Assembly: GCA_001799285.1 (NCBI GenBank)
Contig: MGTD01000013.1
Coordinates: 1 to 64,000, forward strand
Length of the DNA stretch: 64,000 bases
Reading direction: 5' to 3'
Origin: Deltaproteobacteria bacterium RIFOXYD12_FULL_56_24
GTDB taxonomy: Bacteria > Desulfobacterota > Desulfobulbia > Desulfobulbales > Desulfurivibrionaceae
The number at the start of each line of letters is the position of its first letter. Within the stretch, counting starts at the first letter, position 1. The translations under genes were made by a program, and so were the position numbers. Shown piece by piece: positions 1-64,000 of this stretch. The notes beneath the pieces were generated by a model. That model did no database searches, was not told the DNA's origin, and saw nothing but the letters and a program-made list of their open reading frames with translations.

Positions 1-290
1 CAGGTAGCCCAGCTCGTCGAGGATGACCAGATCGTGTCGGGACAGGTGTTCCACCAGCCGGCCGCCCCGGTTGTTGAGCTTCTCCTGCTCCAGTCGGTTC
101 ACCAGGTCGAGGCCATTGTAGAACCTGGCTTTCTTGCCGCTTCTGATGCTTTGCCGGGCGATGGCAATGGCCAGGTGCGTTTTGCCGGGCCGGTACCGCC
201 GACCATGATCACGTTGGTGTGGTCGGCGAGAAGGGGAAATAGGGGACGGAGGCAGTTTAGCAGCTTAACGGTCGGCATGGTGGCTCTTCC
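1..290 (-). pseudogene. IS21-family IstB ATPase remnant, frameshifted and truncated
   Basis: Read on the minus strand, the segment encodes ADHTNVIMVGG before a P-loop and then, in a second frame, KTHLAIAIARQ, ARFYNGLDLVNRLEQEK, LVEHLSRHD and LVILDELGYL. This is the order of the AAA+ transposition helper IstB. One base is missing in the P-loop (GGCCCGGCAAAACG where GGCCCGGGCAAAACG would restore the frame), so the Walker A motif is broken. The 5' part of IstB is absent beyond about position 290, and the 3' part runs off the window. No istA is visible. The remnant is inert by this reading, though it shows that an IS21-type element once sat here. Confidence 0.8.
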
Positions 291-315
291 GCAGAATCTG
301 TGGGCGAACCGAAAT

Positions 316-540
316 CTATTTCCTTGCATCCTCGGCATCAAGCCGGTTCAGAATCGCCAGGGCGCGGTTCACATCGCCGGTTGCCGCCAGGGCGCGGAAA
401 TGGTTTTCAGTGTCCCACGCTGCCAGAGCATGGGCGCTCAATTGCTCTACCAGTTTATTGGTACTCAGGCCCCGACTACGTGCCAGCATCTTGAGGCGTT
501 CCGCCGTATCGTCGGGCAACCGAATTGTTAAAGTACTCAT
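316..540 (-). CDS. Ribbon-helix-helix (CopG/Arc-type) antitoxin
   Basis: A 74-residue protein beginning MSTLTIRLPDD, followed by ERLKMLARSRGLSTNKLVEQ. This is the beta-strand plus two-helix pattern of ribbon-helix-helix DNA-binding antitoxins. It would bind operator DNA as a dimer and neutralise the PIN toxin encoded just upstream. The ATG at 540 was chosen because it overlaps the toxin stop codon as ATGA; a longer start at 558 is possible but has no reason in its favour. The toxin gene precedes the antitoxin gene, the less common order for VapBC-like pairs. It abuts the IstB remnant, which suggests an accessory region. Confidence 0.75.
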   Translation of the reverse strand: MSTLTIRLPDDTAERLKMLARSRGLSTNKLVEQLSAHALAAWDTENHFRALAATGDVNRALAILNRLDAEDARK

Positions 541-956
541 CGCCATTCCTCCAGGCATTGAGCGGGGGTCAAAATACGCAGCCTGCCAAGTTGCAACTCG
601 CCACGCCTCATATCCCGCACATTGTGGGTCACAATCGCCTCGGCATTCCCTGCCAGGGCCAGCTCGATCAGGTGATTGTCGGCCTCGTCCGGCAAATTTG
701 GTCGCCAGCCGTAATACACCGTTACCCAGCGTCCTCGTTGGGCCAGCGCAGCGAGCACCTGCAAGCGTTCAGTCGCAGTTGTTGTATCGCCCCACACTGG
801 CCGCCCCAACAGATCCTGGTATTCCAGCCACAGCGCATTCCCAAACAACGGTTCGAAACCACCCGTCAGAGAACGCCGCAACACCTCGCGCGAGGCACCG
901 CCTGCTGAACGTAGCCCTGCGACAAAGACATTTGTATCAATCACCAAAGCGACCAT
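537..956 (-). CDS. PIN-domain toxin (putative ribonuclease)
   Basis: A 140-residue PIN domain. MVALVIDTNVFVAGL carries the first acidic residue of the nuclease site, LWLEYQDLL the second (Glu), and PDEADNHLIELAL with AIVTHNVRDM the later Asp cluster. PIN toxins are Mg-dependent RNases that cut tRNA or mRNA. The start at 956 places the conserved IDTN strand near the N terminus; an upstream ATG at 1028 would add an unrelated leader. The stop codon overlaps the antitoxin start by four bases, so the two are translationally coupled. This fits the COG1569-type PIN family, though the target is unknown. Confidence 0.78.
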   Translation of the reverse strand: MVALVIDTNVFVAGLRSAGGASREVLRRSLTGGFEPLFGNALWLEYQDLLGRPVWGDTTTATERLQVLAALAQRGRWVTVYYGWRPNLPDEADNHLIELALAGNAEAIVTHNVRDMRRGELQLGRLRILTPAQCLEEWR

Positions 957-1355
957 ATTGGTAGCATATACGCCATCATATTTAATTTCAAGAGAAAAAA
1001 CGCGGAGTAAAGTGGCCCCCTGAGTCAAAACAAAAATCCGCGGAACTTAAACTGCACATTTGCCTTAATTCACAGCTGGACGGCGCTGTCCCGATTTGAT
1101 CTTTTCTGGTGCTGCCGGTTCCGCTCCCTTCTCTCTGCTTGTAAATCTGTCCACGCTAAACGCCCCGCCGTGCTTTGCGGACCTGTATGCGACATCTTTG
1201 CACCCAAAGGGCATAAAATCCGGCAAGCTGCTCAACTCAGCTTTATCTTGCTGATTTTTTGGTTTTTCCTTGCCTTTCCCCCGGTTTTAATTTAAGGTAC
1301 CTCTTTTTTTCCCCAACCGGGGAACGAACCCTTCTTCATGGAAAGTCAAAAAGTT
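957..1355. other. Gene-free stretch holding one copy of a dispersed short repeat
   Basis: About 400 bases between the divergent PIN gene and typA. Positions 1199-1247, read on the minus strand, carry AAGCTGAGTTGAGCAGCTTG followed by TTATGCCCTTTGGGTGCAAA, a repeat that recurs at 12523-12583 and 58784-58839. The typA promoter should lie here, but I see no convincing -35/-10 pair. No small ORF with a ribosome-binding site was found. Confidence 0.5.
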
Positions 1356-3140
1356 ATGGATCAAAGCATAATCAGAAACGTCGCCATCATTGCCCACGTT
1401 GACCACGGAAAAACCACCCTGGTCGACCAACTTTTCCAGCAAAGCGGCATGTTCCGGGAAAATCAGGAAGTGGCCGAACGCCTCATGGACTCCATGGATC
1501 TGGAAAAAGAACGCGGCATTACCATCACCGCCAAGAACGGCTCCTATTGCTACAAGGATTACTGGATCAACATCATCGACACCCCCGGCCACGCCGATTT
1601 CGGCGGTCAGGTGGAACGGGTCCTGCGCATGGCGGACGGCTGCCTCCTTCTGGTGGACGCCCAGGAAGGCCCCATGCCCCAGACCTATTTTGTTTTGAAA
1701 AAAGCGTTGGCCGCAGGATTGCGCATCATCGTGGTGATCAACAAGATCGACAAGCCCGCGGCCCGCTGTGAATGGGTGGTCGATCAGGTTTTCGACCTTT
1801 TTGTCAAGCTGGAGGCCCCGGACCATCTCCTTGATTTCCCGGTGGTCTACGCCTCTGCCAAGCAGGGCTACGCCAAGCATCACCTTAGCGACGAATCCAC
1901 CACCATGGAACCGATCACCGAGCTGATCGTCGCCCACGTACCCCCGCCCTCCGGCGACCCCAACGCGCCCTTGCAGATGCAGGTCAGCTCTCTGGACCAC
2001 TCCCCCTATCTGGGGCGGCTCGGCATCGGCAAGGTAACCAACGGCACCTTAAGCATCAACAAGCCCATTGCCGTGGTCAGGCGCGACGGCAGCGTAATCC
2101 CGGCGCGGCTCACCAAGATCTTCCGTTTTGAGTCCGACAAAAAGATGGCCACCGACACGGCCGGGGTCGGCGAGCTGGTAGCAGTGGCTGGCATGGACGA
2201 CGTTACCGTCGGCGTTACCTTCACCGATGTGGACAACCCCATGCCGATGCCCCTGATCGAGATCGACCCGCCGACCATCTCGATGAATTTCATTCCCAAC
2301 GACTCGCCCTTTGCCGGTTTGGAAGGGAAATTCGTCACCTCCCGCCATCTGGAAGACCGACTCCGGAAAGAGACTCTTGCCGATGTGGCCCTCCGGGTCG
2401 AACCCATGACCGAAGGCGTCGGCTATGTGGTTGCCGGCCGCGGCGAGCTGCATCTTTCCATCCTCATCGAAAAGATGCGCCGCGAAGGTTTCGAGCTCCA
2501 GGTCACCCGGCCCCAGGTCATCATGAAACAGGTTGACGGCGTCACTCTTGAACCTTACGAAGAACTGACCATTGACGTGGACGAGCAGTACGCCGGGGCG
2601 GTAATCGAACGGCTGGGGATGCTGAGAGGCCAGATGCAGGAGATGAGCCAGGCAAACGGCATGAACCGGCTGGTCTATAAAATCCCCACCCGCGGTCTGC
2701 TCGGCTACCGCTCGGAATTCATGACCGCCACCAAGGGCTTGGGCATGATGAACTACGTTTTTGCCGAATACGGCCCCTATGCCGGAGACATCATCAACCG
2801 GGTCAACGGGGTCCTTATCAGCATGGACACCTGCACCACCGTGGCCTACGCCCTGTTCAACCTGCAGGATCGCGGCCGGTTGTTTCTCGGCCCGGGCAAC
2901 CGGATCTATGCCGGCCAGATCATCGGCGAAAACGCCCGGAATCAGGACATGGTGGTCAATCCGGCCAAGGGCAAGAAGCTCACCAACATGCGCGCTTCCG
3001 GCTCCGATGAAAACGTGGTTCTGGTCCCGCCGGTACAGATGAGTCTGGAAGACTGCATCGCCTACATCAATGATGACGAGCTGGTGGAAGTGACCCCCAA
3101 GACCATCCGCTTGCGGAAGAGAATGCTTAACGCTAAGTAA
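1356..3140 (+). CDS. typA: Translational GTPase TypA/BipA
   Basis: A 594-residue ribosome-associated GTPase of the EF-G class that helps assembly of the large ribosomal subunit under stress. All G motifs are seen: G1 AHVDHGKT (residues 13-20), G2 RGIT (53-56), G3 DTPGH (75-79), G4 NKID and G5 SAKQG. The EF-G-like domains and the TypA-specific C-terminal domain follow, and the length is normal for the family. The ATG at 1356 matches the usual N terminus (a few residues before [11 protein letters not shown]) and has GGAAAG ten bases upstream; 1338 is an in-frame alternative. The gene stands alone and is followed by a strong terminator. Its TAA stop lies inside GTAACTGCCCAGCAG, a tip of the MITE family described below. 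Confidence 0.96.
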
Positions 3141-3160
3141 CTGCCCAGCAGTACTAAATA

Positions 3161-3204
3161 AAAAAGGCCATGCCCGGATGTTGTCCGGCATGGCCTTTTT
3201 TTGT
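3161..3204 (+). terminator. Rho-independent terminator after typA
   Basis: GGCCATGCCCGGA and TCCGGCATGGCC pair as a 12-bp stem with one bulged base and a short loop. The stem is flanked by an A-run on the left and a T-run on the right, so it may act in both directions. It lies 20 bases after the typA stop. Confidence 0.9.
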
Positions 3205-3320
3205 GTTTTTGCCTGCGTTGTGGTGGTGCTAAGTTTACTATCGAACTATTCGTAACTGATTACAGGGTAGGCGACCAAGTTCAGCGCCGTATCCCAACTG
3301 TCTGTTTTTACTTGACCACC

Positions 3321-3707
3321 TTAAATGGTGGTGGCCCATTTACGAAACTGCACCGCGCGCTCGGAGTTGACTTTGTAGCCAACGGCGATGATCGCGGCGA
3401 GTTTGTAGTGCTTGGTGTCGTAACTTTTTCCGTCTGCGGCAGTTATTCGAAAATTTCGAATAACTGAATCTTCCTCCAGCTCACTGTCAGAGAAAACCTT
3501 TTTCAGGTGGTAGTTGACGGTATGGGTTTCCACATCGTAAAGCATCCCCATCATTTTCTGGGTGACCCAGACGTTTTCATCAGCGTAAACCGCTTCGACG
3601 CCACCATGGCCACTGGCGGCGACAAAAGTCAGATATTCAGCCGCTGATGAACGGACAAGGGATACCACATTTTTCTTGGGAGTCTGCGGTGGGTTATTCT
3701 TGCTCAT
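3321..3707 (-). pseudogene. rhuM: RhuM-family protein, 3'-truncated
   Basis: The 128 residues match the N-terminal part of the RhuM/virulence-protein family, with VWVTQKMMGMLYDV, NYHLKKVFSDSEL, SYDTKHYKLAAIIAVGYKVNS and the end RAVQFRKWATTI. Intact members continue for about 200 more residues after the RxWAT segment; here a TAA follows at once and the next bases show no recognisable continuation. RhuM genes often lie inside type I restriction-modification loci, and this one is the last gene behind hsdM on the same strand. A role in DNA metabolism is suspected for the family but not established. I treat it as a remnant, although the short product could still be made. Confidence 0.65.
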
Positions 3708-3843
3708 CCAAGCCTCCCTCTTTTTCTTGTGTGCAGAACACGTTTACTCTCATAACGCGCTTCGATGCTCTGCTCACCAACCTGACCGGTGAAAATCAGG
3801 AACTCGGGCGTGCTGTTTCAGATCAGCTTGCGCTTGCTGTCTA

Positions 3844-5772
3844 TCATGGCTTGGCCTCAGCCGCTGCCGCCATCAGTACATTCAGCCGTGCCAGCGCATC
3901 GGCAACGATGCGCCCCTGCACCTCGATATTGCCGATGATCTGCTGCGGCGTGCGGGTGTCTATCTCGACCACGGCCGTCGGGTTGACGGCCTTCAAATCA
4001 AACACAGCAGCGTCAATGTTGGCCGCTTGGGTTTCCAGATCGCGGGCGGCTTTATCTTTTTCCAGTATCTGAGTTGTCAGTGCCAACAGCTCTGCATCAC
4101 TGGCCTTGTCTTTCTTCAGGCGTTTGAGCTGTTCCTTAAAATCCACCACGGCGGCTTTGATTTGTGCCGCCTTATCAAGCAGGGGCTGCATCTCGGCGCG
4201 AGCCTTGGCGCGGCGGGCAACGAAATCCACCGTCCACGAATAGCGGCTCTCCCCCTCCGGCTTGCCGTGCTGTTGCAGCATGCGGGCATAACTGGGAAAG
4301 AATTTGCCGGCATTGGCCTCATCGGCCTGCCAGTCAGCAGTGAGGATGGCGGGCAATTGCGCGTCGGCCAGCACCTCGCCGTTTTGGTCAAAACCGAAAT
4401 GCGCCAGCGTCAGCGGCGTTTTCTTGCCGACCTTCACATAAGACAAGTCGTAGTACCAAGTCTTCCCGGTCTTCCGGCCCTTGGTAAAAAACAGTAGATT
4501 GGTTTTCACGCCCGCGCCGGCGGTGGAGAACACGCCCCCGGGCAGGCTGATGATGGCCCACAGATCGCACTCGTCCACCAGCTTGCGTTTGGTCTCGACA
4601 AAGGCGCTCTCGTTGGTGCGAAACAGCAAGCCCTCGTCCAGCACGATGGCGCAGGTGCCCTTGGGTGCCAGCTCACCAAGGATGTCCTGCACAAACAGCA
4701 CCTGGGTGGCGCTGGTTTCATAGGCAAAGTTCTTTTGCGCATCCTTGCCTTCCTTGCCGCCAAAAGGCGGGTTGGTCAGGATCACGTCAAAGGTCTTGGG
4801 CGCGTTGTCGAACAGCGCTGCGTAGGTGGCGCGGCGGGTCAGCGAGTTGCCATGCCACAGATTGGGCTGGTCGATGCCGTGCAGCACCAAGTTGGCCAGC
4901 GCGATGGGGAACACCAGATTCTCTTTTTCGCGGCCAAAGAAGGTGTCGTGCTTGAGGGTGTCGATGTCGGTGCTGGTGGCGCTTTGGCCCAACTGGCGGG
5001 CGATGTGCTCATAGGCAATGGCGAGAAAACCGCCGGTGCCGCAGCAAGGGTCGTACACCGTTTGGCCCAGTTGCGGATTGACTGTGTGCACCATGGCGCG
5101 GATCACCTCGCGCGGCGTGAAAAACTGGCCGCCGTCGGAATTCTTCTCGCCCATCTTGAGCAGCAGGTCTTCATACACCTGCGACAGGGTGAAGAAATGC
5201 TGGTCGTCCACATGGTCGATATTGATCTGGTGCACCTTGTCGAGGATGTCGCGCAGATTGGCCTCGCTATCTACGCGCACCTTTTCTACCGCCGTCATGG
5301 TGCGGCCCATGATGCGCTGCTTGCGGCTGGCTGCCGGATTGGGCAGGCCGGTGCGGATGTCGATGTCCAGGCTGTGCAGGTGCGGCAGCAGCTCCTTGTT
5401 GACGAACTCGAACAGCTTGCCGTCGCCCGCCGCGAACAGTTCCTGCCGCTTCCAGCCGAAAGGCTTGCCCTCGGCGGTTTTCGGATGCTCCGGCTTGTCG
5501 ACATACGGCGCGGCCCAATCCTGCCAACGGTAAGGACTGTGCAGTGCGGGCGAGAAGTTCGCGCCCAACACTTCGGCCTCTTCCCGCGCACGGGCTTCCT
5601 GTGCGTCGAGAATGCGCAGGAACAGAATCCAGGTCAGCTCCGGCACGTACTGCAAGGCGCTGGCGCAATTGGAGCGGCGCATCACATCGCAGATGCTCTT
5701 GACGAAGCTGGAGAGCGACTGGGTGGAGGCGATGGCCTTGGGTTGTTTGTCGATTGTTTTTTTTCTGGCCAT
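3844..5772 (-). CDS. hsdM: Type I restriction-modification methyltransferase subunit HsdM
   Basis: A 642-residue N6-adenine DNA methyltransferase that, with HsdS, methylates the recognition site and protects the host. An N-terminal HsdM helical domain (LSSFVKSICDVMRRSNCAS, ELTWILFLRILDAQE) precedes the SAM-binding motif I YDPCCGTGGFL near residue 240 and the catalytic motif IV ILTNPPFGGKEG near residue 335. GGQFFTPREV marks the HsdM class. The C terminus has a predicted coiled segment (LKRLKKDKASDAELLALT), used in this family to contact HsdS. The ATG lies two bases after the hsdS stop, in one operon with hsdR and hsdS. Nothing catalytic is missing. Confidence 0.94.
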   Translation of the reverse strand: MARKKTIDKQPKAIASTQSLSSFVKSICDVMRRSNCASALQYVPELTWILFLRILDAQEARAREEAEVLGANFSPALHSPYRWQDWAAPYVDKPEHPKTAEGKPFGWKRQELFAAGDGKLFEFVNKELLPHLHSLDIDIRTGLPNPAASRKQRIMGRTMTAVEKVRVDSEANLRDILDKVHQINIDHVDDQHFFTLSQVYEDLLLKMGEKNSDGGQFFTPREVIRAMVHTVNPQLGQTVYDPCCGTGGFLAIAYEHIARQLGQSATSTDIDTLKHDTFFGREKENLVFPIALANLVLHGIDQPNLWHGNSLTRRATYAALFDNAPKTFDVILTNPPFGGKEGKDAQKNFAYETSATQVLFVQDILGELAPKGTCAIVLDEGLLFRTNESAFVETKRKLVDECDLWAIISLPGGVFSTAGAGVKTNLLFFTKGRKTGKTWYYDLSYVKVGKKTPLTLAHFGFDQNGEVLADAQLPAILTADWQADEANAGKFFPSYARMLQQHGKPEGESRYSWTVDFVARRAKARAEMQPLLDKAAQIKAAVVDFKEQLKRLKKDKASDAELLALTTQILEKDKAARDLETQAANIDAAVFDLKAVNPTAVVEIDTRTPQQIIGNIEVQGRIVADALARLNVLMAAAAEAKP

Positions 5773-5774
5773 GC

Positions 5775-6920
5775 TTACACCCCGAAGGCTTGCGCGAGCA
5801 CACGGTTGGGAAGGCGATTGATGCCCTCCAGCGCTTCCTTGCTCGAATTTTCCACTGCGTCGATTGCGGTCATGACAGCCTGGATGCGCGCCACGATGTG
5901 CTGTTGTTCGGTCTTGCTGGGGGCAGGCACTTCCAACGCTTTGATTTGCGCACCGCTCAAAGCAGATCGGCTTCCTCCACGCCCCTCAGAAAGTTCACGT
6001 AAGTCGAGGTACGACGATTGTATCCAGAGCTGTAGAAAGTTTGAATCCCACGTCACATTGGGTAGAACGGCAACGGAATGTTGATTCGTTGTGGCCGAAA
6101 CCTCCAACACTGCCGAACGGCCTCGTGTCTTTCCCTCGCCAGTAATGGCGATCAATACAGTCTTCGGGGGGAGCAATGAAAGTGAACATTCAGCCAACGC
6201 TTTTCTAGAGATTGACTCTTTCACAGTTGAAATTGGTGAAAAATCAATTTCTCCAGTCTTTACCCACGCAACTTCTGGTGGTTGCCAATATGTTGAGTTA
6301 TCCCGAGCAGGAGTTACGCCGCTGGATATGTGGGCGTAGTCGCCAAGCCTCTTTTTCGGCGCTGCATCCAGTTCCGCAAAGAATGCCTTGAGCATGCGGA
6401 AGCGCAGCAAGCGGGTATCGCTCAACTGAACCTGCGCCGCTTGCCGGGCCGTTTCTATTTCAGCCAGTTGGGCCTTCAGACGGGCGGCGATTTGGCGTTG
6501 TTCACTAATACGTGGCTTTGGTATCAAAAGCCGATTCATCGTATTTTGTGGCAACTTCAGGCGAGTTGAACCAGTGACAGCTTCTGAATAGTCAGCCCAA
6601 TTCAGGGCGAAGCAGAGAAAGTCATCATCACACAACCCTACTTTTCCCTTCAAGACGTGTGCATGGTTGTTAACCCAGCACTTACCTTCAACGATGTAGG
6701 CCTTGTTTTTTTGCGCGTCCAGAAACGGCGCTCCGTCTTCTCCTAAAAGTACGTATCTACCGTCTTGCCTGTATCCATCAATCCAACCAACCTGTCCGGT
6801 TGCACCAAAATATGGATAAGCTCCCTCACGTTTGTTGCGCTCTATTTGGCTGATTGGCTCTCTGAGGTAATCATGGATATCAGCCATCTCGGTCAATGGC
6901 ACTAGAGGAAACTTGCTCAT
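5775..6920 (-). CDS. hsdS: Type I restriction-modification specificity subunit HsdS
   Basis: A 381-residue DNA-recognition subunit that sets the bipartite target of the HsdRMS complex. There are two target-recognition domains, each ending in a conserved helix: the first around ISEQRQIAARLKAQLAEIETARQ, the second around KTEQQHIVARIQAVMTAIDAVE. Typical TRD fragments such as YPYFGATGQVGWIDGY and GDYAHISSGVTPARD are seen. The length is normal for a full, two-TRD HsdS. The start overlaps the hsdR stop as ATGA. The target sequence cannot be read from the protein alone. Confidence 0.9.
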   Translation of the reverse strand: MSKFPLVPLTEMADIHDYLREPISQIERNKREGAYPYFGATGQVGWIDGYRQDGRYVLLGEDGAPFLDAQKNKAYIVEGKCWVNNHAHVLKGKVGLCDDDFLCFALNWADYSEAVTGSTRLKLPQNTMNRLLIPKPRISEQRQIAARLKAQLAEIETARQAAQVQLSDTRLLRFRMLKAFFAELDAAPKKRLGDYAHISSGVTPARDNSTYWQPPEVAWVKTGEIDFSPISTVKESISRKALAECSLSLLPPKTVLIAITGEGKTRGRSAVLEVSATTNQHSVAVLPNVTWDSNFLQLWIQSSYLDLRELSEGRGGSRSALSGAQIKALEVPAPSKTEQQHIVARIQAVMTAIDAVENSSKEALEGINRLPNRVLAQAFGV

Positions 6921-9325
6921 ACTCCAAACAACCTCGCCTTGGCGTCATGCATTACCTGCGCCGGCGCACCCAAGCCGCGCAAGGCATTCAAGCCGCCAGC
7001 CAGCTTGATCTCCGGCACTTCCCACAGGTTCTGACTTTCCAGCGCATCGGTGCCGCCCTGGGCGAACTGGTGGCCCAGGCCCTTAAGTACGATGGCGGCC
7101 TTGTCGTCCATACCGCTGAACCAGCCCTGGTTATGACTGATGAACAGCTCGCCACGCTCTGGGCGCTTCAGGGCGCGGGCGTGGTAGCCGTGGTGGCCGA
7201 AGAAGTCGTAGAGATCGAAGTCGTTCATCTGGTCGATCTCGCGGATCACCTCCGGACTGAAGTTGTCGCCCAGCAGGTGGTCGATCAGTTGGCGGCGCTT
7301 TTGCGCCTCGATCCACAGGGCACGGAAGTCGTCGAGGTTGCGGGCTTCCGAGACGACGCGCTGGATCACCTCGCGGCGGTACTCATCGACCGGAATCGGC
7401 GTGTCGCGGCCATCGCGGCGGCTGAGGATGAAGCGGCCCTGGGCATTGACGATGACGGATTGTCCGCCGATCTCGGCCACGGCGGGGCCGTCATCACCGC
7501 CTCCGCCGCCACCACCCGTGTCATCGCCACCACCCCCGCCGCCACCGAGACGCGGCGGCTTGGTGATGAAGTCGGTGCCGAACAGATGGGTAACATCGGT
7601 GTAGTCGTAGAGCCAGAACTTGTACTTCTGAGTTTCCTCATGGATGCGGGTGCCGCGCCCGACCATCTGGTAGAACTTGATCGGTGATTGCAGGTAGCGG
7701 AAGAACACCACGGCGTTCAGGCGTTCGATGTCCACGCCCGCTTCCAGCAGGTCCACGGTGCAGGCAATGAAGGCGCGCTCGCCGGAACCGCGCATGGGCT
7801 CGATCATGTCCGAGCCGTTGTTGGCGCCGCCCATGCACTTGAAGGCGTAGTGATCCTTGGGTGTCTGACCGCTCTCCTGGCACCAGCGCACGTATAGGTT
7901 GTTCAGGTGCTGGGTCACGCGGTCGGCGTGGATTTCGCGGGTGCAGAAGATGATGACTTTTTGTTCCGGCCCGCCGTTCTCGCACAACAATTTGAACAGG
8001 TCGGCGCACATCTTGGGCGTGCGCAGCTCGATGAACAGTTCGTCGTCGAAGTCCTTGCCGGTGTACTCGTTCTTGGTCAGGTCATTTGCGGTCAGCGGCA
8101 GGCCGGTTTTGATATCCTTGACGCCCGCCTTGAGAATTTCTTCCTTGGTGAAAGTGGCGTTGTCGATGCTGGCCTTGCGTTTGACAATTTCGCAGGCGGC
8201 AAGGTAGCCGTCTTCCTGCGCCTGAATCAGGGTGTATTCGTAGACCGGCTCGCCAAAGTACTTGCGGTTGTTGGCGGTGATTTCCTGGTCTTCGGCAGGC
8301 GCGTTTTTGGCTTCGTGCAATTGGCGCGGCGTGGCGGTCAGGCCGATGTGGATGGCATTCGGATTGCGCCTGAGCACTTCCGACCACTTGCCCCAGGCCG
8401 AGCGGTGGCATTCGTCGATGATGATGACGCTGAAGGCGTCTTCGCCGTAGTGCTCGGTCAAGAAGCTGGCAAAGCCTTCTTCATCGTCCAGACCGAGGGT
8501 TTGATAGGTGGCGATGTGGATGCGGGCGTTTTGGGCGGCGTTGCCGCCTTTTTCCGTTCGGACGATGCGGGCGTTGTCGCCAAACGCGGCCTTGAGCTTG
8601 GTATAGGCCTGCTCGCGCAATTCATCGCGGTCACACAGAAAGAGCGCGGGCTTGGGTAGTTGCCCGGCCTGACTCATGCGCCACAGCAGATTGGTGGCGA
8701 TGATGGTCTTGCCAGCGCCGGTGGCCAGCGTCAGCAACACGCGAGGCGGTTGGCCAGCCTGCTGGTCAATCAAGATTTTCTCGAAGGCGGCGCGGATTGC
8801 CGCATCCTGGTAATAACGGGAGAGCGCCCACGCAGGGCTGTCGGCCTGAAACAGCATCGCGGCCTCGGGTCGGGCCATGTTGATGCCCGTATCCTTCGCA
8901 TAACGAGCGGTCAAGTCTGGGTGCGGCGGGAAGTCTGCAAACGGAAATGGCCCTCCTTGCAGATTGGTGAAGCAATCGAACTCGCCATAGCGATGGCCAT
9001 TGGTGGCGAAGACATATTTCACATCGAAGCGTTCACAGTCGGCATAGCCCTTGGCCTGCTGCATGCCCTTGAGCGGGTCATCGCTTTCTTTCTTGGCTTC
9101 GAGCACGGCAACAGGCAGGGCTTTGGGCATCTCACCCACCTGAACACAGAGCAGATAGTCGGTACGGCCCGGGCCCTTGCGGCGGCGGCCCTTAGCGCCA
9201 CTGGGTTCCACCGGAGCCGGGGTCAGGATGGTTTCGAGAGTGATGCGTTCACGGCTGACGTAGCCTTTGTCACGCAGTACAGGGTCAATCAGATGGTAGC
9301 GGGTATCCGCCTCGTTCATGCTCAT
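6917..9325 (-). CDS. hsdR: Type I restriction endonuclease subunit HsdR
   Basis: An 802-residue motor-nuclease subunit. The N-terminal endonuclease core has the D...ExK pattern (GRTDYLLCVQVG ... PVAVLEAKKE) and the EcoEI/EcoR124-type opening. The SF2 helicase follows with Walker A LATGAGKT, DEAD-box variant DECH (IIIDECHRSAWGKW), GLTATP, and motif VI region QMVGRGTRIHE. An unusual linker of two seven-glycine runs separated by DDT occupies about residues 585-605, between helicase and C-terminal HsdM-binding region. The start at 9325 has GGGGAAAA upstream and 9319 is an alternative ATG. It is the first gene of hsdR-hsdS-hsdM-rhuM fragment. Confidence 0.94.
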   Translation of the reverse strand: MSMNEADTRYHLIDPVLRDKGYVSRERITLETILTPAPVEPSGAKGRRRKGPGRTDYLLCVQVGEMPKALPVAVLEAKKESDDPLKGMQQAKGYADCERFDVKYVFATNGHRYGEFDCFTNLQGGPFPFADFPPHPDLTARYAKDTGINMARPEAAMLFQADSPAWALSRYYQDAAIRAAFEKILIDQQAGQPPRVLLTLATGAGKTIIATNLLWRMSQAGQLPKPALFLCDRDELREQAYTKLKAAFGDNARIVRTEKGGNAAQNARIHIATYQTLGLDDEEGFASFLTEHYGEDAFSVIIIDECHRSAWGKWSEVLRRNPNAIHIGLTATPRQLHEAKNAPAEDQEITANNRKYFGEPVYEYTLIQAQEDGYLAACEIVKRKASIDNATFTKEEILKAGVKDIKTGLPLTANDLTKNEYTGKDFDDELFIELRTPKMCADLFKLLCENGGPEQKVIIFCTREIHADRVTQHLNNLYVRWCQESGQTPKDHYAFKCMGGANNGSDMIEPMRGSGERAFIACTVDLLEAGVDIERLNAVVFFRYLQSPIKFYQMVGRGTRIHEETQKYKFWLYDYTDVTHLFGTDFITKPPRLGGGGGGGDDTGGGGGGGDDGPAVAEIGGQSVIVNAQGRFILSRRDGRDTPIPVDEYRREVIQRVVSEARNLDDFRALWIEAQKRRQLIDHLLGDNFSPEVIREIDQMNDFDLYDFFGHHGYHARALKRPERGELFISHNQGWFSGMDDKAAIVLKGLGHQFAQGGTDALESQNLWEVPEIKLAGGLNALRGLGAPAQVMHDAKARLFGV

Positions 9326-9421
9326 GGATTTTCCCCACTCCCTTGCGCTTACGCCAGCGATAGATGATCCGTAACTTTAAACAAGCTGATCAGTAGTGAA
9401 AAATCCGCTGCCTTTTGATAG

Positions 9422-10105
9422 CTACAACACCACAGTCCGCTTGATGTACTTCACCACCTCCGCCGGGTCGTCCATGACCTGAAAATAGAGCAGATCGTCC
9501 TCGCTGACATACCCCTCGCTCAACATCCTCTCCTTGATCCAATCCACCATCCCGCCCCAGAAATCAGAGCCCACCAGAATGACCGGAAAACGCTTCACCC
9601 TCCTGGTCTGGATCAGGGTCAGAGACTCGAACAGCTCGTCCATGGTGCCAAAGCCGCCGGGCATCCCGATAAATGCCATGGAATACTTGATAAACATCAC
9701 CTTGCGCACGAAAAAATACTTGAAGTTCATGGGCACGTTGGTGAAGGGGTTTGGCTCCTGCTCAAAGGGCAGGTTGATGTTAAGCCCGATGGAAAGACCC
9801 TCGGCAATGGCCGCGCCTTTGTTGGCCGCAGCCATGACCCCTGGCCCGCCGCCGGTGATGATCCCGTAGCCGGCCGTAGCGAGATCAAGGGCGATCTTTT
9901 CGGCCAGCTTGTAGTAACGGTCTTCCGGCTTGGTCCTGGCGGAACCGAAGATCGACACCGCGGGCCGGCCGATGTTGGCCAGGGTGTCAAAGCCATCGAC
10001 AAACTCACTCAGAATCCTGAACAGCCGCCAGGAATCCCCCACCTGAAAATTATCCAGCGAATACTGCTGCCGTTCGTCAACTACCCCGGCCTTGGTCACT
10101 CTCAT
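9422..10105 (-). CDS. LOG-family nucleotide 5'-monophosphate nucleosidase
   Basis: A 228-residue Rossmann-fold protein of the LOG (lysine decarboxylase-like, TIGR00730) family, whose members remove ribose 5-phosphate from purine nucleoside monophosphates. Diagnostic motifs are GGGPGVMAAANKGA (about residues 88-101) and PGGFGTMDELFE (about 149-160). These supply the catalytic Arg/Glu and phosphate-binding residues in characterised members. The ATG at 10105 is preferred over a TTG at 10111 because GAGGAGA stands eight bases before it. A repeat element with GTAA-type ends lies immediately upstream of the ribosome-binding site. The cytokinin-specific activity of plant LOG cannot be assumed for a bacterium. 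Confidence 0.88.
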   Translation of the reverse strand: MRVTKAGVVDERQQYSLDNFQVGDSWRLFRILSEFVDGFDTLANIGRPAVSIFGSARTKPEDRYYKLAEKIALDLATAGYGIITGGGPGVMAAANKGAAIAEGLSIGLNINLPFEQEPNPFTNVPMNFKYFFVRKVMFIKYSMAFIGMPGGFGTMDELFESLTLIQTRRVKRFPVILVGSDFWGGMVDWIKERMLSEGYVSEDDLLYFQVMDDPAEVVKYIKRTVVL

Positions 10106-10118
10106 ATCCAATCTCCTC

Positions 10119-10304
10119 GTAAACGCTCACAGGGCACCGCATCTGCTTTATCGGCACTGCTGCCGATGATAATCGGGCGCTACCGCCGATGATTGTCCGC
10201 ACTTCTGCAGACGATTGACAGACAGACAGTCATCGGGCGGCTCATGTGCAACAGCACACTTCGCCCCCCTCTTCCGCGCATCTGTGGCACACTGTAGTCG
10301 TTTA
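10119..10304. repeat. Degenerate MITE-like palindromic element (186 bp)
   Basis: Its ends are GTAAACGCTCACAG and, inverted, CTGTAGTCGTTTAC. CACAGGGCACCGCATCT follows the left end, as in the other members of the family at 17844 and 58988. The interior has its own imperfect palindromes around CCGATGATAATCGG. No target duplication is visible, so this is probably an old copy. It lies directly upstream of the LOG gene and may carry or separate its promoter. Confidence 0.6.
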
Positions 10305-10387
10305 CAGTTTGTGGGATGCAACGCTGAACTTGGCCACACACCACCCCTTTCAGTAAAGATAGTCTCGCAATAATCTCGGATGCGCCA

Positions 10388-12517
10388 TCAAGAAAAAGCC
10401 GCCAGGGCCGCTTGCGCCGGAGCATGCTCAGGAAAGTACCGCAACACCTTTTCATAAAGTTTCCTGGCCTTGCCGAGCCTGTTTTGCTGCGCGAAGATCC
10501 TGCCCAGCAACATGGCTGCTTCCGCCTGCCCCTGGTCAAGACGGAGGCATTCCGTCAAGGACTGCCTTGCCCCTTCCAGGTCCTGGGCCAGGGCCTGCAC
10601 CTGACCCAGCCGAAACCAGTGGGATGCCTTGCCCCCATCCAACTCAACCGCCTGTCCGCACAGAGCCAGGGCGATATCCTCGCCCTGTTTTTCCAAAGCA
10701 TATAACCGGCCAAGCCTGCTCAACGAACCGGCGTCCCTGGGGTTGCTGCCGACCGCCCGCTGATAGGCGGCAATCGCTGCACCGTTATCCGCCAATGCTT
10801 CACAGGCCCGGCCAAGCCAGCGCGCTACCACCATGGGCTCTCCCCCCTGCTGGGGATTCTTGCGGATCAACTTATCACAGCGCTCCAGAGCCTCACGGGC
10901 CTCGACGTATCTTTCCTGCCGGCAATAGAGCATGCCCAGATGTTGCAGAAGATCGGGATGGTTGCCGTCCACAGCCAGCGCCCTTTCCCAGAGCGCCATT
11001 GCCTCTGCCTCCTGTTGATTTTCAAGGCAGACAAATCCCAAATTGAACAAGGCCATAAAATTCTTTGCTTCGATCTCCAACGCCCTGGTAAAAGAGGCTC
11101 TGGCCGACTTGCGCCTATTAAGCTGGATACAGGCAACCCCCATGCTGTTGAGGATATTCACATTGCCCGGTTCAAGAAGCAGACCCTGCCGGTATTCCGC
11201 CAAGGCCTTAACCAGATCGCCTTCGTTATAATAAACATCCCCGCTGATATTGAGGCTGACCGCATCAAAAACCGCCAGCGAATCAGGGCCGAAAAAGGCT
11301 GCGTGCTGCAAAGCCTTCCGGCAGTTCAGGGGAAGAGTCGATTTCTTGAAATCATGAAAGGGAAAAGCAGCCACCCCCATGGAAAAGGGGCTGCCGCCGA
11401 TAGCCTCCATCTTGCTCCGGAAATCCGCAAGCCAGGCGCGGGCCGCCTCGACGTCGAGCCCGTCCAAAAAAATAAAGGCCTCTCGCTGATTAACGGGGAC
11501 CAACCCCTTCTCCTGCCCGAGCAAGGTCCGGAGCCGCTTGGAAAAATGATTGCTGACCGGTTCCTGATCCATGCGCAGCAAAACCAGGGAGAAAAGATTT
11601 TTGCCGCGATACAGGGCGCGCAGTTTTCTGAGCGTCGACTCCGGAATTTTCCGAAAGGGATGGGACTCTATATCCTTGGCGGTGGCATGGCCGCAAAGAC
11701 TGAAAGGCCCCCGCAGACGGGCTGTGCGCAAGGCCTGCCAGGCCTGCGCCAGAAGTTGTTCCGGGGCGCCGCTCCCCTCTGGGTCGTGGGGCGTCACCGT
11801 GGTGATCCCGAGGTGAGCGGTGACAAAATTTTCCCGCTTGAGCCGCAGGAGAAGGGATTCGCCCAGCTGACGGGCCTGTTCAATGTCCACCCCATACCAG
11901 AGTAGACCGAAGATCCCGGCGCCAAGATGGTGCAGGTGCATCTCCTCTCCGAGCATGGAGGCAAGACAGCTGCCGGCCCGAACAATGTAACGGAGACTCC
12001 TGTCCGCGTCGCGGGTGCGCGGATAAACCTCCAGCAGGGCCAGGGTGGCCGGGGGCGAGGATGGCGACTCGGCCTCCTCCTTGCCAAGGGCTTCAAGCTC
12101 CCCCCGCAGATGAAAGCCGTTCACCAGCCCGGTGGCCGGATCCTGGCAGCTCTGTTTGAGTAGATAAAACTCCCTGGAGATGATATGGCTTTGCTCGTCG
12201 AGCCAGACCGCAGGCATTCCGTAGAGCCGGGATTCGCCGCCCCGGACCACCAGCAGGCCGCAGAGCGTCTCCCCTCCCCAGATGGGCAACAACAGTTCCT
12301 GCCGCTTTGCATCGACCACGGGCAAGCGGCTATCGCGAATCTGCTTAAGACCCAACTTAAACTCTGCGGGCGGCTTGCCTTCCCCTTCGCCCAAAGGCAG
12401 CAGCCGGACGGTCTCGCAGGGGAAATAATCAAAAGCAGTCTTGGTGAACAGGGTGGAAAACCGGCGAAGATCGGCAGGGGTCAGAAGCCCGGCCTCAAAA
12501 AGAAAAGGGATGGTCAT
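10388..12517 (-). CDS. Large TPR protein with degenerate GGDEF-like N-terminal part
   Basis: A 709-residue protein without signal peptide. Residues 1-130 are a variable sensor-like region. About 130-400 contains two stretches with the texture of nucleotidyl-cyclase folds (LEVYPRTRDADRSLRYIVRAG; NLFSLVLLRMDQEP), but I cannot find a proper GG[DE]EF loop, so cyclase activity is unlikely. From about residue 420 onward there are tetratricopeptide repeats (YNEGDLVKALAEYRQGLLLEPGN, RALEIEAKNFMALFNLG, and others), the last ending near FAQQNRLGKARKLYEKVLRYFPEHAPA. The ATG at 12517 overlaps the selA stop as ATGA; a GTG at 12529 is an alternative. Role unknown; TPRs suggest protein-protein scaffolding. 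Confidence 0.7.
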   Translation of the reverse strand: MTIPFLFEAGLLTPADLRRFSTLFTKTAFDYFPCETVRLLPLGEGEGKPPAEFKLGLKQIRDSRLPVVDAKRQELLLPIWGGETLCGLLVVRGGESRLYGMPAVWLDEQSHIISREFYLLKQSCQDPATGLVNGFHLRGELEALGKEEAESPSSPPATLALLEVYPRTRDADRSLRYIVRAGSCLASMLGEEMHLHHLGAGIFGLLWYGVDIEQARQLGESLLLRLKRENFVTAHLGITTVTPHDPEGSGAPEQLLAQAWQALRTARLRGPFSLCGHATAKDIESHPFRKIPESTLRKLRALYRGKNLFSLVLLRMDQEPVSNHFSKRLRTLLGQEKGLVPVNQREAFIFLDGLDVEAARAWLADFRSKMEAIGGSPFSMGVAAFPFHDFKKSTLPLNCRKALQHAAFFGPDSLAVFDAVSLNISGDVYYNEGDLVKALAEYRQGLLLEPGNVNILNSMGVACIQLNRRKSARASFTRALEIEAKNFMALFNLGFVCLENQQEAEAMALWERALAVDGNHPDLLQHLGMLYCRQERYVEAREALERCDKLIRKNPQQGGEPMVVARWLGRACEALADNGAAIAAYQRAVGSNPRDAGSLSRLGRLYALEKQGEDIALALCGQAVELDGGKASHWFRLGQVQALAQDLEGARQSLTECLRLDQGQAEAAMLLGRIFAQQNRLGKARKLYEKVLRYFPEHAPAQAALAAFS

Positions 12518-14007
12518 TGGTTTTTGCACCCTGCGGGAATAAGTTTCGTATGAGCAGGCGAGCTGCTCAACTCAGCTTTAGCCTCAAAAACTTCTTTCAA
12601 ACAATTGGCCAGCAGCGGAATTTCCTGGTCCGCCACGGTACGCAGGTCAAGGAGCAGCCGGTCATCCTCGATACGGCCCAGCACCGGCAGCGGCAACTCC
12701 CGCAACCCCTTTTCCAGCTCGTTGACACTCCTGTCCAGGGGGGCAAGGGCCACCCCCCGGCTGGGCAAGGGCTGCTCCGGCAGCGAACCGCCGCCCACCA
12801 TGGAGACAATGTTCTTGATTTCCACTCGGCAAACCGGTCCGAGCTCCTTGCCGATCAGGCGGCGCAGCCGCTTGGCCCGCCGGTCGATGGCGGCCAGGGG
12901 CATGGCCAGCATGGCAAGAGTGGGAATGGCAGCGATGGCTTTTCCCTCGTCAAAGTAGAGGCGCAGCACTGCCTCCAGCCCGGCCAGGGTAAATTTATCG
13001 ATGCGCAGCGCCCGGTTCATGGGGTTGGCCTTGATCTGCGCGATGATCTCTTTCTTGCCCACAATAATCCCGGCCTGGGGGCCGCCCAGCAGCTTGTCGC
13101 CGCTGAAGGTCACCACATCGACCCCGGCCCGCACCACCTCGCCCACCGTGGGCTCCCTGGCCAGGCCGAAGCGGGAAAGGTCGATCAGACAGCCGCTGCC
13201 CAGATCCTCCATGACCGGCAGATTGTGCCGTGTACCCAGGCCGACCAGCTCCACCAGCGGTACCTCGGAGGCAAAGCCGATGATCCGGTAGTTGCTGGTG
13301 TGCACCTTGAGAAGCAGCGCCGTTTCTTCCGTAATGGCCTTTTCATAATCGCCAAGATGGGTGCGGTTGGTGGCGCCCACCTCGACCAGTTTGGCCCCGG
13401 TCCGGCTCATCACCTCGGGAATCCGAAAGGAGCCGCCGATCTCCACCAGCTGGCCCCGGGAGACGATGACTTCGCGCCCCTTGGCCAGGGTGTCCAGCAC
13501 CAGCATCACCGCGGCGGCATTGTTGTTGACCACCAGTCCGGCCTCGGCCCCGGTCAGTTCGCAGAGTATCTCCTCCACCAGGCTGTAACGGCTGCCCCGC
13601 TTGCCGGTGGCCAGATCAAGCTCCAGATTGGCATAGCGGCTGCCCACGGCCAGCAGGCTCGCCATGGCCGCATCGGGCAGCAGGGAACGGCCGAGATTGG
13701 TATGGATAACCACGCCGGTGCCGTTGATGACAGTGCGGAAGTTGGGACGGAGCCTGGCGGCAAGGAGGACGGAAAACCGGGGCAGCAGAGCGGCCGGAGT
13801 CAGATCGGCGGACTTGACCGAGCCGCCCGCGAGGATCTCCTGCCGGAGAGACTCCAGCAAGCGGCGCACCGTGCTTTTCACCAGGGAAGCTGGCGCTGCG
13901 GGAGGCGGATCCAGCCAGCCTAAGAATTCATCAACCTTGGGAATAGCCCGAAGCAGACGTTGGGTGGCAGCGGCAGGTTTCCCGGTGGATTCAGGTTTTG
14001 TGGTCAT
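12514..14007 (-). CDS. selA: L-seryl-tRNA(Sec) selenium transferase SelA
   Basis: A 497-residue PLP enzyme that converts seryl-tRNA(Sec) to selenocysteyl-tRNA(Sec) with selenophosphate. The SelA fold is clear: INGTGVVIHTNLGRSLL, SRYANLELDL, NNNAAAVMLVLDTLA, VEVGATNRTHLGDYE, and the PLP-lysine segment TFSGDKLLGGPQAGI near residue 304. The start at 14007 is preferred (GGGGAG upstream); 14055 would add 16 non-conserved residues. The last ~20 residues (from KAELSSS onward) are encoded by a copy of a dispersed repeat, so the native C terminus may have been replaced. It is translationally coupled to the downstream TPR gene. No selB or UGA-containing selenoprotein gene was recognised in the window. 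Confidence 0.93.
   Translation of the reverse strand: MTTKPESTGKPAAATQRLLRAIPKVDEFLGWLDPPPAAPASLVKSTVRRLLESLRQEILAGGSVKSADLTPAALLPRFSVLLAARLRPNFRTVINGTGVVIHTNLGRSLLPDAAMASLLAVGSRYANLELDLATGKRGSRYSLVEEILCELTGAEAGLVVNNNAAAVMLVLDTLAKGREVIVSRGQLVEIGGSFRIPEVMSRTGAKLVEVGATNRTHLGDYEKAITEETALLLKVHTSNYRIIGFASEVPLVELVGLGTRHNLPVMEDLGSGCLIDLSRFGLAREPTVGEVVRAGVDVVTFSGDKLLGGPQAGIIVGKKEIIAQIKANPMNRALRIDKFTLAGLEAVLRLYFDEGKAIAAIPTLAMLAMPLAAIDRRAKRLRRLIGKELGPVCRVEIKNIVSMVGGGSLPEQPLPSRGVALAPLDRSVNELEKGLRELPLPVLGRIEDDRLLLDLRTVADQEIPLLANCLKEVFEAKAELSSSPAHTKLIPAGCKNQ
12523..12583 (-). repeat. Dispersed repeat overlapping the 3' end of selA
   Basis: On the minus strand, TAAAGCTGAGTTGAGCAGCT ... GCAGGGTGCAAA is shared with 1199-1247 (minus) and 58784-58839 (plus). 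AGCTGCTCAACTCAGCTTTA is identical at 1226-1245 and 12561-12580. The middle differs in length between copies. Confidence 0.6.
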
Positions 14008-14232
14008 TCGCTCCCCAGTTCTGGCAGAAAACGGAAGAAAAAACAGCGGGTTCACACGAAGAAACCCCTAAGCTACTGAAAGGACTTACCGTTTTTCCGA
14101 ATAACTGTCAAGGATCGTAATAGATTGACCCGGTGAGCAAAGCCAGACCGCCAATCTCCTTCAACCTTCCGCCGGCAGAGGCACAGCTCACCTCCTCTTG
14201 ACAGGGAAAGCACGCCACAGTAAATTACCCCC

Positions 14233-14562
14233 ATGAATTCCTTAGCTTTCCGATCCGCAGCCCTTGCTGTTCTGCTTCTTGCCCTTCTCTCCCTGGGCGG
14301 CTTACCCATGGCTGATGCGGCCCTCTCCTCTGCCGGCCCTGCCGGTTCCTGCTGTTTTCCTGTCGGCCATGGCGAAGAGTTGCCCCAGTCTCCCTGCGCA
14401 ACCCCGGATTGCCCTTGTCTCTTCTGTCTCAATCTGTATCTGCCCGGCTTTGCCGAGGTTTTCTTCCTGCCGCTTTCCTCGGCCGGTCCCGTTTCTCAGC
14501 CACTCACCTCTCCCCTTGCCGCCTTTGCGCCCTCAATCGACTACCCCCCAGAGCGCGCCTGA
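14233..14562 (+). CDS. Small exported cysteine-rich protein
   Basis: A 109-residue ORF with a good signal peptide (SLAFRSAALAVLLLALLSLG, cleavage probably near ADA-AL at residues 27-31). The mature part has SCCFPVGHGEE and CATPDCPCLFCLNLYLPGF: seven cysteines, several in CxxC-like spacing. I recognise no family. It lies immediately before the DsbB/DsbA-like pair, so it might be a substrate or a redox partner, but that is inference. A second reading frame (14264-14593) is also open, so the call is not secure. A terminator-like hairpin separates it from dsbB. Confidence 0.5.
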   Translation: MNSLAFRSAALAVLLLALLSLGGLPMADAALSSAGPAGSCCFPVGHGEELPQSPCATPDCPCLFCLNLYLPGFAEVFFLPLSSAGPVSQPLTSPLAAFAPSIDYPPERA

Positions 14563-14642
14563 TTTCCCCACCTTTTCACCCCAAAATACCTAGCGCCGTC
14601 GCCAGTTTCGCCCCTTGCGGAAACATGCCATGGCATGAAATA

Positions 14643-14680
14643 ACCGGGTGGGCTTGTTCCACGCCCACGGTTTTTTTTTT
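14643..14680 (+). terminator. Rho-independent terminator or leader attenuator before dsbB
   Basis: CCGGGTGGGC and ACGCCCACGG form a GC-rich stem with a seven-base loop, followed by ten T residues. It ends right at the GGAG that serves dsbB (ATG at 14696), so it either ends the upstream small-gene transcript or tunes read-through into dsbB-dsbA. Confidence 0.75.
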
Positions 14681-14695
14681 GGAGAACAACTAAAG

Positions 14696-15133
14696 ATGAC
14701 CCTTTCAGACAATACGTCCAGGGCAAACTGGACCATCCTTTTCCTCTGCTGGCTGGTCGCCGGCGTCTCAACACTGGGGAGCTTGTTTTTCAGCGAAATA
14801 ATGCAGTTTCCTCCGTGCGTCCTGTGCTGGTATCAAAGGATCTTTCTCTTTCCCCTGGTTTTCATTTTGGCAACCGGGCTCTTTTCCGGCGATAAAAGCG
14901 TGGCGCGGTACGCCCTGCCTCTTGCCGCGGCAGGCTGGCTGGTTGCTCTGTATCACAACCTGCTCTATGCCGGAATCATTCCGGAAAGCATCCAGCCTTG
15001 CAGCCGGGGTGTTTCCTGCACCGAGGACTACATCTCCCTGTTCGGCTTTTTAACAATTCCGATGCTCTCGCTGCTGTCCTTTTCCTCAATTTTAGCGCTG
15101 CTACTCTTACTTAACAGGAGGTTTTCCCGATGA
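14696..15133 (+). CDS. dsbB: Disulfide bond formation protein DsbB/BdbC-like
   Basis: A 145-residue inner-membrane protein with four predicted helices. The quinone-side redox pair is PPCVLCWYQR (residues 38-47). The second periplasmic pair is in QPCSRGVSCTEDY near residues 102-110. DsbB/BdbC reoxidises a DsbA-type thiol oxidase and passes electrons to quinones. The ATG at 14696 is used because the upstream in-frame ATG (14648) lies inside the terminator hairpin. Its stop overlaps the DsbA-like start as ATGA. Confidence 0.88.
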   Translation: MTLSDNTSRANWTILFLCWLVAGVSTLGSLFFSEIMQFPPCVLCWYQRIFLFPLVFILATGLFSGDKSVARYALPLAAAGWLVALYHNLLYAGIIPESIQPCSRGVSCTEDYISLFGFLTIPMLSLLSFSSILALLLLLNRRFSR

Positions 15134-15783
15134 AAAAACAAGTCGTTATATTTTCAGGAATTTTTTTGATTCTTCTCTTTGTGCTTGGCGGCTATATTTA
15201 TAAAAATCAGCAGACAAAAAAACTCGGCTTCCTGGCCCAGGAACATGCGGAAATCTTTGTGCGGCCACATTCTCCGACCCTTGGCAGCGATGAGGCCAAG
15301 GTTTATCTGGTGGAATTCATGGACCCTGCCTGCGAAACCTGCAGCGCCTTCGCCCCTTTCGTGAAAAAGCTGCTGGCGGACAACCCTGGCAAAATCAAAC
15401 TTGTTATCAGGTATGCTCCGTTTCATGACGGCGCGGATTATTTTGTCAAAATCCTTGAGGCCGCGAAAAAACAAGGCAAATACTGGGAAACCCTGGAGGT
15501 CATGTATCAATCTCAACCCTACTGGGCCAGCCACCATAACCCGCAACCCGAGTTGATCTGGCGCTTTCTTCCCGGCGCCGCCCTTGATCTGGAAAAACTT
15601 AAAAATGACATGAACGACCCGGCAATCGAGCGACTCATTACCCAGGATCTTGCCGATGCCAAAGCCCTCAACGTCACCAAAACCCCTGGTTTTTTTGTCA
15701 ATGGCAAGCCGCTGGTAACCTTTGGCGACACAGAGTTGCGGCAGCTGCTCGAAGCTGAAATTGCGGCGCAGTATCCGAGATAA
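15130..15783 (+). CDS. DsbA-like membrane-anchored thiol:disulfide oxidoreductase
   Basis: A 217-residue protein with an uncleaved-looking N-terminal membrane segment (VVIFSGIFLILLFVLGGYIY) and a DsbA/thioredoxin-like periplasmic domain. The active site is MDPACETCSAF (CETC near residues 67-70) and the cis-proline loop is in KTPGFFVNGKPL. The insertion between the beta-alpha units is helical, as in BdbD/DsbA. It is coupled to dsbB, its expected electron acceptor. Together they could oxidise extracytoplasmic proteins, possibly including the apocytochromes and exported Cys proteins of this genome. Confidence 0.88.
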   Translation: MKKQVVIFSGIFLILLFVLGGYIYKNQQTKKLGFLAQEHAEIFVRPHSPTLGSDEAKVYLVEFMDPACETCSAFAPFVKKLLADNPGKIKLVIRYAPFHDGADYFVKILEAAKKQGKYWETLEVMYQSQPYWASHHNPQPELIWRFLPGAALDLEKLKNDMNDPAIERLITQDLADAKALNVTKTPGFFVNGKPLVTFGDTELRQLLEAEIAAQYPR

Positions 15784-15877
15784 TGTGCGTCCGAAAACGA
15801 GATAGGCTGCCTACGGCAACAACTTTTCCTTTCAACAACCCACGCCATGCTGCGTACTGATCCGGAGACCACGAATT

Positions 15878-16384
15878 ATGAAAAGATTATTATTCCCCCT
15901 CACCATGCTTTGCCTCGTCTGCCTGCTTGCCTCATGCGGCCAGCGTCCGGAAGTGGCGGAAGTAGGCAAACCGGCCCCGGACTTCACCCTGGTAGACACC
16001 AAAGGCAAAACCTGGAAGCTTGCCGAGCTCAAAGGACAGGTGGTGTTTCTAAATTTCTGGGCCACCTGGTGCCCCCCCTGCCGGCAGGAGATGCCTTCGA
16101 TGCAGGTGGTATACGCCTCGATGCCCAAGGACAAATTCACCATGCTGGCCGTCCTCAGCAATGACGACCCAGCCCTGGCTGACGCCATGGCCGCAAAGAT
16201 CGGCACGACCTTTCCCATTCTTATCGATCCGGCAAACAAGGCGGGCCAGGCTTACGGTCTCACCGGGGTGCCGGAAACCTACATCATCGATAAACAGGGG
16301 ATACTTCGAGAAAAATTCATGGGGGCGGTTCATTGGGACTCGGTCGAGTCCCTGCAGATGCTGAATAAATATATCGATCAGTAA
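15878..16384 (+). CDS. TlpA/ResA-type thioredoxin-like lipoprotein
   Basis: A 168-residue protein with a lipobox (LVCLLASC, Cys near residue 20) followed by an AhpC/TSA-like thioredoxin fold. The motif FWATWCPPCRQEMPSM near residues 60-75 gives the CPPC reducing site, and GVPETYIID is the cis-proline loop. ResA/TlpA proteins keep apocytochrome or other periplasmic thiols reduced, which suits an organism with multiheme cytochromes. It is separated by 94 bases from the dsb pair in the same direction and converges with the next gene. Confidence 0.85.
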   Translation: MKRLLFPLTMLCLVCLLASCGQRPEVAEVGKPAPDFTLVDTKGKTWKLAELKGQVVFLNFWATWCPPCRQEMPSMQVVYASMPKDKFTMLAVLSNDDPALADAMAAKIGTTFPILIDPANKAGQAYGLTGVPETYIIDKQGILREKFMGAVHWDSVESLQMLNKYIDQ

Positions 16385-16402
16385 CAGGTATGCAGCGGAG
16401 AA

Positions 16403-17743
16403 TCAAAACTCCTCGATCCTTTTCCTGAACCAGCGGAGTACCGCCTCCTTCTTCTCGGCGATGTCGATCTCGTAGATATCCTGCGGGAAAAGCAGCTGGG
16501 CTACCCCCGAGTCGAAGATCCGCTTCACCTCATACTCGTCGTGGGAGACCTCACGCTCATAGATATAGTTGAGGTACGAGCGGTTGGTGTGAACGATGAA
16601 CTCCACCCGCATGCCACCCATGCGGGCAAAAAACTTGAGCATCTGGGTCTTGGCGGAGCTGCCGATGCTCCCGCTCTGATGGGCGCCGCCGGAAAGGGTG
16701 TCGGTCACCTCCTCCAGGGTCATCAAGGATCCGGCCTTGGTGGCGCTTTTGGTCAGGTGCTTCTGAAAGGCCTTGACCTCGGCCACCGAGTCTACCACCC
16801 CCATGAGGCCCAGCTCGTCATCCACCGCCACGGCCGGATTTTCCTCGCCCTTGCGCAGGAGCTTCAAGACCTTGGCTTCAGACTGTTTCTTGCGGATGGA
16901 GACATAGATCGGCACCTCGACCCCGTTGGCCTGGAAACGACGGCGCTTGATCAGGGTGAGCTTCTGGTTGGCCTTTTTTTTGCCCCCGGGAACTTCCTTG
17001 CCGAAAACCTTGGCCGCAGTGCTGCCGTAAGCCCAGTGGCCCTGGCCGACGACCTCGACCTTGGTGCAGGCAAAGGTCTCTCGGTCGTGGTCGCTCAGGA
17101 GGTAGACGATCTCCAGCTCGCCGATCCTGCTTTTTCTGCTCCAGACGTGTTCGTTCAAAAATTCGAGAAACTGATCGAACTTGGCCTCCACCTCGGTTTC
17201 CCGTTCCCGCTGATCGATGGAACCGGCCAGATTCATGAGGATCAGCTTGCGCTTTGCTTCGAAACGCGCCTTCTTGTGGTAGCGGTCGTCAAAGAGAATG
17301 AGCAGCAGATTAACCGGGCTCTTGCAGGAGTCGATCTCGTTGGTCATCTCGATATACGAGGCATAGTTGGCCAGAACCTTGGCCTTGAGATAGTTGATCA
17401 CCCCGTCCGCAGTTCGCGAATAGGTGTTGATCCGCAGGATAACCTCCCGGGCGTTGCCCTCGATGCCGAACATGTTGCCCAGCAGCCGGTAGGCCCGTTC
17501 GTTGGCCAGCTTACGCCTAGCCGGATCATTGATGATCGCCTGGATCCCGGCAAAGGAACGGACATCGAGAAACTCGAAGATCTGGTTACGCAGAATCCGG
17601 TAGCGGGTGGTCATACCCGTCTCGACCAGACCACGGGCGAAGAGCCGCGCCTCCGGGGAGAAAGGAGCCAGGGATGGCGGCCGGTCCCCGGTGGCGAAAG
17701 GACCGGTGCGTTCCAGCAGGGAAAAAATATTTTCTTGCACCAT
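16403..17743 (-). CDS. Conserved-looking protein of unknown function (446 aa)
   Basis: I do not recognise the family. The protein is soluble, charged, without signal peptide or membrane segment. It has a helical N-terminal half (FLDVRSFAGIQAIINDPARRKLANERAYRLLGNMFG looks like an armadillo/HEAT-style helix pair) and a C-terminal half with a long beta-rich stretch ending in FPQDIYEIDIAEKKEAVLRWFRKRIEEF. A central segment is lysine-rich (PGGKKKANQKLTLIKRRRF). The start at 17743 has GGAGAGG five to eleven bases upstream. It is convergent with the tlpA-like gene and upstream of no obvious partner; a MITE lies between it and nifV. Confidence 0.65.
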   Translation of the reverse strand: MVQENIFSLLERTGPFATGDRPPSLAPFSPEARLFARGLVETGMTTRYRILRNQIFEFLDVRSFAGIQAIINDPARRKLANERAYRLLGNMFGIEGNAREVILRINTYSRTADGVINYLKAKVLANYASYIEMTNEIDSCKSPVNLLLILFDDRYHKKARFEAKRKLILMNLAGSIDQRERETEVEAKFDQFLEFLNEHVWSRKSRIGELEIVYLLSDHDRETFACTKVEVVGQGHWAYGSTAAKVFGKEVPGGKKKANQKLTLIKRRRFQANGVEVPIYVSIRKKQSEAKVLKLLRKGEENPAVAVDDELGLMGVVDSVAEVKAFQKHLTKSATKAGSLMTLEEVTDTLSGGAHQSGSIGSSAKTQMLKFFARMGGMRVEFIVHTNRSYLNYIYEREVSHDEYEVKRIFDSGVAQLLFPQDIYEIDIAEKKEAVLRWFRKRIEEF

Positions 17744-17843
17744 GGTACCTCTCCTGTTTCTCAAAACGAACCAACGGCTTTGGCAACCCGCTTGTTTTTT
17801 CCACTGTAAGGGCAGGAAGGCCTGCGAATCAAGAACTATATTG

Positions 17844-17925
17844 GTAATCGGTCACAGGGCACCACATCTTGCGGCGATCGGTCCGTGGTTATTTGACCTT
17901 TGTGGCTTACCCCGTGATTGGTTAC
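17844..17925. mobile_element. Short MITE copy (82 bp) with 8-bp target duplication, at nifV 3' end
   Basis: The ends GTAATCGGTCACAGGG and CCCCGTGATTGGTTAC are inverted repeats. CTATATTG occurs immediately on both sides (17836-17843 and 17926-17933), a perfect 8-bp duplication. Relative to the 154-bp copy at 58988 the interior is deleted. The right tip, read on the minus strand, gives the TAA stop codon of nifV. Confidence 0.85.
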
Positions 17926-19037
17926 CTATATTGGGCCACGAGTTGTAATACCTCCCGATCATGGAGCGGCCTGCCCAAATCCTGGCACTGCCCCCGGAAG
18001 TCCTCAACCAGCCTCCCCAGCTGCGCCTCTTGACAGCACAAACCCAACTGCCGCAAACGCTCTGCCACCCCCTGCCTGCCCACTTTGGCCCCGTACGACA
18101 ATTGCCGCCGCGCCCCTACCAAGGTCGGTTCATAGGGCTCGTAGGTCCGGGGATCCTTGGCGAGCCCGGCCAGATGCAGGCCGGTTTCGCAGGCAAAGAT
18201 CCCCGCGCCAATCACCGGCTGATGGGCTTCGATCTTCCGGCCGGAGCAATCGGCGGCCAAGCGGGCCAGGGCGGGAAACAGGGTGGTCGCATAGGGTCTG
18301 CCGCCTTGCAGGGCTAGATAGCCCCCCACCTCTTCCAAACGGCTGTTTCCGGCCCGCTCGCCCAAACCCAATACGGTGACGTCGGCCCAATGGGCGCCGG
18401 CCTCCAGAGCGGCAAGGGCATTGGCCGTGGCCATGCCGAAGTCATTGTGCATGTGTACCCCGATCTCTACTGCAAAATCCCGGCGCAGCCCGCGGACCAT
18501 GGCGGCAATGGAGCCGGGGGTGGCTACCCCCACAGTGTCGGCAATGCGGATGCGGTCCACCCCGTTTTCACAGGCAATGGCAACGATCTCGCGCAGAAAG
18601 GCCGAATCAGCCCGGGTTGCATCCTCCAAACCGAGGGAAAGATAGCCCACCGCCGCCCGCGCCTTGGCAAGCGACCTGGCCACCGTCTCCACCACCGCCG
18701 GGCGCCCGAGATTAAGCTTGGTGGCGATATGGAGATCGGAAACCGGCACGGAGAGGGAAAGCACTTCCGGGGCCAGGCGCAGAGCGCAGGCGATATCCTC
18801 CTTTCGGCAGCGGCACCAGAGGGACAGCCGCTTCACTCCTGCCTCTCCGCGGCAGCGGGAAACCAGGGAGGGGAGCTCTCTGTCCAGCGGCGAGGCGATA
18901 CCCACCTCCACCTCTTCGATCCCGATTTGCACGAGATACCGGGACAGGGCCACCTTCTGCTCCAGGCTGAAGGAAACCCCCGCCGTCTGGCCGCCCTCGC
19001 GCAGGGTGCTGTCCACCAAACCTCGCACATGCTCCAT
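17922..19037 (-). CDS. nifV: Homocitrate synthase NifV
   Basis: A 371-residue DRE-TIM acyltransferase that makes homocitrate, the organic ligand of FeMo-co, from acetyl-CoA and 2-oxoglutarate. STLREGGQTAGVSFS near the N terminus holds the family metal/catalytic residues. HMHNDFGMATANALAALEAG carries the second metal-binding HxH, and GLGERAGNSRLEEV is typical of NifV. The start at 19037 has GAGGTG seven bases upstream. The last codons read into a MITE tip: the stop codon TAA comes from the element terminus, and the last residues lie in its target duplication, so the original C terminus may differ. It belongs with nifB, nifN and nifE downstream-to-upstream on the same strand. Confidence 0.9.
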   Translation of the reverse strand: MEHVRGLVDSTLREGGQTAGVSFSLEQKVALSRYLVQIGIEEVEVGIASPLDRELPSLVSRCRGEAGVKRLSLWCRCRKEDIACALRLAPEVLSLSVPVSDLHIATKLNLGRPAVVETVARSLAKARAAVGYLSLGLEDATRADSAFLREIVAIACENGVDRIRIADTVGVATPGSIAAMVRGLRRDFAVEIGVHMHNDFGMATANALAALEAGAHWADVTVLGLGERAGNSRLEEVGGYLALQGGRPYATTLFPALARLAADCSGRKIEAHQPVIGAGIFACETGLHLAGLAKDPRTYEPYEPTLVGARRQLSYGAKVGRQGVAERLRQLGLCCQEAQLGRLVEDFRGQCQDLGRPLHDREVLQLVAQYR

Positions 19038-19072
19038 GACTGTCACCTCACTTGACTGATTCCGGCGCACAA

Positions 19073-19446
19073 TCATGTGCCGGCAAGACGTTCCTTTTTC
19101 CACTTCCCTGCCTTTTGGCTGACATAGAGCACAGAAATCTCCAACTTGTCATGCAACCTTTCCAGACAGGGCATAATTCCCTGCTGGCGCTTAAGATCAA
19201 ACGCCGCCAGCGGCGGCTCGTCCATGAGCAGAAATCGGGGGCTGATCGCCAGCGCCCTGGCAATGGCGCCCCGCTGCGCTCGCCCCCGGAAAGCCGATCC
19301 GCTTTCCGGTCAAGCAGATGGCCGATACCCGGAAGTTCCACAGCCTGATCCAGACTCACCTTGTGTTCCATGGTAGCCCGCCTGATGCCATAACGCAGAT
19401 TCCCGAGCGCAGTCAGGTGCGGGAACAGGCTGTCTTCGTTGCGCAA
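19073..19446 (-). pseudogene. modC: Molybdate ABC transporter ATPase (ModC) fragment, frameshifted
   Basis: [36 protein letters not shown] and, in another frame, [18 protein letters not shown] and [19 protein letters not shown] follow the order Q-loop region, ABC signature, Walker B, end of ModC-type ATPases. A frameshift falls just after the LSGGER signature. The Walker A half is missing upstream and the regulatory domain is missing downstream. It sits directly before nifV, where a molybdate-uptake gene would make sense. The product cannot be a working ATPase. Confidence 0.75.
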
Positions 19447-19458
19447 TGCTTTTTTCCA

Positions 19459-19508
19459 TAAAAAAGCCCGTCTGTCTCAGCCAGGGGATTTGGCGAAACA
19501 GACGGGCC
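19459..19508 (-). terminator. Rho-independent terminator of the porin gene
   Basis: GCCCGTCTGT (19466-19475) pairs with ACAGACGGGC (19498-19507) around a 22-base loop. On the minus strand the stem is followed by a T-run. It lies about 30 bases past the porin stop. Confidence 0.8.
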
Positions 19509-19537
19509 GAACAGGGAGAAAATGGGGGAAACCCCTG

Positions 19538-20323
19538 TTAGAACGCCATGCTCACGGCAACACCGCCGTAGAGGAAGTTGTCGTCGCTTCCATCCTTGCT
19601 GCTTGTCCGCATGAGATCTTCGGCATCATCGCTCAAGGCAAAGGTATAGCTGAGCTTCGGGCTGACGGTGATGTATTTGTTCACCGGCACGGTAAGGCCC
19701 ACCGACAACACCCCATCATGGAGATTGCTGTACTTGCTGCCGTCAGCCTCTTTATACGGGGAAGAATCATCAGCGGCCAGATAACTCACCTGGGCGCCCA
19801 AATCCAGGGTAACGTCCCCCTGCACCGGGAAGGAGTGGGAAACAGCCAGAGTAGCATACCAGCCGGGATAGTAATCCGTATCGCGGTACACGGTCAGAGT
19901 CGGCTTCAAAAGGGTGTTCAACGCGGCGCTGGCAAAAAACTCCTGGGTATCTTCCGCAGAATCAAGAGCGTAGTAGATATAACCTGCGGAAAAGGCCACC
20001 GGGCCCATCTCCCAGCCATAGGCCAGGGTCATGTCGGTTTCATTCCAGTTGTTTGTCGAATCAGTGGTGGCGGAGTACTGGTCGGTGTCGAGATTCCCCC
20101 AGAGGTTTGCGGAAAAACCCTTATACGCCACGGTCATGGACGGCTGCACCACGATGCTGTCCTTGCTCAGCTCAAATCCACGCCAGATATACTGGCTGTA
20201 CGCACCAACGGTCAGATTCGCTGTGGGCTTGTCTTCCTCGGCAAAAGCCATCCCGGTAAACATGGAAAGGCATACCCCTGTGGCGGCAACGCCGGCCAGC
20301 AACTTCCTTGCGACTTTACTCAT
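19538..20323 (-). CDS. TorF-like outer-membrane porin
   Basis: A 261-residue exported protein with a clear signal peptide (KLLAGVAATGVCLSMFTG, cleaved after AFA near residue 28) and a beta-barrel pattern of alternating aromatic strands ending in a terminal Phe (GGVAVSMAF). The opening NLTVGAYSQYIWRGFELSKDS matches the TIGR02001/TorF group of putative porins. It would form an outer-membrane channel of unknown substrate. AAGGAGAAG precedes the ATG. A sigma-54-like site lies about 70 bases upstream, and it stands inside the nif cluster, so expression under nitrogen limitation is plausible but not shown. Confidence 0.8.
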   Translation of the reverse strand: MSKVARKLLAGVAATGVCLSMFTGMAFAEEDKPTANLTVGAYSQYIWRGFELSKDSIVVQPSMTVAYKGFSANLWGNLDTDQYSATTDSTNNWNETDMTLAYGWEMGPVAFSAGYIYYALDSAEDTQEFFASAALNTLLKPTLTVYRDTDYYPGWYATLAVSHSFPVQGDVTLDLGAQVSYLAADDSSPYKEADGSKYSNLHDGVLSVGLTVPVNKYITVSPKLSYTFALSDDAEDLMRTSSKDGSDDNFLYGGVAVSMAF

Positions 20324-20391
20324 CTTTCTTCTCCTTTTTTATAAATTATAAATTTTACTAAAATGCCTGAAGCCTGCCTTCTGTGTATTCC

Positions 20392-20407
20392 AGCAATTCA
20401 CATTCCA
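20392..20407 (-). promoter_or_regulatory. Possible sigma-54 promoter of the porin gene
   Basis: The minus-strand sequence TGGAATGTGAATTGCT keeps the invariant GG and GC at the correct 10-base separation of a -24/-12 element, and 9 of 11 consensus bases. It is 69 bases before the ATG. The rest of the 20324-20622 gap is AT-rich and shows no gene. Confidence 0.45.
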
Positions 20408-20622
20408 TGCCAACAACCGGCAAAAAATATATTCTTAACATAACTGCTTGAAATAGCAGCGGTTGCCAGAAAATACCCTTAAACGAAAAAATTACATTTT
20501 TGGTATATAAGCAATATGGCAAGTAACAAAATTGTATAGAGAGGTGTCACCTTCAAATAGCTGCCATACCTGAGCAGAACAATGAAAGTTCAAAGGCGGG
20601 ACTATCTGCCTGTTACGTTCTT

Positions 20623-21900
20623 TCACTGACAACCGCCGCCCGACCCCGCGCACACCCCCTTGGTACAGGGCTGTCTCCTGGCCTTCAGTGCCCCGGGATT
20701 GCCGCCCGCAAAGACCGTCTTCAGACCATCGGCGATAAAGCCGCCCATCGCCACGGGACGAATCCCCGATTTCTGCAGAATCTCCCTGGGCGTCTCGCCG
20801 ACCCCGCTCACCAGCACGGCCCGGCAATCATTGAGGCGCCGGGCCAGGGAGGTCCAGCGCTGCAAGCCGCCGCCATTCTCCTTGGGCGCCTCCCGCTCTT
20901 CAACCAAAACGAAGGAATCTTCCTTTTTAGCATAGATCTGAAAGCGCTTTGCCTCGCCCAGATGCTGATTTACCAGGATGCCCTCCATGGTAGCCACCGC
21001 GACATAAGGCCGTTCCTCGGCAGGCAGCGGCGGCAACTGGGCACAGGCGGAGAGGCAGCCCCGCATCTCCTCGGTCCGGTCCTGGTCGAGCAGACCCACC
21101 GCGTCGGCCCGACAACGGGTGCAGTGGCGCATCTGGGGCAGGAACTTTTCCGCCTCGGTACGCATCGCACCAACTTCCTCCTTGGACGGCTCGCGGATTG
21201 TGCCGAATGGGGTGCCCACGTTGGGGAACATGGCCATGCAGTTGAAAAGATCGGCACTCAGCCCCTGCATGGCCTCCGCAACCTTCAGGATATGCTGGTC
21301 GTTGATCCCCGGAATCAGGATGGAATTGATCTTTACCGTAATCCCGTGCGCCTTCAGATCCTTGACCGCCTCCAGCTGCCGGGAAAGGAGCAGCTCCGCC
21401 GCCTGGCGGCCATGATAGGCGACCTTGCCGTCCCGCACCCAACTGTAAATTTTGGCCCCCACCTCCGGGTCCACGGCATTGATGGTGATGGTCACATGGG
21501 AGACATTGAGCTTGGCCAGCTCCGGGATATAGGGACCGATAGCCAGGCCGTTGCTGGCCAGACATAAGATCATCTGCGGAAAATGCTTATTAATGAGGCG
21601 CATGGTTTCCATGGTCGCCTCGCCATTGGCAAAGGGATCGCCAGGCCCGGCAATACCGGCCACGGTGATGCGCGGCTCCTTTTCCAAAACCTTGCCCATG
21701 TAGACCAGGGCCTGCTCCGGGCTCAGGATCGTGCTGGTCACCCCGGGCCGCGACTCGTTGACGCAGTCGTACTTGCGGTCGCAATAATTGCACTTGATAT
21801 TGCAGTTCGGGGCCACCGGCAGGTGGACGCGGCCGGCCTGCCCTTTGATGGCCGGGTTGAAACAGGGGTGCTTGCTCAGGTCTTTGGCAGTATCAAGCAT
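20623..21900 (-). CDS. nifB: Nitrogenase cofactor biosynthesis radical SAM protein NifB
   Basis: A 425-residue protein that fuses two [4Fe-4S] clusters and inserts carbide to give NifB-co. The radical SAM triad is CNIKCNYC (residues 33-40), preceded by the NifB hallmark HPCFNPAIKG. GIAGPGDPFANG and LASNGLAIGPY are SAM-binding segments, and CTRCRADAVGLL gives extra cluster cysteines. From about residue 300 a NifX/NafY-like domain follows (VAVATMEGILVNQHLGEAKRF), so this is the two-domain form. It ends in a Cys/Gly tail (CTKGVCAGSGGGCQ). It is downstream of nifN and nifE. Confidence 0.96.
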   Translation of the reverse strand: MLDTAKDLSKHPCFNPAIKGQAGRVHLPVAPNCNIKCNYCDRKYDCVNESRPGVTSTILSPEQALVYMGKVLEKEPRITVAGIAGPGDPFANGEATMETMRLINKHFPQMILCLASNGLAIGPYIPELAKLNVSHVTITINAVDPEVGAKIYSWVRDGKVAYHGRQAAELLLSRQLEAVKDLKAHGITVKINSILIPGINDQHILKVAEAMQGLSADLFNCMAMFPNVGTPFGTIREPSKEEVGAMRTEAEKFLPQMRHCTRCRADAVGLLDQDRTEEMRGCLSACAQLPPLPAEERPYVAVATMEGILVNQHLGEAKRFQIYAKKEDSFVLVEEREAPKENGGGLQRWTSLARRLNDCRAVLVSGVGETPREILQKSGIRPVAMGGFIADGLKTVFAGGNPGALKARRQPCTKGVCAGSGGGCQ

Positions 21901-21939
21901 TGGTTTTCTCCTTTTGGATAGCGGTAAGCCTTCAGTTTT

Positions 21940-21973
21940 CAGCTATCAGCTCAAAGCTGATAGCTGATAGCTG
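21940..21973. repeat. Hairpin-forming AGCTGATAGCTG repeats between nifN and nifB
   Basis: CAGCTATCAGCT, a CAA loop and AGCTGATAGCTG form a perfect 12-bp stem, and a further ATAGCTG copy follows. It sits in the 81-base gap before the nifB start and could affect mRNA stability or processing within the nifEN-B transcript. Confidence 0.7.
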
Positions 21974-21981
21974 CTGTATTT

Positions 21982-23340
21982 TCACATATAGCTGTAGCCG
22001 ACCTCGGAGTTGTCCTGCTTGGCCGCGATCATGGCATTGGCGATCAGATCGAAAAGCTGCTGCGCCCCGTGGTAGCCGATATGCAGGAGCCGCTGGCCGC
22101 CAACCCGGTCGTGGATTGGAAAACCAACGCGGATCAGCGGGACATTGAGGCCCCGAGCCAAGGCATACCCCTTGCTGTAGCCGAGGAAAAAATCCGGCCT
22201 CAACTCCCCGGCCAGCTCGCCGATCTCGTGAAAATCCATGCCCTCGTGGATCAGGGGCATCTCCACGGCAAAGCCTTCCACCGCTTTTTCGATGGCCCGG
22301 ACAAACCCGCCGCTGGTGCCGCCCGAGGCGCAAAGCACCGGCTGGACCCCGATCTCGGCCAGAAAAGAGGTCAGGCCGATAACCAGATCCTCTTCGCCGT
22401 ACACCACGGCCCGTTTGCCGAACACGTACTTATGGCCGTCCACCAGGCTGTCCACCAGGCGGCCCCTTGCCATGGCGTATTTCTCCGGTATGGGGTTGCC
22501 GGAAAGCTCGCGCAGAACCTCGAAAAACCGGTCCGTTTCCCGGATGCCCACCGGCATCCCCAGCCGGTGCAGGTCTACGCCGTAGGCCTTTTCCAGATAC
22601 TTGCCCCCGGAAAGCTGCTCCGGCATGGTATGGCCGAACTCCACCGTCGCCTTGGCCCCGCCCATCGCCCGGATATCGCCGATCTTCGTCCCGCCCTTGG
22701 GAATCAGGGGATAATCCCGCAGGGCCGGGCCGTCGAGGGTTTCGGAAAAATCAGGCAGCACGGTGGCAGTGAGGCCGCAATCGGCAACGATCTCCTTGAG
22801 GCTCCGCAGATCCGCGGCCGAGAGAAAACCGGGCAGGATGTTCACCGTGGAGTTGGCTTCCGTAGCCTCGGTCAGTTGCTCCACCAGGGCCCGTACCGCC
22901 GCGTGGAACCCCTCCATGTGGGTTCCCGAATAGCTCGGGGTCGAAACCCGCACCAAGAGCGGGCCGCCGTCCTGCATGAACTCCCGGCGGTATTCAAAGA
23001 GCAGCCGCTTCACATCGTCGCCGATGGTTTCAGTGAGACAGGTAGTAGCGATGCCGATGAGGGCCGGATGGTATTTCTCGGTCACGTTTTTTAAGCCCAA
23101 CTTCAGGTTCGCCCCGCCGCCGTAGACCGCGTTCTTCTCCCCCAGCGAGGAGGAGGCGATGTCGATGGGCTCGTTAAAATGGCTGATGATATAACGCCGC
23201 ATGTAGGTGGCACAGCCCTGGGAGCCATGGAGAAAGGGCACCGCCCCTTCCACGCCCCGAAAGGCAAGGCTGGCGCCCAAAGGCTTGCACAGCTTGCAGG
23301 CATTGGTGGTGGAGACATAATTCGGCAGTATCTTGCCCAT
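21982..23340 (-). CDS. nifN: Nitrogenase cofactor scaffold subunit NifN
   Basis: A 452-residue NifK-like protein that with NifE forms the NifEN scaffold on which NifB-co matures to FeMo-co. The N-terminal NACKLCKPLGASLAFRGVEG and FLHGSQGCATYMRRYIISH are NifN/K family segments holding P-cluster-site cysteines. LIGIATTCLTETIGDD and VVYGEEDLVIGLTSFLAE are conserved further on. The start at 23340 gives the usual NifN opening; the longer ORF to 23427 would run into a repeat-containing gap. It follows nifE after 156 bases that hold a large inverted repeat. Confidence 0.95.
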   Translation of the reverse strand: MGKILPNYVSTTNACKLCKPLGASLAFRGVEGAVPFLHGSQGCATYMRRYIISHFNEPIDIASSSLGEKNAVYGGGANLKLGLKNVTEKYHPALIGIATTCLTETIGDDVKRLLFEYRREFMQDGGPLLVRVSTPSYSGTHMEGFHAAVRALVEQLTEATEANSTVNILPGFLSAADLRSLKEIVADCGLTATVLPDFSETLDGPALRDYPLIPKGGTKIGDIRAMGGAKATVEFGHTMPEQLSGGKYLEKAYGVDLHRLGMPVGIRETDRFFEVLRELSGNPIPEKYAMARGRLVDSLVDGHKYVFGKRAVVYGEEDLVIGLTSFLAEIGVQPVLCASGGTSGGFVRAIEKAVEGFAVEMPLIHEGMDFHEIGELAGELRPDFFLGYSKGYALARGLNVPLIRVGFPIHDRVGGQRLLHIGYHGAQQLFDLIANAMIAAKQDNSEVGYSYM

Positions 23341-23361
23341 GGCGTACACTCTTTTTTTGTT

Positions 23362-23498
23362 GGCCACGAAATCCACGAAAGACACTAAAGTTTTGCTAAC
23401 TATCCAACGGCACCACCTCTGCTTCACCGCTAAGCGGGAATGACGAATGGGATGTTGAGTAGCTACAAATTTCGCGTTCTTTCGTGGGTTTCGTGGCT
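23362..23498. repeat. Inverted repeat (CACGAAA-type) in the nifE-nifN gap
   Basis: GGCCACGAAATCCACGAAAG (from 23362) and CTTTCGTGGGTTTCGTGGCT (ending 23498) are inverted copies separated by about 95 bases. This type of CACGAAATCCACGAAAG sequence is a familiar dispersed intergenic repeat in proteobacteria. The nifE stop codon lies at its edge. Confidence 0.7.
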
Positions 23499-24837
23499 AT
23501 TTTTCCCCTCTGGGGACAAACCGCCACACCGGGCTCATCACCGAGCCGTAGACCTCGCGGGCAAAGTTGAGCATGCCGGCAAACCCGGCCAGCATCTCCT
23601 TGCGTTCGTGGTTGTGGTCGCAGAAGGCCACGCCCAGCTTATAGGCGATGGGCCGCTCCTTGACTCCGCCCACGAAGATGTCCACCTCCTTTTCCTGAAG
23701 AAACGAGGAAAGCTCCAGGGGGTTGGAATCATCGACGATGATGGTGCCGGGGTCGGTGATCTCGGCCAGTTCCGCATAATCCTCCGGGGTTCCGGTCTGG
23801 GAGCCGACCATGACCACCTGCATGCCGATGGTGCGGAAGGCCTTGACCAGGGAAAACGCCTTAAACGCCCCGCCCACATAAATGGCGGCCCGCTTGCCCG
23901 CCAGGGCCTGGCGATACCGCATCAGTTCCGGCATGATCAGCGAAAGCTCCTCCTTGACCAGCTCCCTGGTGCGGCGCATCATCTCCTCGTCCTTGAAAAA
24001 CGCGGCCACCGCATAGAGCGACTCGGCCATGTCCTCAACGCCAAAATAGGAAACCCGCAGCGAGGGAATCCCGTAATCCTCTTCCATCATCCGAGCCAGA
24101 TCCATGGTGGAGCCGGAGCATTGCACCACATTGAGCGCGGCCCCGTGCGCCCGCTGGATATCCCCCACCCGGCCGTCCCCGGTGATGTTGGCCACCACCT
24201 CGACGCCCATCCGGGCAAAGTAGTCGCGGATCAGCCAGATCTCCCCGGCCAGATTAAAATCGCCCAAAATGTTGAGGCTGTACTTGGAAATCCCGCTGAT
24301 GTCGCCCATGCCCACCAACTGGCGCATGGCGTTGCAGGCCGCCTTGTAGCCCTCCCGCTTGTTGCCCTTGAACCCTTCCGACTGCACGGGCAGAACCGGG
24401 ATGGACTTTTCCTCACTCACCCGGCGGCACACCGCCGCCATGTCGTCGCCGATAATCCCCACGATACAGGTGGAATAGACAAAGGCCGCCTTGGGCGCAT
24501 GCCGGTCGATGAGCTCGACCAGGGCGTTGTAGAGCTTTTTCTCGCCGCCGAAGATGACGTCGGTCTCCTGCATGTCCGTGGAAAAACTCAAGCGGTGCAG
24601 TTCCGGCCCGGAGGAGAGCGCACCCCGGATATCCCAGGTGTAGACCGCGCAGCCGATGGGCCCATGCACCAAGTGCAGGGCGTCGGCAATGGGATAGAGC
24701 ACCACCCGGGAGCCGCAGAACACGCAGGCCCGCTGGCTCACCGCCCCGGCCAGACTGTCCTTGTTGCACTCCATGACAAAGGGGGCTTCCCCTGTGCGAT
24801 GGATAGAATCCTGTCGTTCCTGCAACGCTGCTTGCAT
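23497..24837 (-). CDS. nifE: Nitrogenase cofactor scaffold subunit NifE
   Basis: A 446-residue NifD-like partner of NifN. The cysteines expected in NifE are present: SQRACVFCGSRVVL, LVHGPIGCAVYTWDIRGALSSG and the VYSTCIVGIIGDD segment; VQSEGFKGNKREGYKAACNA is also typical. The start at 24837 has GAGGAG ten bases before it. A longer ORF (to 24894) would overlap the sigma-54 promoter and is rejected. It is the first gene of nifE-nifN-nifB on this strand. nifH, nifD and nifK are not in the window. Confidence 0.95.
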   Translation of the reverse strand: MQAALQERQDSIHRTGEAPFVMECNKDSLAGAVSQRACVFCGSRVVLYPIADALHLVHGPIGCAVYTWDIRGALSSGPELHRLSFSTDMQETDVIFGGEKKLYNALVELIDRHAPKAAFVYSTCIVGIIGDDMAAVCRRVSEEKSIPVLPVQSEGFKGNKREGYKAACNAMRQLVGMGDISGISKYSLNILGDFNLAGEIWLIRDYFARMGVEVVANITGDGRVGDIQRAHGAALNVVQCSGSTMDLARMMEEDYGIPSLRVSYFGVEDMAESLYAVAAFFKDEEMMRRTRELVKEELSLIMPELMRYRQALAGKRAAIYVGGAFKAFSLVKAFRTIGMQVVMVGSQTGTPEDYAELAEITDPGTIIVDDSNPLELSSFLQEKEVDIFVGGVKERPIAYKLGVAFCDHNHERKEMLAGFAGMLNFAREVYGSVMSPVWRFVPRGEK

Positions 24838-24877
24838 GGCGTCCTTACTCCTCTGTAATGGTGTGTACAGGGGTATG

Positions 24878-24893
24878 AGCAAGGGGTGTGCCA
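24878..24893 (-). promoter_or_regulatory. Sigma-54 (-24/-12) promoter of nifE
   Basis: On the minus strand TGGCACACCCCTTGCT matches the RpoN consensus TGGCACG-N4-TTGCW with one difference. It lies 41 bases before the nifE ATG. Confidence 0.9.
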
Positions 24894-24990
24894 AGCGGAA
24901 AGAATAATATTTTATCGTGTCATTACTTGCAGTTAAGTAGAAAAAATCTTATGGGCTAAAACGGAAGGGAACAGGGGACGGGGGGGGTTG

Positions 24991-25006
24991 TGTAAACTTT
25001 GCGACA
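24991..25006. promoter_or_regulatory. NifA-type upstream activator site
   Basis: TGTAAACTTTGCGACA is the canonical TGT-N10-ACA palindrome. It is about 100 bases upstream of the sigma-54 promoter of nifE, the usual spacing for NifA. NifA itself is not in the window. Confidence 0.75.
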
Positions 25007-25045
25007 AAAAAGAAGGGGGCGGACATTTTTGTCGGCCCCTGCGAG

Positions 25046-25125
25046 TTAATCGCGGCTGAAGCCGCGCCTACCATGAGGGGGTAATGGTTGCCAGACCCGG
25101 AGGAGCAGCTTCAGCCGCGATAATC
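25046..25125. repeat. REP-type inverted pair (ATCGCGGCTGAAGCCGCG)
   Basis: AATCGCGGCTGAAGCCGCGCC (25048 on) and GAGCAGCTTCAGCCGCGATA face each other across about 30 bases, each also palindromic. This resembles widespread proteobacterial REP sequences. The gap between nifE and the AsmA gene holds this pair plus the nif control sites and nothing else visible. Confidence 0.75.
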
Positions 25126-25191
25126 CTTTGGATCTGTCTCCACCGAAACAATCGTTGTTCCCCCCCCTGGATTGACAATCAACCGGGGAAT

Positions 25192-27282
25192 ATGGGATGC
25201 TCATGGAAACTACTTGATGGACTGCCCAAAACTTTAAAATCAGGAGCTTCTCTTTTGCCTCCGTCAAAATTTTCCCCTTGGTTCGGCAACTTGAAGTATC
25301 GCAAAACCATGATTGCCGCAGGTGCCATAGGCATCCTCGTTCTGCTGTTTCTGGTGTTGTTCGATTGGAACTGGTTTCGCGCGCCTATCGAAAGCTACGT
25401 CTTCCAAAAAACCGGACGTCACCTGAAAATCGAGGGCGATATCAATGTTGCGCTGGGTTTTTCTCCCACCATCCGCATCGGCAAGATGAGCTATGAAAAC
25501 CCGGAGTGGTCGCAAGAAAAACAGATGGCCTCCGTGGAAGGTCTTGAGTTTGTCCCGAACCTGCGCTCGTTGTTTGACCGGGTCATTATTGTCGAGCGGT
25601 TACGCGTGGTGGATGGCGATGTGCTGCTGGAGCGCAGCAAGGACGGCAAGCGCAACTGGGTGTTCGGCAAGTCCGATGACCCAGAGGCGCCGGTACCGGA
25701 AATTCGCAGCCTGACCATCGACCATGGCGTGATCCGCTGGCGCGACGGGCTGGAGGATCTGGACGCACGGGCCGAGGTCAGAACCGAAGCGCAGGATGCG
25801 CATGGCAGGCCGCAGCGCTTGCCCACGGTGATCGCTTTTTCCGGCAAGTATAAGGGCCTGCCTTTTTCCGGGTCGGCACGGGCGGGCAGTGTGCTGGGGC
25901 TGCGCGATTCCGGCGTGGCCTTTCCGTTGCAAGCCAGCGGCAAGATCGGCAAGAATTCATTTGAAATCGACGGCTCCTTTGTCGATCTTGGGCAGTTGGC
26001 CGAAGTCGACGCGCGGGTCAAAATCGCCGGGCCCGACTGGTCTCGCCTTTATCCGATAGTCCCGGTCCCGCTGCCCCATTCGCCCCATTTTTCCATCGAA
26101 GGCCGCTTTAAGAATCAGGGCGCCAAATATGCATATGAAAACTTCAAGGGAATCATCGGCGGCAGCGATATCAACGGCACCGCGGTGTTCACCCCGAAGC
26201 AGCCCCGTCCCCACCTTGCCGCTGCATTTCACAGCAAAATCCTCGACCTGAAGGATCTGGGCCCGATGATCGGGATTCACTCAAGCGGCGCCGCCGATAA
26301 GGGACGCGGCCCGGTCTCAAGCGAGGGCAAAATGGCCGGGGTCCCTGCCGCACCTGCCCGTGTGCTGCCCAACGAACCTTTCCGCCTCGAACGGTTGCAC
26401 GCCATCGACGCAGACGTCACCTTGACCGCCGGCCAGATCCGCCGCCCGAAAGGGCTGGCCCTGGAAGATCTCACGGCAACCATGAAATTAGCCGACGGCG
26501 TGCTCACTCTGGCGCCGCTCAACTTCGGATTTGCGGGCGGGAATATCGTCTCGAATATCACGCTCAACGCAAAGCAAGATCCCATTGCTGCGCAGGCCAC
26601 TATTTCCCTGCGCGCTCTGCGGCTCAACAAACTGTTTCCTACCGTAAAGTTGATGAAGGTGAGCGAAGGAGCGATGGGCGCCAAGATCAAGATTTCCGGG
26701 CGAGGCAACAGCCTTGCCGCCATGCTGGCAACCGCCACCGGCGAAGGAAGTTTCGCGACTTCCGGGGGTAAGCTTTCCAATCTTCTGGTCGAGTTTCTCG
26801 GCCTGGACGGCGGCGAGATCATCAAGTTCCTCGTGGTCGGCGACCGCGAGACCGCCATCCGTTGCGGAGCCGCGTCCTTCGAGATAAAAGACGGTTTGGC
26901 CACCAGCCGATCAATCGTCCTCGACACGGCCGACACGCAAATCGAAGGTTCCGGCGACGTCAACCTCCGCGCCGAACAATTGGACCTCATTTTGAAGCCG
27001 CATCCCAAGGACGTGAGTATTCTGGTGGTCCGCAGCCCCATCCATATTACCGGCAACTTTGCCAAGCCGAAAGTCAGCGTTGACAAAAGAGGCCTGATCA
27101 AGCGTCTCGGCAGCGCGGTCTTGCTCGGGTTGATCAATCCCCTGGCGGCGCTCATACCTTTGGTCGAAACCGGAACCGGAACCGATGCCAACTGCGTAGA
27201 GCTATTGGCCACGGTGGAGGAGGCGCAGCGAGAGGCAGTGAAGCCGCCGTCCAGGTCGGGTTCGAAGAAACCAAGGAAATAA
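25192..27282 (+). CDS. AsmA-family inner-membrane/periplasmic protein
   Basis: A ~697-residue AsmA-like protein. A single N-terminal membrane anchor (MIAAGAIGILVLLFLVLFDW) is followed by NWFRAPIESYVFQKTGRHLKIEG, the AsmA opening, and a long beta-rich periplasmic part. The C-terminal AsmA module includes SNLLVEFLGLDGGEIIKFL, IEGSGDVNLRAEQLDL and PIHITGNFAKPKVSVDKR. AsmA-like proteins are linked to outer-membrane lipid transport and assembly. The start is uncertain: the ORF is open from 25084 but that part is inside a REP pair, 25192 is the first ATG after it, and a TTG at 25291 or ATG at 25309 are possible. It stands alone. Confidence 0.82.
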   Translation: MGCSWKLLDGLPKTLKSGASLLPPSKFSPWFGNLKYRKTMIAAGAIGILVLLFLVLFDWNWFRAPIESYVFQKTGRHLKIEGDINVALGFSPTIRIGKMSYENPEWSQEKQMASVEGLEFVPNLRSLFDRVIIVERLRVVDGDVLLERSKDGKRNWVFGKSDDPEAPVPEIRSLTIDHGVIRWRDGLEDLDARAEVRTEAQDAHGRPQRLPTVIAFSGKYKGLPFSGSARAGSVLGLRDSGVAFPLQASGKIGKNSFEIDGSFVDLGQLAEVDARVKIAGPDWSRLYPIVPVPLPHSPHFSIEGRFKNQGAKYAYENFKGIIGGSDINGTAVFTPKQPRPHLAAAFHSKILDLKDLGPMIGIHSSGAADKGRGPVSSEGKMAGVPAAPARVLPNEPFRLERLHAIDADVTLTAGQIRRPKGLALEDLTATMKLADGVLTLAPLNFGFAGGNIVSNITLNAKQDPIAAQATISLRALRLNKLFPTVKLMKVSEGAMGAKIKISGRGNSLAAMLATATGEGSFATSGGKLSNLLVEFLGLDGGEIIKFLVVGDRETAIRCGAASFEIKDGLATSRSIVLDTADTQIEGSGDVNLRAEQLDLILKPHPKDVSILVVRSPIHITGNFAKPKVSVDKRGLIKRLGSAVLLGLINPLAALIPLVETGTGTDANCVELLATVEEAQREAVKPPSRSGSKKPRK

Positions 27283-27823
27283 GCTATCTCCTTTACCCCC
27301 TTTATTATTGCATATCCTGTCCCCGAAACTCCGTCCGGGGGGTGCAACCGGGCTGTCTGCGCCTCGGGGCCGGAAGCAGCAACTTCGGAGCCAAGCCTGG
27401 CTTCATAAGGCAGGCTGACGATCTGCTTGACCTTGGGTGCCTCCGCCGATTATTGTCCAGGGAAAGCGGCCTCTTCCGGCTCAAATTTGACTTTTTGCGA
27501 TCTCTCGCTCATGGCGCATTAGGAAAGGCTGCACAAGGTCGTCACGTCAGCCGACTTTTCTCTGCCCATGCGAGTCAGCACGGCCAAGGCGGCCCGGCGC
27601 GGGATCGTGCGGAAACTATTTTGCGAGGAGAGGGACATGGCCCAGACAAAACCAAGGTACTCACTGCCCATGAGCCCCTGCCGCTGGTTGCCAGAGTTAC
27701 ACAGGAAGAGAAGCGCAGCCGCATGACTCGTAAGGCGTTGGCCATTAAGAGATGCGCTACGAAATTCTGGAGTCCATCATCTATTTGCTTATGGTTTGGC
27801 ATACGCGTGGTGAGGTGTCGAGG
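27283..27823. other. 541-base stretch with no supported gene
   Basis: A 161-codon ORF (27342-27827, plus) crosses it but has no ribosome-binding site and no recognisable motif, and its composition looks non-coding. Short hairpins such as CCCCGAAACTCCGTCCGGGG are present around 27322-27340. I compared 27340-27440 by eye with SRP RNA and with c-di-GMP riboswitches, and it fits neither. It may hold the promoter of the M23 peptidase gene or gene debris. Confidence 0.4.
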
Positions 27824-28678
27824 ATGAAAATTATCCGCTTGAGCGTCGTATTTTTATCGTGTTGCCTGATTTACCGGTCGGTATTCGCGGCTCAGGTCGG
27901 CATGGGCGCGATAGATACCAAAACCTTCAGCGGTATCGTGCGCTGCACCGACCGGTGCGATCCCCATGACGCCGTTGACTTGGGGATGCATATCACCGGC
28001 AGCACCCCGGTCTTTGACCAGCGCTTCCAGTGCCCTGACCTCGATGAAGGCTGGGCCATAGACTACAGCGGCAAGCGCGGTCGTCCGGCGCTGCACGGCG
28101 GCATTGACATCCCGGCGCTCCGGGGAACGCCGATTCTCGCCGTGGCGGATGGCGTGGTGGCGGCCATGTTCGACAACCACGAAACGGCGGTCGGGATACG
28201 CCTGTTTCTGCGGCACTCACCGGAACAAACAGGCAAGCCGTTCTGGTTGTATTCTGAGTACGCGCACCTGCTGGAGTTGCCGCCGCTTGCCGTCGGCCAA
28301 AAGGTAAAACGCGGGGACGAGGTCGGCAAAACCAGCAATACGGGGATTTCCGGGAAGGAGGCGCGGGAACGCATCACCGGTTCTTCTTTTCGCGGCCCCG
28401 GAAGGGAGCGACGGAATGCGCTGCATTTTTCCATCATGTATAGCGACAGCCCCGACTATGCGGTGCTCGAAAAAAAAGGCGGCTACCTTATCCCGGTGCG
28501 GGGGCGATGGATGGATCCGGTGGCCTTTTACCGCAGCCAACCCCCTTACAATTCCGATGCTCTTGCCGCTCTGCCCGAGACCGACAAACAGGTGTCGATC
28601 CCATGTCAGGACAGCGAGGGCAAAGCGCACCCGCCAAACACCAGGCTGATCTGGCCATATTCCTGCTCCCGGCGATGA
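27824..28678 (+). CDS. M23-family (LytM-like) peptidase, exported
   Basis: A 284-residue exported protein with signal peptide (KIIRLSVVFLSCCLIYRSVFA) and a LytM/M23 fold: ALHGGIDIPALRGTPILAVADGVV has the HxxxD zinc ligands, SEYAHLLEL and VGQKVKRGDEVGKTSNTG follow, and NALHFSIMY stands where the HxH motif is expected. There only one His is kept, so catalytic competence is uncertain; degenerate LytM proteins act as regulators of amidases. An Arg-rich insertion (RERITGSSFRGPGRERR) precedes that motif. The ATG at 27824 has GAGGTG upstream; an earlier ATG at 27752 is less likely. Confidence 0.78.
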   Translation: MKIIRLSVVFLSCCLIYRSVFAAQVGMGAIDTKTFSGIVRCTDRCDPHDAVDLGMHITGSTPVFDQRFQCPDLDEGWAIDYSGKRGRPALHGGIDIPALRGTPILAVADGVVAAMFDNHETAVGIRLFLRHSPEQTGKPFWLYSEYAHLLELPPLAVGQKVKRGDEVGKTSNTGISGKEARERITGSSFRGPGRERRNALHFSIMYSDSPDYAVLEKKGGYLIPVRGRWMDPVAFYRSQPPYNSDALAALPETDKQVSIPCQDSEGKAHPPNTRLIWPYSCSRR

Positions 28679-28778
28679 GAGGATCGATACCTCCACAACA
28701 AGAATCGCCCGGGGAATCTGGCCGGAGAGGAAGACGAGTGTGTCCTGAAAACCGCCCCCCTATCGCCAGAGGTTTGCC

Positions 28779-29570
28779 ATGCCACGAACATTTGGGCCAG
28801 CGCTTGTCATACTAATTGCTTTCTTTGCAATCCCTGCTCATGCCGGAATTACCTCCGGCGTCGTTGATCTTCCAACCCGGCCCGGAGTGAACCAGCGACT
28901 TCTCGTTATTGCCCCGTCCGCCCCGAAAGCAGCGGTGCTTCTTTTTGCCGGCGGGCACGGGGGGCTGCGGATTGAATCGAACGGGAGCCTTGCCTGGGGC
29001 CAAAACAATTTCCTTGTCCGCAGCCGCCAGTTTTTCGTCGAGCATGACCTGTTGACCATCGTGGTGGATGCCCCCTCCGACCGCCAGGCGAATCCCTTTC
29101 TCAACGGCTTCAGACAGACGGCCGAGCATGAGGCGGACATCAAGGCGGTTATCGCCTGGGTAAGGCAACAGGAGAAAATTCCGGTTTGGCTGGTGGGCAC
29201 GAGCCGAGGGACGCAATCCGCCGCCTTTGTCGCCAGCGAACTTGATCATGGCGATGGGCCTGATGGTCTCGTTCTAACTTCCACTATCCTGACCGACAAA
29301 AAAACACGACCGGTTCCGGGCCTGCCCCTGGAAAGGCTGCGGATTCCGGTGCTCGTCGCACATCATGAGCTTGATGGCTGCGGGCATTGTTCTTTCGCGG
29401 ATATTTCCGCCCTTATGAAAAAACTTGTCCAGGCCCCGAGAAAGGAACTATTTTCCTTCAGAGATGGGCAATCGCAAGGCGACCCTTGCCAGGCTCTCTC
29501 CTACCATGGGTTCAATGGCATCGAAAGAGCGGTGGTCAGCCGGATTGCGGAATGGATTCTTGCCAGATAA
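28779..29570 (+). CDS. Exported alpha/beta-hydrolase-like protein
   Basis: A 263-residue protein with signal peptide (FGPALVILIAFFAIPAHA). An alpha/beta-hydrolase core follows: LLFAGGHGGLRI is the oxyanion-hole region, VWLVGTSRGTQSAAFVA contains the nucleophile elbow (GTSRG) and VLVAHHELDGCGHC a region where the acid is expected. The catalytic His could be SYHGFNG near the C terminus. Cysteines at GCGHC and DPC may form a disulfide. Substrate unknown. It follows the M23 gene in the same direction after 100 bases. Confidence 0.72.
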   Translation: MPRTFGPALVILIAFFAIPAHAGITSGVVDLPTRPGVNQRLLVIAPSAPKAAVLLFAGGHGGLRIESNGSLAWGQNNFLVRSRQFFVEHDLLTIVVDAPSDRQANPFLNGFRQTAEHEADIKAVIAWVRQQEKIPVWLVGTSRGTQSAAFVASELDHGDGPDGLVLTSTILTDKKTRPVPGLPLERLRIPVLVAHHELDGCGHCSFADISALMKKLVQAPRKELFSFRDGQSQGDPCQALSYHGFNGIERAVVSRIAEWILAR

Positions 29571-29686
29571 GGCAGGAAATCAATAAATCAATTGGGGACA
29601 ATTGAGTAGGGTAGCAACTGTGTTAAAAGTCAAGCGATTTCAGGGACAAAATGATGTCCCCTTTTCACAACCTCTTATTCACTGGC
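29571..29686. other. Convergent gap with small GGGGACA-type palindrome
   Basis: GGGACAAAATGATGTCCC (29642-29659) is a six-base-pair hairpin followed by CTTTTC. It may act as a weak terminator between the hydrolase and MFS genes. Confidence 0.35.
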
Positions 29687-30859
29687 TCATTCCTCAACCC
29701 TCTGCCAACCCACCGCCTGCCGCCGTGCGGAGCTGAGCCCGATAAAGAGAAAACACCCGGCCACAAAACAGAGGACAAGCAGGCCGCTCCCAAAAAAGGA
29801 GGCGCCATAACCCCACTCCCGGTTCAGACTTCCGGCCGCCACTGCGGCAAGAAAGGTGGCCAGGGTGCGGGCGCCGTAGAGCAGGCCGGAGTTGCCGCCC
29901 AGCCGCCCTGAAGGAAAAAGCAGCGCCACCAGCACCCCCAGCTCCAGCAGGGCCACGGTATCGCCCAGGGTGTGGAGGAGACGGATGATTATCAGGCTCC
30001 AGATGTCAACCGCCAGCGGGGTCAGCATCTGAAACAGGGCGGAAAAGGCCATCCCCCCAAGAAAAAAGAGGAACACCGATTTCCGTTTGTCGTGATAGCG
30101 GCCCACCAGGGGCACGGCCAAGGCCATCCATAACCCCATGCAGGCAAAGACCATTCCTATCTGAAGGGGACGCAGGCCGAATTTTTCTTTGAGCAGCAGG
30201 GAATACGAAGTCTGCTCCACCCCGAAATGGGTGCCCAGGACAAAAAGACAGGCAATCAGCAGCAGAGGCTTGAACTGGAGGACATCTCCGCTGTATTCCT
30301 TAAAGGAAAACACAATGGGCTCATAATCCATGAGAAACAGGGAGAAAAAAAAGATCCCCCCGGCCCCGGCCATGGCAAAAATAAAGATCAGCTCCGGCGA
30401 GGTCTGCACCACCAGGCCGCCGACCAGGGGGCCGAGACCGAAGCCGAGATAGGTGCTCAACTGGTAGATCGCCACCCGTCGGCTCCGCTGGATCTGGCCG
30501 AAATGCTTGAGGTATAAGGACTCGCTCACCACAACCAGGGCCGCGCTCCCCAAGCCTCCCACACAGATCGCTGCCAGGATCCAGGCAAAGGAGCGGGCAA
30601 ACAGGAGGGCGGCAAAATACCCCGCATAGAGCAGCGCGCCGCAAAGCATGGTCCGCCTGGGGGAAAAGAAATCGGAGAACATCCCCAGCGGCAGCATCAG
30701 CGCCATGGAGGAGAGGGAAAAAATGCCGATGATCATGCCGATCTGCAGGTCGCTCAAGCCATAGCCTTTGAGGAGCAGGGGCAAATAGGCCAGCACCAGC
30801 CATTGGGTGAAGTAGATGAGAAAACGGATGGTGATGGAGAGCAGAATCTGGCGGCGCAT
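29687..30859 (-). CDS. Major facilitator superfamily transporter
   Basis: A 390-residue inner-membrane protein with about twelve hydrophobic helices. The MFS loop between helices 2 and 3 is seen as MFSDFFSPRRTMLCGALLYAG, and its counterpart in the second half as PLVGRYHDKRKSVFLFFLGG. No motif tells the substrate, so sugar, drug or other small solutes are all possible. The ATG at 30859 starts just before the first helix; the longer ORF to 30901 adds a polar leader without support. It stands alone, convergent with the hydrolase gene. Confidence 0.85.
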   Translation of the reverse strand: MRRQILLSITIRFLIYFTQWLVLAYLPLLLKGYGLSDLQIGMIIGIFSLSSMALMLPLGMFSDFFSPRRTMLCGALLYAGYFAALLFARSFAWILAAICVGGLGSAALVVVSESLYLKHFGQIQRSRRVAIYQLSTYLGFGLGPLVGGLVVQTSPELIFIFAMAGAGGIFFFSLFLMDYEPIVFSFKEYSGDVLQFKPLLLIACLFVLGTHFGVEQTSYSLLLKEKFGLRPLQIGMVFACMGLWMALAVPLVGRYHDKRKSVFLFFLGGMAFSALFQMLTPLAVDIWSLIIIRLLHTLGDTVALLELGVLVALLFPSGRLGGNSGLLYGARTLATFLAAVAAGSLNREWGYGASFFGSGLLVLCFVAGCFLFIGLSSARRQAVGWQRVEE

Positions 30860-31138
30860 GGGATGGTCCTGGCAAACGGAATCGATCCCCCCTTCTAGCA
30901 CGCCTGCGCAAAAGAGGCAATTGCCTACTTGGCAGAAACCTGTTCATGGCTGCTGAATACAGGTCTTGAGGGCAACACGTGGCAGAGAGATCGTATTTAG
31001 AGGAGGAGTGCTTACCAGCATTCGGCAAGCAGTTAAATATCCCTCCGGACCAGCGGCGAACGGTATGCCGACCGCTGGAATGGAGGTCCGTTTGCTGTTT
31101 TTCTCCAGGTCGGGGCCATGCAGACCGTTATGCCGCAA

Positions 31139-33574
<2,436 letters not shown>

Positions 33575-33608
33575 CTAACGGTGAACGGCTTTGCGCCATC
33601 TTTTTATC

Positions 33609-33637
33609 AATATAGCAAAATAACAGCAGGACCACAA
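33609..33637 (-). promoter_or_regulatory. Possible sigma-70 promoter of the fur fragment-katG unit
   Basis: On the minus strand TTGTGG and TATATT are separated by 17 bases, about 50 bases before the ATG of the Fur-type fragment. Confidence 0.4.
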
Positions 33638-33826
33638 ATACGCAGCTCCCATACATGTTAATGCTCGTTTCTCTCCATATCCCTCCCGACATCGGGTCGA
33701 CATTCCCCCGGATACGCCCCATATCGGCTAGGAAAAGCACCGGGTACGCCGTAAGGTGTAATCACAAGGCGGGGCGTAGCCGATTGCACCCCAACCCAAA
33801 AAATCTATTTTCATAAGGAGAAACCA

Positions 33827-34303
33827 ATGCTGAAACGAACTCTGCTCATCTCGTGTTTCGGATTATTGCTCGTGAGCCAGAATGTCCAGGCCGGGGAGGC
33901 CGCCCAAAATGGCCTGATTGGCGGCGCAGCCGGAGGCGCCATCCTGGGGCAGGTCATCGGTCGCGACACCAAGGGCACCCTGATCGGCACCGCCATCGGC
34001 GGAATGCTGGGCTACCTGGTCGGCAATGACTTGGACCAGCAACGGGGTCAGTCGCCCCAGGGATATTATCCACCGCAAAGGGTGGTCCACCAGTACGAGG
34101 ATAACTACCCGCAGGTGCAGGTATACGACAGACCGGTGGTGTATTACCGGCCGGCACCGGTGGTCAGACAGGTGGTGATCATCGACCGCGGCCGCGATTA
34201 TCCGCCCCGCTTTAAACAGAACCGTGGCCATGACCGGGAGCATTGGCAGAAAAGCAGATACCGCACGGCGTATCAGGGCTATCCTGAACGAGGCCGGCGG
34301 TAA
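33827..34303 (+). CDS. Glycine-zipper 2TM-domain outer-membrane protein
   Basis: A 158-residue exported protein: signal peptide (LLISCFGLLLVSQNVQA), then a glycine zipper (LIGGAAGGAILGQVIGRDTKGTLIGTAIGGMLGYLVG) like that of the rickettsial 17-kDa/YMGG family, then a Tyr/Arg/Pro-rich hydrophilic tail. Such proteins associate with the outer membrane and envelope stability; a precise role is not known. ATAAGGAGAAACC precedes the ATG. It is monocistronic. Confidence 0.8.
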   Translation: MLKRTLLISCFGLLLVSQNVQAGEAAQNGLIGGAAGGAILGQVIGRDTKGTLIGTAIGGMLGYLVGNDLDQQRGQSPQGYYPPQRVVHQYEDNYPQVQVYDRPVVYYRPAPVVRQVVIIDRGRDYPPRFKQNRGHDREHWQKSRYRTAYQGYPERGRR

Positions 34304-34404
34304 GGGCACAAAAAATTCCCTTCCCCTTGCGGGATGGGTTGGGGGGGATTTAAGATGCCGGCATAGCACGAACCAGTCCGCAAAAGCCAAGAAGAGGCCG
34401 GCGA

Positions 34405-34465
34405 ATGGTGTAGTGCACACGAGCGGGCCGATGACAACGCAGATGTGGTACTGCTGGGCAGTTAC
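34405..34465. repeat. Truncated MITE copy at the end of the Ehr operon
   Basis: GACAACGCAGATGTGGTACTGCTGGGCAGTTAC matches, with few changes, the right half of the complete element at 52385-52537. The left half is missing. It ends one base before the stop codon of the last operon gene. A CCTTCCCCTTGCGGGA-type repeat lies just left of it (about 34320). Confidence 0.65.
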
Positions 34466-34466
34466 T

Positions 34467-36470
34467 CTACAACCAGAGCAGCAGCAAGCATAGAGTCAGC
34501 GCCGAATAGAGCAGATAAACGCTGATCCAGCCCTGATGCAGAAAGGCGCGGACCGCAAAGGCATATCGGGATAAGTCCCGGCAGACCGGATGAAGCAGGC
34601 GGTCCAGAATCAGATCGGGGGTATGAGCGGCAAGGGTGGCCACGGCGGGGAAAAACCCGATGGCCCGGCCGCCGGCGATGTCGCTCCACAAACCCCAGTG
34701 GAAAAGGGAGACCAGCATCTCCGCAAAGGAAACCGCCGTATATTGCATGCGAGGGGTCCCCTCCCGGTAGCCGCAGCCCCAGGTCGTCGGCCGCTTTTCG
34801 CGGCCAGGCTCCGCAAAGGATTGCTGACGGGAAAAGAGGCCCAAAGAGAGTGCCAGCAGCAGAAAGGCGCAAAGGCTTAGCCAATATACCGGCGCCAGAC
34901 TGCCGAGCAGCAACCCCTCCGAATTCCCGGCCGAAGAGAGGGCTGCCGCCGCAAACCCCAGCCAGGCACCAACCGCCCGCTGCAGCAGGGGGACAATCGT
35001 CCAGGGCACCAGGCCGATTACCAGGCAGCAGAACAGGAGGGTGGCCATGGGCAAAAGCATGCTGCCCGGCGCCTCGCCGGGCGGAGCCGGAAATCGATGG
35101 CGCGGGGTGCCGAGAAAAGTAACGCCGAAGACCTTGACAAAACAGGCCACGGCCAGAGCCCCGGTCATGGCCAGGGCCGGGGCGGCCAGAATTGCCAGAG
35201 AGAGCGGGAAGGGGGCGCCTTCGGTCTGACTATGCAGCAGCCCCAAATAGATGAGCCATTCGCTGACAAAGCCGTTGAGCGGCGGCAGGCCGCAGATGGC
35301 CACGGCCCCGCCGAGAAAAAACAAGGCGGTGCGCGGCATCGAGCGCAGCAAGCCGCCGTAACGGTCGATCTCTCTGGTGCCGGTGGCCTGGATCACCGAA
35401 CCGGCTCCGAGAAAGAGCAGGGATTTGAACAGGCCGTGGTTGACCACATGGAGCAGAGCCCCGGCCAGGCCGAGGACGACCAGGGCAGGACTGTGGAAGG
35501 TTTTCCCCAGCAGGGCGCAACCCAGGCCGATCAGGATGATACCGATATTCTCCACACTGTGATAGGCGAGCAGCCGCTTGAGGTCATGCTGGGCCAGGGC
35601 AAACACCACCCCCATGATGGCCGAAATCACCCCGAGAACGAGAAGGCTCCCGCCCCACCAGGCCGGCTGGCCAGCGTAGAAACTGGTCAACCGGACCAGA
35701 CCGTAAATCCCCATCTTGATCACCACCCCGCTCATCAGGGCGGAAACATGGCTGGGCGCGGCGGCATGCGCCCCGGGCAGCCAGATATGGAGAGGCATGA
35801 TCCCGGCCTTGAGGCCAAAGCCGAAGAGGGCCAGGAGGAAAATCGCCCCGGCCTGAAAAGTGGCGCCGTCCAGGGTGGCGGCCTGGGGGAAATCAAAGCT
35901 GCTGCCGGGACCGGCCAAAAGAATGAACATGGCGAAAAGGGCCAGGGTGCCGGTGTGGGTAGCGGCAAGATAGACATAGGCGGCCCGGCGGGCCTCTTCT
36001 TTTTTCTGCTCGGTAAGGATCAGGAAAAAGCTGCCGATGGCCATGACCTCCCAGGCCATGAGGAAAAGAAGGCCGTTGCGGCTGACCGGCAGGAGGGCAA
36101 TGGATGCTCCCAGGATGCCGTAAAAAAAACGGAGCCTGCCCGCCGCCACGGAGTGCCGGGCCTGGGGAAAGTAGCCGAGCCCATAAATACCGCCCAGACC
36201 GAGGATGATCAGGGCCGGCAGCAGGAAGAGCGCGGCCAGCCCGTCCAGTTCGATGAGGAAATTACCGCCGGGGAGAGACCAGGGTATTGCCAGCAGGGGT
36301 GCGGGAGTTTGCCAGGCCCCGGCCAGCGAGGCGGCAAGGCCAAGAGTTGCACCGGTCAGCAAGAGGACAACGGAGAGGATTTCGCCGCTCCTTGCCAGCC
36401 GGCCCCAAGCCAGGGCGGGCAGCCCGGAACAGAAGATCAGGCTTACGGCGGCAAGATAGAACTCGGCCAA
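34467..36470 (-). CDS. Ehr complex antiporter-like subunit (HyfB/NuoL-like), distal copy
   Basis: A ~667-residue membrane protein with 14 or more helices, homologous to Mrp/NuoL proton-pumping subunits. Key segments are LFLMAWEVMAIGSFFLI (helix 5 Glu), FGFGLKAGIMPLHIWLPGAHAAAPSHVSALMSGVVIK (broken helix 7 with Lys), AYHSVENIGIILIG (helix 8 region) and LLRSMPRTALFFLGGAVAI. The TTG at 36470 is chosen, with GGGAGGA nine bases upstream; the longer ORF to 36545 would overlap the preceding gene by 60 bases. It is the last gene of the complex and a second HyfB-like copy with the gene at 42232. Confidence 0.85.
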   Translation of the reverse strand: MAEFYLAAVSLIFCSGLPALAWGRLARSGEILSVVLLLTGATLGLAASLAGAWQTPAPLLAIPWSLPGGNFLIELDGLAALFLLPALIILGLGGIYGLGYFPQARHSVAAGRLRFFYGILGASIALLPVSRNGLLFLMAWEVMAIGSFFLILTEQKKEEARRAAYVYLAATHTGTLALFAMFILLAGPGSSFDFPQAATLDGATFQAGAIFLLALFGFGLKAGIMPLHIWLPGAHAAAPSHVSALMSGVVIKMGIYGLVRLTSFYAGQPAWWGGSLLVLGVISAIMGVVFALAQHDLKRLLAYHSVENIGIILIGLGCALLGKTFHSPALVVLGLAGALLHVVNHGLFKSLLFLGAGSVIQATGTREIDRYGGLLRSMPRTALFFLGGAVAICGLPPLNGFVSEWLIYLGLLHSQTEGAPFPLSLAILAAPALAMTGALAVACFVKVFGVTFLGTPRHRFPAPPGEAPGSMLLPMATLLFCCLVIGLVPWTIVPLLQRAVGAWLGFAAAALSSAGNSEGLLLGSLAPVYWLSLCAFLLLALSLGLFSRQQSFAEPGREKRPTTWGCGYREGTPRMQYTAVSFAEMLVSLFHWGLWSDIAGGRAIGFFPAVATLAAHTPDLILDRLLHPVCRDLSRYAFAVRAFLHQGWISVYLLYSALTLCLLLLWL

Positions 36471-36484
36471 AATCTCTTCCTCCC

Positions 36485-37237
36485 TTATCTCCTGCCGAGC
36501 AAGCGCAGCAGGCCATCGAGAATGGTATAGGGATGCGGCGGACAACCCGGGATATATAGGTCAACCGGCAAAACGGGATCGAGCCCCGGAGCCGCCTCGC
36601 TGCTGTGCAGAAACGGCCCCCCGTTGATAGCGCAGGCCCCGGTGGCGATGACGATTTTCGGGGCCGGCATTGCCTCATAGGTGTCCAGCACCGCGCTGCG
36701 CATGTTTTCCGTGACCGGCCCGGTCAGGAGAATGCCGTCCGCGTGGCGGGGGGAGGCGACGAACTGGATGCCGAAGCGGCCCAAGTCGAAAACCAGGGTG
36801 CCGAGCACGTTGCAATCCGCCTCACAACCGTTGCAGCCGCCGGCGGAAACCTGGCGCAGCTTGAGGGAGCGGCCGAACAGCTTCAACCGAGCAGGCTCTA
36901 ACGGCTGGGCCAGGGGATATTCCCCGCCGCTGTACAGCAGATCCTCCCGCTTGCGGACCGCCAGACGATAGTCGCTGCCAAAGGTGATCCGACCGTGGGG
37001 GCAGGCCGGACAATCGGCGCAGAACAGGCAGCGGCCCAGATCAAGCTCCAATCGGCCGTCCACCTGCTTGCAGGCTCCGTAGGGGCACAAAGCCTCGCAG
37101 GCCCGGCTACAGTCGGACGGACAATCCCCGCCGAACCTGGGCAGCCCTCGGAAGCGCGGGGGAAGAACCGGCTCCTCTCTGGGGAATTTTCCCGTTCTGA
37201 ATCCCTGCCGCCACCGTTCCCGTATTATCTGCAGCAT
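36485..37237 (-). CDS. Ehr complex small subunit fused to a ferredoxin domain (HyfH-HyfI-like)
   Basis: A 250-residue fusion. The N-terminal half carries two cysteine groups, CPSDCSRACEALCPYGAC and CLFCADCPACPHG, for two [4Fe-4S] clusters as in HyfH/NuoI. The second half is NuoB/HyfI-like and keeps the four cysteines of the N2-type cluster: SAGGCNGCEADC (two), ATGACAINGG and IPGCPPHP. So the electron path to the quinone-like site is intact. In Hyf systems these are two separate genes. A ~200-base repeat separates it from the large-subunit gene. Confidence 0.88.
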   Translation of the reverse strand: MLQIIRERWRQGFRTGKFPREEPVLPPRFRGLPRFGGDCPSDCSRACEALCPYGACKQVDGRLELDLGRCLFCADCPACPHGRITFGSDYRLAVRKREDLLYSGGEYPLAQPLEPARLKLFGRSLKLRQVSAGGCNGCEADCNVLGTLVFDLGRFGIQFVASPRHADGILLTGPVTENMRSAVLDTYEAMPAPKIVIATGACAINGGPFLHSSEAAPGLDPVLPVDLYIPGCPPHPYTILDGLLRLLGRR

Positions 37238-37334
37238 ATCGTTTTGTCCTCAGATTCTCTCACCAGCATGATCCATTCGCATGTAGCAAATATTTTTCTG
37301 ATTACCAGGCAAGCTCCGCAGGCAGAGGAATAGG

Positions 37335-37535
37335 CTTTCTCTTTCTGTTCATTTCTTTGCTTGCCCAAAGAAACGAACCAAAGAAAGGGCACCCTGTGCC
37401 CCTTGTCCCGCCGGGGGCGGGATGCCCTGCGCTCCTCGATGCTGCCGGGGCTTTGCAAACTCGGCTTCGCCTCAAACAGTGCAAATCCCTTTTTCGGCAG
37501 CCTCTCCGGTGCTCGGCGGCGGGTCAATGGGGTTT
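37335..37535. repeat. Dispersed GC-rich repeat between two Ehr genes
   Basis: TTGCTTGCCCAAAGAAACGA, GGCACCCTGTGCCCCTTGTC and GCTCCTCGATGCTGCCGGGG fit a type of intergenic sequence that I recall as widespread in proteobacteria and often mis-annotated as short hypothetical proteins. It contains small palindromes such as CCCGCCGGGGGCGGG. It makes up most of the 351-base gap between 37238 and 37588, the only large gap in the operon besides 42123-42231. Confidence 0.55.
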
Positions 37536-37588
37536 TAACTGCATATGAAAAAATGACTTAATTGCGTCTCGCACCCATTTCCCAACCG

Positions 37589-39118
37589 CTACAAATCAAA
37601 CCCGCAGTACGACAAATTAAAACTCTTGTTACACAGGGGGAAATCGGAAATCTGCTCATCGCGCATCGCCATGGCCAACCCGCTCCAGTTATGAAAGGAG
37701 GGATCAACAATCTTGTAGCGCCGCAGACGGCCATCGCCGTCAGTGAGTCCGACATGCACCACCTCGCCCCGCCAGCCTTCCACCATGCCGATGGCCAGGG
37801 CATTACCCTTAAGCGGCCCGGTCGGCGCCCGGACTGGCCCGGCCGGCAGATTATCCATGATCCGCCGGAGCAGCTCGATGGAGACGGTGATCTCCCGGCT
37901 GCGCACCCTGGCTCGGGCCATGGCATCCCCAGTTTCCTCGGTGATCAGGTCATCGAACAGCTGACGGTAGACCCCGGTGGGATGGAAAAAGCGACTGTCG
38001 CGGGGCACGGCGCAGGCCTTGGCCGCCACCCCGACCAGCCCGAGATCCTCGGCCACCGAACGGGACAGGCGGCCTCGCCCCTCAAACCGCCCCATAACCG
38101 AAGGCGCGTCAAAAAATAGCTCCAGGGCGCCCAGGGTATTGCCTTCGACGGCCGCAAGCCGGGCCAGCATTTCTCCGGCCAACTCCGGGGCAAGATCAAA
38201 GAGTACCCCGCCCGGCCGCACCATCCCCCGGCCGAAACGGCTGCCGCACAGGGCGGCGGTCAGATTGAGGTAGTCGCCGCGCAACCGGCCGCAATAGGCG
38301 GAAGTGGGCAGAAAACCGACATCGCCGGCCAGGGCGCCGATATCGCCGACATGATTGGCCAGCCGTTCCAGTTCCAGGGCCAGGGCGCGAATGGCCTGGG
38401 CCCTGGCCGGAACCTCGCAGCCGCTCAAGGCCTCAAGCACCTGGCAGTGGGCCAACCCATGCCCGATGGTGGTGTCGCCGGCAATGGTTTCCATCTGGGC
38501 CATGGTGACCGGATGGGGGCCGCCCAGCAGCATCCGCTCGATATCCCGATGCTGGTAGCCAAGGGAGATCTCAAGATGCATCACCTTCTCGCCGTAACAC
38601 TGAAACCGGAAATGGCCCGGCTCGATGACCCCGGCATGGACCGGACCGACCGCCACCTCGTGCACCCCTTCGCCGTCCACCCGGTAAAACTCCATCTCGC
38701 CGATGCGGGGATGCTGATCCGTCTGGCGATTCCAGGCATCGTGCCCGGCCCGCCAGGAGCTATGAAAGCGGAGCGGCTTGAGCCAGGGATGCCCTTCCGG
38801 CACCACCCCGTACTGCTCGGCAATCTCCCGCTCGAAAAGATGCATCTGCGGGCAATTCGGAGTCAGGGAGGAAAACCGCTCACCGATGCTGGTTCGGTAC
38901 ACGGCGACAGAGGCGTTGCGATCCCGGGCGACCAGGGCGAAAATCTCCAGATCCCCGCCCACTTCCGCTGCGGGCACTCCAAAGCAGGCCGCTATCCGCC
39001 CCTGTTTGCGCACCTCCGCCAGCAGGCAATCGCTGAACTCAGCAAAATCGAGGATCGGCACCGACTCCAGGCCAACAGCCTCGCCGTTTTTCAGCAGTTG
39101 CGGATTCAGATTCTTCAT
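37589..39118 (-). CDS. Ehr complex large subunit (HyfG/NuoCD-like) without NiFe cysteines
   Basis: A 509-residue NuoC-NuoD type fusion: the N-terminal NuoC part ends with LFEREIAEQYGVVPEGHPWL, and the NuoD part contains GYQHRDIERMLLGG, ALELERLANHVGDIGALAGDVGF, FGRGMVRPGG. Where group-4 hydrogenases have the N-terminal CxxC (RVCGIC), this reads GDTTIGHGLAHCQ. Where they have the C-terminal CxxC (DPCxxC), this reads FPLCNKSFNLSYCGFDL, not in CxxC spacing. It therefore cannot bind a NiFe centre in the known way. That is the mark of energy-converting hydrogenase-related (Ehr) complexes known from Geobacter and relatives. It may carry a quinone-like site instead. It overlaps the HyfF-like gene by four bases. 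Confidence 0.88.
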   Translation of the reverse strand: MKNLNPQLLKNGEAVGLESVPILDFAEFSDCLLAEVRKQGRIAACFGVPAAEVGGDLEIFALVARDRNASVAVYRTSIGERFSSLTPNCPQMHLFEREIAEQYGVVPEGHPWLKPLRFHSSWRAGHDAWNRQTDQHPRIGEMEFYRVDGEGVHEVAVGPVHAGVIEPGHFRFQCYGEKVMHLEISLGYQHRDIERMLLGGPHPVTMAQMETIAGDTTIGHGLAHCQVLEALSGCEVPARAQAIRALALELERLANHVGDIGALAGDVGFLPTSAYCGRLRGDYLNLTAALCGSRFGRGMVRPGGVLFDLAPELAGEMLARLAAVEGNTLGALELFFDAPSVMGRFEGRGRLSRSVAEDLGLVGVAAKACAVPRDSRFFHPTGVYRQLFDDLITEETGDAMARARVRSREITVSIELLRRIMDNLPAGPVRAPTGPLKGNALAIGMVEGWRGEVVHVGLTDGDGRLRRYKIVDPSFHNWSGLAMAMRDEQISDFPLCNKSFNLSYCGFDL

Positions 39119-40557
39119 GGCTTCACCTCCAGCAGGGCGGCCGCTTCGGCAAAAAGCTTTCTGGCCGGTTCGGGCAGGTAGAGCCCCAGGAGCAAAATAA
39201 TGAGAAGCAGGACCAGCGGCGTCCCGGTGGTCACCAAAGTTTCCCGGTAATTGGTGTCTCCTTTCCGCTCCGTCGGCGTGCCGAAAACCACCGAGAGCAC
39301 CGTGCTGCCCATGCCGATGAAAATTACGGCCAGAAAGAAGAGGAAGAGACCGCCGGTCAGATAATGACCGCCGGTGAAGATGCCTCGGAGAATGGTAAAT
39401 TCGCTGATAAACGGTCCAAAAGGCGGCGAGCCGGTAATCGCCAGAAAGCCCAGGAGAAACAGGGTGGCGGAAACCGGCACCAGGGTGATGGCGCCCTGGA
39501 CCTCGCCCACCCGCTTGCTGGCGAAACGGCGATGGATGTTGCCGGCGGAGAGAAAAAGCACCCCCTTGGTCAAAGCATTGTTCATCAGATGCAGCATGGC
39601 CCCGAAGGTGGCGACTCCGCCGATGGCAACACCGATGGCAAGAATCCCCATGTGCTCGACGCTGGAATAGGCGAGCAGCCTTTTAAAATCCGGCTGCCGG
39701 ATGACAAACACCGCGGCAAAGCCGAGGGAGACCAACCCCATGACCAGAAAGGCCTCCCGGGCCATGGCCCCGTCGCCTGCCGCATCCATGATCTGCAGGG
39801 TGCGGAGCAAGGCGAGAAAGGCCACACTGGTAAGCCCCCCGGCCAGAAGCGCGCCGACCACCCCCGGCGCCTCGCCGTAGGCATCCGGTTTCCAGGTGTG
39901 CAGGGGGGCAAAGCCGGCCTTGGTGCCAAAGCCGACGAGCAGAAAGACAAAACCGGCCCTAAGCCACGGAGCAGAATAATTTGCCGCTCCCTGCAAAATA
40001 TCGTCAAGCTGGAGGCTGACCTGCGCGCTGCCGGCCAGGGCGGCGTAGGCGACAAAAAGGATGCCGAGCATGGCTAGGGCAATACCGACGGAGCAAAGAA
40101 TCAGGTATTTCCAGGTCGCCTCGATGGAGAGGCGGTTGCGATTGTAATAGATAAGCGGGGCGCTGGCCACGGTGGTCGCCTCCACCGCCACCCAGAGAAG
40201 GCCGAGATGCCGGGCCATGGCCGCCAGACTCATGGCGGAAAGAAACAGGAGCAGACAGCTGACAAAGATCCTGTTTCCCCAGGCGATCCGGTAGCGCAGG
40301 TAGCCGACGGCATAAAACGAACAGCCGCAGAAAAGCAGGCTGACGATGAGCAGAATGAGGCGACTTAAGGGATCAACCCCGATCCAGTTGCCGGCCATGG
40401 ACAAATGTACAGCCGGCCCGCCCTGGATGACCAAAAAGGTCAGCACCAGATGGGCCAGGCCGCAGACCGGCAGCAGCAGCGGGCGGAACCGGTCCGAGGG
40501 AAGACAGAAAGCGGCAAGGCCGCCTAGTAAGGGCAAGAGGAGAAGCGCGGCTATCAT
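39115..40557 (-). CDS. Ehr complex antiporter-like subunit (HyfF/NuoN-like)
   Basis: A 480-residue membrane protein with about 14 helices. MARHLGLLWVAVEATTVASAPLIYY holds the helix-5 Glu; LVGFGTKAGFAPLHTWKPDAYGEAPGVVGALLAGGLTSVAF is the broken helix 7 with its Lys; RLLAYSSVEHMGILAIGVAIG and MHLMNNALTKGVLFLSAGNIHRRF are typical of HyfF/NuoN. It would be one of three proton or sodium pumps in the complex. It is directly adjacent to the HyfE-like gene (one base) and overlaps the large subunit. Confidence 0.88.
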   Translation of the reverse strand: MIAALLLLPLLGGLAAFCLPSDRFRPLLLPVCGLAHLVLTFLVIQGGPAVHLSMAGNWIGVDPLSRLILLIVSLLFCGCSFYAVGYLRYRIAWGNRIFVSCLLLFLSAMSLAAMARHLGLLWVAVEATTVASAPLIYYNRNRLSIEATWKYLILCSVGIALAMLGILFVAYAALAGSAQVSLQLDDILQGAANYSAPWLRAGFVFLLVGFGTKAGFAPLHTWKPDAYGEAPGVVGALLAGGLTSVAFLALLRTLQIMDAAGDGAMAREAFLVMGLVSLGFAAVFVIRQPDFKRLLAYSSVEHMGILAIGVAIGGVATFGAMLHLMNNALTKGVLFLSAGNIHRRFASKRVGEVQGAITLVPVSATLFLLGFLAITGSPPFGPFISEFTILRGIFTGGHYLTGGLFLFFLAVIFIGMGSTVLSVVFGTPTERKGDTNYRETLVTTGTPLVLLLIILLLGLYLPEPARKLFAEAAALLEVKP

Positions 40558-40558
40558 G

Positions 40559-41203
40559 TTATTCCCTCAAGGAAGAAAGCTGACCGATGTTCATGCTGGA
40601 AAATTCCCGGTTGATCTGGTGCATGACAATACCCATGACAAAAACCGCGACCAGCAGGTCGAGGAGCACCCCGGCTTCCACCATCAGGGGCATGGCCTCG
40701 GCCAGCAGCATGCCGAAAATGAAAACCCCGTTTTCAAAAATCAGGTAGCCGAGAGCCTGGGTGATGGCCTTGCGCCGGGTAATAAGCATGAGAAAACCGG
40801 TGGCCAGGGTGGCCAGGCCGACCGGGATAAAAAGCGAGCCGTGATGCACCTCGATAAGCGGCAGCCGGTCGCTGAAGATAAACGCCCCGGCCGTGGCCAG
40901 GGTGCCGAGGAGCAGGGTCGGGACATAACCGATCAACGGCTCCATCTCCCTCTTGATTTGTACCTGGCGGATAGCCCTGAGCAACAGAAAAGGGATGGCC
41001 AGCCCTTTGAGCAGGAACGCTCCCCCGGCCAGAATCAGGGAATGGCCGGAAAACCCGTGGAGAAAAAGGGGCAGCAGCGAGAGGATACCTCCCTGGATGG
41101 CCACGGTCCTGATGCAGGCGCCCAGGCGGCTGCTCCCCAGCAAAAAGAAGTTGAAGAGGATGACCAGCAGCAGCAGCAGATTGGCGGGGTTGTAGTTGTC
41201 CAT
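40559..41203 (-). CDS. Ehr complex membrane subunit HyfE-like
   Basis: A 214-residue protein with six to seven helices matching HyfE: NLLLLLVILFNFFLLGSSRLG at the start, TRRKAITQALGYLIFENGVFIFGMLLAEAMPLMVEAGVLLD in the middle and VFVMGIVMHQINREFSSMNI near the end. HyfE is distantly related to the NuoK/MrpC fold. It is seven bases downstream of the HyfC-like gene. Confidence 0.85.
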   Translation of the reverse strand: MDNYNPANLLLLLVILFNFFLLGSSRLGACIRTVAIQGGILSLLPLFLHGFSGHSLILAGGAFLLKGLAIPFLLLRAIRQVQIKREMEPLIGYVPTLLLGTLATAGAFIFSDRLPLIEVHHGSLFIPVGLATLATGFLMLITRRKAITQALGYLIFENGVFIFGMLLAEAMPLMVEAGVLLDLLVAVFVMGIVMHQINREFSSMNIGQLSSLRE

Positions 41204-41210
41204 TATTTCC

Positions 41211-42122
41211 TTACCTTAAGAGCAGGATCAGCGAGAAAAACGAAAGCAGCATGGTGCCGACCAGCAGCTGGGGCACCCTCAGCAGCCGCAGCCGCGCCAT
41301 GGTTGATTCGACCACCCCGATGACCACGGCCAGAAGCAGCATCCCGCCACAAAACAGGAGAGTATCGAAAAGCACATCCCCGGTTGTGCCGGGAAACACG
41401 AGACGAACGACTAGGGCGCCCAAGACAAAGAGCTTCATGGCCGCGCCGTAGAGAATCATCCCGAAATCGGGGCCGCTGTGATCGAGCACCATCACCTCAT
41501 GGATCATGGTCAGCTCCAGATGGGTATTGGGGTCGTCAAAGGGGATGCGGCAATTTTCCACCAGGACCACGACAAACAGGCAGGCCACAACCAGAATCAA
41601 GGAAGGGCCGGCGCTTTGCCAGGCCGTATTCAGGACCGAGCCGAACATGGTACTAAGAACGAGAGAGCCGGAAAGCCGGGCCAGCACGATGAAGCAGAAA
41701 AAAACCGTCGGCTCGGCCAGGCAGGAAAAAGTGACCTCCCGGGCCGCGCCCATACCCTCAAAGGAAGAGCCGGTGTCCAGGGCCGCTGCGGCGGTAAAGA
41801 AACGGGACAGCCCGAAGAGATAGACAAAGAAGATCAGGTCGCCGGTAAAGGAAAGGGGCGCGCCGATGGCGCCAAAAGGAACCAGGAGCGAGGCAAGCAC
41901 CGGCACGGCAAGAGCCAGCACTGGCCCAGCCCGAAAAACCCAGGTGGTGGTGCGGCTGATGACCAGCCCCTTACCGAACAGCTTCCAGATATCGTAATAG
42001 GACTGCAAAAACGGCGGGCCGGTCCGCCCGGCAAAAAGGGCCTTGGTTTTGCCGATCACCCCGGACAACAGAGGGGAAAGGCCGAAGAGCAGGAGAAGGT
42101 GCAGGAACAGTTCGAGCATCAC
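41211..42122 (-). CDS. Ehr complex membrane anchor HyfC/NuoH-like
   Basis: A 303-residue, eight-helix protein of the NuoH/HyfC family that links the peripheral arm to the membrane arm. GRTGPPFLQSYYDIWKLFGKG is the conserved first loop; MGAAREVTFSCLAEPTVFF, NTHLELTMIHEVMVLDHSGPDF hold the acidic residues that line the entry chamber. In the 109-base gap after the HyfB-like gene there are AT-rich imperfect repeats (ATTCTCCATTTTTCACTTTCC and relatives). Confidence 0.88.
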   Translation of the reverse strand: MMLELFLHLLLLFGLSPLLSGVIGKTKALFAGRTGPPFLQSYYDIWKLFGKGLVISRTTTWVFRAGPVLALAVPVLASLLVPFGAIGAPLSFTGDLIFFVYLFGLSRFFTAAAALDTGSSFEGMGAAREVTFSCLAEPTVFFCFIVLARLSGSLVLSTMFGSVLNTAWQSAGPSLILVVACLFVVVLVENCRIPFDDPNTHLELTMIHEVMVLDHSGPDFGMILYGAAMKLFVLGALVVRLVFPGTTGDVLFDTLLFCGGMLLLAVVIGVVESTMARLRLLRVPQLLVGTMLLSFFSLILLLR

Positions 42123-42231
42123 GGTTCTCTCTTTAAAAATGCGGAGTTAAAAGGGAAGAATGCAAAATTAATCGAGACTCTTGCAAAATTCGACATTCTC
42201 CATTTTTCACTTTCCATTCTTCATTCTCTTT

Positions 42232-44325
42232 CTAGCGTTGCCCCACCCAAAAAAGCAGCAGAATAGTGGCACTGAAAATATAGAGCAGATAGACATGCAA
42301 TTGTCCCGCCTGCAGGCCGCGAAAACCGCTGCAAACATCAGCCGCCCATCGGAAAAAAGGCCGGAACACTCTCTCCAGCACCGGGTCCGGCGCCTCAAAG
42401 GAAAAGCATTTCGCCTCCGGGAAAAACCCGATGGTCCGGCCATCTTCGGTTGAAGGGTTCATGCAGCTGCAAAACATGGCACTCTGGGGAAGCTCGGTAT
42501 AACTTTCCGCGGTGTAGGACATCCGGCTGGTGGGGAAGGCAAAACCGCAGCCCCAGGTAGCGGCGGCCGGTACAGGGTCGCCCCCTTGCCGCCAGCGGAG
42601 AAAGCCGTACGCCGCCAGAATACAGCCAAGCAGCAGAACCGCCATGAGCCCCAGCCACCACGGGGCAAAAGCCGTGTCGGCCAGCATGGTCGCCGCCCCC
42701 GGATCAAGCATGGTTGCGGCCCTCCCCGCCACCTGCAGGAGAAGAGCCGGCATGAGACCTCCCCCCAAACAGAGCAGAGCCAGGGCCGCCATGGCGCTCC
42801 CCATGGGCCAGCCAGCCTCATGGGCCTTGGCGGCCTCCGGGCTGCGCGGCTCCCCGGCCAGGGCGATGCCGATGATCCTGGTCATGACGATCAGCACCAT
42901 GCCGCCCACCAGGGCCAACAGCCCGATGAGTACCAGGGGGAAAAACCCGGCCAGACCGGAGAGCGCCGTGCCGCTCTCGAGCAGGGCGCGGTAGATGAAC
43001 CATTCGCCGATCAAGCCATTAAAGGGCGGCAGCGCACTGATTGCCAGGCCGCCGCAGACAATGAGCAGGCCGGTTACGGGCATGCGGCGCATGAGGCCGC
43101 CCATCCGGTTGAGATCCCGGCTGCCGCTGCCGTGCATCAGCGAACCGGCTCCCATGAAAAGCAGGCTCTTGAACAGGGCGTGGTTGAGCAGATGGATCAG
43201 CCCCCCGGCCAGGGCAAAGGCCGCGGCCACATGATGCCCGGCAGCCCGGCTCTGCATCCAGAAACCCAGGGCCAGCAGGATGAGGCCGATGTTTTCCACG
43301 GTGGAATAGGCCAGGCTCCTTTTCACATCCCGTTGCAGGGCGGCCATGGCGATGCCGAACAGGGCGCCGATAATGCCGATGCCCATCAACAAACCGCCCC
43401 ACCAGGCCGGCCCGGTGGGCAGAAAGGAATACAACCGGAGCAGCCCGTAAATGGCGGTCTTCACCATGACCCCGCTCATGAGCGCGGAAACATGGCTGGG
43501 CGCGGCCGGATGCGCATCAGGCAGCCAGACATGAAACGGGAAGATGCCGGCCTTGCTGCCGAAGCCGATCAGCAGCAGGAGAAAAAGCGCGGAAGCCGCC
43601 GGGAGCGAAAGCTGGCCGAGCGCCTGAAAAGAGGCAAATTCCAGACTGCCGGAAAGAGCTTGGGCGGAAAGAAAAAAAGCAAAAAGAAAGGCGGCGCCGA
43701 GATGGGTGGCGAGCAGATAGGTCCAGCCGGCCTCCACCGCTTCCGCCAGATCGTACTCACTGATCACCAGGAAAAAGGAGGTCAGCGACATGCACTCCCA
43801 GGCAAAAAGAAACAGCAGGCCGTTGGCTGCGGTAACCACCAGGGTCATGGAGAGGATGAGCAGGTTATACCAGGTCCAGTGCAGCCCCGGTCGACGCCGC
43901 TCTTTGCTGCCCTTCATGTATTGTTGAAATCGCAAAAAGCCGCGATTACAACGGTTATTGCTTTGTGACTCGTTTAATTCTGGTTGCGGACCTGTGGCCT
44001 TTTTCGTTTTTCCCAAATCCTTCATGTATTCAGCCCCGTAGAGCGCCCCGGCCAGGCCGACGATAAAGAGGGGAAGGAGAAAAAAGGCGGAGAGCTCGTC
44101 CAACCGCAGGGAAAACGCCCCGCCCGGCATGGACCAGGGCATAAAAAATGCCTCCGCCCCTCCGCCAAGCAACCTCTGCCCTGCCGCGATCAGGCCGCAA
44201 AGGCAGCCGAGGATACCGCTGGCGCTGCCGAGGAGGGTAGCCGCTCTGGCGCCGGTGCGGCCTGGAATAACAGCCAGTAGCGCGCCAAGGCCGAAAAGAA
44301 AAAAGGCGGCAAAAAGAAAATTCAT
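42232..44325 (-). CDS. Ehr complex antiporter-like subunit (HyfB/NuoL-like), first copy, with in-frame repeat insertion
   Basis: A 697-residue Mrp/NuoL-like pump subunit, first structural gene of the complex. FLFAWECMSLTSFFLVISEYD, FGSKAGIFPFHVWLPDAHPAAPSHVSALMSGVMVKTAIYG and AYSTVENIGLILLALGF are the helix 5, 7 and 8 signatures. Between the early helices, a loop that is short in the paralog at 34467 is enlarged here by 36 codons (from KDLGKTK to RFQQYMK). These are encoded by a dispersed repeat flanked by the 12-base duplication AATACATGAAGG. The frame is kept. Its start overlaps the regulator gene stop as ATGA. Confidence 0.87.
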   Translation of the reverse strand: MNFLFAAFFLFGLGALLAVIPGRTGARAATLLGSASGILGCLCGLIAAGQRLLGGGAEAFFMPWSMPGGAFSLRLDELSAFFLLPLFIVGLAGALYGAEYMKDLGKTKKATGPQPELNESQSNNRCNRGFLRFQQYMKGSKERRRPGLHWTWYNLLILSMTLVVTAANGLLFLFAWECMSLTSFFLVISEYDLAEAVEAGWTYLLATHLGAAFLFAFFLSAQALSGSLEFASFQALGQLSLPAASALFLLLLIGFGSKAGIFPFHVWLPDAHPAAPSHVSALMSGVMVKTAIYGLLRLYSFLPTGPAWWGGLLMGIGIIGALFGIAMAALQRDVKRSLAYSTVENIGLILLALGFWMQSRAAGHHVAAAFALAGGLIHLLNHALFKSLLFMGAGSLMHGSGSRDLNRMGGLMRRMPVTGLLIVCGGLAISALPPFNGLIGEWFIYRALLESGTALSGLAGFFPLVLIGLLALVGGMVLIVMTRIIGIALAGEPRSPEAAKAHEAGWPMGSAMAALALLCLGGGLMPALLLQVAGRAATMLDPGAATMLADTAFAPWWLGLMAVLLLGCILAAYGFLRWRQGGDPVPAAATWGCGFAFPTSRMSYTAESYTELPQSAMFCSCMNPSTEDGRTIGFFPEAKCFSFEAPDPVLERVFRPFFRWAADVCSGFRGLQAGQLHVYLLYIFSATILLLFWVGQR
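43911..44030 (-). repeat. ~90-bp dispersed repeat inserted in frame within a HyfB-like gene, with 12-bp flanking duplication
   Basis: AATACATGAAGG (minus strand) occurs at 44030-44019 and again at 43922-43911, so the duplicated unit is 108 bp, a multiple of three. The insert shares ACAGGTCCG, ATAACCGTTGTAATCGCGGC and TTTTTGCGATTTCAACAA with copies at 48457-48547 and 58864-58948. TTGTAATCGC and GCGATTTCAA form a hairpin around GGCTTTTT. Confidence 0.8.
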
Positions 44326-45005
44326 GCGGAAAACCCCTGGTGAAAAAGCTGCGCTTCCTGGGCACCAATGAACTCAAGCAGCCTCTTGCGGGTCGGCTGC
44401 TCACGGATGCCGGCGAGAAAGGAGGCGGACATGGAAAGCCGCCACAGTTTGCGTTCTAGGATGGCCTGCTCGGTATTGTTGGCGGGCAGCAGCAGAAAAA
44501 GCAGCTCGGTCTTGCGCTTGTCCAGGGCCTTGAAATCCACCGGATGTTCGAGAAAAGCGAGGATCACCATGCTCTTTTCCGGATAAACCGGCAGGGCCGG
44601 ATCGGGCCACATCCAGGCAATGCCGTCCATGGAGGAGGAGGCCACCGACTCCCTGGCCAGCAGGGAAATCTTGATCGCCTTGGCGTCAAAGCTCGCGGAA
44701 TAGGGCTGGGCCGCCAGCAACTCGTCGATGATCTCGTCACGGTTGCTGCCGTGGATTCGGTAGAGGACCGCGCCGTTTTCCAGGGCGTCGACCAGGGAGA
44801 TGCGGTAATCCGTCTTGCCCCTTGGGGCAACGCCGGCTTTCTGGCTGTCGATCCAGTCCACCACCTCGTCGGCCCTGAAGCGCCACTGGCCGCCGATCTT
44901 GACGGCAAAGGGAATCTGGTTGTCGCCCACCATCCGGTAGATGGTCTTCTCGGAAACACCCAGCTTTTCCGCCACGCCTTTTATGGAGATAAATGTTTTA
45001 TCCAT
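44322..45005 (-). CDS. Excisionase/MerR-type HTH protein with PTS EIIA-like domain
   Basis: A 227-residue putative regulator. Residues 1-55 are a helix-turn-helix of the excisionase class (SIKGVAEKLGVSEKTIYRMVGDNQIPFAVKIGGQWRF). Residues ~80-227 resemble PTS IIA type 2 (fructose/nitrogen) domains: SLVDALENGAVLYRIHGSNRDEIIDELLAA, ILAFLEHPVDFKALDKRKTELLFLLLPANNTEQ. The phosphorylatable His of EIIA is not obvious. It leads the Ehr operon and overlaps the first structural gene by four bases, so it probably controls it. The start at 45005 puts the HTH at the N terminus; an earlier ATG (45074) would read through the promoter. Confidence 0.82.
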   Translation of the reverse strand: MDKTFISIKGVAEKLGVSEKTIYRMVGDNQIPFAVKIGGQWRFRADEVVDWIDSQKAGVAPRGKTDYRISLVDALENGAVLYRIHGSNRDEIIDELLAAQPYSASFDAKAIKISLLARESVASSSMDGIAWMWPDPALPVYPEKSMVILAFLEHPVDFKALDKRKTELLFLLLPANNTEQAILERKLWRLSMSASFLAGIREQPTRKRLLEFIGAQEAQLFHQGFSA

Positions 45006-45007
45006 CT

Positions 45008-45025
45008 TTGTCCAATATTGTCCAA
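45008..45025. promoter_or_regulatory. Direct-repeat operator candidate before the Ehr operon
   Basis: TTGTCCAATATTGTCCAA holds two identical TTGTCCAA boxes with a 10-base period, one helical turn, just before the regulator's start codon. It could be an autoregulatory site for the HTH protein. Confidence 0.45.
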
Positions 45026-45045
45026 ACTTGACTAAGAATGTACCC

Positions 45046-45074
45046 CATTTAAGCCGTTGACCAGGGGTTGTCAA
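45046..45074 (-). promoter_or_regulatory. Possible sigma-70 promoter of the Ehr operon
   Basis: On the minus strand a perfect TTGACA is followed after 17 bases by TAAATG, a weak -10 element. TTGAC and GTCAA around the -35 also form an inverted repeat. The transcript would cross the direct-repeat boxes. Confidence 0.4.
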
Positions 45075-45255
45075 TATTTTTCAGAAAAACCGGGTGGGCT
45101 GGGAAAAGAAATGAGGAAATGCGCGGAAAGCAGCATTGTTCGGGGAGAACATTACAGATGAGCCTATTGCAAAAAGAAAAAACCTTCCTTCGGTATACTC
45201 AGGGTGAAGAGCAGTAATTTGGCACAATGGGGATACCCACCCGAAACTACGGTTC

Positions 45256-45315
45256 ACTGTGACCGCTGATTCCGTGGTTATTTGACCTCTTGGGGCATAC
45301 CCCGTGATCCGTTAC
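45256..45315. repeat. Right-half fragment of the MITE family
   Basis: CTGTGACCGCTGATTCCGTG, GTTATTTGACCTC and CATACCCCGTGATCCGTTAC match the right 60 bases of the complete element at 58988-59141. The left part is missing. The rest of the 45026-45449 gap is AT-rich without a supported gene. Confidence 0.75.
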
Positions 45316-45449
45316 CTAACAATGACTTAACCGAGTGTCCACTATTTCATAACAGGATCATATACCGATATACTTGCAAGCCGCGAAGCTAATTAGTATA
45401 TTTGCTAAATGCGGGCCATGCTGTTAGCATAAATTGTCAGGAGACTGAA

Positions 45450-45680
45450 ATGGCTATATCACTCATGGAAATAGAGCAGCAAGCATCCCGGTTGTCTCCA
45501 GGCGACCGAGCAAGACTCGCGGGTTTTCTCCTTGAGTCCTTACACGATCTTGCCCTTGCAGAGGTAGAACTTGATTGGAAAAAAGAAATCGCACGCCGTG
45601 TCGCTGACCACGAAACCGAGACCTCCCAGGTCTTTACCGCCGAAGAGGTCTTTGCCAAAGCCAAGCGTAGTTGCCAATGA
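45450..45680 (+). CDS. Addiction-module antitoxin component
   Basis: A 76-residue protein of the short 'addiction module' type (TIGR02574-like): EIEQQASRLSPGDRARLAGFLLESL is the typical helical opening, ELDWKKEIARRVADHET a central segment and VFTAEEVFAKAKRS the end. CAGGAG lies seven bases before the ATG at 45450. It overlaps the toxin start as ATGA. Confidence 0.78.
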   Translation: MAISLMEIEQQASRLSPGDRARLAGFLLESLHDLALAEVELDWKKEIARRVADHETETSQVFTAEEVFAKAKRSCQ

Positions 45681-45994
45681 AAAAGACAAAATTTGTTGGC
45701 ATTGCCCAAGAAGAGTTTCTGGCTGAGGTAACCCATTACAACAAGATCAAAAAAGGCTTGGGCGCCAATTTGATTGTTGCCGTTGAAAAGACTGCGGCCT
45801 TAGCCTTGGACTTAACCCAGGAATTTCCCCATGCCGGCTTCCCCTTTGCCGCAGGCACGCGACGCATAGTGGTTAAAGGATTCCCAATTTTTCTCGTTTA
45901 CAAAGCATCATCCAACGATATCATCATTTTTGCGGTTATCAACCAATCTCGCCGTTCCGGCTCATGGAGTGCCCGAAGCGAGGCCAATCTCTGA
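45677..45994 (+). CDS. ParE/RelE-type toxin
   Basis: A 105-residue toxin of the RelE/ParE superfamily: EEFLAEVTHYNKIKKGLGANLIVAVEKTAALAL forms the helical hairpin, and RRIVVKGFPIFLVYKASSNDIIIFAVINQSRR the beta sheet with the basic C-terminal residues. The partner of the short antitoxin family is usually ParE-like (gyrase inhibitor) but may be an mRNase, and the sequence does not decide between them. Confidence 0.82.
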   Translation: MKKTKFVGIAQEEFLAEVTHYNKIKKGLGANLIVAVEKTAALALDLTQEFPHAGFPFAAGTRRIVVKGFPIFLVYKASSNDIIIFAVINQSRRSGSWSARSEANL

Positions 45995-46105
45995 GCCGAA
46001 CGCAGACTCAGGCTCTTCGCTATTTCATGTGGGTAGCCTGAAATCAAGCTTGCCGGCAACTTCACCCTCCGCCCCTCCCCCATCCATCACGAAAGGGGAA
46101 ATAAT

Positions 46106-48220
46106 TCAGGCCAGGCCGCGCCGGTAGTTGAAGGGGGTGGTATCCGGCAGGGGCTGGTCGGCGGCAAGGGAGGCCAATACCTGCTTGCCCCTGGCGGACA
46201 TGGCTCCGCAATGGCTCAGGTCGGCGATGATCCGAGGGCAGCCCAGGCGTTTGAGTTCGACGATTGAGCCCAGCAAGGAAAAATCCTGCTCGGCCAGCAC
46301 CTCGGTAAGGCCGTGGCTCTGGGAAACGCGGTACCCCTCGCCCCCTTCCGCCTTGAGCAGCGAGCCGGGACGAACCCCGCGGAGAGGGATGCGGGAAAGC
46401 ATCACCGGTAGCGGGCTGTAGACGGTGACTGCCAGGGGAGGCAGATACGCAGCCCGGCGAAAAAGCTCCTCCAGGTTCTGGCATTCGTCCTCCAGATCAG
46501 CGGTGAGTTCGGCAAGCCCCAGCTCCTGCCAGGCCAGGGCCGCCTGGCTGTTCAGGGTATAGCAGCGAAAGCCCCCCAGCAGGGTCAGGCCGGAAAGGCC
46601 TGCAAACAGCGGAAAATGCCCGATATTGTTGAGCCTAAACAGGGTGAACCCCTGCCCGGCCAGCATCCCCGCCGCGCGCCGGTATTCGTCCCACTCAGCC
46701 CCGAAAAGCATGGGCGGAATCTCCCAGATGATCCTGCCCTGCCAGGCTTCGCGCCGCAGATCCATCTTTTTCAGGGCCGCCATGGCCTCCGGGGTCAGCG
46801 CCAGCTCAAGCTGATCAACCCTCGGCTCATCGAGAAGCCGGAGATCCTGGACGCCCCTCCCTCGCACGGTCAGAGCCGGACAGGCCACCCCCGCGAAAGC
46901 TGCGCCCGCCCGCAGGGCGGCCAAAGCCTCCCTGCGGACCTGAGCTAGGCTCTCCTGTTGAGCCGGGCTCTTCTCCGGCACAGCCACCCGGGCAAGGATG
47001 TCCTGGCAGGCCTCGGGGCTCATGGTAAAGGCCGCCTTGCCCCCCACCTTGAAAATCGTGTCCCCGGCCTGGAAAAAGCCGCCCTTGGCCGGAATCCGCA
47101 CCCGGACGAAATCGCCGGCCTTGACCGCCTTGGTTTTTTTCTCTTCGAGCCAGAGCTCCCGCACCGTAAAACCGGTGCCGGCCTGATCGTTTTGCGGCTG
47201 GACCCGGATGCGGTCGCCCACATGCAGCCGGTCGCCGGTGACAAAACCGAGCATGCCGCCGCGTAGCGAGATCACCTGGCCGAGATGCTTGCCCAGGGTG
47301 CCCTGCTTTGAGGAATCGGCAATCGCCGCCGGGAGAGAACCGGACAAAAATCCCTTGGTCGCCTGGCGGCCAAAGGAGAGGGCCAACTGTTCCTCGGCCT
47401 CCTGCATCGCCTGCTTGCGCCCGCTTTCCGGGGCATCGAGCACCAACCGGTAGGCCGCCACCACCCGAGCCACGTACTCGGCACTCTTCATCCTGCCTTC
47501 GATCTTGAGGCTCATGACTCCGGCTTTTAGGAGCTGGGGCAGCAGGGAGAGGGCGGAAAAATCGCTGGTGGAAAAATGGTAGCCGGGCTGGTCCCGGTTG
47601 AGATACCGGCGGCGGCAGGGCTGGGCGCAGCGGCCCCGATTGCCGCTCATCCCGCTGGCTGCCGAAGAAAACAGACACTGGCCGGAAACGGAAAAACACA
47701 AGGCGCCGTGGACGAAATGCTCCAGCTCGATGGCGCTCTGCTGCCGGATGGCGGCGATCTCGGGAAGCGACAACTCCCTGGCCAAGACCGCCCGGCTAAA
47801 CCCCATCTGCTCCAGCATCCTGACCCCGGCCGCGTTGTGTACCGCCATCTGGGTCGAGGCGTGCAGGGGCAGCTGGGGAAAATGAGTTTTCGCCAGCCGC
47901 CAGACCCCGAGATCATGAATGATGAGACCGTCGATGCCCGCCCCGGCCAGGTCGGCCAAAATCCCCACCAGCCGGGGCAACTCCTTTTCCTTGATCAGGG
48001 TGTTAAGGGCGATGTAGAGGCGACGGCGCTGCTGGTGGGCAAGCACGGTCATCCTTTCCACCTCGGCCAGGGTGAAATTCTTGGCCTTGGCCCGGGCGGA
48101 AAACTCCTTCAGGCCGCAATACACGGCATCGGCTCCGTTCTCCTGGGCGGCGAAGAATGACTCCAGACTCCCCACCGGGGCCAGGAGCTCTGTTTTTTTG
48201 CTTGTTTTCCGCGGCGTCAT
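46106..48220 (-). CDS. U32-family peptidase-like protein (RlhA-type)
   Basis: A 704-residue protein. The U32 core starts at ELLAPVGSLESFFAAQENGADAVYCGLKEFSARAKA and includes the cysteine-rich signature GALCFSVSGQCLFSSAASGMSGNRGRCAQPCRR, which ligates an Fe-S cluster in RlhA/TrhP. A long C-terminal part corresponds to the DUF3656 region of RlhA. Members hydroxylate 23S rRNA C2501 or tRNA uridine 34 rather than cut peptides, so an RNA-modification role is likely. The ATG at 48220 is taken because the ORF upstream (to 48490) is low-complexity leader overlapping the cytochrome regulatory region. Confidence 0.86.
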   Translation of the reverse strand: MTPRKTSKKTELLAPVGSLESFFAAQENGADAVYCGLKEFSARAKAKNFTLAEVERMTVLAHQQRRRLYIALNTLIKEKELPRLVGILADLAGAGIDGLIIHDLGVWRLAKTHFPQLPLHASTQMAVHNAAGVRMLEQMGFSRAVLARELSLPEIAAIRQQSAIELEHFVHGALCFSVSGQCLFSSAASGMSGNRGRCAQPCRRRYLNRDQPGYHFSTSDFSALSLLPQLLKAGVMSLKIEGRMKSAEYVARVVAAYRLVLDAPESGRKQAMQEAEEQLALSFGRQATKGFLSGSLPAAIADSSKQGTLGKHLGQVISLRGGMLGFVTGDRLHVGDRIRVQPQNDQAGTGFTVRELWLEEKKTKAVKAGDFVRVRIPAKGGFFQAGDTIFKVGGKAAFTMSPEACQDILARVAVPEKSPAQQESLAQVRREALAALRAGAAFAGVACPALTVRGRGVQDLRLLDEPRVDQLELALTPEAMAALKKMDLRREAWQGRIIWEIPPMLFGAEWDEYRRAAGMLAGQGFTLFRLNNIGHFPLFAGLSGLTLLGGFRCYTLNSQAALAWQELGLAELTADLEDECQNLEELFRRAAYLPPLAVTVYSPLPVMLSRIPLRGVRPGSLLKAEGGEGYRVSQSHGLTEVLAEQDFSLLGSIVELKRLGCPRIIADLSHCGAMSARGKQVLASLAADQPLPDTTPFNYRRGLA

Positions 48221-48347
48221 CTTCCCTGTCCGTTTATCAATAGCGCAACCGCGCGGCCTGCTCTTTTTTCCCGGAGGCCAGACTACCACGCCCGCCAAAG
48301 CAGGGGCAATGGAAATCGCTGGTTGCCCGACACCCCCGGCCCGGCAA

Positions 48348-48424
48348 CCGATGTCGCCAGACATCACCCCATGTCCTCTAGGAAAACCGCCGAATCGTGG
48401 ATAGGATACCATCAACAGGAGAGG
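48348..48424 (+). promoter_or_regulatory. Duplicated leader, copy 1 (before the tetraheme cytochrome)
   Basis: This 77-base block has a near-identical partner at 49155-49231. Both share CGATGTCGCCAGACAT, ATGTCCTCTAGGAAAACCG and ATCAACAGGAGAGG, at about 80% identity and equal length. GATGTC-GCCA-GACATC is a perfect inverted repeat. It is likely a shared promoter/operator or structured leader. Confidence 0.6.
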
Positions 48425-48456
48425 TTCTCCCCAGGGAGCAACCCTGATGGTCTCGT

Positions 48457-48547
48457 AAAAAGAGAAAAAGGTTACAGGTCCGAGACACAAAATAAAAGGT
48501 TACGCAACGACAACCGTTGTAATCGCGGCTTTTTGCGATTTCAACAA
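48457..48547 (+). repeat. ~90-bp dispersed repeat in the cytochrome leader
   Basis: AAGGTTACAGGTCC, CCGTTGTAATCGCGGC and TTTTTGCGATTTCAACAA match the insertion in the HyfB-like gene (43911-44030) and the copy at 58864. It separates the duplicated leader from the cytochrome start; the second gene of the pair lacks it. Confidence 0.75.
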
Positions 48548-48585
48548 CTCTGAAAACCCAAAAAACAACCTCAGGAGGAATTACC

Positions 48586-49074
48586 ATGAAAAAAACAATG
48601 ATTGCCCTTGCCATGGTGTTGGCAGCCGGACTGACCGTGAACCTGACCGACCTGCCTGCCGCTGCCGCTGGCAAGACCACGGCCCCGCCCCAGGATCTGG
48701 TGATCAAGGGCAAGAAACCCGCCCTGTTCAGCCATGCAAAACACACGGCTCTTGGCCTTGATTGCGGCACCTGCCATCACGATGCCAAGCACCAGCCCTT
48801 AAGCGAGGCCGCCATTGCCGGGATGCCCAAAGCGGACACCCTGCGCTGCGCAACCTGCCATACCGCGACCTTTACCAATGAGAAACTGCAAAAACCCATG
48901 GATGTGTTCCATGCCCGGTGCAAGACCTGCCATGCTACCGAAATAAACGGCAAAAAAGGGCCGACCAACTGCGCCGCCTGCCATACCGTTTCAGCTACTA
49001 CTCCGGCGGCTCCGGAGCAAAAGGCGGCTCCGGCTCCGGCAAAGAAAAAAACCAAGGCCATAGAAGGCTGCTAA
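48586..49074 (+). CDS. Tetraheme class III cytochrome c with KAIEGC tail
   Basis: A 162-residue periplasmic cytochrome: signal peptide (MIALAMVLAAGLTVNL, cleaved after AAA near residue 28), then four CxxCH sites at residues 60-64 (CGTCH), 88-92 (CATCH), 112-116 (CKTCH) and 129-133 (CAACH), with extra His for bis-His ligation (FSHAKH, VFHARC). The size and spacing fit cytochrome c3-type proteins, which shuttle electrons between periplasmic enzymes and membrane complexes. After the fourth heme comes an Ala/Pro/Lys linker and the ending KKKTKAIEGC, identical in style to the mini-protein at 49284. AGGAGGAATTACC precedes the ATG. Confidence 0.92.
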   Translation: MKKTMIALAMVLAAGLTVNLTDLPAAAAGKTTAPPQDLVIKGKKPALFSHAKHTALGLDCGTCHHDAKHQPLSEAAIAGMPKADTLRCATCHTATFTNEKLQKPMDVFHARCKTCHATEINGKKGPTNCAACHTVSATTPAAPEQKAAPAPAKKKTKAIEGC

Positions 49075-49096
49075 CAGGGAAATCCTTTGCTCACTC

Positions 49097-49125
49097 TGCT
49101 CCAGCTCCCGCAGCGGGCTGGAGCA
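49097..49125 (+). terminator. Hairpin after the cytochrome gene
   Basis: TGCTCCAG-CTCCCG and CGGG-CTGGAGCA form a 12-bp stem with one bulge and a CAG loop. No T-run follows, so it may stabilise the 3' end rather than terminate intrinsically. Confidence 0.45.
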
Positions 49126-49154
49126 TCTGCCACCCGACATCCCTCATCCCGCTG

Positions 49155-49231
49155 CCGATGTCGCCAGACATAGCCCTATGTCCTCTAGGAAAACCGAGGG
49201 GGCGTGCCTAGAATATGATCAACAGGAGAGG
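49155..49231 (+). promoter_or_regulatory. Duplicated leader, copy 2 (before the mini-paralog)
   Basis: Partner of 48348-48424 with the same length. GATGTCGCCAGACATAG, ATGTCCTCTAGGAAAACCG and GATCAACAGGAGAGG are conserved. It lies about 50 bases before the ATG at 49284. Confidence 0.6.
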
Positions 49232-49283
49232 ACTCCGCAGGAGCCGCTCTGGAAACAGAAAAACAACCACAGGAGGAATGACC

Positions 49284-49493
49284 ATGAAAAAAACAATGCT
49301 TGCCCTTGCCATGGTATGTGCGTTTGGTCTGGCCGTAACCATAAACGAGGGGAATGCCGTTGCCGCGTCTGGCGAAAGTGCCGCGCCTGCCAAAAAGGTT
49401 ACGGCCCAGACTACAGCTCCGGCTCCGACTGAAGCCCCGGCTCCGGTGGCCGCTCCGACCCCGAAGAAGAAAAAAGCCATCGAAGGCTGCTAA
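49284..49493 (+). CDS. Heme-less mini-paralog of the cytochrome (signal peptide, Pro/Ala linker, KAIEGC)
   Basis: A 69-residue exported protein. Its signal peptide (MKKTMLALAMVCAFGLAVTI) parallels that of the cytochrome 700 bases upstream, and the end KKKKAIEGC parallels its KKTKAIEGC. Between them only an Ala/Pro/Thr linker remains (APAPTEAPAPVAAPTP) and no CxxCH at all. AGGAGGAATGACC, almost the same ribosome-binding site, precedes the ATG. It is probably a duplicate that lost the heme domain but kept the C-terminal tag; function unknown. A single mature Cys is the last residue. Confidence 0.75.
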   Translation: MKKTMLALAMVCAFGLAVTINEGNAVAASGESAAPAKKVTAQTTAPAPTEAPAPVAAPTPKKKKAIEGC

Positions 49494-49581
49494 CGGATCA
49501 GGAAATCAGCCTGCCCAGCTGCCTCAGAAACTCCAGCAGCAGTTGCTCCAGCACCTTGTAACTCTTGATATTTCCGAAAAA

Positions 49582-49688
49582 CTCCCCTCCCCTTGCGGGA
49601 GGGGTTGGGGGTGGGGGAAATTGGCAACGGCATCAAAGTCGGGGCCTTCCCCCTCTCCCTGTCCCTCTCCCGCAAGGGGAGAAGGGAC
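49582..49688. repeat. Inverted CCCCTTGCGGGAGGGG-type repeat pair
   Basis: CTCCCCTCCCCTTGCGGGAG and CTCCCGCAAGGGGAGAAGGG are inverted copies about 50 bases apart, a common dispersed intergenic repeat of proteobacteria. A degenerate single copy is near 34320. Apart from this pair the 302-base gap 49494-49795 shows nothing. Confidence 0.7.
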
Positions 49689-49795
49689 TTTGCAATTACC
49701 CGGCCAAATAACTATGGCTTTTTCTGGCCTTTTCCGGCCAGGTATGGTTAGTTGAGCCAACCGAAATCAACCTTATCAGCCAAGCAAGCCGCCAT

Positions 49796-50638
49796 ATGAC
49801 CGCCTCCCGCAAGACCTCTCTGCTCTGCCCCAACTGCCGACGCCTCATCAGCCGGAATGAACCACGCTGCCCCTATTGCGGCATCAGAAATCCCGGCGTC
49901 TGGTGGAAAAACCATGCCTTTCTCCGCCTGTTCCATGACCAGGATTTATTTCTCACCGGCCTAAACACCCTCCTCATCGCCCTCTTTGTCCTCTCGCTGC
50001 TTTTAAATCCTGGCGGCATGAGCATGGGCATGAACCCCTTCGGCTTTCTTTCCCCGGACAACCGGAGCCTCCTGCTGCTCGGGGCGACCGGCACCATGCC
50101 CATCGAGGCCCTGCACCGCTGGTGGTCGCTGGTTTCCGCCAGCTATCTGCACGGCGGCCTGCTCCATCTTATCTTCAACCTCATCGCCCTGCGACAGGTC
50201 GGCCCGCTGGTGATCCAGGAATACGGCCTGGCCCGGATGTTCAGCATCTACACCCTGGGCGGGATCGGCGGTTTTTTCCTTTCCTACCTGGCCGGGGTTC
50301 CTTTTACCATCGGCGCTTCGGCAGCGGTCTGCGCCCTGATCGGCGCGGCTCTGTATTACGGAAAAAGCCGGGGCGGCAGCTACGGCCAACAGGTGTACCA
50401 GCAGATCGGCGGCTGGGCCATAAGCATCTTCGTCTTCGGCCTGCTGGTGCCGGGGATCAACAACTGGGCGCACGGGGGCGGCATGGCAACGGGCATCCTC
50501 TGCGGCCTGCTCCTCGGTTATCAGGAAAACCGCCGCGAAACGCTCGGCCATCGGCTGCTGGGCACGGCCTGCGCGGGCGGAACCATCCTGATCCTGCTCT
50601 GGGGTATGGTAACCTCGGTGATCTACCGCTTTTCCTGA
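49796..50638 (+). CDS. Rhomboid-family intramembrane serine protease with zinc ribbon
   Basis: A 280-residue protein: an N-terminal zinc ribbon (LLCPNCRRLI, EPRCPYCGIRN), then six to seven helices of the rhomboid fold. WWSLVSASYLHGGLLHLIFNLIALRQVG is the L1/helix-2 HxxxN-type region, FTIGASAAVCALIG carries the catalytic Ser (GASA) and NNWAHGGGMATG the catalytic His. It would cut transmembrane segments of unknown substrates. No clear ribosome-binding site precedes the ATG. A MITE fragment follows it by 24 bases. Confidence 0.88.
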   Translation: MTASRKTSLLCPNCRRLISRNEPRCPYCGIRNPGVWWKNHAFLRLFHDQDLFLTGLNTLLIALFVLSLLLNPGGMSMGMNPFGFLSPDNRSLLLLGATGTMPIEALHRWWSLVSASYLHGGLLHLIFNLIALRQVGPLVIQEYGLARMFSIYTLGGIGGFFLSYLAGVPFTIGASAAVCALIGAALYYGKSRGGSYGQQVYQQIGGWAISIFVFGLLVPGINNWAHGGGMATGILCGLLLGYQENRRETLGHRLLGTACAGGTILILLWGMVTSVIYRFS

Positions 50639-50662
50639 GTTATCCAGTTGGGGATTCATTAT

Positions 50663-50717
50663 TTCCGCTTGTTCCGTGGATATTTGACCTTTGTGGGCTT
50701 ACCCCCTGATTGGTTAC
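50663..50717. repeat. Right-half MITE fragment
   Basis: TTCCGCTTGTTCCGTGGATA, TTTGACCTTTGTGGGCTTAC and CTGATTGGTTAC match the right 55 bases of the 58988-59141 element. The left half is absent. Confidence 0.7.
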
Positions 50718-50864
50718 CTTGTTCGGGCATCGCTTTTTGCCCTCCAATTGTCATTTTGCAAAAGGCTCCAGTAACTACAGACCCCAATGCTTCTCCTTTT
50801 TTCCGAGGGAGAAGCATTGGGGCGAAGGGATGTTTCCAATACTACATTGCCGTGGAAAATACCC

Positions 50865-51476
50865 ATGCCCATTCTGATTGCCGTTCTATTCATCCTTTTT
50901 TTTTCTGTCCCGGTCAGAGCCGATCTGACTCAAGGAGTTGACGCGTTAAACCGGGGCGATGGCAAGGCCGCGCTTCAACATCTTCTTCCTTCGGCAAACA
51001 AAGATAACGATGAAGCTCAGTACTACCTGGGTAGGCTTTACTACTACCCCATCTCCGGCATCCGCCGGGATTACCGGGAATCGGCCAAATGGTTCAGGTT
51101 GGCTGCGGAAAAAGGACATGTCGCCGCCCGCTACAAACTGGGGGGTGCCTACCTGAGCGGCAAGGGGGTCGCTCAGGACGATGGCCGCGCGGTGCACTGG
51201 TGGTTGCTCGCCGCCAGGGAGGGGCACCACGAAGCTCAGAACAACCTGGGGGCGATGTTTGCCAACGGCCGTGGTGTCCCGCAAAGTCTGGTGGCAGCCT
51301 ACGCTCTTCAGCTGGTGGCTGCCAGAAACGGCAACGAGCTGGCCCCGGCCAATCTGACCAAAAAGGAGGCTTTGCTCGGTCCGGACGAAAAACGGGAGGC
51401 CATGGCGCTGTCCGAGCGACTCGGCCAGTCTTCCAGCTTTGATGCGGCGCTGGCTCCTTATCTGGTCATGCGTTGA
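50865..51476 (+). CDS. Exported Sel1-repeat protein
   Basis: A 203-residue protein with signal peptide (PILIAVLFILFFSVPVRA) and three to four Sel1-like helix pairs: DEAQYYLGRLYYY, GHVAARYKLGGAYLSGKGVAQDDGRAVHWWLLAAREG, HHEAQNNLGAMFANGRGV. Such solenoids mediate protein contacts in the envelope. The ATG at 50865 is the first that gives a proper signal peptide. The stop codon TGA is overlapped by the target duplication of a MITE, so insertion happened exactly behind the gene. Confidence 0.8.
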   Translation: MPILIAVLFILFFSVPVRADLTQGVDALNRGDGKAALQHLLPSANKDNDEAQYYLGRLYYYPISGIRRDYRESAKWFRLAAEKGHVAARYKLGGAYLSGKGVAQDDGRAVHWWLLAAREGHHEAQNNLGAMFANGRGVPQSLVAAYALQLVAARNGNELAPANLTKKEALLGPDEKREAMALSERLGQSSSFDAALAPYLVMR

Positions 51477-51483
51477 GATTTTC

Positions 51484-51638
51484 GTAACCGTTCAGCAGCA
51501 CCAAATCTTCGGACGATCGGCCCGGCTTACGTACACGAGGTACGCAGCGCCGATCCGCTTGTCCAAATCTGCACCACTGCTGAACGGTTACAGTCCTGCG
51601 GTTTTGGTACTTTGGTGATCGTCCCGGTGAACGGTTAC
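51484..51638. mobile_element. MITE copy (155 bp), 8-bp duplication with one mismatch
   Basis: The left arm GTAACCGTTCAGCAG and an internal CTGCTGAACGGTTAC enclose a 110-bp palindrome, and a 46-base tail ends GGTGAACGGTTAC. Flanks are AGATTTTC (51476-51483) and AGGTTTTC (51639-51646). Almost identical to the copy at 54878. A further lone tip GTAACCGTTCACTAG lies near 51709. Confidence 0.82.
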
Positions 51639-51779
51639 AGGTTTTCGACCGTTTTATTATTGCGCTTGATTTATCGCTTGACAACCTGACACTCTATGGC
51701 AAGAATGTAACCGTTCACTAGGGCCAATAACCCGCAAGAATAATGCAGGATGCAACCCCGTTTTCGGAGGGTGGTGTTC

Positions 51780-52238
51780 GTGATACGATCAAGGTTCCTT
51801 GCCATCTCCGCCATGCTGTTTCTGTTCGCTTCTCTTCTGACCCGCACCCCTGTCGTGGCTGCCGCTCCCTGTGTCGATATCAGGATCAAACCGACCGAAC
51901 CGCCCTTTTGTCTTGAACTTGCCGCTGATCACGAAAGCCGGAGGATTGGTCTTCAGCACCGCCGCGATCTCCCGCCTCGCGGTGGTATGCTCTTCGTGTT
52001 CCCCGAAACCGCCTCGCGGGTTTTCTGGATGCAGGACACGCACCTCGAGTTGGATATTATTTTCCTCAATGAAAAAGGCAGGATTGTATGTCTTGCCAGC
52101 CGGGTTGTTCCCAGTTCGATCAAGATTGGCGCGCCGGCACGATATGTTGTGGAACTTGCAGGCGGTACCGCCGAGAGACTTGATTTGTGGCCTGGGGATC
52201 TGATTGTACTTCCGGCCAACCTTGCGGGCGGAAGGTGA
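51780..52238 (+). CDS. Exported DUF192-family protein
   Basis: A 152-residue protein: signal peptide (FLAISAMLFLFASLLTRTPVVA), then the DUF192 fold: FCLELAADHESRRIGLQHRRDLPPRGGMLFVFPE, VFWMQDTHLELDIIFLNEKGRIV and GAPARYVVELAGGTAERL. DUF192 proteins are small single-domain periplasmic proteins of unknown function. The GTG at 51780 has GGAGGG eight bases upstream and is preferred to the ATG at 51750. It stands between two MITE copies at the entrance of the surface-structure island. Confidence 0.82.
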   Translation: MIRSRFLAISAMLFLFASLLTRTPVVAAAPCVDIRIKPTEPPFCLELAADHESRRIGLQHRRDLPPRGGMLFVFPETASRVFWMQDTHLELDIIFLNEKGRIVCLASRVVPSSIKIGAPARYVVELAGGTAERLDLWPGDLIVLPANLAGGR

Positions 52239-52384
52239 GTTCTCCTCCGGGTGGGTGCAACAGGGTTCGGCAACCTTTGCTGGTGCGCCGACACTGCCGC
52301 AGCGAAGCGGTACAATCCCGCTTTTGCCTTCCTGTTTTCGTTTTGCAAGATGCTCAACCAAATTAGCGTATAGCCCAAATCAAG

Positions 52385-52537
52385 GTAACTATCCAGCTCA
52401 GAGCCGGAAACGAACAAAGGCAGACCAAACCGTAACTATCCAGCAGTGCCGTAGCTGCTAGGCAGAAGCCTGCGACGTGTGCTGGTGCCCATGAGCAGGC
52501 TGATAACAACGCAGATGCGGTGCTGCTGGATAGTTAC
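52385..52537. mobile_element. MITE copy (153 bp) in reverse orientation, perfect 8-bp duplication
   Basis: GTAACTATCCAGC at the left end, then GTAACTATCCAGCAG again after 46 bases, and CTGCTGGATAGTTAC at the right end: the same two-part plan as 51484 but inverted. AAATCAAG occurs on both sides (52377-52384, 52538-52545). The right duplication runs into the AAGGAGG ribosome-binding site of the next gene. Confidence 0.88.
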
Positions 52538-52557
52538 AAATCAAGGAGGATTTAGCC

Positions 52558-54219
52558 GTGTTTAAACGATTCATGCCCACTGCCCCGGTGGTTTGTTCGC
52601 TGGCATTCGTGCTTTTTTCCTGCAACATGGCCATGGCCGACAATGATGGTTTTTTCTCCGACGGGGTCACCTCAAGCGATGAGCGTGCATCCGACAAGCG
52701 AGCGCAGGAAAGTAAAACCACTGCGGCAAGGGTTGCCTCCGGCCCTAAAACGCCGGCAGTGAAAACCATCACCAATTTTACCCAGGCGCTGCGTTGCATG
52801 GATGAGCTTTTCCTCGCCAATGGCAAGCAGGGCATTGTCATCACTTCATCCGGAATCCCCGATGCTACCGGTAAGGCCAAGGCCGGCGACAAGGAAATGA
52901 TGATCTCGGCCATTTCCAAAATGACCATGAAAAGTAATGCTTTCGAGTTCATCGATCTGACCCAGGGCGCATCCGGCGAAGGGGATCTGGCTTTGCTTTT
53001 TGAAATGAAGGGGATGGGCAGCACCAAGGTCCCCGATTATTACATCCGCGGCGCGGTAACCCAACTTGATGACAATGCGGTCCGGGAAAGCAAGGGCGTC
53101 GGCATCGCCTTTTCCTTTCTCGATCTGGGTTATTCCAAGGATCAGGCCTTCGATATGATTACCATGGACATGAGCATCGGCGACGCTGCCACCCGTAAGA
53201 TCATGCCCGAGACCAGTACATCCAACACCATGGTCATCACCAAGGGTGGTCGCTCGGGTGAAGCCGGCGGCAAGATCAGCAAGATGGGCCTTAGCTTTAA
53301 CAAGGATCTCAGTCGTAGCGAAGGGGTGGGCGCCGCCTACCGGACCCTCATCGAACTGGGCCTGATCGAGGCGCTGGGCAAGTTTACCCGGGTACCATAT
53401 TGGCGGTGCCTTGATATCGATTCCACCAACCCCGATCTCATCGATCAGGTGCGGGAGTGGTATGATGTGGCCAACGACAGGGAACGTATTCTTTTCGTTC
53501 AGCAAAAGCTGGCCGGGATGCGTCGCTACAAAGGTCCGTTGGACGGGGCGATAAATGCCGATCTTAAAAATGCCATTGCGGAGTACCAGGCTCAGGTCGG
53601 CCTCATTGCCGACGGGCGGTTGAACTTCGACCTTTATTTCAGCCTGAAGGACGATACGCAGAATCAGCTTGCGGCCTTGCCGATTGTGCCGCCCAAGCAG
53701 ATGGTCGTCTTACCCCGGCCACCCGCGCCTGCTCCTGCAGCCTCGCTCCAGCAGGGCCAAACGGTCACTGATCCCCAACAGCCCTCCGTCACTCATAAGG
53801 CGGCGTTTCGGATTAATCTTGCCAGCGACAGAGGCAGCAACCCCACCTACAAAGTGGGGGAGTCTCTGAACATGACCATGTCGCTGAACTCGTTGGGTTT
53901 CACTTCATGCTACTACGAGGACGTTGTTCACAATGTGGCCAGGATTTTCCCCAATCAGTTTCACCGCGATTCGATGCTCAAGGGGAATGTTCAGGTCCCC
54001 TTGCCGACCGGCGGTTTCAAGATCAGGTTTGACCAGCCGGGGCGTGAAAGGATAGCCTGTATGGGGTCTGACAAGGAACTGCTGGTTCCCACCTCCCTGG
54101 CCGGCGCCAGAGACCTCGTGCCGCTGGCGGTGAAATCTCTGGAGGAACTTACCAGTCAGTTCAAACGTCTGAATCCTGAGATGAGTACCAGTATGGTGGA
54201 GATCACCGTACAGAAATAG
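52558..54219 (+). CDS. CsgG/HfaB-like outer-membrane export lipoprotein with peptidoglycan-binding and DUF4384-like domains
   Basis: A 553-residue exported protein that I place in the CsgG/HfaB family of curli-type export channels. VLFSC at residues 18-22 could be a lipobox. LRCMDELFLANG, ITSSGIPDATGKAKAGDKEMMISAISKMT, DYYIRGAVTQLDD, GVGIAFSFLDLGYSKDQAFDMITMDMSIGDAATRKI and GVGAAYRTLIELGLIEALGKFTRVPYWRCL (about residues 70-285) follow the order of HfaB/CsgG. Two parts are added: a peptidoglycan-binding-like helix set (ILFVQQKLAGMRRYKGPLDG, about 308-364) and, after a Pro-rich linker, a DUF4384-like beta domain (412-508). Start GTG at 52558 with AAGGAGG. It leads a set of small exported repeat proteins, which fits export of fibre subunits. 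Confidence 0.75.
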   Translation: MFKRFMPTAPVVCSLAFVLFSCNMAMADNDGFFSDGVTSSDERASDKRAQESKTTAARVASGPKTPAVKTITNFTQALRCMDELFLANGKQGIVITSSGIPDATGKAKAGDKEMMISAISKMTMKSNAFEFIDLTQGASGEGDLALLFEMKGMGSTKVPDYYIRGAVTQLDDNAVRESKGVGIAFSFLDLGYSKDQAFDMITMDMSIGDAATRKIMPETSTSNTMVITKGGRSGEAGGKISKMGLSFNKDLSRSEGVGAAYRTLIELGLIEALGKFTRVPYWRCLDIDSTNPDLIDQVREWYDVANDRERILFVQQKLAGMRRYKGPLDGAINADLKNAIAEYQAQVGLIADGRLNFDLYFSLKDDTQNQLAALPIVPPKQMVVLPRPPAPAPAASLQQGQTVTDPQQPSVTHKAAFRINLASDRGSNPTYKVGESLNMTMSLNSLGFTSCYYEDVVHNVARIFPNQFHRDSMLKGNVQVPLPTGGFKIRFDQPGRERIACMGSDKELLVPTSLAGARDLVPLAVKSLEELTSQFKRLNPEMSTSMVEITVQK

Positions 54220-54261
54220 CAGGGTGTTGAAAGGATGTAACCGCTTACAGGGAGAGCCGCA

Positions 54262-54864
54262 ATGCGTTTTGTAAAAACCTTTACGATGGCGGTGGTTACT
54301 CTTCTTTTTTGCGCACGGACGGGGATAGGCGGAGAGATCATATTGTCTCCGCCGCTTGACAAGAACAGGCCGGCCAGGACTGATAACAGTGAGAAAGCAC
54401 GAAGTTATCTGAATGAAGAAACGTCCGAGACCAGCCCCCCCTCAATCGTGATCATTCCCGATTGGGAAGATGAAGGAATACTCAGCCCTCGGGTGCTGGA
54501 AATGCCGCAGGATAATCGCTCGAAGGCGCGGGATTATATCCGAAATCGAGATCCTCGCCAGGGCTTGCCGACCATCATTATTCCCCCCGCCGGTTCCAGG
54601 ACGAATCCAACCAGGGATGCGGCGGAAAAACAGCGTAACAAGGCGAGAAGTTATCTTGATGGCTGGGATGGAGCCGCGGGCATCAAGCCGGGAACTTCCA
54701 TTCAGATTGGAACAACCGTGGGTGTGGCAGGGAAGGATGGGGTCATTGTTTTCGACTGCAGCACCATCAGCAATGTGGCGGGCCGGATTGGGGACGATCT
54801 GCAATCCGGCAATGAATTCATCGTGGTGATTAACAGGAAAAATTACCGGGCTCGCTGCCGCTGA
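54262..54864 (+). CDS. Exported protein of unknown function with KARxYL repeats
   Basis: A 200-residue protein with signal peptide (FTMAVVTLLFCARTGIGG). A short motif occurs three times in the middle: SEKARSYLNEE, RSKARDYIRNRD and RNKARSYLDGW, each followed by a hydrophobic strand such as PSIVIIPDWE or PTIIIPPAG. A C-terminal domain (SIQIGTTVGVAGKDGVIVFDCSTISNVAGRI ... YRARCR) has two cysteines. No family recognised. It is 42 bases behind the CsgG-like gene and likely part of the same unit. GTAACCGCTTAC, another lone element tip, is in its leader. Confidence 0.72.
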   Translation: MRFVKTFTMAVVTLLFCARTGIGGEIILSPPLDKNRPARTDNSEKARSYLNEETSETSPPSIVIIPDWEDEGILSPRVLEMPQDNRSKARDYIRNRDPRQGLPTIIIPPAGSRTNPTRDAAEKQRNKARSYLDGWDGAAGIKPGTSIQIGTTVGVAGKDGVIVFDCSTISNVAGRIGDDLQSGNEFIVVINRKNYRARCR

Positions 54865-54877
54865 CTCTCAAGGCGCT

Positions 54878-55032
54878 GTAACCGTTCAGCAGCACCACAT
54901 CTTCGGACGATCGGCCCGGCTTACGTACACGAGGTACGCAGCAACGGTCCCCTTGTCCAAATCTGCACCACTGCTGAACGGTTACAGTTCGGCGGTTTTG
55001 GTACTTTGGTGACCGCCCCGATGAACGGCGAC
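54878..55032. mobile_element. MITE copy (155 bp) with 7/8 target duplication
   Basis: GTAACCGTTCAGCAG at the left end and CTGCTGAACGGTTAC in the interior, then a 46-base tail with a decayed end (GGCGAC). Flanks AAGGCGCT (54870-54877) and AAGGCGCG (55033-55040). About 95% identical by eye to 51484-51638. Confidence 0.82.
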
Positions 55033-55070
55033 AAGGCGCGGATGTGGGGACAAACGAAAGGGGAAAGGCC

Positions 55071-55391
55071 ATGAAAAGGATGGTATTGTTGCTTGCCGTG
55101 GTCATGCTGGCGGGGACAGCGGTTACGTTCGCCCAAGTACAGGTCGAGACCGGCGCTTACAGGGTGCGAGTCAACCCGGGCGGAGCCGTGGAGGTCAATG
55201 CCCTTCCGGGGAGTCAACCCGCAATTGGCAAAGATGTGCAAGTGGCCGGGGTCACCGTCATTAACGGCAATCTCTTTATCGATGGTGAAAAAGTACCAAA
55301 GGGCAGAACGAGCTACACGTCGAAGAAAACCGGAAAAAGCTACAAAGTCGATTGGGGTCGGGACGGGAATGTCAGCGTGGCGGAGCAGTGA
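55071..55391 (+). CDS. Small exported protein of unknown function
   Basis: A 106-residue protein with signal peptide (MVLLLAVVMLAGTAVTFA). The mature part is short beta-rich: VQVETGAYRVRVNPGGAVEVNAL, VTVINGNLFIDGEKVPKGRTSY and a Lys-rich end (SKKTGKSYKVDWGRDG). No family recognised. The ATG at 55071 has GGGGAAAGG before it. It is 24 bases upstream of the metallopeptidase gene, hence probably in one transcript. A surface or fibre accessory role is inferred only from context. Confidence 0.72.
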   Translation: MKRMVLLLAVVMLAGTAVTFAQVQVETGAYRVRVNPGGAVEVNALPGSQPAIGKDVQVAGVTVINGNLFIDGEKVPKGRTSYTSKKTGKSYKVDWGRDGNVSVAEQ

Positions 55392-55415
55392 ATTAATCGA
55401 AAGGAGATAACGGCT

Positions 55416-56318
55416 ATGACTCTGCGGCTCAATATCATTTGCGGCAAGGCGATGCTCTTGGCCTGTGGCGCCATCCTGACGCTCTTTCTAATGTCTCCGC
55501 AGTCAGCCTGGAGTACCGGCGCGGTGCCCGGCGATTTCCAGACCATTCTCAACCATCGCAGCAACGCCCTGACGATTTGGAACTATACCGGCAATCAAAA
55601 CATCTATGTCTTTGATTTCCCAGGGCTCATTCTCCAAGGGCGAACATTCAACCGGCTTACCCAGATGACCGAGCAGGTCCAGACCGGCGCAGGGTATCCC
55701 CGCGTGCTCAGCAACGAGGAGCTACTAGCTCACATGGAAGCCATCCGCCGGACCCAAGCCAACTTTGCCTTCGGTCATGACGCGCTGGTCTCCGAACTGG
55801 TGCAGTTTTACAACCTTGCCGACCGGGACAAGATCGAACTTTTCCCCGAAGAACTGGTCTTGCGGGATTTTCTTCTGGGAAATGGCCTCATCAAAACCTG
55901 GCGCGGCTTTTACCAGGCATTGCAGCCGGACGTGATCATCCTGTCAATCCCTCAGGTCCAGGATAAAAAAGCCGATGAGCCTCGGGTTTCCGAACTTGCC
56001 CGCGAGGCGATCTTTACCCATGAAATTTCCCATGGCGAATACTATACTAATCCCCACTTCGCTAACTATTGCCGTGCGTTTTGGAGTCAGACTCTCACCG
56101 ACGCCCAGCGCCAGCTTTTCTTGAAGTTCCTTGCCAACTATAACTACGCTGTCGACCAGGGCGAAATGATTGTCAATGAGATGCAGGCGTATCTCATGTT
56201 TACCCCGGACCCTCTCTCCTTTAGTGCGAGTCGACTTGGGGTAACGGAAGAGGAACTTGAGAAGATGCGGGAAGCCTTCCGCAAAGGCAAACCTCCAACC
56301 AGGCTCCCTTTGCGCTGA
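55416..56318 (+). CDS. Exported zinc metallopeptidase-like protein (HEISH)
   Basis: A 300-residue exported protein (signal peptide around MLLACGAILTLFLMSPQSAWS). FTHEISHGEYY at residues 201-210 is an HExxH zinc site. NEMQAYLMF at 254-262 gives a likely third ligand (Glu) 49 residues after the second His, the gluzincin arrangement. The flanking regions (LALQPDVIILSIPQ; VLSNEELLAHMEAIRRTQANFAFG) match no family I know. It may process or release proteins of the surface island, such as the repeat subunits or the TpsA adhesin. AAAGGAGATAACGGCT precedes the ATG. Confidence 0.75.
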   Translation: MTLRLNIICGKAMLLACGAILTLFLMSPQSAWSTGAVPGDFQTILNHRSNALTIWNYTGNQNIYVFDFPGLILQGRTFNRLTQMTEQVQTGAGYPRVLSNEELLAHMEAIRRTQANFAFGHDALVSELVQFYNLADRDKIELFPEELVLRDFLLGNGLIKTWRGFYQALQPDVIILSIPQVQDKKADEPRVSELAREAIFTHEISHGEYYTNPHFANYCRAFWSQTLTDAQRQLFLKFLANYNYAVDQGEMIVNEMQAYLMFTPDPLSFSASRLGVTEEELEKMREAFRKGKPPTRLPLR

Positions 56319-56345
56319 TTTACACCAGAATCTGGAGGAAAAAAT

Positions 56346-56654
56346 ATGAAGAAAAAATGGGCGATCTTTTGTTTATGTTTGGGCGCCTGCATGGCAGCCA
56401 GTGGCAGTGACGCACTGGCCCAGGTGAGTCAACGGACGAAAATTCAGGGCAACACCGAAATCAATGTGTCGACAGACAACACAACCGCTGTCGCTATTGG
56501 TCAAAACAATGTTGCGAAGAACAGAATCGGGGTGGTACAAGGTGACAAGAAAGGTAACACCAAAATTAACGTCAGCGCCGGCAACGTGACAACGGTGGTG
56601 AGCGGACGTAACAAAAAAGCGGTAACCAACATAGGAGGGGTCGTTAATGAATAG
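56346..56654 (+). CDS. Curlin-style repeat protein 1
   Basis: A 102-residue exported protein: signal peptide (IFCLCLGACMAASGSDALA), then two repeat units of 36 residues. Unit one has TKIQGNTEINVS and TTAVAIGQNNVAKNRIGVV; unit two, more diverged, has KKGNTKINVS and TTVVSGRNKKAVTNIGGVV. The pattern of GNT turns between short strands rich in Asn, Thr and Val is shared with the proteins at 57798 and 58277. By analogy with CsgA it may be a fibre subunit exported through the CsgG-like protein. It overlaps the next gene by eight bases. Confidence 0.75.
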   Translation: MKKKWAIFCLCLGACMAASGSDALAQVSQRTKIQGNTEINVSTDNTTAVAIGQNNVAKNRIGVVQGDKKGNTKINVSAGNVTTVVSGRNKKAVTNIGGVVNE

Positions 56655-56958
56655 GCATCCCGTACTCGTGGTCCTGGTCGGATCTTTCCTGTTGCTCTTC
56701 GTATCCCAAAACGCCGATGCCGTGCAGGGCCTTGATGCCCATGGCCAGAGCAAGGTCAGCAAGGCCATGGCGAGAAAGTGGTCGCAATCGGATCAGGGTA
56801 AGGACGGCTACAGCAATCAGCTCAACAAAAGCGTAGTCAACATCGGCAACAAAAAGTCCGGCGACTGCAACCTCAACGTGGGCACGGTACAGCCTGGGCA
56901 GAAAGCGCCAAAAGAAATCGTGGTTACCACAAAGGAAGTAATCAATGTCTGCAAGTGA
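56647..56958 (+). CDS. Small exported protein with two cysteines, possible fibre accessory protein
   Basis: A 103-residue protein with signal peptide (PVLVVLVGSFLLLFVSQNADA). The mature part has a basic helix (SKVSKAMARKWSQSDQG), then LNKSVVNIGNKKSGDCNLNVGTV and KEIVVTTKEVINVCK. The two Cys could form a disulfide. The NIGN/NVGT strands recall the neighbouring repeat proteins but there is no full repeat. The start overlaps the end of repeat protein 1, so they are coupled. Possibly a nucleator or chaperone of the fibre system; that is inference. Confidence 0.7.
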   Translation: MNRHPVLVVLVGSFLLLFVSQNADAVQGLDAHGQSKVSKAMARKWSQSDQGKDGYSNQLNKSVVNIGNKKSGDCNLNVGTVQPGQKAPKEIVVTTKEVINVCK

Positions 56959-56970
56959 GGATGAAGCATT

Positions 56971-57654
56971 ATGAAAAAAAACAATCTTAGCAGCTTTTTT
57001 GCCCGGAAAATCGTTGGCTTTGCTACCTGTACTGTTTTGTTGACGACTATCGGGTCTACCGTCTTTGCCGCTTCTGCCGATGATGCCAAGTTGAGAGAGC
57101 TGGAGCAGGCGATAAAGGTCGCCCCGAAGGCTGAAAATCCGGTCAAAAAGCCCCGAACCAGGGCCATCGTTTTTGACACTGAACCGACCGCCGCCCAACC
57201 GGCGGAAAAACTGCAGGCCCAGCCCCCGGTTAACGCCGTAGCTCAGACAGGTGTTCAGGAAAAGGATAAGGGGGGGAGGCAGCCTGTCGACTGCAGCAAA
57301 TTACCTGCGGACCCAAAGGTAACGGCCGTTGACTTTGTCATCAGCTTCAAGGTTAACAGCTCGGAAATAGCCCCATCATCCGAGGCTCTTCTCGTACAGA
57401 TCGCCAAGGTGCTTAACCTTTCTCCGGAACGGTGCGTCCTGGTGGAGGGGCACACCGATGCCTCGGGCAGTTACGAAAAAAATCTGCTTCTTTCTGAAAA
57501 CCGGGCAAATTCAGTGGTAAAATTCATCAGCGAGAAGGCTGAGGTTGACGGCAGGCGCCTGGTGGCCGTCGGCAAGGGGCCGTCTGAACCCATGAAAAAT
57601 ACCGACCCACGCGACCCCAAAAATCGCCGCGTGGTATTCAAGGTCGTCGAGTGA
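56971..57654 (+). CDS. OmpA-family peptidoglycan-associated protein
   Basis: A 227-residue protein: signal peptide ending near VFAASA (residue 34), a Pro/Ala/Gln linker (residues 50-100) and an OmpA C-terminal domain from about 115: DFVISFKVNSSEIAPSSEALLVQIAKVL, VEGHTDASGSYEKNLLLSENRANSVVKF, GKGPSEPMKNTDPRDPKNRRVVF. The Asp/Arg pair that binds diaminopimelate is present in HTDASG and NRRV. It would anchor the surface machinery to peptidoglycan. It is 12 bases behind the preceding gene. Confidence 0.88.
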   Translation: MKKNNLSSFFARKIVGFATCTVLLTTIGSTVFAASADDAKLRELEQAIKVAPKAENPVKKPRTRAIVFDTEPTAAQPAEKLQAQPPVNAVAQTGVQEKDKGGRQPVDCSKLPADPKVTAVDFVISFKVNSSEIAPSSEALLVQIAKVLNLSPERCVLVEGHTDASGSYEKNLLLSENRANSVVKFISEKAEVDGRRLVAVGKGPSEPMKNTDPRDPKNRRVVFKVVE

Positions 57655-57797
57655 TGACCGGCATCTTCCATTTTAACCCAAACAAAAGGAGGGGCAAGCA
57701 AAGGGAGGGAATGTATCGGTAGTTAGGGTGTTGTTAGATTAGTAACACAAAAAAAGTTTGTATCAAAACAACAACAAAACAAGAAGGAGACAATCCA

Positions 57798-58112
57798 ATG
57801 CGGATCCTCACCATGTTCGTCGCGTTCACCCTCATCGCAGCCCCAGCCCTGGCTCAGCAGGCCCAGCGTTCCAGCAATCCTCAGGGAGTCCAGATCCAGG
57901 GCAACACCGACATCAAGGCAAAACAGGAGAATGTTACCGCCATAGCGGTCGGTGAAGGCAACACCGCCAAAAACACCGCCGGCGCCATCAAGGGCGGCAC
58001 CCAGATCCAGGGCAACACCAACATCAAGGCTTCCCAGAAGAATGCTGCTGCAATTGCGGTAGGTAAAGGCAACAAGGCTGAGAACGCAGCCGGCGTCATC
58101 GGTGGCAATTAA
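57798..58112 (+). CDS. Curlin-style repeat protein 2
   Basis: A 104-residue exported protein: signal peptide (LTMFVAFTLIAAPALA), then two 37-residue units. Each unit reads QIQGNT-x-IKA, about eight residues, then AIAVG-x-GN-x-A-x-N-x-AG-x-I. GNT/GN turns occur every 18-19 residues, giving four strand-turn-strand steps, the kind of periodicity seen in curlin and other beta-solenoid amyloids. The DNA of the repeats is almost identical to the next gene, which points to recent duplication or conversion. GAAGGAGAC precedes the ATG. Confidence 0.8.
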   Translation: MRILTMFVAFTLIAAPALAQQAQRSSNPQGVQIQGNTDIKAKQENVTAIAVGEGNTAKNTAGAIKGGTQIQGNTNIKASQKNAAAIAVGKGNKAENAAGVIGGN

Positions 58113-58276
58113 CATCAGGCATTAGTACCGTAAGCCATTGTCAAAAAATAACATGGCCATTTTAGGCGGCAAGATGGCATAAGGAGCCCTACAGTAGCAA
58201 CATAACTGACCATGCCGTCTCTGAACGGCTCCTAAGTTTTTTTAGCCGATCAACTACTTTTTCAGGAGGATAGATC

Positions 58277-58618
58277 ATGTGGAATAAAGTTTTTTGCGCA
58301 GCGGTATTGACCCTTTTCATGGCTGGAAGTGCATTTGGCCAGGCTTCTCAGGCAGGGCCGCGGGGAGGCATGTACTCGCCGAACGCCCAGGGGGTGCAGA
58401 TCCAGGGCAACACCGACATCAAGGCCAAACAGGAGAATGCCACCGCCATAGCGGTCGGTGAAGGCAACACCGCCAAAAACACCGCCGGCGCCATCAAGGG
58501 CGGCACCCAGATTCAGGGCAACACCAGCATCAAGGCCAAACAGAAGAACGCTGCCGCAATTGCGGTAGGTAAGGGCAACACCGCTGAAAACGCGGCTGGG
58601 GTCATTGGCGGTAAGTAA
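58277..58618 (+). CDS. Curlin-style repeat protein 3
   Basis: A 113-residue exported protein with a different signal peptide (VFCAAVLTLFMAGSAFG) and N-terminal leader (QASQAGPRGGMYSPNAQG) but the same two 37-residue units: QIQGNTDIKA, TAIAVGEGNTAKNTAGAI and QIQGNTSIKA, AAIAVGKGNTAENAAGVI. It is probably a paralogous fibre subunit. CAGGAGGATAGATC precedes the ATG. In the 164-base gap before it, GGAGCC and GGCTCC enclose a loose hairpin followed by a T-run (58180-58242), so this gene may have its own expression level. Confidence 0.8.
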   Translation: MWNKVFCAAVLTLFMAGSAFGQASQAGPRGGMYSPNAQGVQIQGNTDIKAKQENATAIAVGEGNTAKNTAGAIKGGTQIQGNTSIKAKQKNAAAIAVGKGNTAENAAGVIGGK

Positions 58619-58629
58619 TTTTTTTGCTT

Positions 58630-58659
58630 CCTTGTGGAGGAGGCCCCTCCTCCACAAGG
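58630..58659 (+). terminator. Strong hairpin after repeat protein 3
   Basis: CCTTGTGGAGGAGG and CCTCCTCCACAAGG form a 13-14 bp perfect stem with a tiny loop. It is 12 bases after the stop codon. There is no T-run directly behind it. Confidence 0.65.
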
Positions 58660-58675
58660 ATTCGTTCCCTTGCGT

Positions 58676-58738
58676 AAAAAAGGCAGGGACACCCGCGAAA
58701 CAGCCATGGCAGCTTTTCACGGGTGTCCCTGCATTTTT
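58676..58738. terminator. Bidirectional rho-independent terminator
   Basis: GCAGGGACACCCG (58683-58695) and CGGGTGTCCCTGC (58720-58732) pair perfectly. An A-run stands to the left and ATTTTT to the right. It marks the end of the curli-like unit. Confidence 0.85.
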
Positions 58739-58783
58739 CCCCGCGCAGCCGGGGCCGTTGACGTCCCGCGACTTTGCGCCTCT

Positions 58784-58839
58784 GCGTTAAAGATGCGTTG
58801 AGCAGCTTGCCGGATTTTATGCCCTTTAGGGTGCAAACG
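58784..58839 (+). repeat. Third copy of the repeat found in selA
   Basis: TTGAGCAGCTTGCCGGATTT and TATGCCC...AGGGTGCAAA match 1199-1247 (inverse) and 12523-12583 (inverse). CGCGACTTTGCGCCTCTGCG just left of it is another common dispersed motif. The tail motif recurs once more near 58951. Confidence 0.6.
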
Positions 58840-58863
58840 AAACTTTATGAACTCGCAACAACC

Positions 58864-58948
58864 TGAAAAGTTTACAGGCCCACCACACAAAATCAGACAG
58901 TTACGCATTAATACCCGTTGTAATCGTGGCTTTTTACGATTTCAACAA
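58864..58948 (+). repeat. ~90-bp dispersed repeat, third copy
   Basis: GAAAAGTTTACAGGCCC, ACCCGTTGTAATCGTGGC and TTTTTACGATTTCAACAA are the same blocks as at 48457-48547 and 43911-44030, with the hairpin core kept by paired changes (C to T, G to A). Confidence 0.7.
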
Positions 58949-58987
58949 ACTTATACCCTCTGGGTGTAAAAAATGAGTTGTTCCGAG

Positions 58988-59141
58988 GTAAGCGATCACA
59001 GGGCACCATATCTTGCGGCGATCGGTCCGGCTCACGTACAAAAGTACGCATCGCCGTCCCGCTTGCCGCAATCTGCGGCACCCTGTGACCGCTTGTTCCG
59101 TGGTTATTTGACCTTTATGGGTTTACCCCGTGATCGGTTAC
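58988..59141. mobile_element. MITE copy (154 bp) with perfect 8-bp duplication
   Basis: GTAAGCGATCACAGGG at the left, CCCTGTGACCGCTTG inside, and a 46-base tail ending CCCCGTGATCGGTTAC. GTTCCGAG flanks both sides (58980-58987, 59142-59149). It stands between the terminators of the curli-like unit and the tpsB start; the tpsB promoter must lie inside or right of it. Confidence 0.88.
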
Positions 59142-59267
59142 GTTCCGAGCACATAAATATTGGGGCACTATTAACAAGGAGCGGCTGGTTTTATTATCTG
59201 TACTTGCCTAAAGTTATACTTGACCTTACGCGTTCATCAATTTTTGCATCTGCCAGAGGAAAAAACC

Positions 59268-60887
59268 ATGGTAAAATTCTTAGTGACAGGGATGGTCGTT
59301 ATTGGGCAACTATTTCTGGTTCAGCCTGTTCTGGCGCAAACTCCCCGGTTTGATATCACCGGCTTTAGCGTAGAAGGCAACACCCTGCTCACTGATGCCC
59401 AGATTCAGCAGGCGCTTGCACCATTTGTCGGGCCCGAGCGGGAAATGGCCGATATCAACAAGGCGGCGGAAGCCCTGCGCGTGGCCTATCGTGAAGCCGG
59501 CTATCCGGTGGTGCAGGTATTCCCTCCCGAACAAACAAGCAGCGACAAACAGATTTTGCTTAAGGTTCTGGAAGGCAAGATCAAATCTGTCACGGTTGTC
59601 GGCAATACGGCCTACGATGAGGCCAATATCCGCGCCAGCCTGCCACCCCTGAAGGAAGGGGCCAGCCCGCACGTCAACCGCTTGGAGGCTGCCATTGCTC
59701 TGGCTAATGAAAATTCCGCCAAACAGGTTGGGGTTAATTTTCAGCCGGGAACCCTGCCCGGCGAGCTTGAGGCCAAGGTGAACGTGACTGAAGAGCAGGT
59801 TTCCAAATATTTTGTTACCGCCGACAATACCGGGAGCCGCTCCACCGGTTATCCCCGAGTCGGTCTGGGCTTTCAGCACGCCAACCTGTTTAATCTTGAC
59901 CATGTGTTGACCATGCAATATCTAACCTCGCCTGAGTATGTGGACAAAATTGCTAGCTACAGCATAGGCTACCGCATCCCGTTTTATGACTATGGCATGG
60001 CTCTTGATCTGTTGGGGGCCTATTCCGACACGGAGGTGGTTAATACCTCGACCCCGGCAGGGCAGATGAATTTTACCGGCAAGGGTGCCATGCTGGCAGC
60101 CCGCCTCAACCAGGCTCTGGCAAGCATTGGGGATATTCGCCATAAGCTTATTTATGGCATTGAATACAAGGATTTCAGTAACGACGGCACCATTAACGGC
60201 TCAGCCCCGGGCGGAACCTGGGGTTCGGTCAGTTCGCAACCGCTCAGCCTCTCATATGCCGCCCAGGTAGCCCGCCCCACCTTTCAGACCAGCGGCAGTG
60301 TCGGTTTTTTTGTCAATCTGCCGGGGGGCCATAGCGGTAGTGACTCCGACTATACCGCTGCCCGTAACGGTTCAGAGCCGGAGTGGAACCTCTGGCGCCT
60401 GAATGGCTCCGTAGGTGTGCCCCTGCCGCAAGACTGGCAGACCAGGATGACGGTCAGCGCCCAGATCACCGAGGATATACTCATCCCAGGTGAACAATTT
60501 GGCGCCGGCGGCGCCACCTCGGTGCGGGGCTACAACGAGCGGGTAACCTCGGGGGATGAGGGCATTACCGCGAATTTTGAAATCTACACCCCGGAACTAA
60601 GCCAGTATTTGTTCTTGCCTGGCTCCCAGTTGCGCGCCCTGGCCTTTTGGGATCTTGGCGTAGTTGCCAAAAATGGCGACCTGCTGGCCAACGAAAGACG
60701 AAGCCAGAACCTCGCCAGTCTCGGGGTTGGCCTGCGCTTCAACTATATGAAAAACCTCAACGCGAAGTTTGATCTGGGCTGGGCCCAGCAACATATCGAA
60801 TCCTCCGATTCACCGCCCAAGAATCTTGGCGAAAGAAATGACGTGCGGGCCCATTTTTCCCTATCCTACGTTTTCAATCCTTTTTAG
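59268..60887 (+). CDS. Two-partner secretion transporter TpsB (FhaC/ShlB family)
   Basis: A 539-residue outer-membrane Omp85-type transporter. The signal peptide ends near VLAQ (residue 25). POTRA 1 opens with FDITGFSVEGNTLLTDAQIQQAL and POTRA 2 with KIKSVTVVGNTAYDEANIRASLPPL. A 16-strand barrel follows with the conserved L6 motif VRGYNE (in GATSVRGYNERVTSGDEG) and a C-terminal Phe. It threads the TpsA partner across the outer membrane. The ATG at 59268 gives the signal peptide; AGAGGAAA is upstream. tpsA starts 13 bases after its stop. Confidence 0.92.
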   Translation: MVKFLVTGMVVIGQLFLVQPVLAQTPRFDITGFSVEGNTLLTDAQIQQALAPFVGPEREMADINKAAEALRVAYREAGYPVVQVFPPEQTSSDKQILLKVLEGKIKSVTVVGNTAYDEANIRASLPPLKEGASPHVNRLEAAIALANENSAKQVGVNFQPGTLPGELEAKVNVTEEQVSKYFVTADNTGSRSTGYPRVGLGFQHANLFNLDHVLTMQYLTSPEYVDKIASYSIGYRIPFYDYGMALDLLGAYSDTEVVNTSTPAGQMNFTGKGAMLAARLNQALASIGDIRHKLIYGIEYKDFSNDGTINGSAPGGTWGSVSSQPLSLSYAAQVARPTFQTSGSVGFFVNLPGGHSGSDSDYTAARNGSEPEWNLWRLNGSVGVPLPQDWQTRMTVSAQITEDILIPGEQFGAGGATSVRGYNERVTSGDEGITANFEIYTPELSQYLFLPGSQLRALAFWDLGVVAKNGDLLANERRSQNLASLGVGLRFNYMKNLNAKFDLGWAQQHIESSDSPPKNLGERNDVRAHFSLSYVFNPF

Positions 60888-60900
60888 GAGATGCGCTGAT

Positions 60901-63900
60901 ATGACACCTCACAAGAATCGTATCTCTCAGGTCGTCTTCAGGTCAATTGTTATCGGGCTTGCCCTCGGCTTTGCCCCGACCGTGCATGCCAACCCCATTG
61001 CCCCCGCTGTGGTAAGCGGCTCAGCCACCATTGCCACCTCCGGCAACACCATGACCGTAACCAATACGCCCGGTGCCATCATCAACTGGCAGCAGTTCAA
61101 CATCGGCCAAAGCGAGATCCTCAAGTTTATCCAGCAATCCGCCCAGTCCAGCGTGCTTAACCGGGTGATCAGCCAAAATCCCAGCCAGATCCTTGGCACC
61201 CTGCAATCCAATGGCCGGGTATTTTTGATCAACCCCAGCGGGGTGATGTTCGGCCAGGGCTCCATCATCAACGTCAACGGTCTGGTCGCTTCCACCCTTA
61301 ACATCAGTGATAGCGATTTTCTGCTCAACCGTTTCAATTTTATCGGCAGCAACAGCGCCTCCGTAATCAACAAAGGTGAAATCACCACCCCGCTTGGCGG
61401 CAGCGTCTATCTGATCGGCAACAGCGTCAGCAACGAAGGGGTGATCACCTCGCCCAAGGGTGAGGTGATCCTCGCGGCAGGCAACAGCGTTAGCCTGCTT
61501 GATACCGGCACCCCGCATGTTACGGTTACCATCAACGCCCCGGACAACCAGACGGTCAACCTTGGCCAGATCGTGGCCGAAGGCGGCAAGGTTAATATCT
61601 ACGGCGCCCTGCTCAACCAGCAGGGCCTGATCAGTGCTGACAGCGCCAGCCTGGATGCCCAGGGTAATATCGTGCTCAAGGCCAGCCAGTCTCTTACCCT
61701 GGGGCAAGGCAGCGTAACCACGGCCAACGGCCCGCAGGGCGGCACGATCACCGCGCAGGCAAGCGCGGGCAAGACCACCGTCTCGGGCCGGGTGGAGGCC
61801 ACGGGCACTGGCAGCGGTGGCGGCATCAGCCTGCTTGGCAACGAGGTCACCCTGACCGACACGGCGCGAATCGATGCCTCGGGCAGCACCGGCGGCGGCA
61901 CGGTGCTGGTGGGCGGCGATTTTCAGGGCAAGAACGCGGCGGTGCAGAATGCGCAGATTACCTATCTGGCACAGGGGGCATCCATCAAGGCTGATGCTGT
62001 AAACAGTGGCGAGGGCGGCAAGGTTATCGTTTGGGCCGATGAGGCCACCGGCGCTTTTGGCAATATCTCGGCCAAAGGAGGTGCCTTTGGCGGGAACGGC
62101 GGGTTCGTCGAGGTTTCCGGCAAGGAGTATCTGGAATTTGATGCCCGGGTTGACACCAGCGCCCCGTTTGGCAATGCCGGCACCCTGTTACTTGATCCGT
62201 CCAATATTACTATTATCAGCGGCAGCGCTGATCCTACCTCAGGTAGTTTTTCGAATGGCACCTTCTATGGCGATACAAGCGGCACCTCCACGATTACCTG
62301 GGGCAACATCGAAACCCAGCTCGCCAGCAACAACGTGACAATTCAAACTGGCTCCTCCTCCGATGGTGGAGCTGGCGATATCAACGTTTCTGGTTCTCCC
62401 AGCGCAGCCAGTCTGACCATCAGCCACACCGCACCCTGGGATACCTGGGACAGTACCTATACTAATACACTTTACAGCAGCAGCAACAACCTGTCCCTGC
62501 TGGCTGAAAATGCAGTGAATATCTATGCTCCGTTTGGCAACGCTGGTAGCGGGGCGATCACAATCATTGCCGGCTGGAATGGTAACCTTACCACTCCGGA
62601 TCTTGTGACTAACTACACTGAGGGGAAGAACATCAACTTTTTGAGTTCTTATTCATCCCAGAATGGCAATATCATAGCCAATACCGGTGCCCTGACTTTA
62701 AAGGCGGCTGACACCATCCTGTTTATTCCCGGTGCAAATTCACCTTATATGCCAGGGACAAACAGCGCTTCAATTGACATGAACACCGGGGCCTTAACCT
62801 TGGTCGCCAACAAAATATCCCTTGATGCTTCCGGTGCCGCAAGCAACACGAGGGCCTCAATCCAGACCAATGGCGATCAATCTTTTACCATCGGCAGATC
62901 TGGCGGCGAGCTCTATGACGGGCTTTATCTTTTGGCCGCTAACGGAGATAACATCTATGGTGGTCAAGCCCAGATCAGACGTTTTGGCGGCAGTGGCGGG
63001 CAAAGCTTTACCTTTAACAATGGCAGCGACCTGATCCTTACAGGTGGCGCCGGTAATGGCCTTGTCCCTGCCGGCTGGTGGACAGGCAATTGTGCCAGCG
63101 GCGATTGCAGCGGAAACAATGCCGACATTGACAACTATGGCGCTGGCAATCAGACCTTTACCTTTGCCAGTGGTGGCGCCCTCCAGCTTGAGGGTGGTTC
63201 AAGGGGCAACAATAACGGGGCCTGGATTGAGAGTAGCACTGCTCAGGTTATTTCCGGCAATCCGGCCATCACCCTTACCGGCGGCAGTAGCGGCGGAATA
63301 ATGACGGCAGCTGGTTACGTGTTCGAAAATGATGCCGGGTTAGAATCCAATGTCAGCCAGACCATTGATGCCGCCTCCATCACGATGAATGGTGGGGACG
63401 CCGATTACGGTGGCGCTTATCTGGTTGCCCCGGTGCAGACTATTACCGTTACGGGCAATGTCAGCCTGACCGGTGGCGATGCAGAAGTACCCACTGCCTT
63501 TGACCACGACGGAGATCCTGTCTTAACCACCGGGGTGGTCATCGGGGCTGGTGATGAAGACAGCACTTCCCATACCTTAACTCTCACAATCGGCGGCAAC
63601 CTGACCTTGCAAGGCGGGGAAGTCAATAATTATGGCGGCTCTCTTGCCTTGATCGGCGGTTTCCGTATCCCTGCAACCTTAACGATTGACACTACGGGCA
63701 GCATCGACCTGAACGGCGCCGGCGCCGGTCGCGATCAGATCGGTTCCTATGGCGGTTATGGCGGCAGCGTACATCTTCACTCCACCGGCGGTTATATCGA
63801 TATAGGTCAAGGCTTTGTGGGCACTGGAACAACAGGAACTACACACATTGAAGCCCAGACTACGATATCACAAGCAGTCGGAGGTCAGGTTCAAACTGGA

Positions 63901-64000
63901 GGCTTGGTCATGAAAGCCGATGGCACCATTGATGCCCTCGGTAATTTGACTGCAAATGCAAATGATGTGGAACTGCTTAGCACCCATGGCAATCTAAATA
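60901..64000 (+). CDS. Large filamentous-haemagglutinin-like TpsA exoprotein, 3' end beyond the window
   Basis: The reading frame is open from 60901 to the last base (over 1,030 codons) with no stop. A signal peptide (FRSIVIGLALGFAPTVHA) is followed by the TPS secretion domain: ATSGNTMTVTNTPGAIINWQQFNIG, SQNPSQILGTLQSNGRVFLI and NPSGVMFGQGSIINVNG (about residues 45-135). A long beta-helix follows, with repeated strands of the GGxxTLTGGxA type, very rich in Gly, Ser, Thr and Asn. From about residue 420 repeats such as AGTLLLDPSNITII mark the FHA/HMW-type stem. It would be exported by TpsB as an adhesin or surface fibre. AGGAGATG lies before the ATG. Confidence 0.9.
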   Translation, partial: MTPHKNRISQVVFRSIVIGLALGFAPTVHANPIAPAVVSGSATIATSGNTMTVTNTPGAIINWQQFNIGQSEILKFIQQSAQSSVLNRVISQNPSQILGTLQSNGRVFLINPSGVMFGQGSIINVNGLVASTLNISDSDFLLNRFNFIGSNSASVINKGEITTPLGGSVYLIGNSVSNEGVITSPKGEVILAAGNSVSLLDTGTPHVTVTINAPDNQTVNLGQIVAEGGKVNIYGALLNQQGLISADSASLDAQGNIVLKASQSLTLGQGSVTTANGPQGGTITAQASAGKTTVSGRVEATGTGSGGGISLLGNEVTLTDTARIDASGSTGGGTVLVGGDFQGKNAAVQNAQITYLAQGASIKADAVNSGEGGKVIVWADEATGAFGNISAKGGAFGGNGGFVEVSGKEYLEFDARVDTSAPFGNAGTLLLDPSNITIISGSADPTSGSFSNGTFYGDTSGTSTITWGNIETQLASNNVTIQTGSSSDGGAGDINVSGSPSAASLTISHTAPWDTWDSTYTNTLYSSSNNLSLLAENAVNIYAPFGNAGSGAITIIAGWNGNLTTPDLVTNYTEGKNINFLSSYSSQNGNIIANTGALTLKAADTILFIPGANSPYMPGTNSASIDMNTGALTLVANKISLDASGAASNTRASIQTNGDQSFTIGRSGGELYDGLYLLAANGDNIYGGQAQIRRFGGSGGQSFTFNNGSDLILTGGAGNGLVPAGWWTGNCASGDCSGNNADIDNYGAGNQTFTFASGGALQLEGGSRGNNNGAWIESSTAQVISGNPAITLTGGSSGGIMTAAGYVFENDAGLESNVSQTIDAASITMNGGDADYGGAYLVAPVQTITVTGNVSLTGGDAEVPTAFDHDGDPVLTTGVVIGAGDEDSTSHTLTLTIGGNLTLQGGEVNNYGGSLALIGGFRIPATLTIDTTGSIDLNGAGAGRDQIGSYGGYGGSVHLHSTGGYIDIGQGFVGTGTTGTTHIEAQTTISQAVGGQVQTGGLVMKADGTIDALGNLTANANDVELLSTHGNLN

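Follow-up and report, generated by a model that had tools for sequence, protein, structure and literature searches.

The 64,000-nucleotide stretch of DNA analyzed here (the window) contains a gene for a HyfB/HycC-like proton-pump subunit with a copy of a dispersed repeat inside its reading frame, which raises the question of how such a sequence could enter a conserved gene and leave it open. It is very likely that a MITE-like element transposed into this gene, that the frame was kept, and that the 36 additional residues are tolerated as neutral filler. The initial annotation had described a repeat of about 90 bp with two intergenic copies; both copies were recovered, while the length had to be revised to about 101–104 bp (Table 1). 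It had further claimed 12-base direct duplicates on both sides, a 108-base unit that adds 36 residues in frame, and a loop that is short in a paralog. The direct repeats proved to be exact, the ORF is intact and open throughout, including the whole inserted segment, and the loop of the paralog is short at the insertion point. The repeat was rightly described as a protein-coding insertion, in the sense of an open, in-frame part of a conserved gene.

Table 1. Features discussed in the text, with their positions in the window.
Feature	Positions	Strand	Basis
HyfB/HycC-like proton-pump subunit gene, 697 aa, bearing the insertion	42232..44325	-	ORF; Pfam; fold match
Element copy in the hyfB-like gene, spanning model R1 completely (positions 1-104)	43921..44024	-	109.4 bits
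5' direct repeat AATACATGAAGG (gene orientation), target duplication	44019..44030	-	single-copy empty site in G009, G001
3' direct repeat AATACATGAAGG (gene orientation), target duplication	43911..43922	-	exact match
Hairpin at the 3' terminus of the element, with 11 paired positions and one T-T mismatch in the hyfB copy	43923..43952	-	compensatory changes
Second element copy, intergenic per gene caller	48445..48547	+	
Third element copy, intergenic per gene caller	58845..58948	+	
Paralogous proton-pump subunit, loop short at the insertion point	34467..36545	-	sequence, Pfam
Other complex genes: 49/30 kDa-like, hyfF-, hyfE-, and hyfC-like; open frames	37589..42122	-	

Domain content and fold both assign the product of the host gene to the HyfB/HycC-like subunits: Pfam detects Proton_antipo_M (1.1e-52) in addition to Proton_antipo_N, and the best solved Foldseek match is 7z0t_C, chain C of the E. 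coli formate hydrogenlyase (E 2.6e-27). No CxxC motif is found anywhere in the 49-kDa/HyfG-like subunit encoded in the same operon (37589-39118, minus strand), so that the complex may function as a proton pump related to hydrogenases and devoid of a NiFe site. The gene upstream of the hyfB-like gene (44322-45074, minus strand) encodes a helix-turn-helix domain (HTH_17) and a PTS EIIA-like domain, the latter just under the cut-off. In the relative G007, a further copy of the element (L043:7021-7124) separates the hyfE-like from the hyfF-like gene of this operon.

In gene orientation, the insert is bounded by two copies of the 12-mer AATACATGAAGG (forward-strand form CCTTCATGTATT) that are separated by 108 bp from start to start, equivalent to 36 codons. 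The protein encoded on the minus strand reads ...GALYGAEYMK DLGKTKKATGPQPELNESQSNNRCNRGFLRFQQYMK GSKERRRPG..., with DLGKTKKATGPQPELNESQSNNRCNRGFLRFQQYMK representing the 36 added residues and ATGPQPELNESQSNNR an example peptide from inside the insert. The element usually has GATGG/GAAGG at its 5' end, and the final five bases of the 12-mer match this start, so that the duplication at this site may comprise either 7 or 12 nt. The 5' end of this copy differs from the family consensus at five of 13 bases, from the GG on. According to the initial annotation, close homologues with the same 36 residues but no similarity to the repeat would have refuted its claim. These residues are present in none of the 25 homologue rows, which reduce to about 17 distinct sequences because eight genomes contribute two rows each. 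The nearest homologues, with about 88–90% identity outside the insert, align at residues 1-102 and 135-697. At the DNA level, G009 and G001 hold AATACATGAAGG just once, reading GAATACATGAAGGG, and the same empty site, with substitutions, is found in G007, G013, G014, and G011. By these alignments, the insertion is specific to the lineage of the analyzed genome (G000), and the allele may be rare because it is known from one draft genome of one species. As this draft consists of 67 contigs, a repeat misjoined into the gene during assembly or binning might be envisaged. Such an artefact is barely credible, given that the hyfB copy is unlike any other (the nearest is 86% identical among the matches listed), that an exact target duplication flanks it on both sides, and that relatives have the empty site.

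With 109 bits against the family model, the inserted segment belongs to the repeat family far beyond chance. The element extends over about 101 bp from GATGG to TTTCAAC, and 74 matches at E<=0.001 were obtained in the 3.04 Mb of G000 with a model built from 30 copies, the weakest of these matches being partial or doubtful; a plain DNA search of the same genome gave at least 41 matches. The imperfect terminal inverted repeats of 17 bp (GATGGACTCGTAAAAAG / GTTGAAATCGCAAAAAG) are identical at 13 of 17 positions in the consensus (P about 5e-5 by shuffling), and GATGRACTCGYAAAAAG is an end-type sequence of the element. The target duplication usually comprises about 6 nt (AANNNT). With the 13 weakest copies left out, both here and in the length count given below, the flanking 6-mers are identical in 26 of 61 copies, compared to 2.6 for shuffled pairs, and agree at five of six bases in a further 20. 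Being short, non-coding, and multicopy, with terminal inverted repeats and target duplications, the element is MITE-like. Within the order, the model found matches in 35 of 58 genomes, among them every one of the 17 from the genus (G000 counted); distant families show far lower scores, retain the length of 104 positions, and contain some tandems about 107 bp apart. A tandem pair about 108 bp apart also occurs in G000 (L004; C41:25145 and 25253), and tandems of 106–107 bp are present in the distant genomes G024 and G029. The third copy of Table 1 and several others (L095, L097, L099) share their flanks, GAAACTT before and AAACTTATAC after the element, which suggests a longer composite repeat that was amplified with the element inside. 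No Rfam family matched the window at gathering thresholds, and no orientation bias of the copies relative to neighboring genes was evident.

The 3'-terminal hairpin was analyzed in a non-random set of 22 chosen sequences, comprising 10 of the genome's own copies with variation and 12 distant copies that came from a model already containing this hairpin. In this set, the hairpin covaries between families of the order: eight of 11 pairs show changes on both sides and 92% of cells pair. Slid or shuffled controls gave far lower values, with the exception of the number of further pair types, which was no higher than in shuffles, and covariation is weak inside the genus alone (2 of 12 pairs). In terms of sequence, the conservation of the family looks like that of a nucleic-acid structure and termini and not like that of a peptide. 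A second hairpin seen by eye in the 5' half (GGTCTCG...CGAGAC) is absent from some copies and was dropped.

The element would have entered the hyfB-like gene by transposition at AATACAT, thereby duplicating the target, and would presumably have been moved by an enzyme acting in trans. Near-exact element ends in G000 correspond to the known copies and a few solo ends. The latter include matches without a full copy at L130-L133 (G000:C42:43148, C7:63939, C18:25267, C40:18979), some of which may be ends of another, longer repeat family, and no transposase was recognized by eye among the ORFs beside four solo ends. A Y1/RAYT origin was rejected, as G000 contains three Y1 transposase genes and none of these loci has a copy of the element within the retrieved flanks.

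The search for the repeat in other genes, also suggested in the initial annotation, identified the hyfB copy as the only one inside a gene of G000 and a single further credible orthologous case among the copies sampled from relatives. A hexamer-based gene caller, for which the window and homologue loci served as training data, placed 62 of the 74 G000 copies in intergenic regions, 11 at a gene end, and one inside a gene, although 84% of the window lies within called genes. Candidate coding copies at 12 other places in G000 were not credible as genes, either by eye or by the caller. The flanks of the copies contain 48% GC compared to 58% for the window, and the distribution of the copies fits a loss of frame-breaking insertions combined with a preference for AT-richer targets. 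For the relatives, the best-listed 80 of the genus copies were sampled: 47 are intergenic, 27 touch a gene end, and six were flagged as inside genes. In three of these six, the element lies upstream of a better start; by eye, the rejected frames are permease-like, transporter-like, and RuvA-like. The remaining three represent the single credible orthologous case, described below. At a separate locus (L136, G010:C340), a copy near 900-1004 of the locus is located between two genes that resemble ATPase subunits by eye. The open frame of this copy continues into the downstream gene and has an ATG preceded by AAGGAG, so that the element might supply an N-terminal extension to this gene.

A gene that carries such an insert could also be an early pseudogene, its frame open by luck and the pump inactivated or impaired. 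The insert is compositionally foreign, with 42% GC in a host gene of 62% GC, and, being present in G000 only, it is possibly too young for decay; the open frame of the copy may in part reflect a recent insertion. Loss of function is nonetheless quite unlikely. The frame was kept even though, among the 43 copies whose duplication is clear, only 10 add a length divisible by three, and even though 27 of the 65 best copies (nine of the 74 being left out) contain no open frame in any of six frames. Purifying selection acts on the hyfB-like gene (dN 0.063 and dS 0.472 vs G007, dN/dS about 0.13), which shows no excess of nonsynonymous change in G000 and evolves no faster there than in G007, G009, and G013, each compared with three other species. 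The other operon genes examined retain open frames. In addition, the insert is predicted to sit in a disordered or flexible loop between two transmembrane helices, and this loop differs in length among homologues. In the AlphaFold model (mean pLDDT 78, 20 sequences), the insert falls within a stretch with pLDDT<50 (residues 105-143) between helices 77-110 and 145-165; low values are expected anyway for an insert that has no aligned homologues.

An independent second case, in other species, provides an indication of how such inserts evolve. In the three species G011, G010, and G001 (L214, L215, L216), a gene for a small hydrophobic protein that gave no Pfam match contains 36 element-derived residues after codon 3, so that the protein reads M-Q-R/K, followed by the 36 residues (MMDPQKGKKATSPQHEIEEFPSDNCCNRGLLRFQQR in G011) and IREQISL..., whereas insert-free genomes read, for example, MQKIREQ. 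The element is read in the same frame as in hyfB. A fourth species, G012 (L221), retains an in-frame, internally deleted remnant, MQEMMDSQKKEKISGSLPQK. Pairwise nonsynonymous/synonymous differences within the insert amount to 6/2, 10/1, and 6/1 in three comparisons that are non-independent and cover only 36 codons, and dN/dS for the rest of the gene is about 0.26–0.5. The second insert therefore appears to evolve about neutrally within an otherwise constrained gene; such inserts keep an open frame and are tolerated, with no apparent constraint on their sequence. In a poorly supported gene tree, the four carriers are not grouped, which does not favor a simple single gain; the history may involve one gain with losses, or transfer.

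The existence of two independent in-frame inserts of exactly 36 residues, in the same element frame and both in hydrophobic proteins, could be taken as a sign that HyfB retained the residues for some benefit, such as a new contact or a regulatory loop. This is very improbable in view of a dN about equal to or above dS in the second insert, the deleted remnant in G012, the absence of predicted structure for the hyfB insert, and its restriction to one lineage, with no homologue sharing it. Judged by the parallel case, the hyfB insert is more probably neutral filler than the carrier of a new function. A more far-reaching, though unlikely, idea derives from an element subfamily in which CTCGC replaces CTCGTAA. 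Its frame is open and, together with a 7-nt duplication, contributes exactly 36 residues of polar, basic character. On this idea, the element may act as a portable module, a loop or linker compatible with the frame, that is added time and again to membrane proteins of the order, its coding compatibility itself being maintained.

For the insertion of a MITE-like element as neutral filler, the sequence of events would be as follows. The hyfB-like gene stayed unbroken after transposition because the copy adds 108 bp and its frame contains no stop, translation should turn the element into 36 additional residues, and these would be tolerated in the flexible inter-helix loop, with neutrality at hyfB extrapolated from the other locus. 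The case offers a natural experiment on the amount of foreign sequence that can be tolerated by an energy-converting membrane complex. An empty-site control accompanies it, and the independent second case is open to selection tests.

Word searches of open-licence papers found no paper on this element family, which is new as far as these searches reach; the behavior that it displays, at low frequency, is known from other elements. It is established that small palindromic elements can insert in frame, with Rickettsia RPEs, ERIC, Correia/NEMIS, and Coxiella QMITEs as examples (PMC2229807, PMC5896051, PMC10969869). The element resembles GTAG/CGTC REP sequences (PMC3733652) in being palindromic, intergenic, and at times located within ORFs. 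However, these are defined as RAYT-linked palindromes of 20–40 bp with a tetranucleotide tag, whereas the unit described here comprises 104 bp, generates target duplications, and has no copy within the retrieved flanks of the three Y1 transposase loci. With bacterial MITEs such as ERIC, Correia/NEMIS, and QMITE1/2 of Coxiella, it shares short length, multiple copies, terminal inverted repeats, and target duplication, together with a mostly intergenic location and occasional in-frame fusions. It differs from them in that its 17-bp termini are imperfect and that one end alone has an additional, covarying hairpin; the search through near-exact ends recognized no parent transposon. RPEs are described as palindromic dispersed repeats of about 100–150 bp that lie in frame in conserved genes, add a few dozen residues, and are apparently neutral (PMC2229807, PMC10969869); almost half of them are stated to be located within genes (PMC10969869), and their target duplication is given as “?” (PMC2229807). 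In contrast to this prevalence of in-frame copies, only one of the 74 copies in G000 and one credible orthologous case in relatives fall inside genes; the target duplication is visible here, and the host belongs to another bacterial group. The likeness to RPEs is one of effect: a small dispersed repeat lies in frame within a conserved gene, with an apparently neutral outcome. With this case, the RPE-like acquisition of a mobile repeat, in frame, by a conserved gene extends to Desulfobulbaceae-like bacteria.

Follow-up and report, generated by a model that had tools for sequence, protein, structure and literature searches.

Does a run of nine genes in a contig of the Desulfobulbales encode a machine for exporting surface fibres and, if so, is that machine curli, Fap or neither? 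The locus lies in a 64,000-nucleotide stretch of contig MGTD01000013.1 from Deltaproteobacteria bacterium RIFOXYD12_FULL_56_24, here called the window. In surveys of functional amyloids, curli are recognised by their curlin repeats together with csg neighbours, and Fap by the fap genes (PMC3521004; PMC12822426), and GTDB has been screened by these criteria (PMC12822426). A CsgG-fold system with other subunits and helpers would therefore escape such surveys. The genes of the locus are as follows.

52558..54219, + strand: CsgG-like gene (553 aa), putative outer-membrane export protein, assessed by Pfam, NCBIfam and comparison of an AF2 model with the PDB
54262..54864, + strand: X1, exported, family unassigned, with a C-terminal motif shared with most betaproteobacterial loci
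55044..55391, + strand: X2, small, β-rich, exported, with relatives known at related loci
55416..56318, + strand: HEISH gene, exported putative gluzincin-type zinc metallopeptidase
56346..56654, + strand: rep1, repeat protein, candidate nucleator or cap (CsgB/FapB-like role)
56647..56958, + strand: Cys protein, small, exported
56971..57654, + strand: OmpA gene, with signal peptide, OmpA-family peptidoglycan anchor (PF00691)
57798..58112, + strand: rep2, Cys-free, with two 37-residue repeats, candidate for the main fibre subunit, AF2 model
58277..58618, + strand: rep3, tandem duplicate of rep2 and likewise a candidate main subunit

The reading frames of all nine genes are open at these coordinates. 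A first-pass annotation had the strand and the positions right, but counted eight genes instead of nine. It had also assigned signal peptides to all of the locus proteins and, judged by eye, each of the nine does begin with a hydrophobic, signal-peptide-like stretch. A scan of the locus for terminators and promoters gave results no better than those for shuffled sequences.

By its predicted structure, the first gene product is a CsgG-fold protein. When its AF2 model was compared with the PDB, ranks 1 to 18 were all CsgG (E 3.1e-6 to 1.6e-4, prob 1.00). The sequence scores are below the curated cut-offs, both for PF03783 (CsgG; E 0.022, 14.5 bits compared to a cut-off of 20.8, and 16.1 in a second scan) and for NCBIfam HfaB (E 2.7e-4, 20.2 bits compared to 300). 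For the CsgG-like identity proposed earlier, the match is thus strong in fold and sub-threshold in sequence. Only four of the 27 CsgG-like relatives match PF03783 at E<=0.01, the best with E 0.0022. The CsgG fold (residues ~70-285) is followed by a peptidoglycan-binding domain (309-357; PG_binding_1, 3.7e-6) and by DUF4384 (430-506; 2.1e-12), and both of these domains are present in 27/27 relatives. The description of the protein as an export lipoprotein is doubtful. The lipobox of the window copy is atypical (LFSC, but AMA|D as well), the same-genus orthologue has no Cys at the LFSC position, and a regular expression found no lipobox in 31 of the 35 members of the clade; alphaproteobacterial relatives mostly have one. 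Unlike E. coli CsgG, the protein is thus probably not lipid-anchored, which counts against a fibre-exporting role.

The repeat proteins would be the material of the fibre. Structure prediction, proposed earlier as a check, gave a confident, layered model for rep2 (pLDDT ~88-95 over residues 31-100), in which eight strands, four per repeat, form predicted stacked 37-residue β layers. The rep2 and rep3 genes are 90% identical over 231 nt, and several near-identical subunit genes per locus are found. Cys is absent from all 33 rep2/rep3 relatives. A Foldseek comparison of rep2 with 350,542 PDB chains placed three bacterial amyloid fibrils, FapC (9nqd), CsgA (8enq) and FapC (9u4u), at the top, none of them significantly (best E 0.54), and PDB profile searches with rep2/3 and with a single repeat gave nothing useful. 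The repeats had been called 'curlin-style', but the resemblance is one of motif only: PF07012 (curlin repeat) has no match at E<=1 among 33 members of the repeat family, and 17 of 150 column shuffles scored as well as or better than the window repeats against a CsgA repeat profile. The motif is likewise suggestive of FapC, although direct kinship is not established, because the score of the FapC profile (hhalign 12%, score 15.6) barely exceeds the best of 150 column shuffles (15.2) and the HMM score of the FapC repeats is inside the shuffle range. The family search also returned weak matches to YadA heads. β-Solenoid repeats occur in non-amyloid surface proteins too, and this counts against reading the repeats as fibre subunits.

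No CsgB had been recognised at the locus, but rep1 may be its counterpart. The C-terminus of rep1 relatives forms a conserved two-Cys cap (C-x-N-I-G ... C), and all 23 other aligned members contain at least two cysteines. The window copy contains none; in this sequence the cap is lost, a point against the nucleation model.

The rep1 gene had been described as coupled to the gene for the small Cys protein, and the start of the latter indeed overlaps the end of the former. C74 and C102 of the Cys protein are invariant in 26 aligned sequences, including a divergent relative from Azospirillum lipoferum; a PDB profile search with this protein gave nothing useful. Homology between rep1 and the Cys protein through their C-terminal two-Cys modules was considered and rejected, since profile comparison aligned the N-terminal parts alone, and the 'C...NIG...C' likeness is therefore one seen by eye only. 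X1, which has no match in Pfam or NCBIfam scans, contains a short repeated internal motif (N-x-x-K-A-R-x-Y-L ... P-T-I-I-I-P) and a C-terminal module with two Cys (C-x-x-x-x-N-V-A-G-R-I-G-D-D ... R-C). The ATG at 55071 is a likelier start for X2 than position 55044. The N-terminal half of several X2 relatives contains one subunit-like repeat, which is not visible in the window X2; the repeat-unit HMM matches 6 of 34 X2 relatives at E<=1 and 0 of 680 shuffles. The OmpA protein carries PF00691 at residues 126-218 (E 6.9e-19), and its gene adjoins the CsgG-like gene in Azospirillum too.

The HEISH protein had no match in Pfam, NCBIfam or the PDB. Its residues H202, E203, H206 and, 52 residues on in NEMQAYL, E255 are invariant in 20 relatives, which thus have the gluzincin combination of HExxH with a downstream Glu ligand. 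The protein is a putative exported zinc metallopeptidase of this type, and peptidase activity would be expected from its sequence. The metallopeptidase and the OmpA protein were rightly singled out as non-standard partners; both are constant companions across the loci.

The nine-gene block recurs, in the same order and on one strand, in G013/UBA11700 and ~25 other genomes, so the locus is more than a chance assembly. Co-occurrence across genomes had been named as a check, and of 30 related loci whose sequence extends far enough, 26 have all six core genes, nearly all of them in Betaproteobacteria. The carriers of the block are mainly Betaproteobacteria of soil and sludge, among them the sludge bacterium Accumulibacter, together with two Desulfobulbaceae. 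Giesbergeria anulus, Rhodocyclus purpureus and Propionivibrio dicarboxylicus are carriers available in culture. In the Alphaproteobacteria the core is reduced to the repeat, Cys and CsgG-like proteins, often with OmpA. The system had been proposed to belong to the bacterial group of the window, which its distribution does not support: only 2 of 17 genomes of this genus have the block, and the same two alone carry the peptidase among 243 genomes of the order. As the copies of this genus also nest inside the betaproteobacterial clade, the block was probably acquired by the window's lineage.

Other families of the order do contain related loci (L017, L020-L023), where other CsgG-like proteins (23-28% identity) stand beside exported proteins with related 36-residue repeats. 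The window repeat unit matches the repeats of these long proteins with hhalign 77% and E 2e-5, better than 150/150 column shuffles. In these loci a partner that we read as LPP20-like replaces the HEISH, Cys and OmpA proteins, and the repeat proteins reach 1172 aa.

The locus might instead encode an envelope module that makes no fibre: the CsgG-like/DUF4384 protein, OmpA and the peptidase would monitor the cell wall or mend it, and the repeat proteins would be soluble β-rolls of the periplasm or the cell surface. HEISH relatives elsewhere adjoin OmpA without a CsgG-like gene, in one case beside a T6SS gene and otherwise also near kinase genes, and the pair may thus form a module that primarily serves some other function. 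Several relatives have CHASE2-cyclase, caspase-like and FecR-like genes nearby, and non-secretory proteins such as FlgT and HpaA also have CsgG-like folds. This explanation is nevertheless unlikely, given that the rep genes accompany the CsgG-like gene constantly in Betaproteobacteria and often in Alphaproteobacteria, and that their repeat units are predicted to stack.

About equally improbable is a complex akin to the Caulobacter holdfast anchor HfaABD, in which the pore and the small repeat proteins would form a short surface anchor for a polysaccharide or an adhesin and no long fibre. In Caulobacter, surface HfaA (CsgA-like, forming SDS-resistant multimers) and HfaD require the CsgG-like HfaB (PMC6707917), and the locus shares with HfaABD a CsgG-like protein with small putative surface proteins, here of two repeats each. 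The HfaB match is, however, far under its cut-off, the rep1 family matches no HfaA-type NCBIfam family, the gene set differs (OmpA, HEISH and Cys proteins are foreign to HfaABD), and multiple near-identical subunit genes suggest a bulk polymer. A TpsA/TpsB adhesin pair adjoins the window locus, but such a pair is beside only 2 of 36 loci, and it was therefore left out of the system.

Canonical curli is rejected, as the locus has no curlin repeats, the CsgA profile scores at shuffle level, and CsgE and CsgF, reported missing earlier, are indeed absent from 15 whole genomes of carriers (an E. coli control was positive). It is very improbable that these are strongly diverged true curli, with repeat proteins derived from CsgA/CsgB and X1, X2 and the Cys protein as unrecognised CsgE, CsgF and CsgC/H, since the CsgG fold, a curlin-like G-x-G-N-x-A motif and the second rank of the CsgA fibril are outweighed by these absences and by a repeat of 37 residues compared to about 22. 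The locus shares with curli (CsgBAC-DEFG) a CsgG-fold pore protein, small repeat proteins predicted as stacked β layers and a minor repeat protein as a possible nucleator. It differs in the two extra domains of its CsgG-like protein, in the mostly missing lipobox and in the added HExxH peptidase, OmpA and Cys proteins. Fap of Pseudomonas (FapABCDEF) has repeats of 35-40 residues (PMC12392863), a comparable length, and shares the G-x-G-N-x-x-x-N motif and a protease gene within the operon. That protease is the cysteine protease FapD, whereas the locus has a metallopeptidase; the Fap exporter is FapF and not a CsgG-fold protein, and the locus subunits consist of two repeats and lack the long linkers. 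Neither FapF nor the C39-like FapD was found in Pfam and NCBIfam scans of the nine proteins.

We therefore consider it reasonably probable that the locus is a nucleation-precipitation system of the CsgG type (type VIII-like) that has subunits, an anchor, a nucleator-like protein and a metallopeptidase of its own. Most likely, the small repeat proteins leave through a pore of the curli type and assemble into a fibre on the cell surface. The curli-like reading of the first-pass annotation is upheld in the fold, the coupled repeat proteins and the co-occurrence of genes; secretion and the fibre itself we infer. Because the curli helper genes and curli-type subunits are missing, this looks like a separate and so far undescribed fibre system. 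Sec would carry all of its proteins into the periplasm. An oligomeric outer-membrane pore formed by the CsgG-like protein would let unfolded rep1, rep2 and rep3 through; the peptidoglycan-binding domain of this protein, together with OmpA, would hold the pore to the cell wall, a tether that may stand in for the lipid anchor that this clade has lost. Rep1, with its disulfide-capped end in relatives, would start or end the fibre, which would grow by layer-wise addition of rep2 and rep3. The Cys protein, X1 and X2 may be caps, adaptors or chaperones replacing CsgE/F/C, and the metallopeptidase might clear or process subunits stuck in the periplasm, similar to a role suggested for FapD. The fibre could serve adhesion or form a biofilm or floc matrix.

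More tentatively, and at somewhat less than even chances, the system could be a third class of functional amyloid beside curli and Fap, defined by subunits with 36-37-residue repeats, a CsgG-type pore tied to peptidoglycan rather than lipid-anchored, and a dedicated metallopeptidase. It would be widespread in Beta- and Alphaproteobacteria and handed on to Desulfobulbaceae, with the long-repeat loci as a second branch. If fibres are made, the system asks what a CsgG pore needs, as CsgE and CsgF are missing here and most of the clade probably lacks a lipid anchor. It would also provide a new candidate for a structural matrix protein of bacteria that form flocs and biofilms, for instance Accumulibacter and Azonexus.

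Nine open reading frames, all on the + strand, were confirmed from 52558 to 58618 of the window:

52558-54219, + strand: CsgG-like protein
54262-54864, + strand: X1, exported protein
55044-55391, + strand: X2, exported protein
55416-56318, + strand: HEISH protein, putative HExxH peptidase
56346-56654, + strand: rep1, repeat protein
56647-56958, + strand: Cys protein
56971-57654, + strand: OmpA protein
57798-58112, + strand: rep2, repeat protein
58277-58618, + strand: rep3, repeat protein

The proteins had been proposed to be exported, and N-terminal signal sequences are recognizable by eye in all nine. The seventh contains an OmpA domain (Pfam, 6.9e-19), and a Pfam scan of X1, X2, HEISH, rep1, Cys, rep2 and rep3 gave nothing meaningful. 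Rep2 and rep3, which share 231 nt at 90% identity, are, judging from their sequences, a tandem duplication. Within the genome the repeat family is confined to the block, at three places. A 156-bp palindromic interspersed repeat (about 40 copies genome-wide; 47 matches including reverse-strand hits) lies at 51484-51639 and, between X1 and X2, at 54878-55033. A 56-nt direct repeat (89%; 50665-50720 and 59089-59144, about 8.4 kb apart) flanks the whole region and could belong to some other dispersed element. Directly 3' of the block is a two-partner secretion pair, TpsB and TpsA (59268-64000), with TpsA continuing beyond the window end. Among the other related loci, L047 of Rhodocyclaceae CTSoil_117 alone has such a pair (2185-9713), which there lies a short distance upstream of the block.

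The first protein contains DUF4384 (Pfam, 2.1e-12) and PG_binding_1 (Pfam, 3.7e-6) domains, present in all 27 relatives scanned. Its supposed likeness to CsgG and HfaB is sub-threshold in sequence (CsgG, Pfam E 0.022; HfaB, NCBIfam) but emerges for CsgG from the fold. The AlphaFold model, built from 30 relatives (mean pLDDT 71.5), scores low at residues 173-193, where a membrane hairpin would be expected, and solved CsgG chains occupy ranks 1 to 18 among its matches (E from 3.1e-6, probability 1.00). The modest TM-scores (0.39-0.50 by target length) and an aligned identity of 12-17% thus describe a CsgG fold, yet one distant from CsgG in sequence. The first-pass annotation called the protein an export lipoprotein; the model supports the CsgG fold, but the lipid anchor is doubtful. 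The same-genus orthologue has a signal region devoid of Cys, and of the 35 proteins in the window-holding clade 31 lack a lipobox by regular expression, a trend rather than proof because some start sites are uncertain. Outgroup proteins (Rhodocyclaceae with the divergent arrangement, Azospirillum) mostly have the lipobox.

Scanning GTDB with the alignment of CsgG-like proteins yielded 143 relatives, from which 80 loci were kept. The proposed co-occurrence of the genes holds for a core of six (CsgG-like, HEISH, rep1, Cys, OmpA and rep2/3), complete on one strand in 26 of the 30 window-clade loci with enough downstream sequence; most of the 26 have X1 and X2 too. Three of the four exceptions carry the CsgG-like gene without the core, and the fourth is complete but for rep2/3. 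Among the carriers are Sulfurimicrobium, Rhodoferax, Sulfuritalea, Gallionella, Propionivibrio, Accumulibacter, Azonexus and Giesbergeria. The same-genus genome G013 (L037) has the nine genes in the same order, with 39-82% identity and no TPS neighbours. Five betaproteobacterial loci (L070-L072, L076, L093) have the block divided into two divergent units. In Alphaproteobacteria, for example Azospirillum lipoferum, profile searches place rep1-like genes, often together with Cys-like ones, immediately upstream of the CsgG-like gene, or show OmpA adjoining it. A tenth small exported protein, X3, lies between X2 and HEISH in many betaproteobacterial loci and is absent from the window and from G013. 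Recurring neighbours of several related loci (L016, 12511-18147, and flanks of L044, L063, L071, L072 and L075) are a CHASE2 adenylate/guanylate cyclase, a protein without a Pfam match that we take to be FecR-like, a caspase-like protein (C14), an alpha/beta hydrolase and one protein without assignment; this set is absent beside the window's block.

The notion of a fibre system of this bacterial group is not supported, as the core is mainly betaproteobacterial. The CsgG-like gene was found in 2 of 17 same-genus genomes and the HEISH gene in 2 of 243 order-level genomes, in both cases the window's genome and G013, although some genomes surveyed are incomplete MAGs; a phylum sample of 395 genomes added one weak CsgG-like match. 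In a quick maximum-likelihood tree of the CsgG-like proteins, the two Desulfobulbaceae join Sulfurimicrobium, Rhodoferax and other betaproteobacteria in a seven-member group with full support, nested in a larger betaproteobacterial clade. Acquisition of the block from Betaproteobacteria is the simplest reading.

The subunit repeat is 36-37 residues long, with the consensus Q-I-Q-G-N-T-x-I-x-A-x-x-x-N-x-x-A-V-A-V-G-x-G-N-x-A-x-N-x-x-G-x-I. AlphaFold predicts rep2 with pLDDT of about 88-95 over the repeats, each forming four strands in the same register. The PDB structures closest to rep2 by Foldseek are three fibrils, of FapC, CsgA and again FapC, a likeness that is not significant at E 0.54-1.8. 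The description of the repeats as curlin-style holds for a motif only: the repeat proteins have no curlin match, and the repeat profile scores no better against CsgA repeats than column shuffles do. Against FapC repeats it scores 15.6, just above shuffles (15.2), and the resemblance to Fap is unproven. Against the repeats of long exported CsgG-neighbour proteins of the same order it reaches 22.6, clearly above shuffles (17.5), so that the nearest sequence kin are other CsgG-associated 36-residue repeats. These long proteins, of up to 1172 residues and about 30 repeats with a profile related to the window's, neighbour CsgG-like lipoproteins of other families (L017, L020-L023), near whose genes are also what we take to be LPP20-like proteins.

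All 23 other aligned members of the rep1 family end in C-x-N-I-G ... C, whereas the window's rep1 has lost both C-terminal cysteines (56617-56654); their joint loss fits a paired disulfide, and this rep1 is possibly specialised or decaying. The Cys protein has two invariant cysteines, X1 has a two-Cys module at its C-terminal end, and one subunit-like repeat is found in 6 of 34 X2 relatives versus 0 of 680 shuffles. The HEISH protein matched no known family; its invariant H202, E203, H206 and E255 fit a putative gluzincin. HEISH relatives also occur directly downstream of OmpA without a CsgG-like gene (L034, 7836-9759; L035, 8206-9753), one of these pairs lying on a Pseudoroseomonas plasmid next to a Ser/Thr kinase, the other on a Paraburkholderia plasmid next to what by eye is a TagF-like T6SS gene.

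CsgG paralogues outside curli operons have been noted as a larger family (Dueholm et al. 2012, PMC3521004), and a survey across GTDB from 2025 made curlin or Fap repeats in the vicinity of csg/fap genes a requirement (PMC12822426). In the open-access literature searched, DUF4384 is named in only five papers, and by title or abstract none of them deals with secretion. No description of the window's gene set was found in the open-access literature, which is not proof of absence. The system would work like the curli/Fap type, yet by the membership tests it does not qualify as either. The CsgG fold, the gene set, its conservation and the missing curli parts are the established part of the mechanism. 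The CsgG-like protein would form a pore, the subunits would be exported, and fibres would be nucleated and grow; the HEISH protein may act as a peptidase, and the system as a whole would have a matrix function.

Follow-up and report, generated by a model that had tools for sequence, protein, structure and literature searches.

GNT proteins: a previously undescribed two-unit repeat family in a conserved pore-linked operon, with a probable role as extracellular fibre subunits

Introduction

The closest described systems are curli, Fap and the Hfa holdfast anchor. According to PMC10192328, the curlin unit of curli is about 23 residues long and the repeats of CsgA number 4–62. PMC12392863 describes FapC repeats of mostly 38–39 residues and a FapC fibre that is a Greek-key β-solenoid with one repeat per layer. 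In Caulobacter, HfaA is presented in PMC6707917 as a small, CsgA-like, amyloid-like surface protein that forms SDS- and heat-resistant multimers and requires HfaB for its targeting.

Here we describe a family of small repeat proteins, the GNT proteins, encoded in a window of 64,000 nucleotides (the whole stretch of DNA that was analysed, from contig MGTD01000013.1). Their genes belong to an operon-like block on the forward strand (52558–58618) that also encodes a CsgG/HfaB-like pore candidate, an exported protein with a HEISH motif, an OmpA-family protein and three small exported proteins. The original prediction, made from the sequence of the window, had recognised the repeats; it did not connect the GNT genes with this operon and its pore.

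Results

Each of three forward-strand ORFs has a repeated unit, present in two copies, with the pattern xxIQGNTxIxAxQxNxTAxAVGxGNxAxNxAGxIxGG. Two of them encode type A subunits, of 104 aa (57798–58112) and 113 aa (58277–58618), and the third encodes a type B subunit of 102 aa (56346–56654). The units are located at 57888–57998 and 57999–58109 in 57798, and at 58394–58504 and 58505–58615 in 58277, with a spacing of 37 residues in both proteins. In 56346 they occupy 56436–56546 and 56541–56651, the second unit starting 35 residues past the first. The original prediction of two units of about 36–37 residues in each of the three ORFs is therefore correct, the measured spacing being 35–37 residues, and the turns that it placed every 18–19 residues are found as GN turns in 57798 and 58277. 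The N-termini are signal-peptide-like, as judged by eye. A search of the window's genome detected no GNT gene besides these three.

A scan of the genomes of 84,980 species identified 40 loci. Exactly two units were present in 103 of 109 GNT-matching ORFs, a set that includes the three window ORFs, three rows of one frame-broken gene (L045) and two overlapping frames (L053). Because tblastn-confirmed relatives occur at 40 loci and the two-unit layout is so constant, the GNT family is real beyond chance. Its composition is 12.7% Asn, 8.3% Gln and 16% Gly, with aromatics at 10 of 5583 residues. No Pfam or NCBIfam family was found for the unit in the window proteins or in 57 GNT proteins, the names matched being at chance level, in agreement with the original view of an unknown repeat family. 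Nor did PDB sequences give a credible match when queried with the 58277 protein and with the profiles of the unit and of the family; an Rfam search gave no match and a plasmid search no GNT match. In the open-licence PMC texts searched, we found no description of the GNT unit or its cassette, and none of a combination of DUF4384 with CsgG.

The structure of 58277 was predicted with AlphaFold2 from 57 aligned relatives. The pLDDT, taken by block of residues, was 88–96 over residues 41–110, with strands at 41–43, 46–60 and 65–73 and then at 78–80, 83–97 and 102–110, exactly 37 residues on. The recurrence of this three-strand pattern speaks for a repeating layer made of one 37-residue unit. Confident β-strands are thus predicted in both units, which supports the original prediction; AlphaFold2 is able to give solenoid-like order to any repetitive sequence. 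Comparison of the model with the PDB (350,542 chains) using Foldseek gave 11 matches, none of them significant. FapC occupied ranks 1 and 2, but with an E value of 1.6 and a probability of 0.03–0.04. VIA-align against 24 chains gave no Z of 2 or more.

The repeat parts of 57798 and 58277 are identical at 199 of 222 bases (107/111 in unit 1 and 92/111 in unit 2), and the repeats are 90% identical compared to 48% for the leaders. Of the mismatches, 5 lie within the first 132 bases and 18 within the last 90 (Fisher test, 1.8e-4, with the breakpoint chosen afterwards). The first-copy leader resembled its positional counterpart in another species more than it resembled the leader of its neighbour in 19 of 20 loci; in the one exception, L065, the whole gene is copied in tandem. 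The first-copy repeat, for its part, resembled its neighbour more than it did the best-matching repeat from the same position in another species in 7 of the 20 loci, a count that includes L065. Since the first-copy leaders group by position, the pair is old. A recent tandem duplication of 57798 and 58277 was rejected, because the leaders follow position and not genome. From these alignments, the two genes are paralogs of long standing, for whose similar repeats conversion across unit 1 (57888–57998 and 58394–58504) is the better account. The original prediction had called the two copies nearly identical in DNA with differing leaders, and had proposed a recent duplication or a conversion restricted to the repeat. 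The near-identity is borne out for unit 1, but the likeness is uneven and weaker in unit 2; homogenisation confined to the repeat is retained, whereas recent duplication is not. The pairwise comparison that it had suggested gave a dS of 0.389, a dN of 0.043 and a dN/dS of 0.11, which reads as strong purifying selection.

The third protein, 56346, represents a distinct, diverged type (37% identity), for which a separate orthologue is present in 33 of the 40 loci. A C-terminal Cys pair is present in 31 of 32 type B proteins, recognised by their NIG tail, and the sole exception is 56346 itself. No Cys after residue 30 was found in any of 67 type A proteins. Type B may act as a nucleator or as a cap.

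Successive genes between 52558 and 57654 lie close together, at intervals of 42, 179, 24, 27, −8 and 12 bases, the negative value corresponding to the 8-base overlap of 56647 with 56346; 143 bases precede 57798 and 164 bases precede 58277. A perfect 15-base inverted repeat with a 2-base loop (58629–58660, forward strand) is located just 3′ of the last subunit gene and is possibly the end of the block; it is absent from the list produced by a consensus terminator scan. All the accessory genes are on the forward strand. The exported protein 54262 (54262–54864) has no known fold and no Pfam match, and similar genes occur in 22 of the 40 loci. The small exported protein 55044 (55044–55391; 30/40 loci) has the conserved C-terminal sequence VINGxxFIDGExxPKGxxxYTSKKTGKxY, and the small exported protein 56647 (56647–56958; 33/40) has an invariant Cys pair (C74, C102). 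The protein encoded at 56971–57654 has an OmpA-family C-terminal domain (Pfam OmpA, 6.9e-19; 33/40). Finally, the exported HEISH protein (55416–56318; 33/40) carries the residues H202, E203, H206, N254 and E255, invariant in 20 of 20 aligned proteins. No Pfam or PDB family was found for it, and on zincin logic it is a candidate zincin-like metallopeptidase. By Pfam, no peptidase family is present in the block, where the HEISH protein stands instead of a FapD-type C39 peptidase. Ten proteins of the block and its flanks gave no Pfam match to CsgE, CsgF, curlin or C39 at E values up to 10.

The first gene of the block (52558–54219, forward strand) encodes the pore candidate, with C-terminal PG_binding_1 and DUF4384 domains. 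Pfam matches were DUF4384 (2.1e-12), PG_binding_1 (3.7e-6) and, weakly in the N-terminal region, CsgG (0.022). The NCBIfam HfaB model was matched over part of its length only (residues 59–122), at 2.7e-4 and 20 of 300 bits, far under its cut-off. Among relatives of 52558, HfaB was matched by 26 of 27 proteins (best 6.8e-9) and Pfam CsgG by 12 of 27 (best 0.0012). The AlphaFold2 model of 52558 has a middling mean pLDDT of 66.5. It nevertheless contains long strands at 161–185, 188–209 and 221–235, such as the CsgG barrel requires, and in a Foldseek search of the PDB CsgG chains filled ranks 1–14 (probability 1.00 and E 3.3e-7 for the best), with a TM of about 0.4. The matches also included the LPHT ring, FlgT and PelBC, other envelope proteins with a CsgG-like fold. 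Taken at the level of a predicted fold, 52558 is likely to be a CsgG-fold outer-membrane pore.

In tblastn searches with the window proteins the members of the gene set were found together, the CsgG-like gene in 32 of the 40 loci. Most loci are in Betaproteobacteria (Accumulibacter, Azonexus, Gallionella, Giesbergeria and Sulfuritalea) and two are alphaproteobacterial (L076, L078); others include MAGs recorded as betaproteobacterial or Pseudomonadota. Giesbergeria anulus, Propionivibrio dicarboxylicus and Rhodocyclus purpureus are culturable carriers. Nearer to the window, high-similarity GNT genes occurred in 2 of 17 same-genus genomes, the only other one with GNT genes being G013 (locus L044), and matches at 1e-5 in 2 of 257 genomes of the class. 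In the pore tree, which was midpoint-rooted, 52558 and the Desulfobulbaceae protein of L044 grouped with the betaproteobacterial proteins of L046, L048 and L066 with 100/100 support. This grouping points to transfer from Betaproteobacteria. Four loci (L071, L075, L076, L077) have a pore block that faces away from their GNT genes; therefore gene content is better kept than gene order. A GNT gene without the cassette was found in 7 of the 40 loci. For five of these, the contig prefix indicates a full cassette elsewhere in the same genome (L047/L053, L054/L057, L055/L052, L056/L061, L074/L071), as expected if solitary GNT genes are extra subunits serving one pore.

Long tandem proteins with 35–38-residue units were present in 10 of 97 related genomes (the window's own apart). 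They contain 7 to 51 units, 51 being reached in L021. A match to 52558 was found in 22 of the 97 genomes, from which four (G042, G044, G053, G061) were set aside since their match was confined to the DUF4384 or PG-binding part, leaving 18 with a CsgG-like protein. Each of the 12 genomes that carry GNT or long repeats belongs to these 18 (Fisher test over the 97 genomes, 2.6e-11, relatedness ignored). In 8 of the 10 genomes, which are of the same order as the window, the long repeat and the CsgG-like lipoprotein gene lie no more than about 5 kb apart on one contig; the contigs differ in G031 and G074. The genome G084 (L080) has a pore without a detected repeat and Asn-rich exported proteins adjoining it, so some pore substrates may escape detection by sequence. 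The long unit is rare in the phylum, with 4 matches at 1e-10 among 395 evenly drawn genomes, a draw whose listed rows suggest that it included few repeat-bearing members of the order.

The relationship between the two kinds of repeat was analysed by profile comparison. With the HMMER composition correction on, the long-repeat profile gave 58277 an E value of 4.1, below unrelated ORFs of the window, and 9, 75 and 693 of 1000 shuffles reached the scores of 58277, 57798 and 56346, respectively. With the correction off, the corresponding numbers were 0, 0 and 103 of 1000. Direct alignment of the GNT and long-repeat profiles with hhalign gave an E value of 3e-5 and a probability of 73% (control 0.1%). 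The long-repeat units share with GNT the frame [IV]xG...[NA][VI]A[VI]GxxxxAN and are 14–32% identical to the first GNT unit. They differ in the number of units per protein, 7–51, and in the accessory genes, such as that for an LPP20-like protein. GNT and long repeats are probably homologous, judging from the profiles; 56346 alone lends no support.

Like curli, the block combines a CsgG-fold pore with small exported Asn/Gln/Gly repeat proteins, one of them diverged, for which β-layers are predicted. However, its unit has 35–37 residues, its pore bears PG-binding and DUF4384 domains, and each subunit has two units, far fewer than CsgA. The curli motif QxGxxN was found in 0 of 100 two-unit GNT proteins and a looser curlin kernel in 36. 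The FapC-like core motif [VIL]A[AVST]GxGNxxxN, picked after viewing both families and present in all three FapC fragments, was found in 52 of the 100, compared to a shuffle mean of 0.02. With the GNT profile, the score of three FapC repeats was reached by 4 of 1000 shuffle sets and that of CsgA by 118 of 1000; with the long-repeat profile, the numbers were 0 and 4. The original prediction likened the units to curlin repeats of different sequence; FapC is the closer sequence parallel. Unit length and core motif are similar in Fap and GNT, whereas FapC has three repeats with linkers and GNT two without long ones, and Fap, with its FapF barrel, differs from a block that has a CsgG-type pore candidate and no C39 peptidase by Pfam. 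The FapBC-type motif GNxGxNxaaGxgNqQN recurs at about 39 residues, unlike the GNT units, in which the GN element is placed elsewhere. The GNT layer thus inclines towards Fap and the pore towards curli/Hfa, and the system matches neither curli nor Fap.

Discussion

The GNT family is real and previously undescribed, and its subunit genes belong to an operon that is conserved and linked to a pore. We propose, with a probability of roughly 0.6, that they are the subunits of a dedicated extracellular functional-amyloid-like fibre system encoded by 52558–58618, fibre formation being our inference. This proposal is based on the conserved gene set, the CsgG fold, the confident β-units, the FapC motif and the co-occurrence with the pore, and also on the GNT composition, the low dN/dS and the solitary GNT genes in cassette-bearing genomes. 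Counted against it are the lack of a significant GNT match in the PDB, the two units compared to the 4–62 of CsgA, the lack of a CsgE, CsgF, curlin or C39 match, the modest pLDDT and TM of the 52558 model and its partial HfaB match.

The block could be a variant of the Hfa holdfast anchor, in which GNT proteins would be a short oligomeric glue holding polysaccharide and not long fibres. HfaB is indeed the best named family of the pore, two-unit subunits fit short stacks, and HfaA, as described in PMC6707917, provides a precedent in its resistant, HfaB-reliant multimers. We nevertheless consider this unlikely. The HfaB match of 52558 covers part of the model and lies far under cut-off, and no HfaA or HfaD match was obtained in the block with Pfam and NCBIfam or in 57 GNT proteins with NCBIfam. 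Moreover, the gene set is different: the Hfa set is not known to include the HEISH, OmpA and other genes of the block.

It is rather improbable that GNT proteins are stable, non-polymerising β-solenoids of the surface or periplasm, such as YadA-head-like rolls or binding modules. The confident AlphaFold2 monomer would suit such proteins, as would weak Pfam YadA_head matches among type A proteins (4 of 57). However, such a match (best E 0.049) is under cut-off and at chance level, YadA_head is not among the 11 PDB matches, and an autotransporter anchor is absent. Many near-identical subunit copies per genome, with conversion, suit a polymer, and relatives of up to 51 units suggest that stacking tolerates any length. 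CsgG-like folds also serve other envelope proteins, and the pore might export polysaccharide or a lipoprotein, with GNT proteins as co-inherited, passive periplasmic stress proteins. We regard this as very improbable, for GNT genes and pore co-occur tightly in most loci, long repeats and pore do likewise, and solitary GNT genes sit in genomes that hold the cassette.

In the fibre system that we favour, the block members would reach the periplasm via their signal peptides and 52558 would form the outer-membrane pore, its PG-binding domain and the OmpA protein anchoring the machine to the cell wall. The proteins 54262, 55044 and 56647 could play the part that CsgE and CsgF have in curli, working as chaperone, gate or tether. 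If the HEISH protein is a protease, it might trim or license the subunits, which is the weakest step of the scheme. Outside the cell, 57798 and 58277 would fold into 37-residue layers, one β-arch layer per unit, with Asn, Gln, Thr and the Gly turns in register, and subunits may then stack end to end. The type B protein 56346, whose relatives have a disulfide-capable C-terminus, could start or cap the stack. Surface attachment and matrix cohesion would be the likely use of such a fibre.

More tentatively, and at less than even odds, the locus may represent a further dedicated Gram-negative amyloid-fibre system beside curli and Fap, with Fap-like layers passing a curli/Hfa-type pore and with two-unit GNT and 51-unit proteins as the ends of one superfamily. 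If so, this superfamily would bridge curli and Fap, and the minimum natural fibre subunit would be two layers. The gene set is known for only a few bacterial functional-amyloid systems, and the GNT cassette is compact and conserved. Its carriers include many bacteria of water and sludge, among them Accumulibacter, Azonexus and Propionivibrio, which matter for sludge granules and phosphorus removal, and the culturable carriers make the GNT system open to testing. If fibres form, the two-layer GNT protein would count as a very small amyloid subunit of natural origin, of use in working out the requirements of a minimal designed layer, and the system would combine a layer of Fap type with a pore of curli type.

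Type B GNT proteins

A C-terminal cysteine pair is present in 31 of 32 type B GNT proteins, the sole exception being the type B protein of the window (56346-56654), in which the disulfide may have been lost. In Candidatus Accumulibacter contiguus, the gene for the type B GNT protein (L045:8289-8672) appears frame-broken, with pieces matching in three frames.

Genes and repeats flanking the GNT block

Upstream of the block that carries the GNT genes, the window encodes a Sel1-repeat protein (50787-51476) and a rhomboid protein (49796-50638). L044, one of the related GNT-bearing loci, also has a relative of the Sel1-repeat protein upstream of its block. Two strong inverted repeats are located immediately 3′ of the last GNT gene, the first (58629-58660) with perfect arms of 15 bases and the second (58677-58738) with arms of 24 bases that are 92% complementary. 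Directly 3′ of the block is a two-partner secretion pair, composed of a ShlB/FhaC-type transporter (59265-60887; E 7.7e-25) and an exoprotein with a TPS domain (60904-64000, continuing past the window end; E 1.3e-27). None of the 40 related loci gave a match to either partner.

Repeat proteins at other loci

In another relative, the CsgG-like locus L080 (features at 7100-8554, 8931-9530 and 9626-10684, all on the minus strand) has Asn-rich repeat proteins alongside, which were missed by the profiles, and also a VWA protein. Other families of the order encode giant tandem proteins of 8 to 51 units, each of 35-38 residues with the motif NVAVGNxxxAN. These are located at L021:4649-10237 (minus strand), L020:6183-9698 and 9766-10698, L023:9814-11217, and L025:7346-9907 and 9962-10894. 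Pfam assigned no family to those scanned. In several cases the giant tandem proteins are adjoined by CsgG-like lipoproteins, an LPP20-like protein and a small LNFGRYQxSSWA protein.
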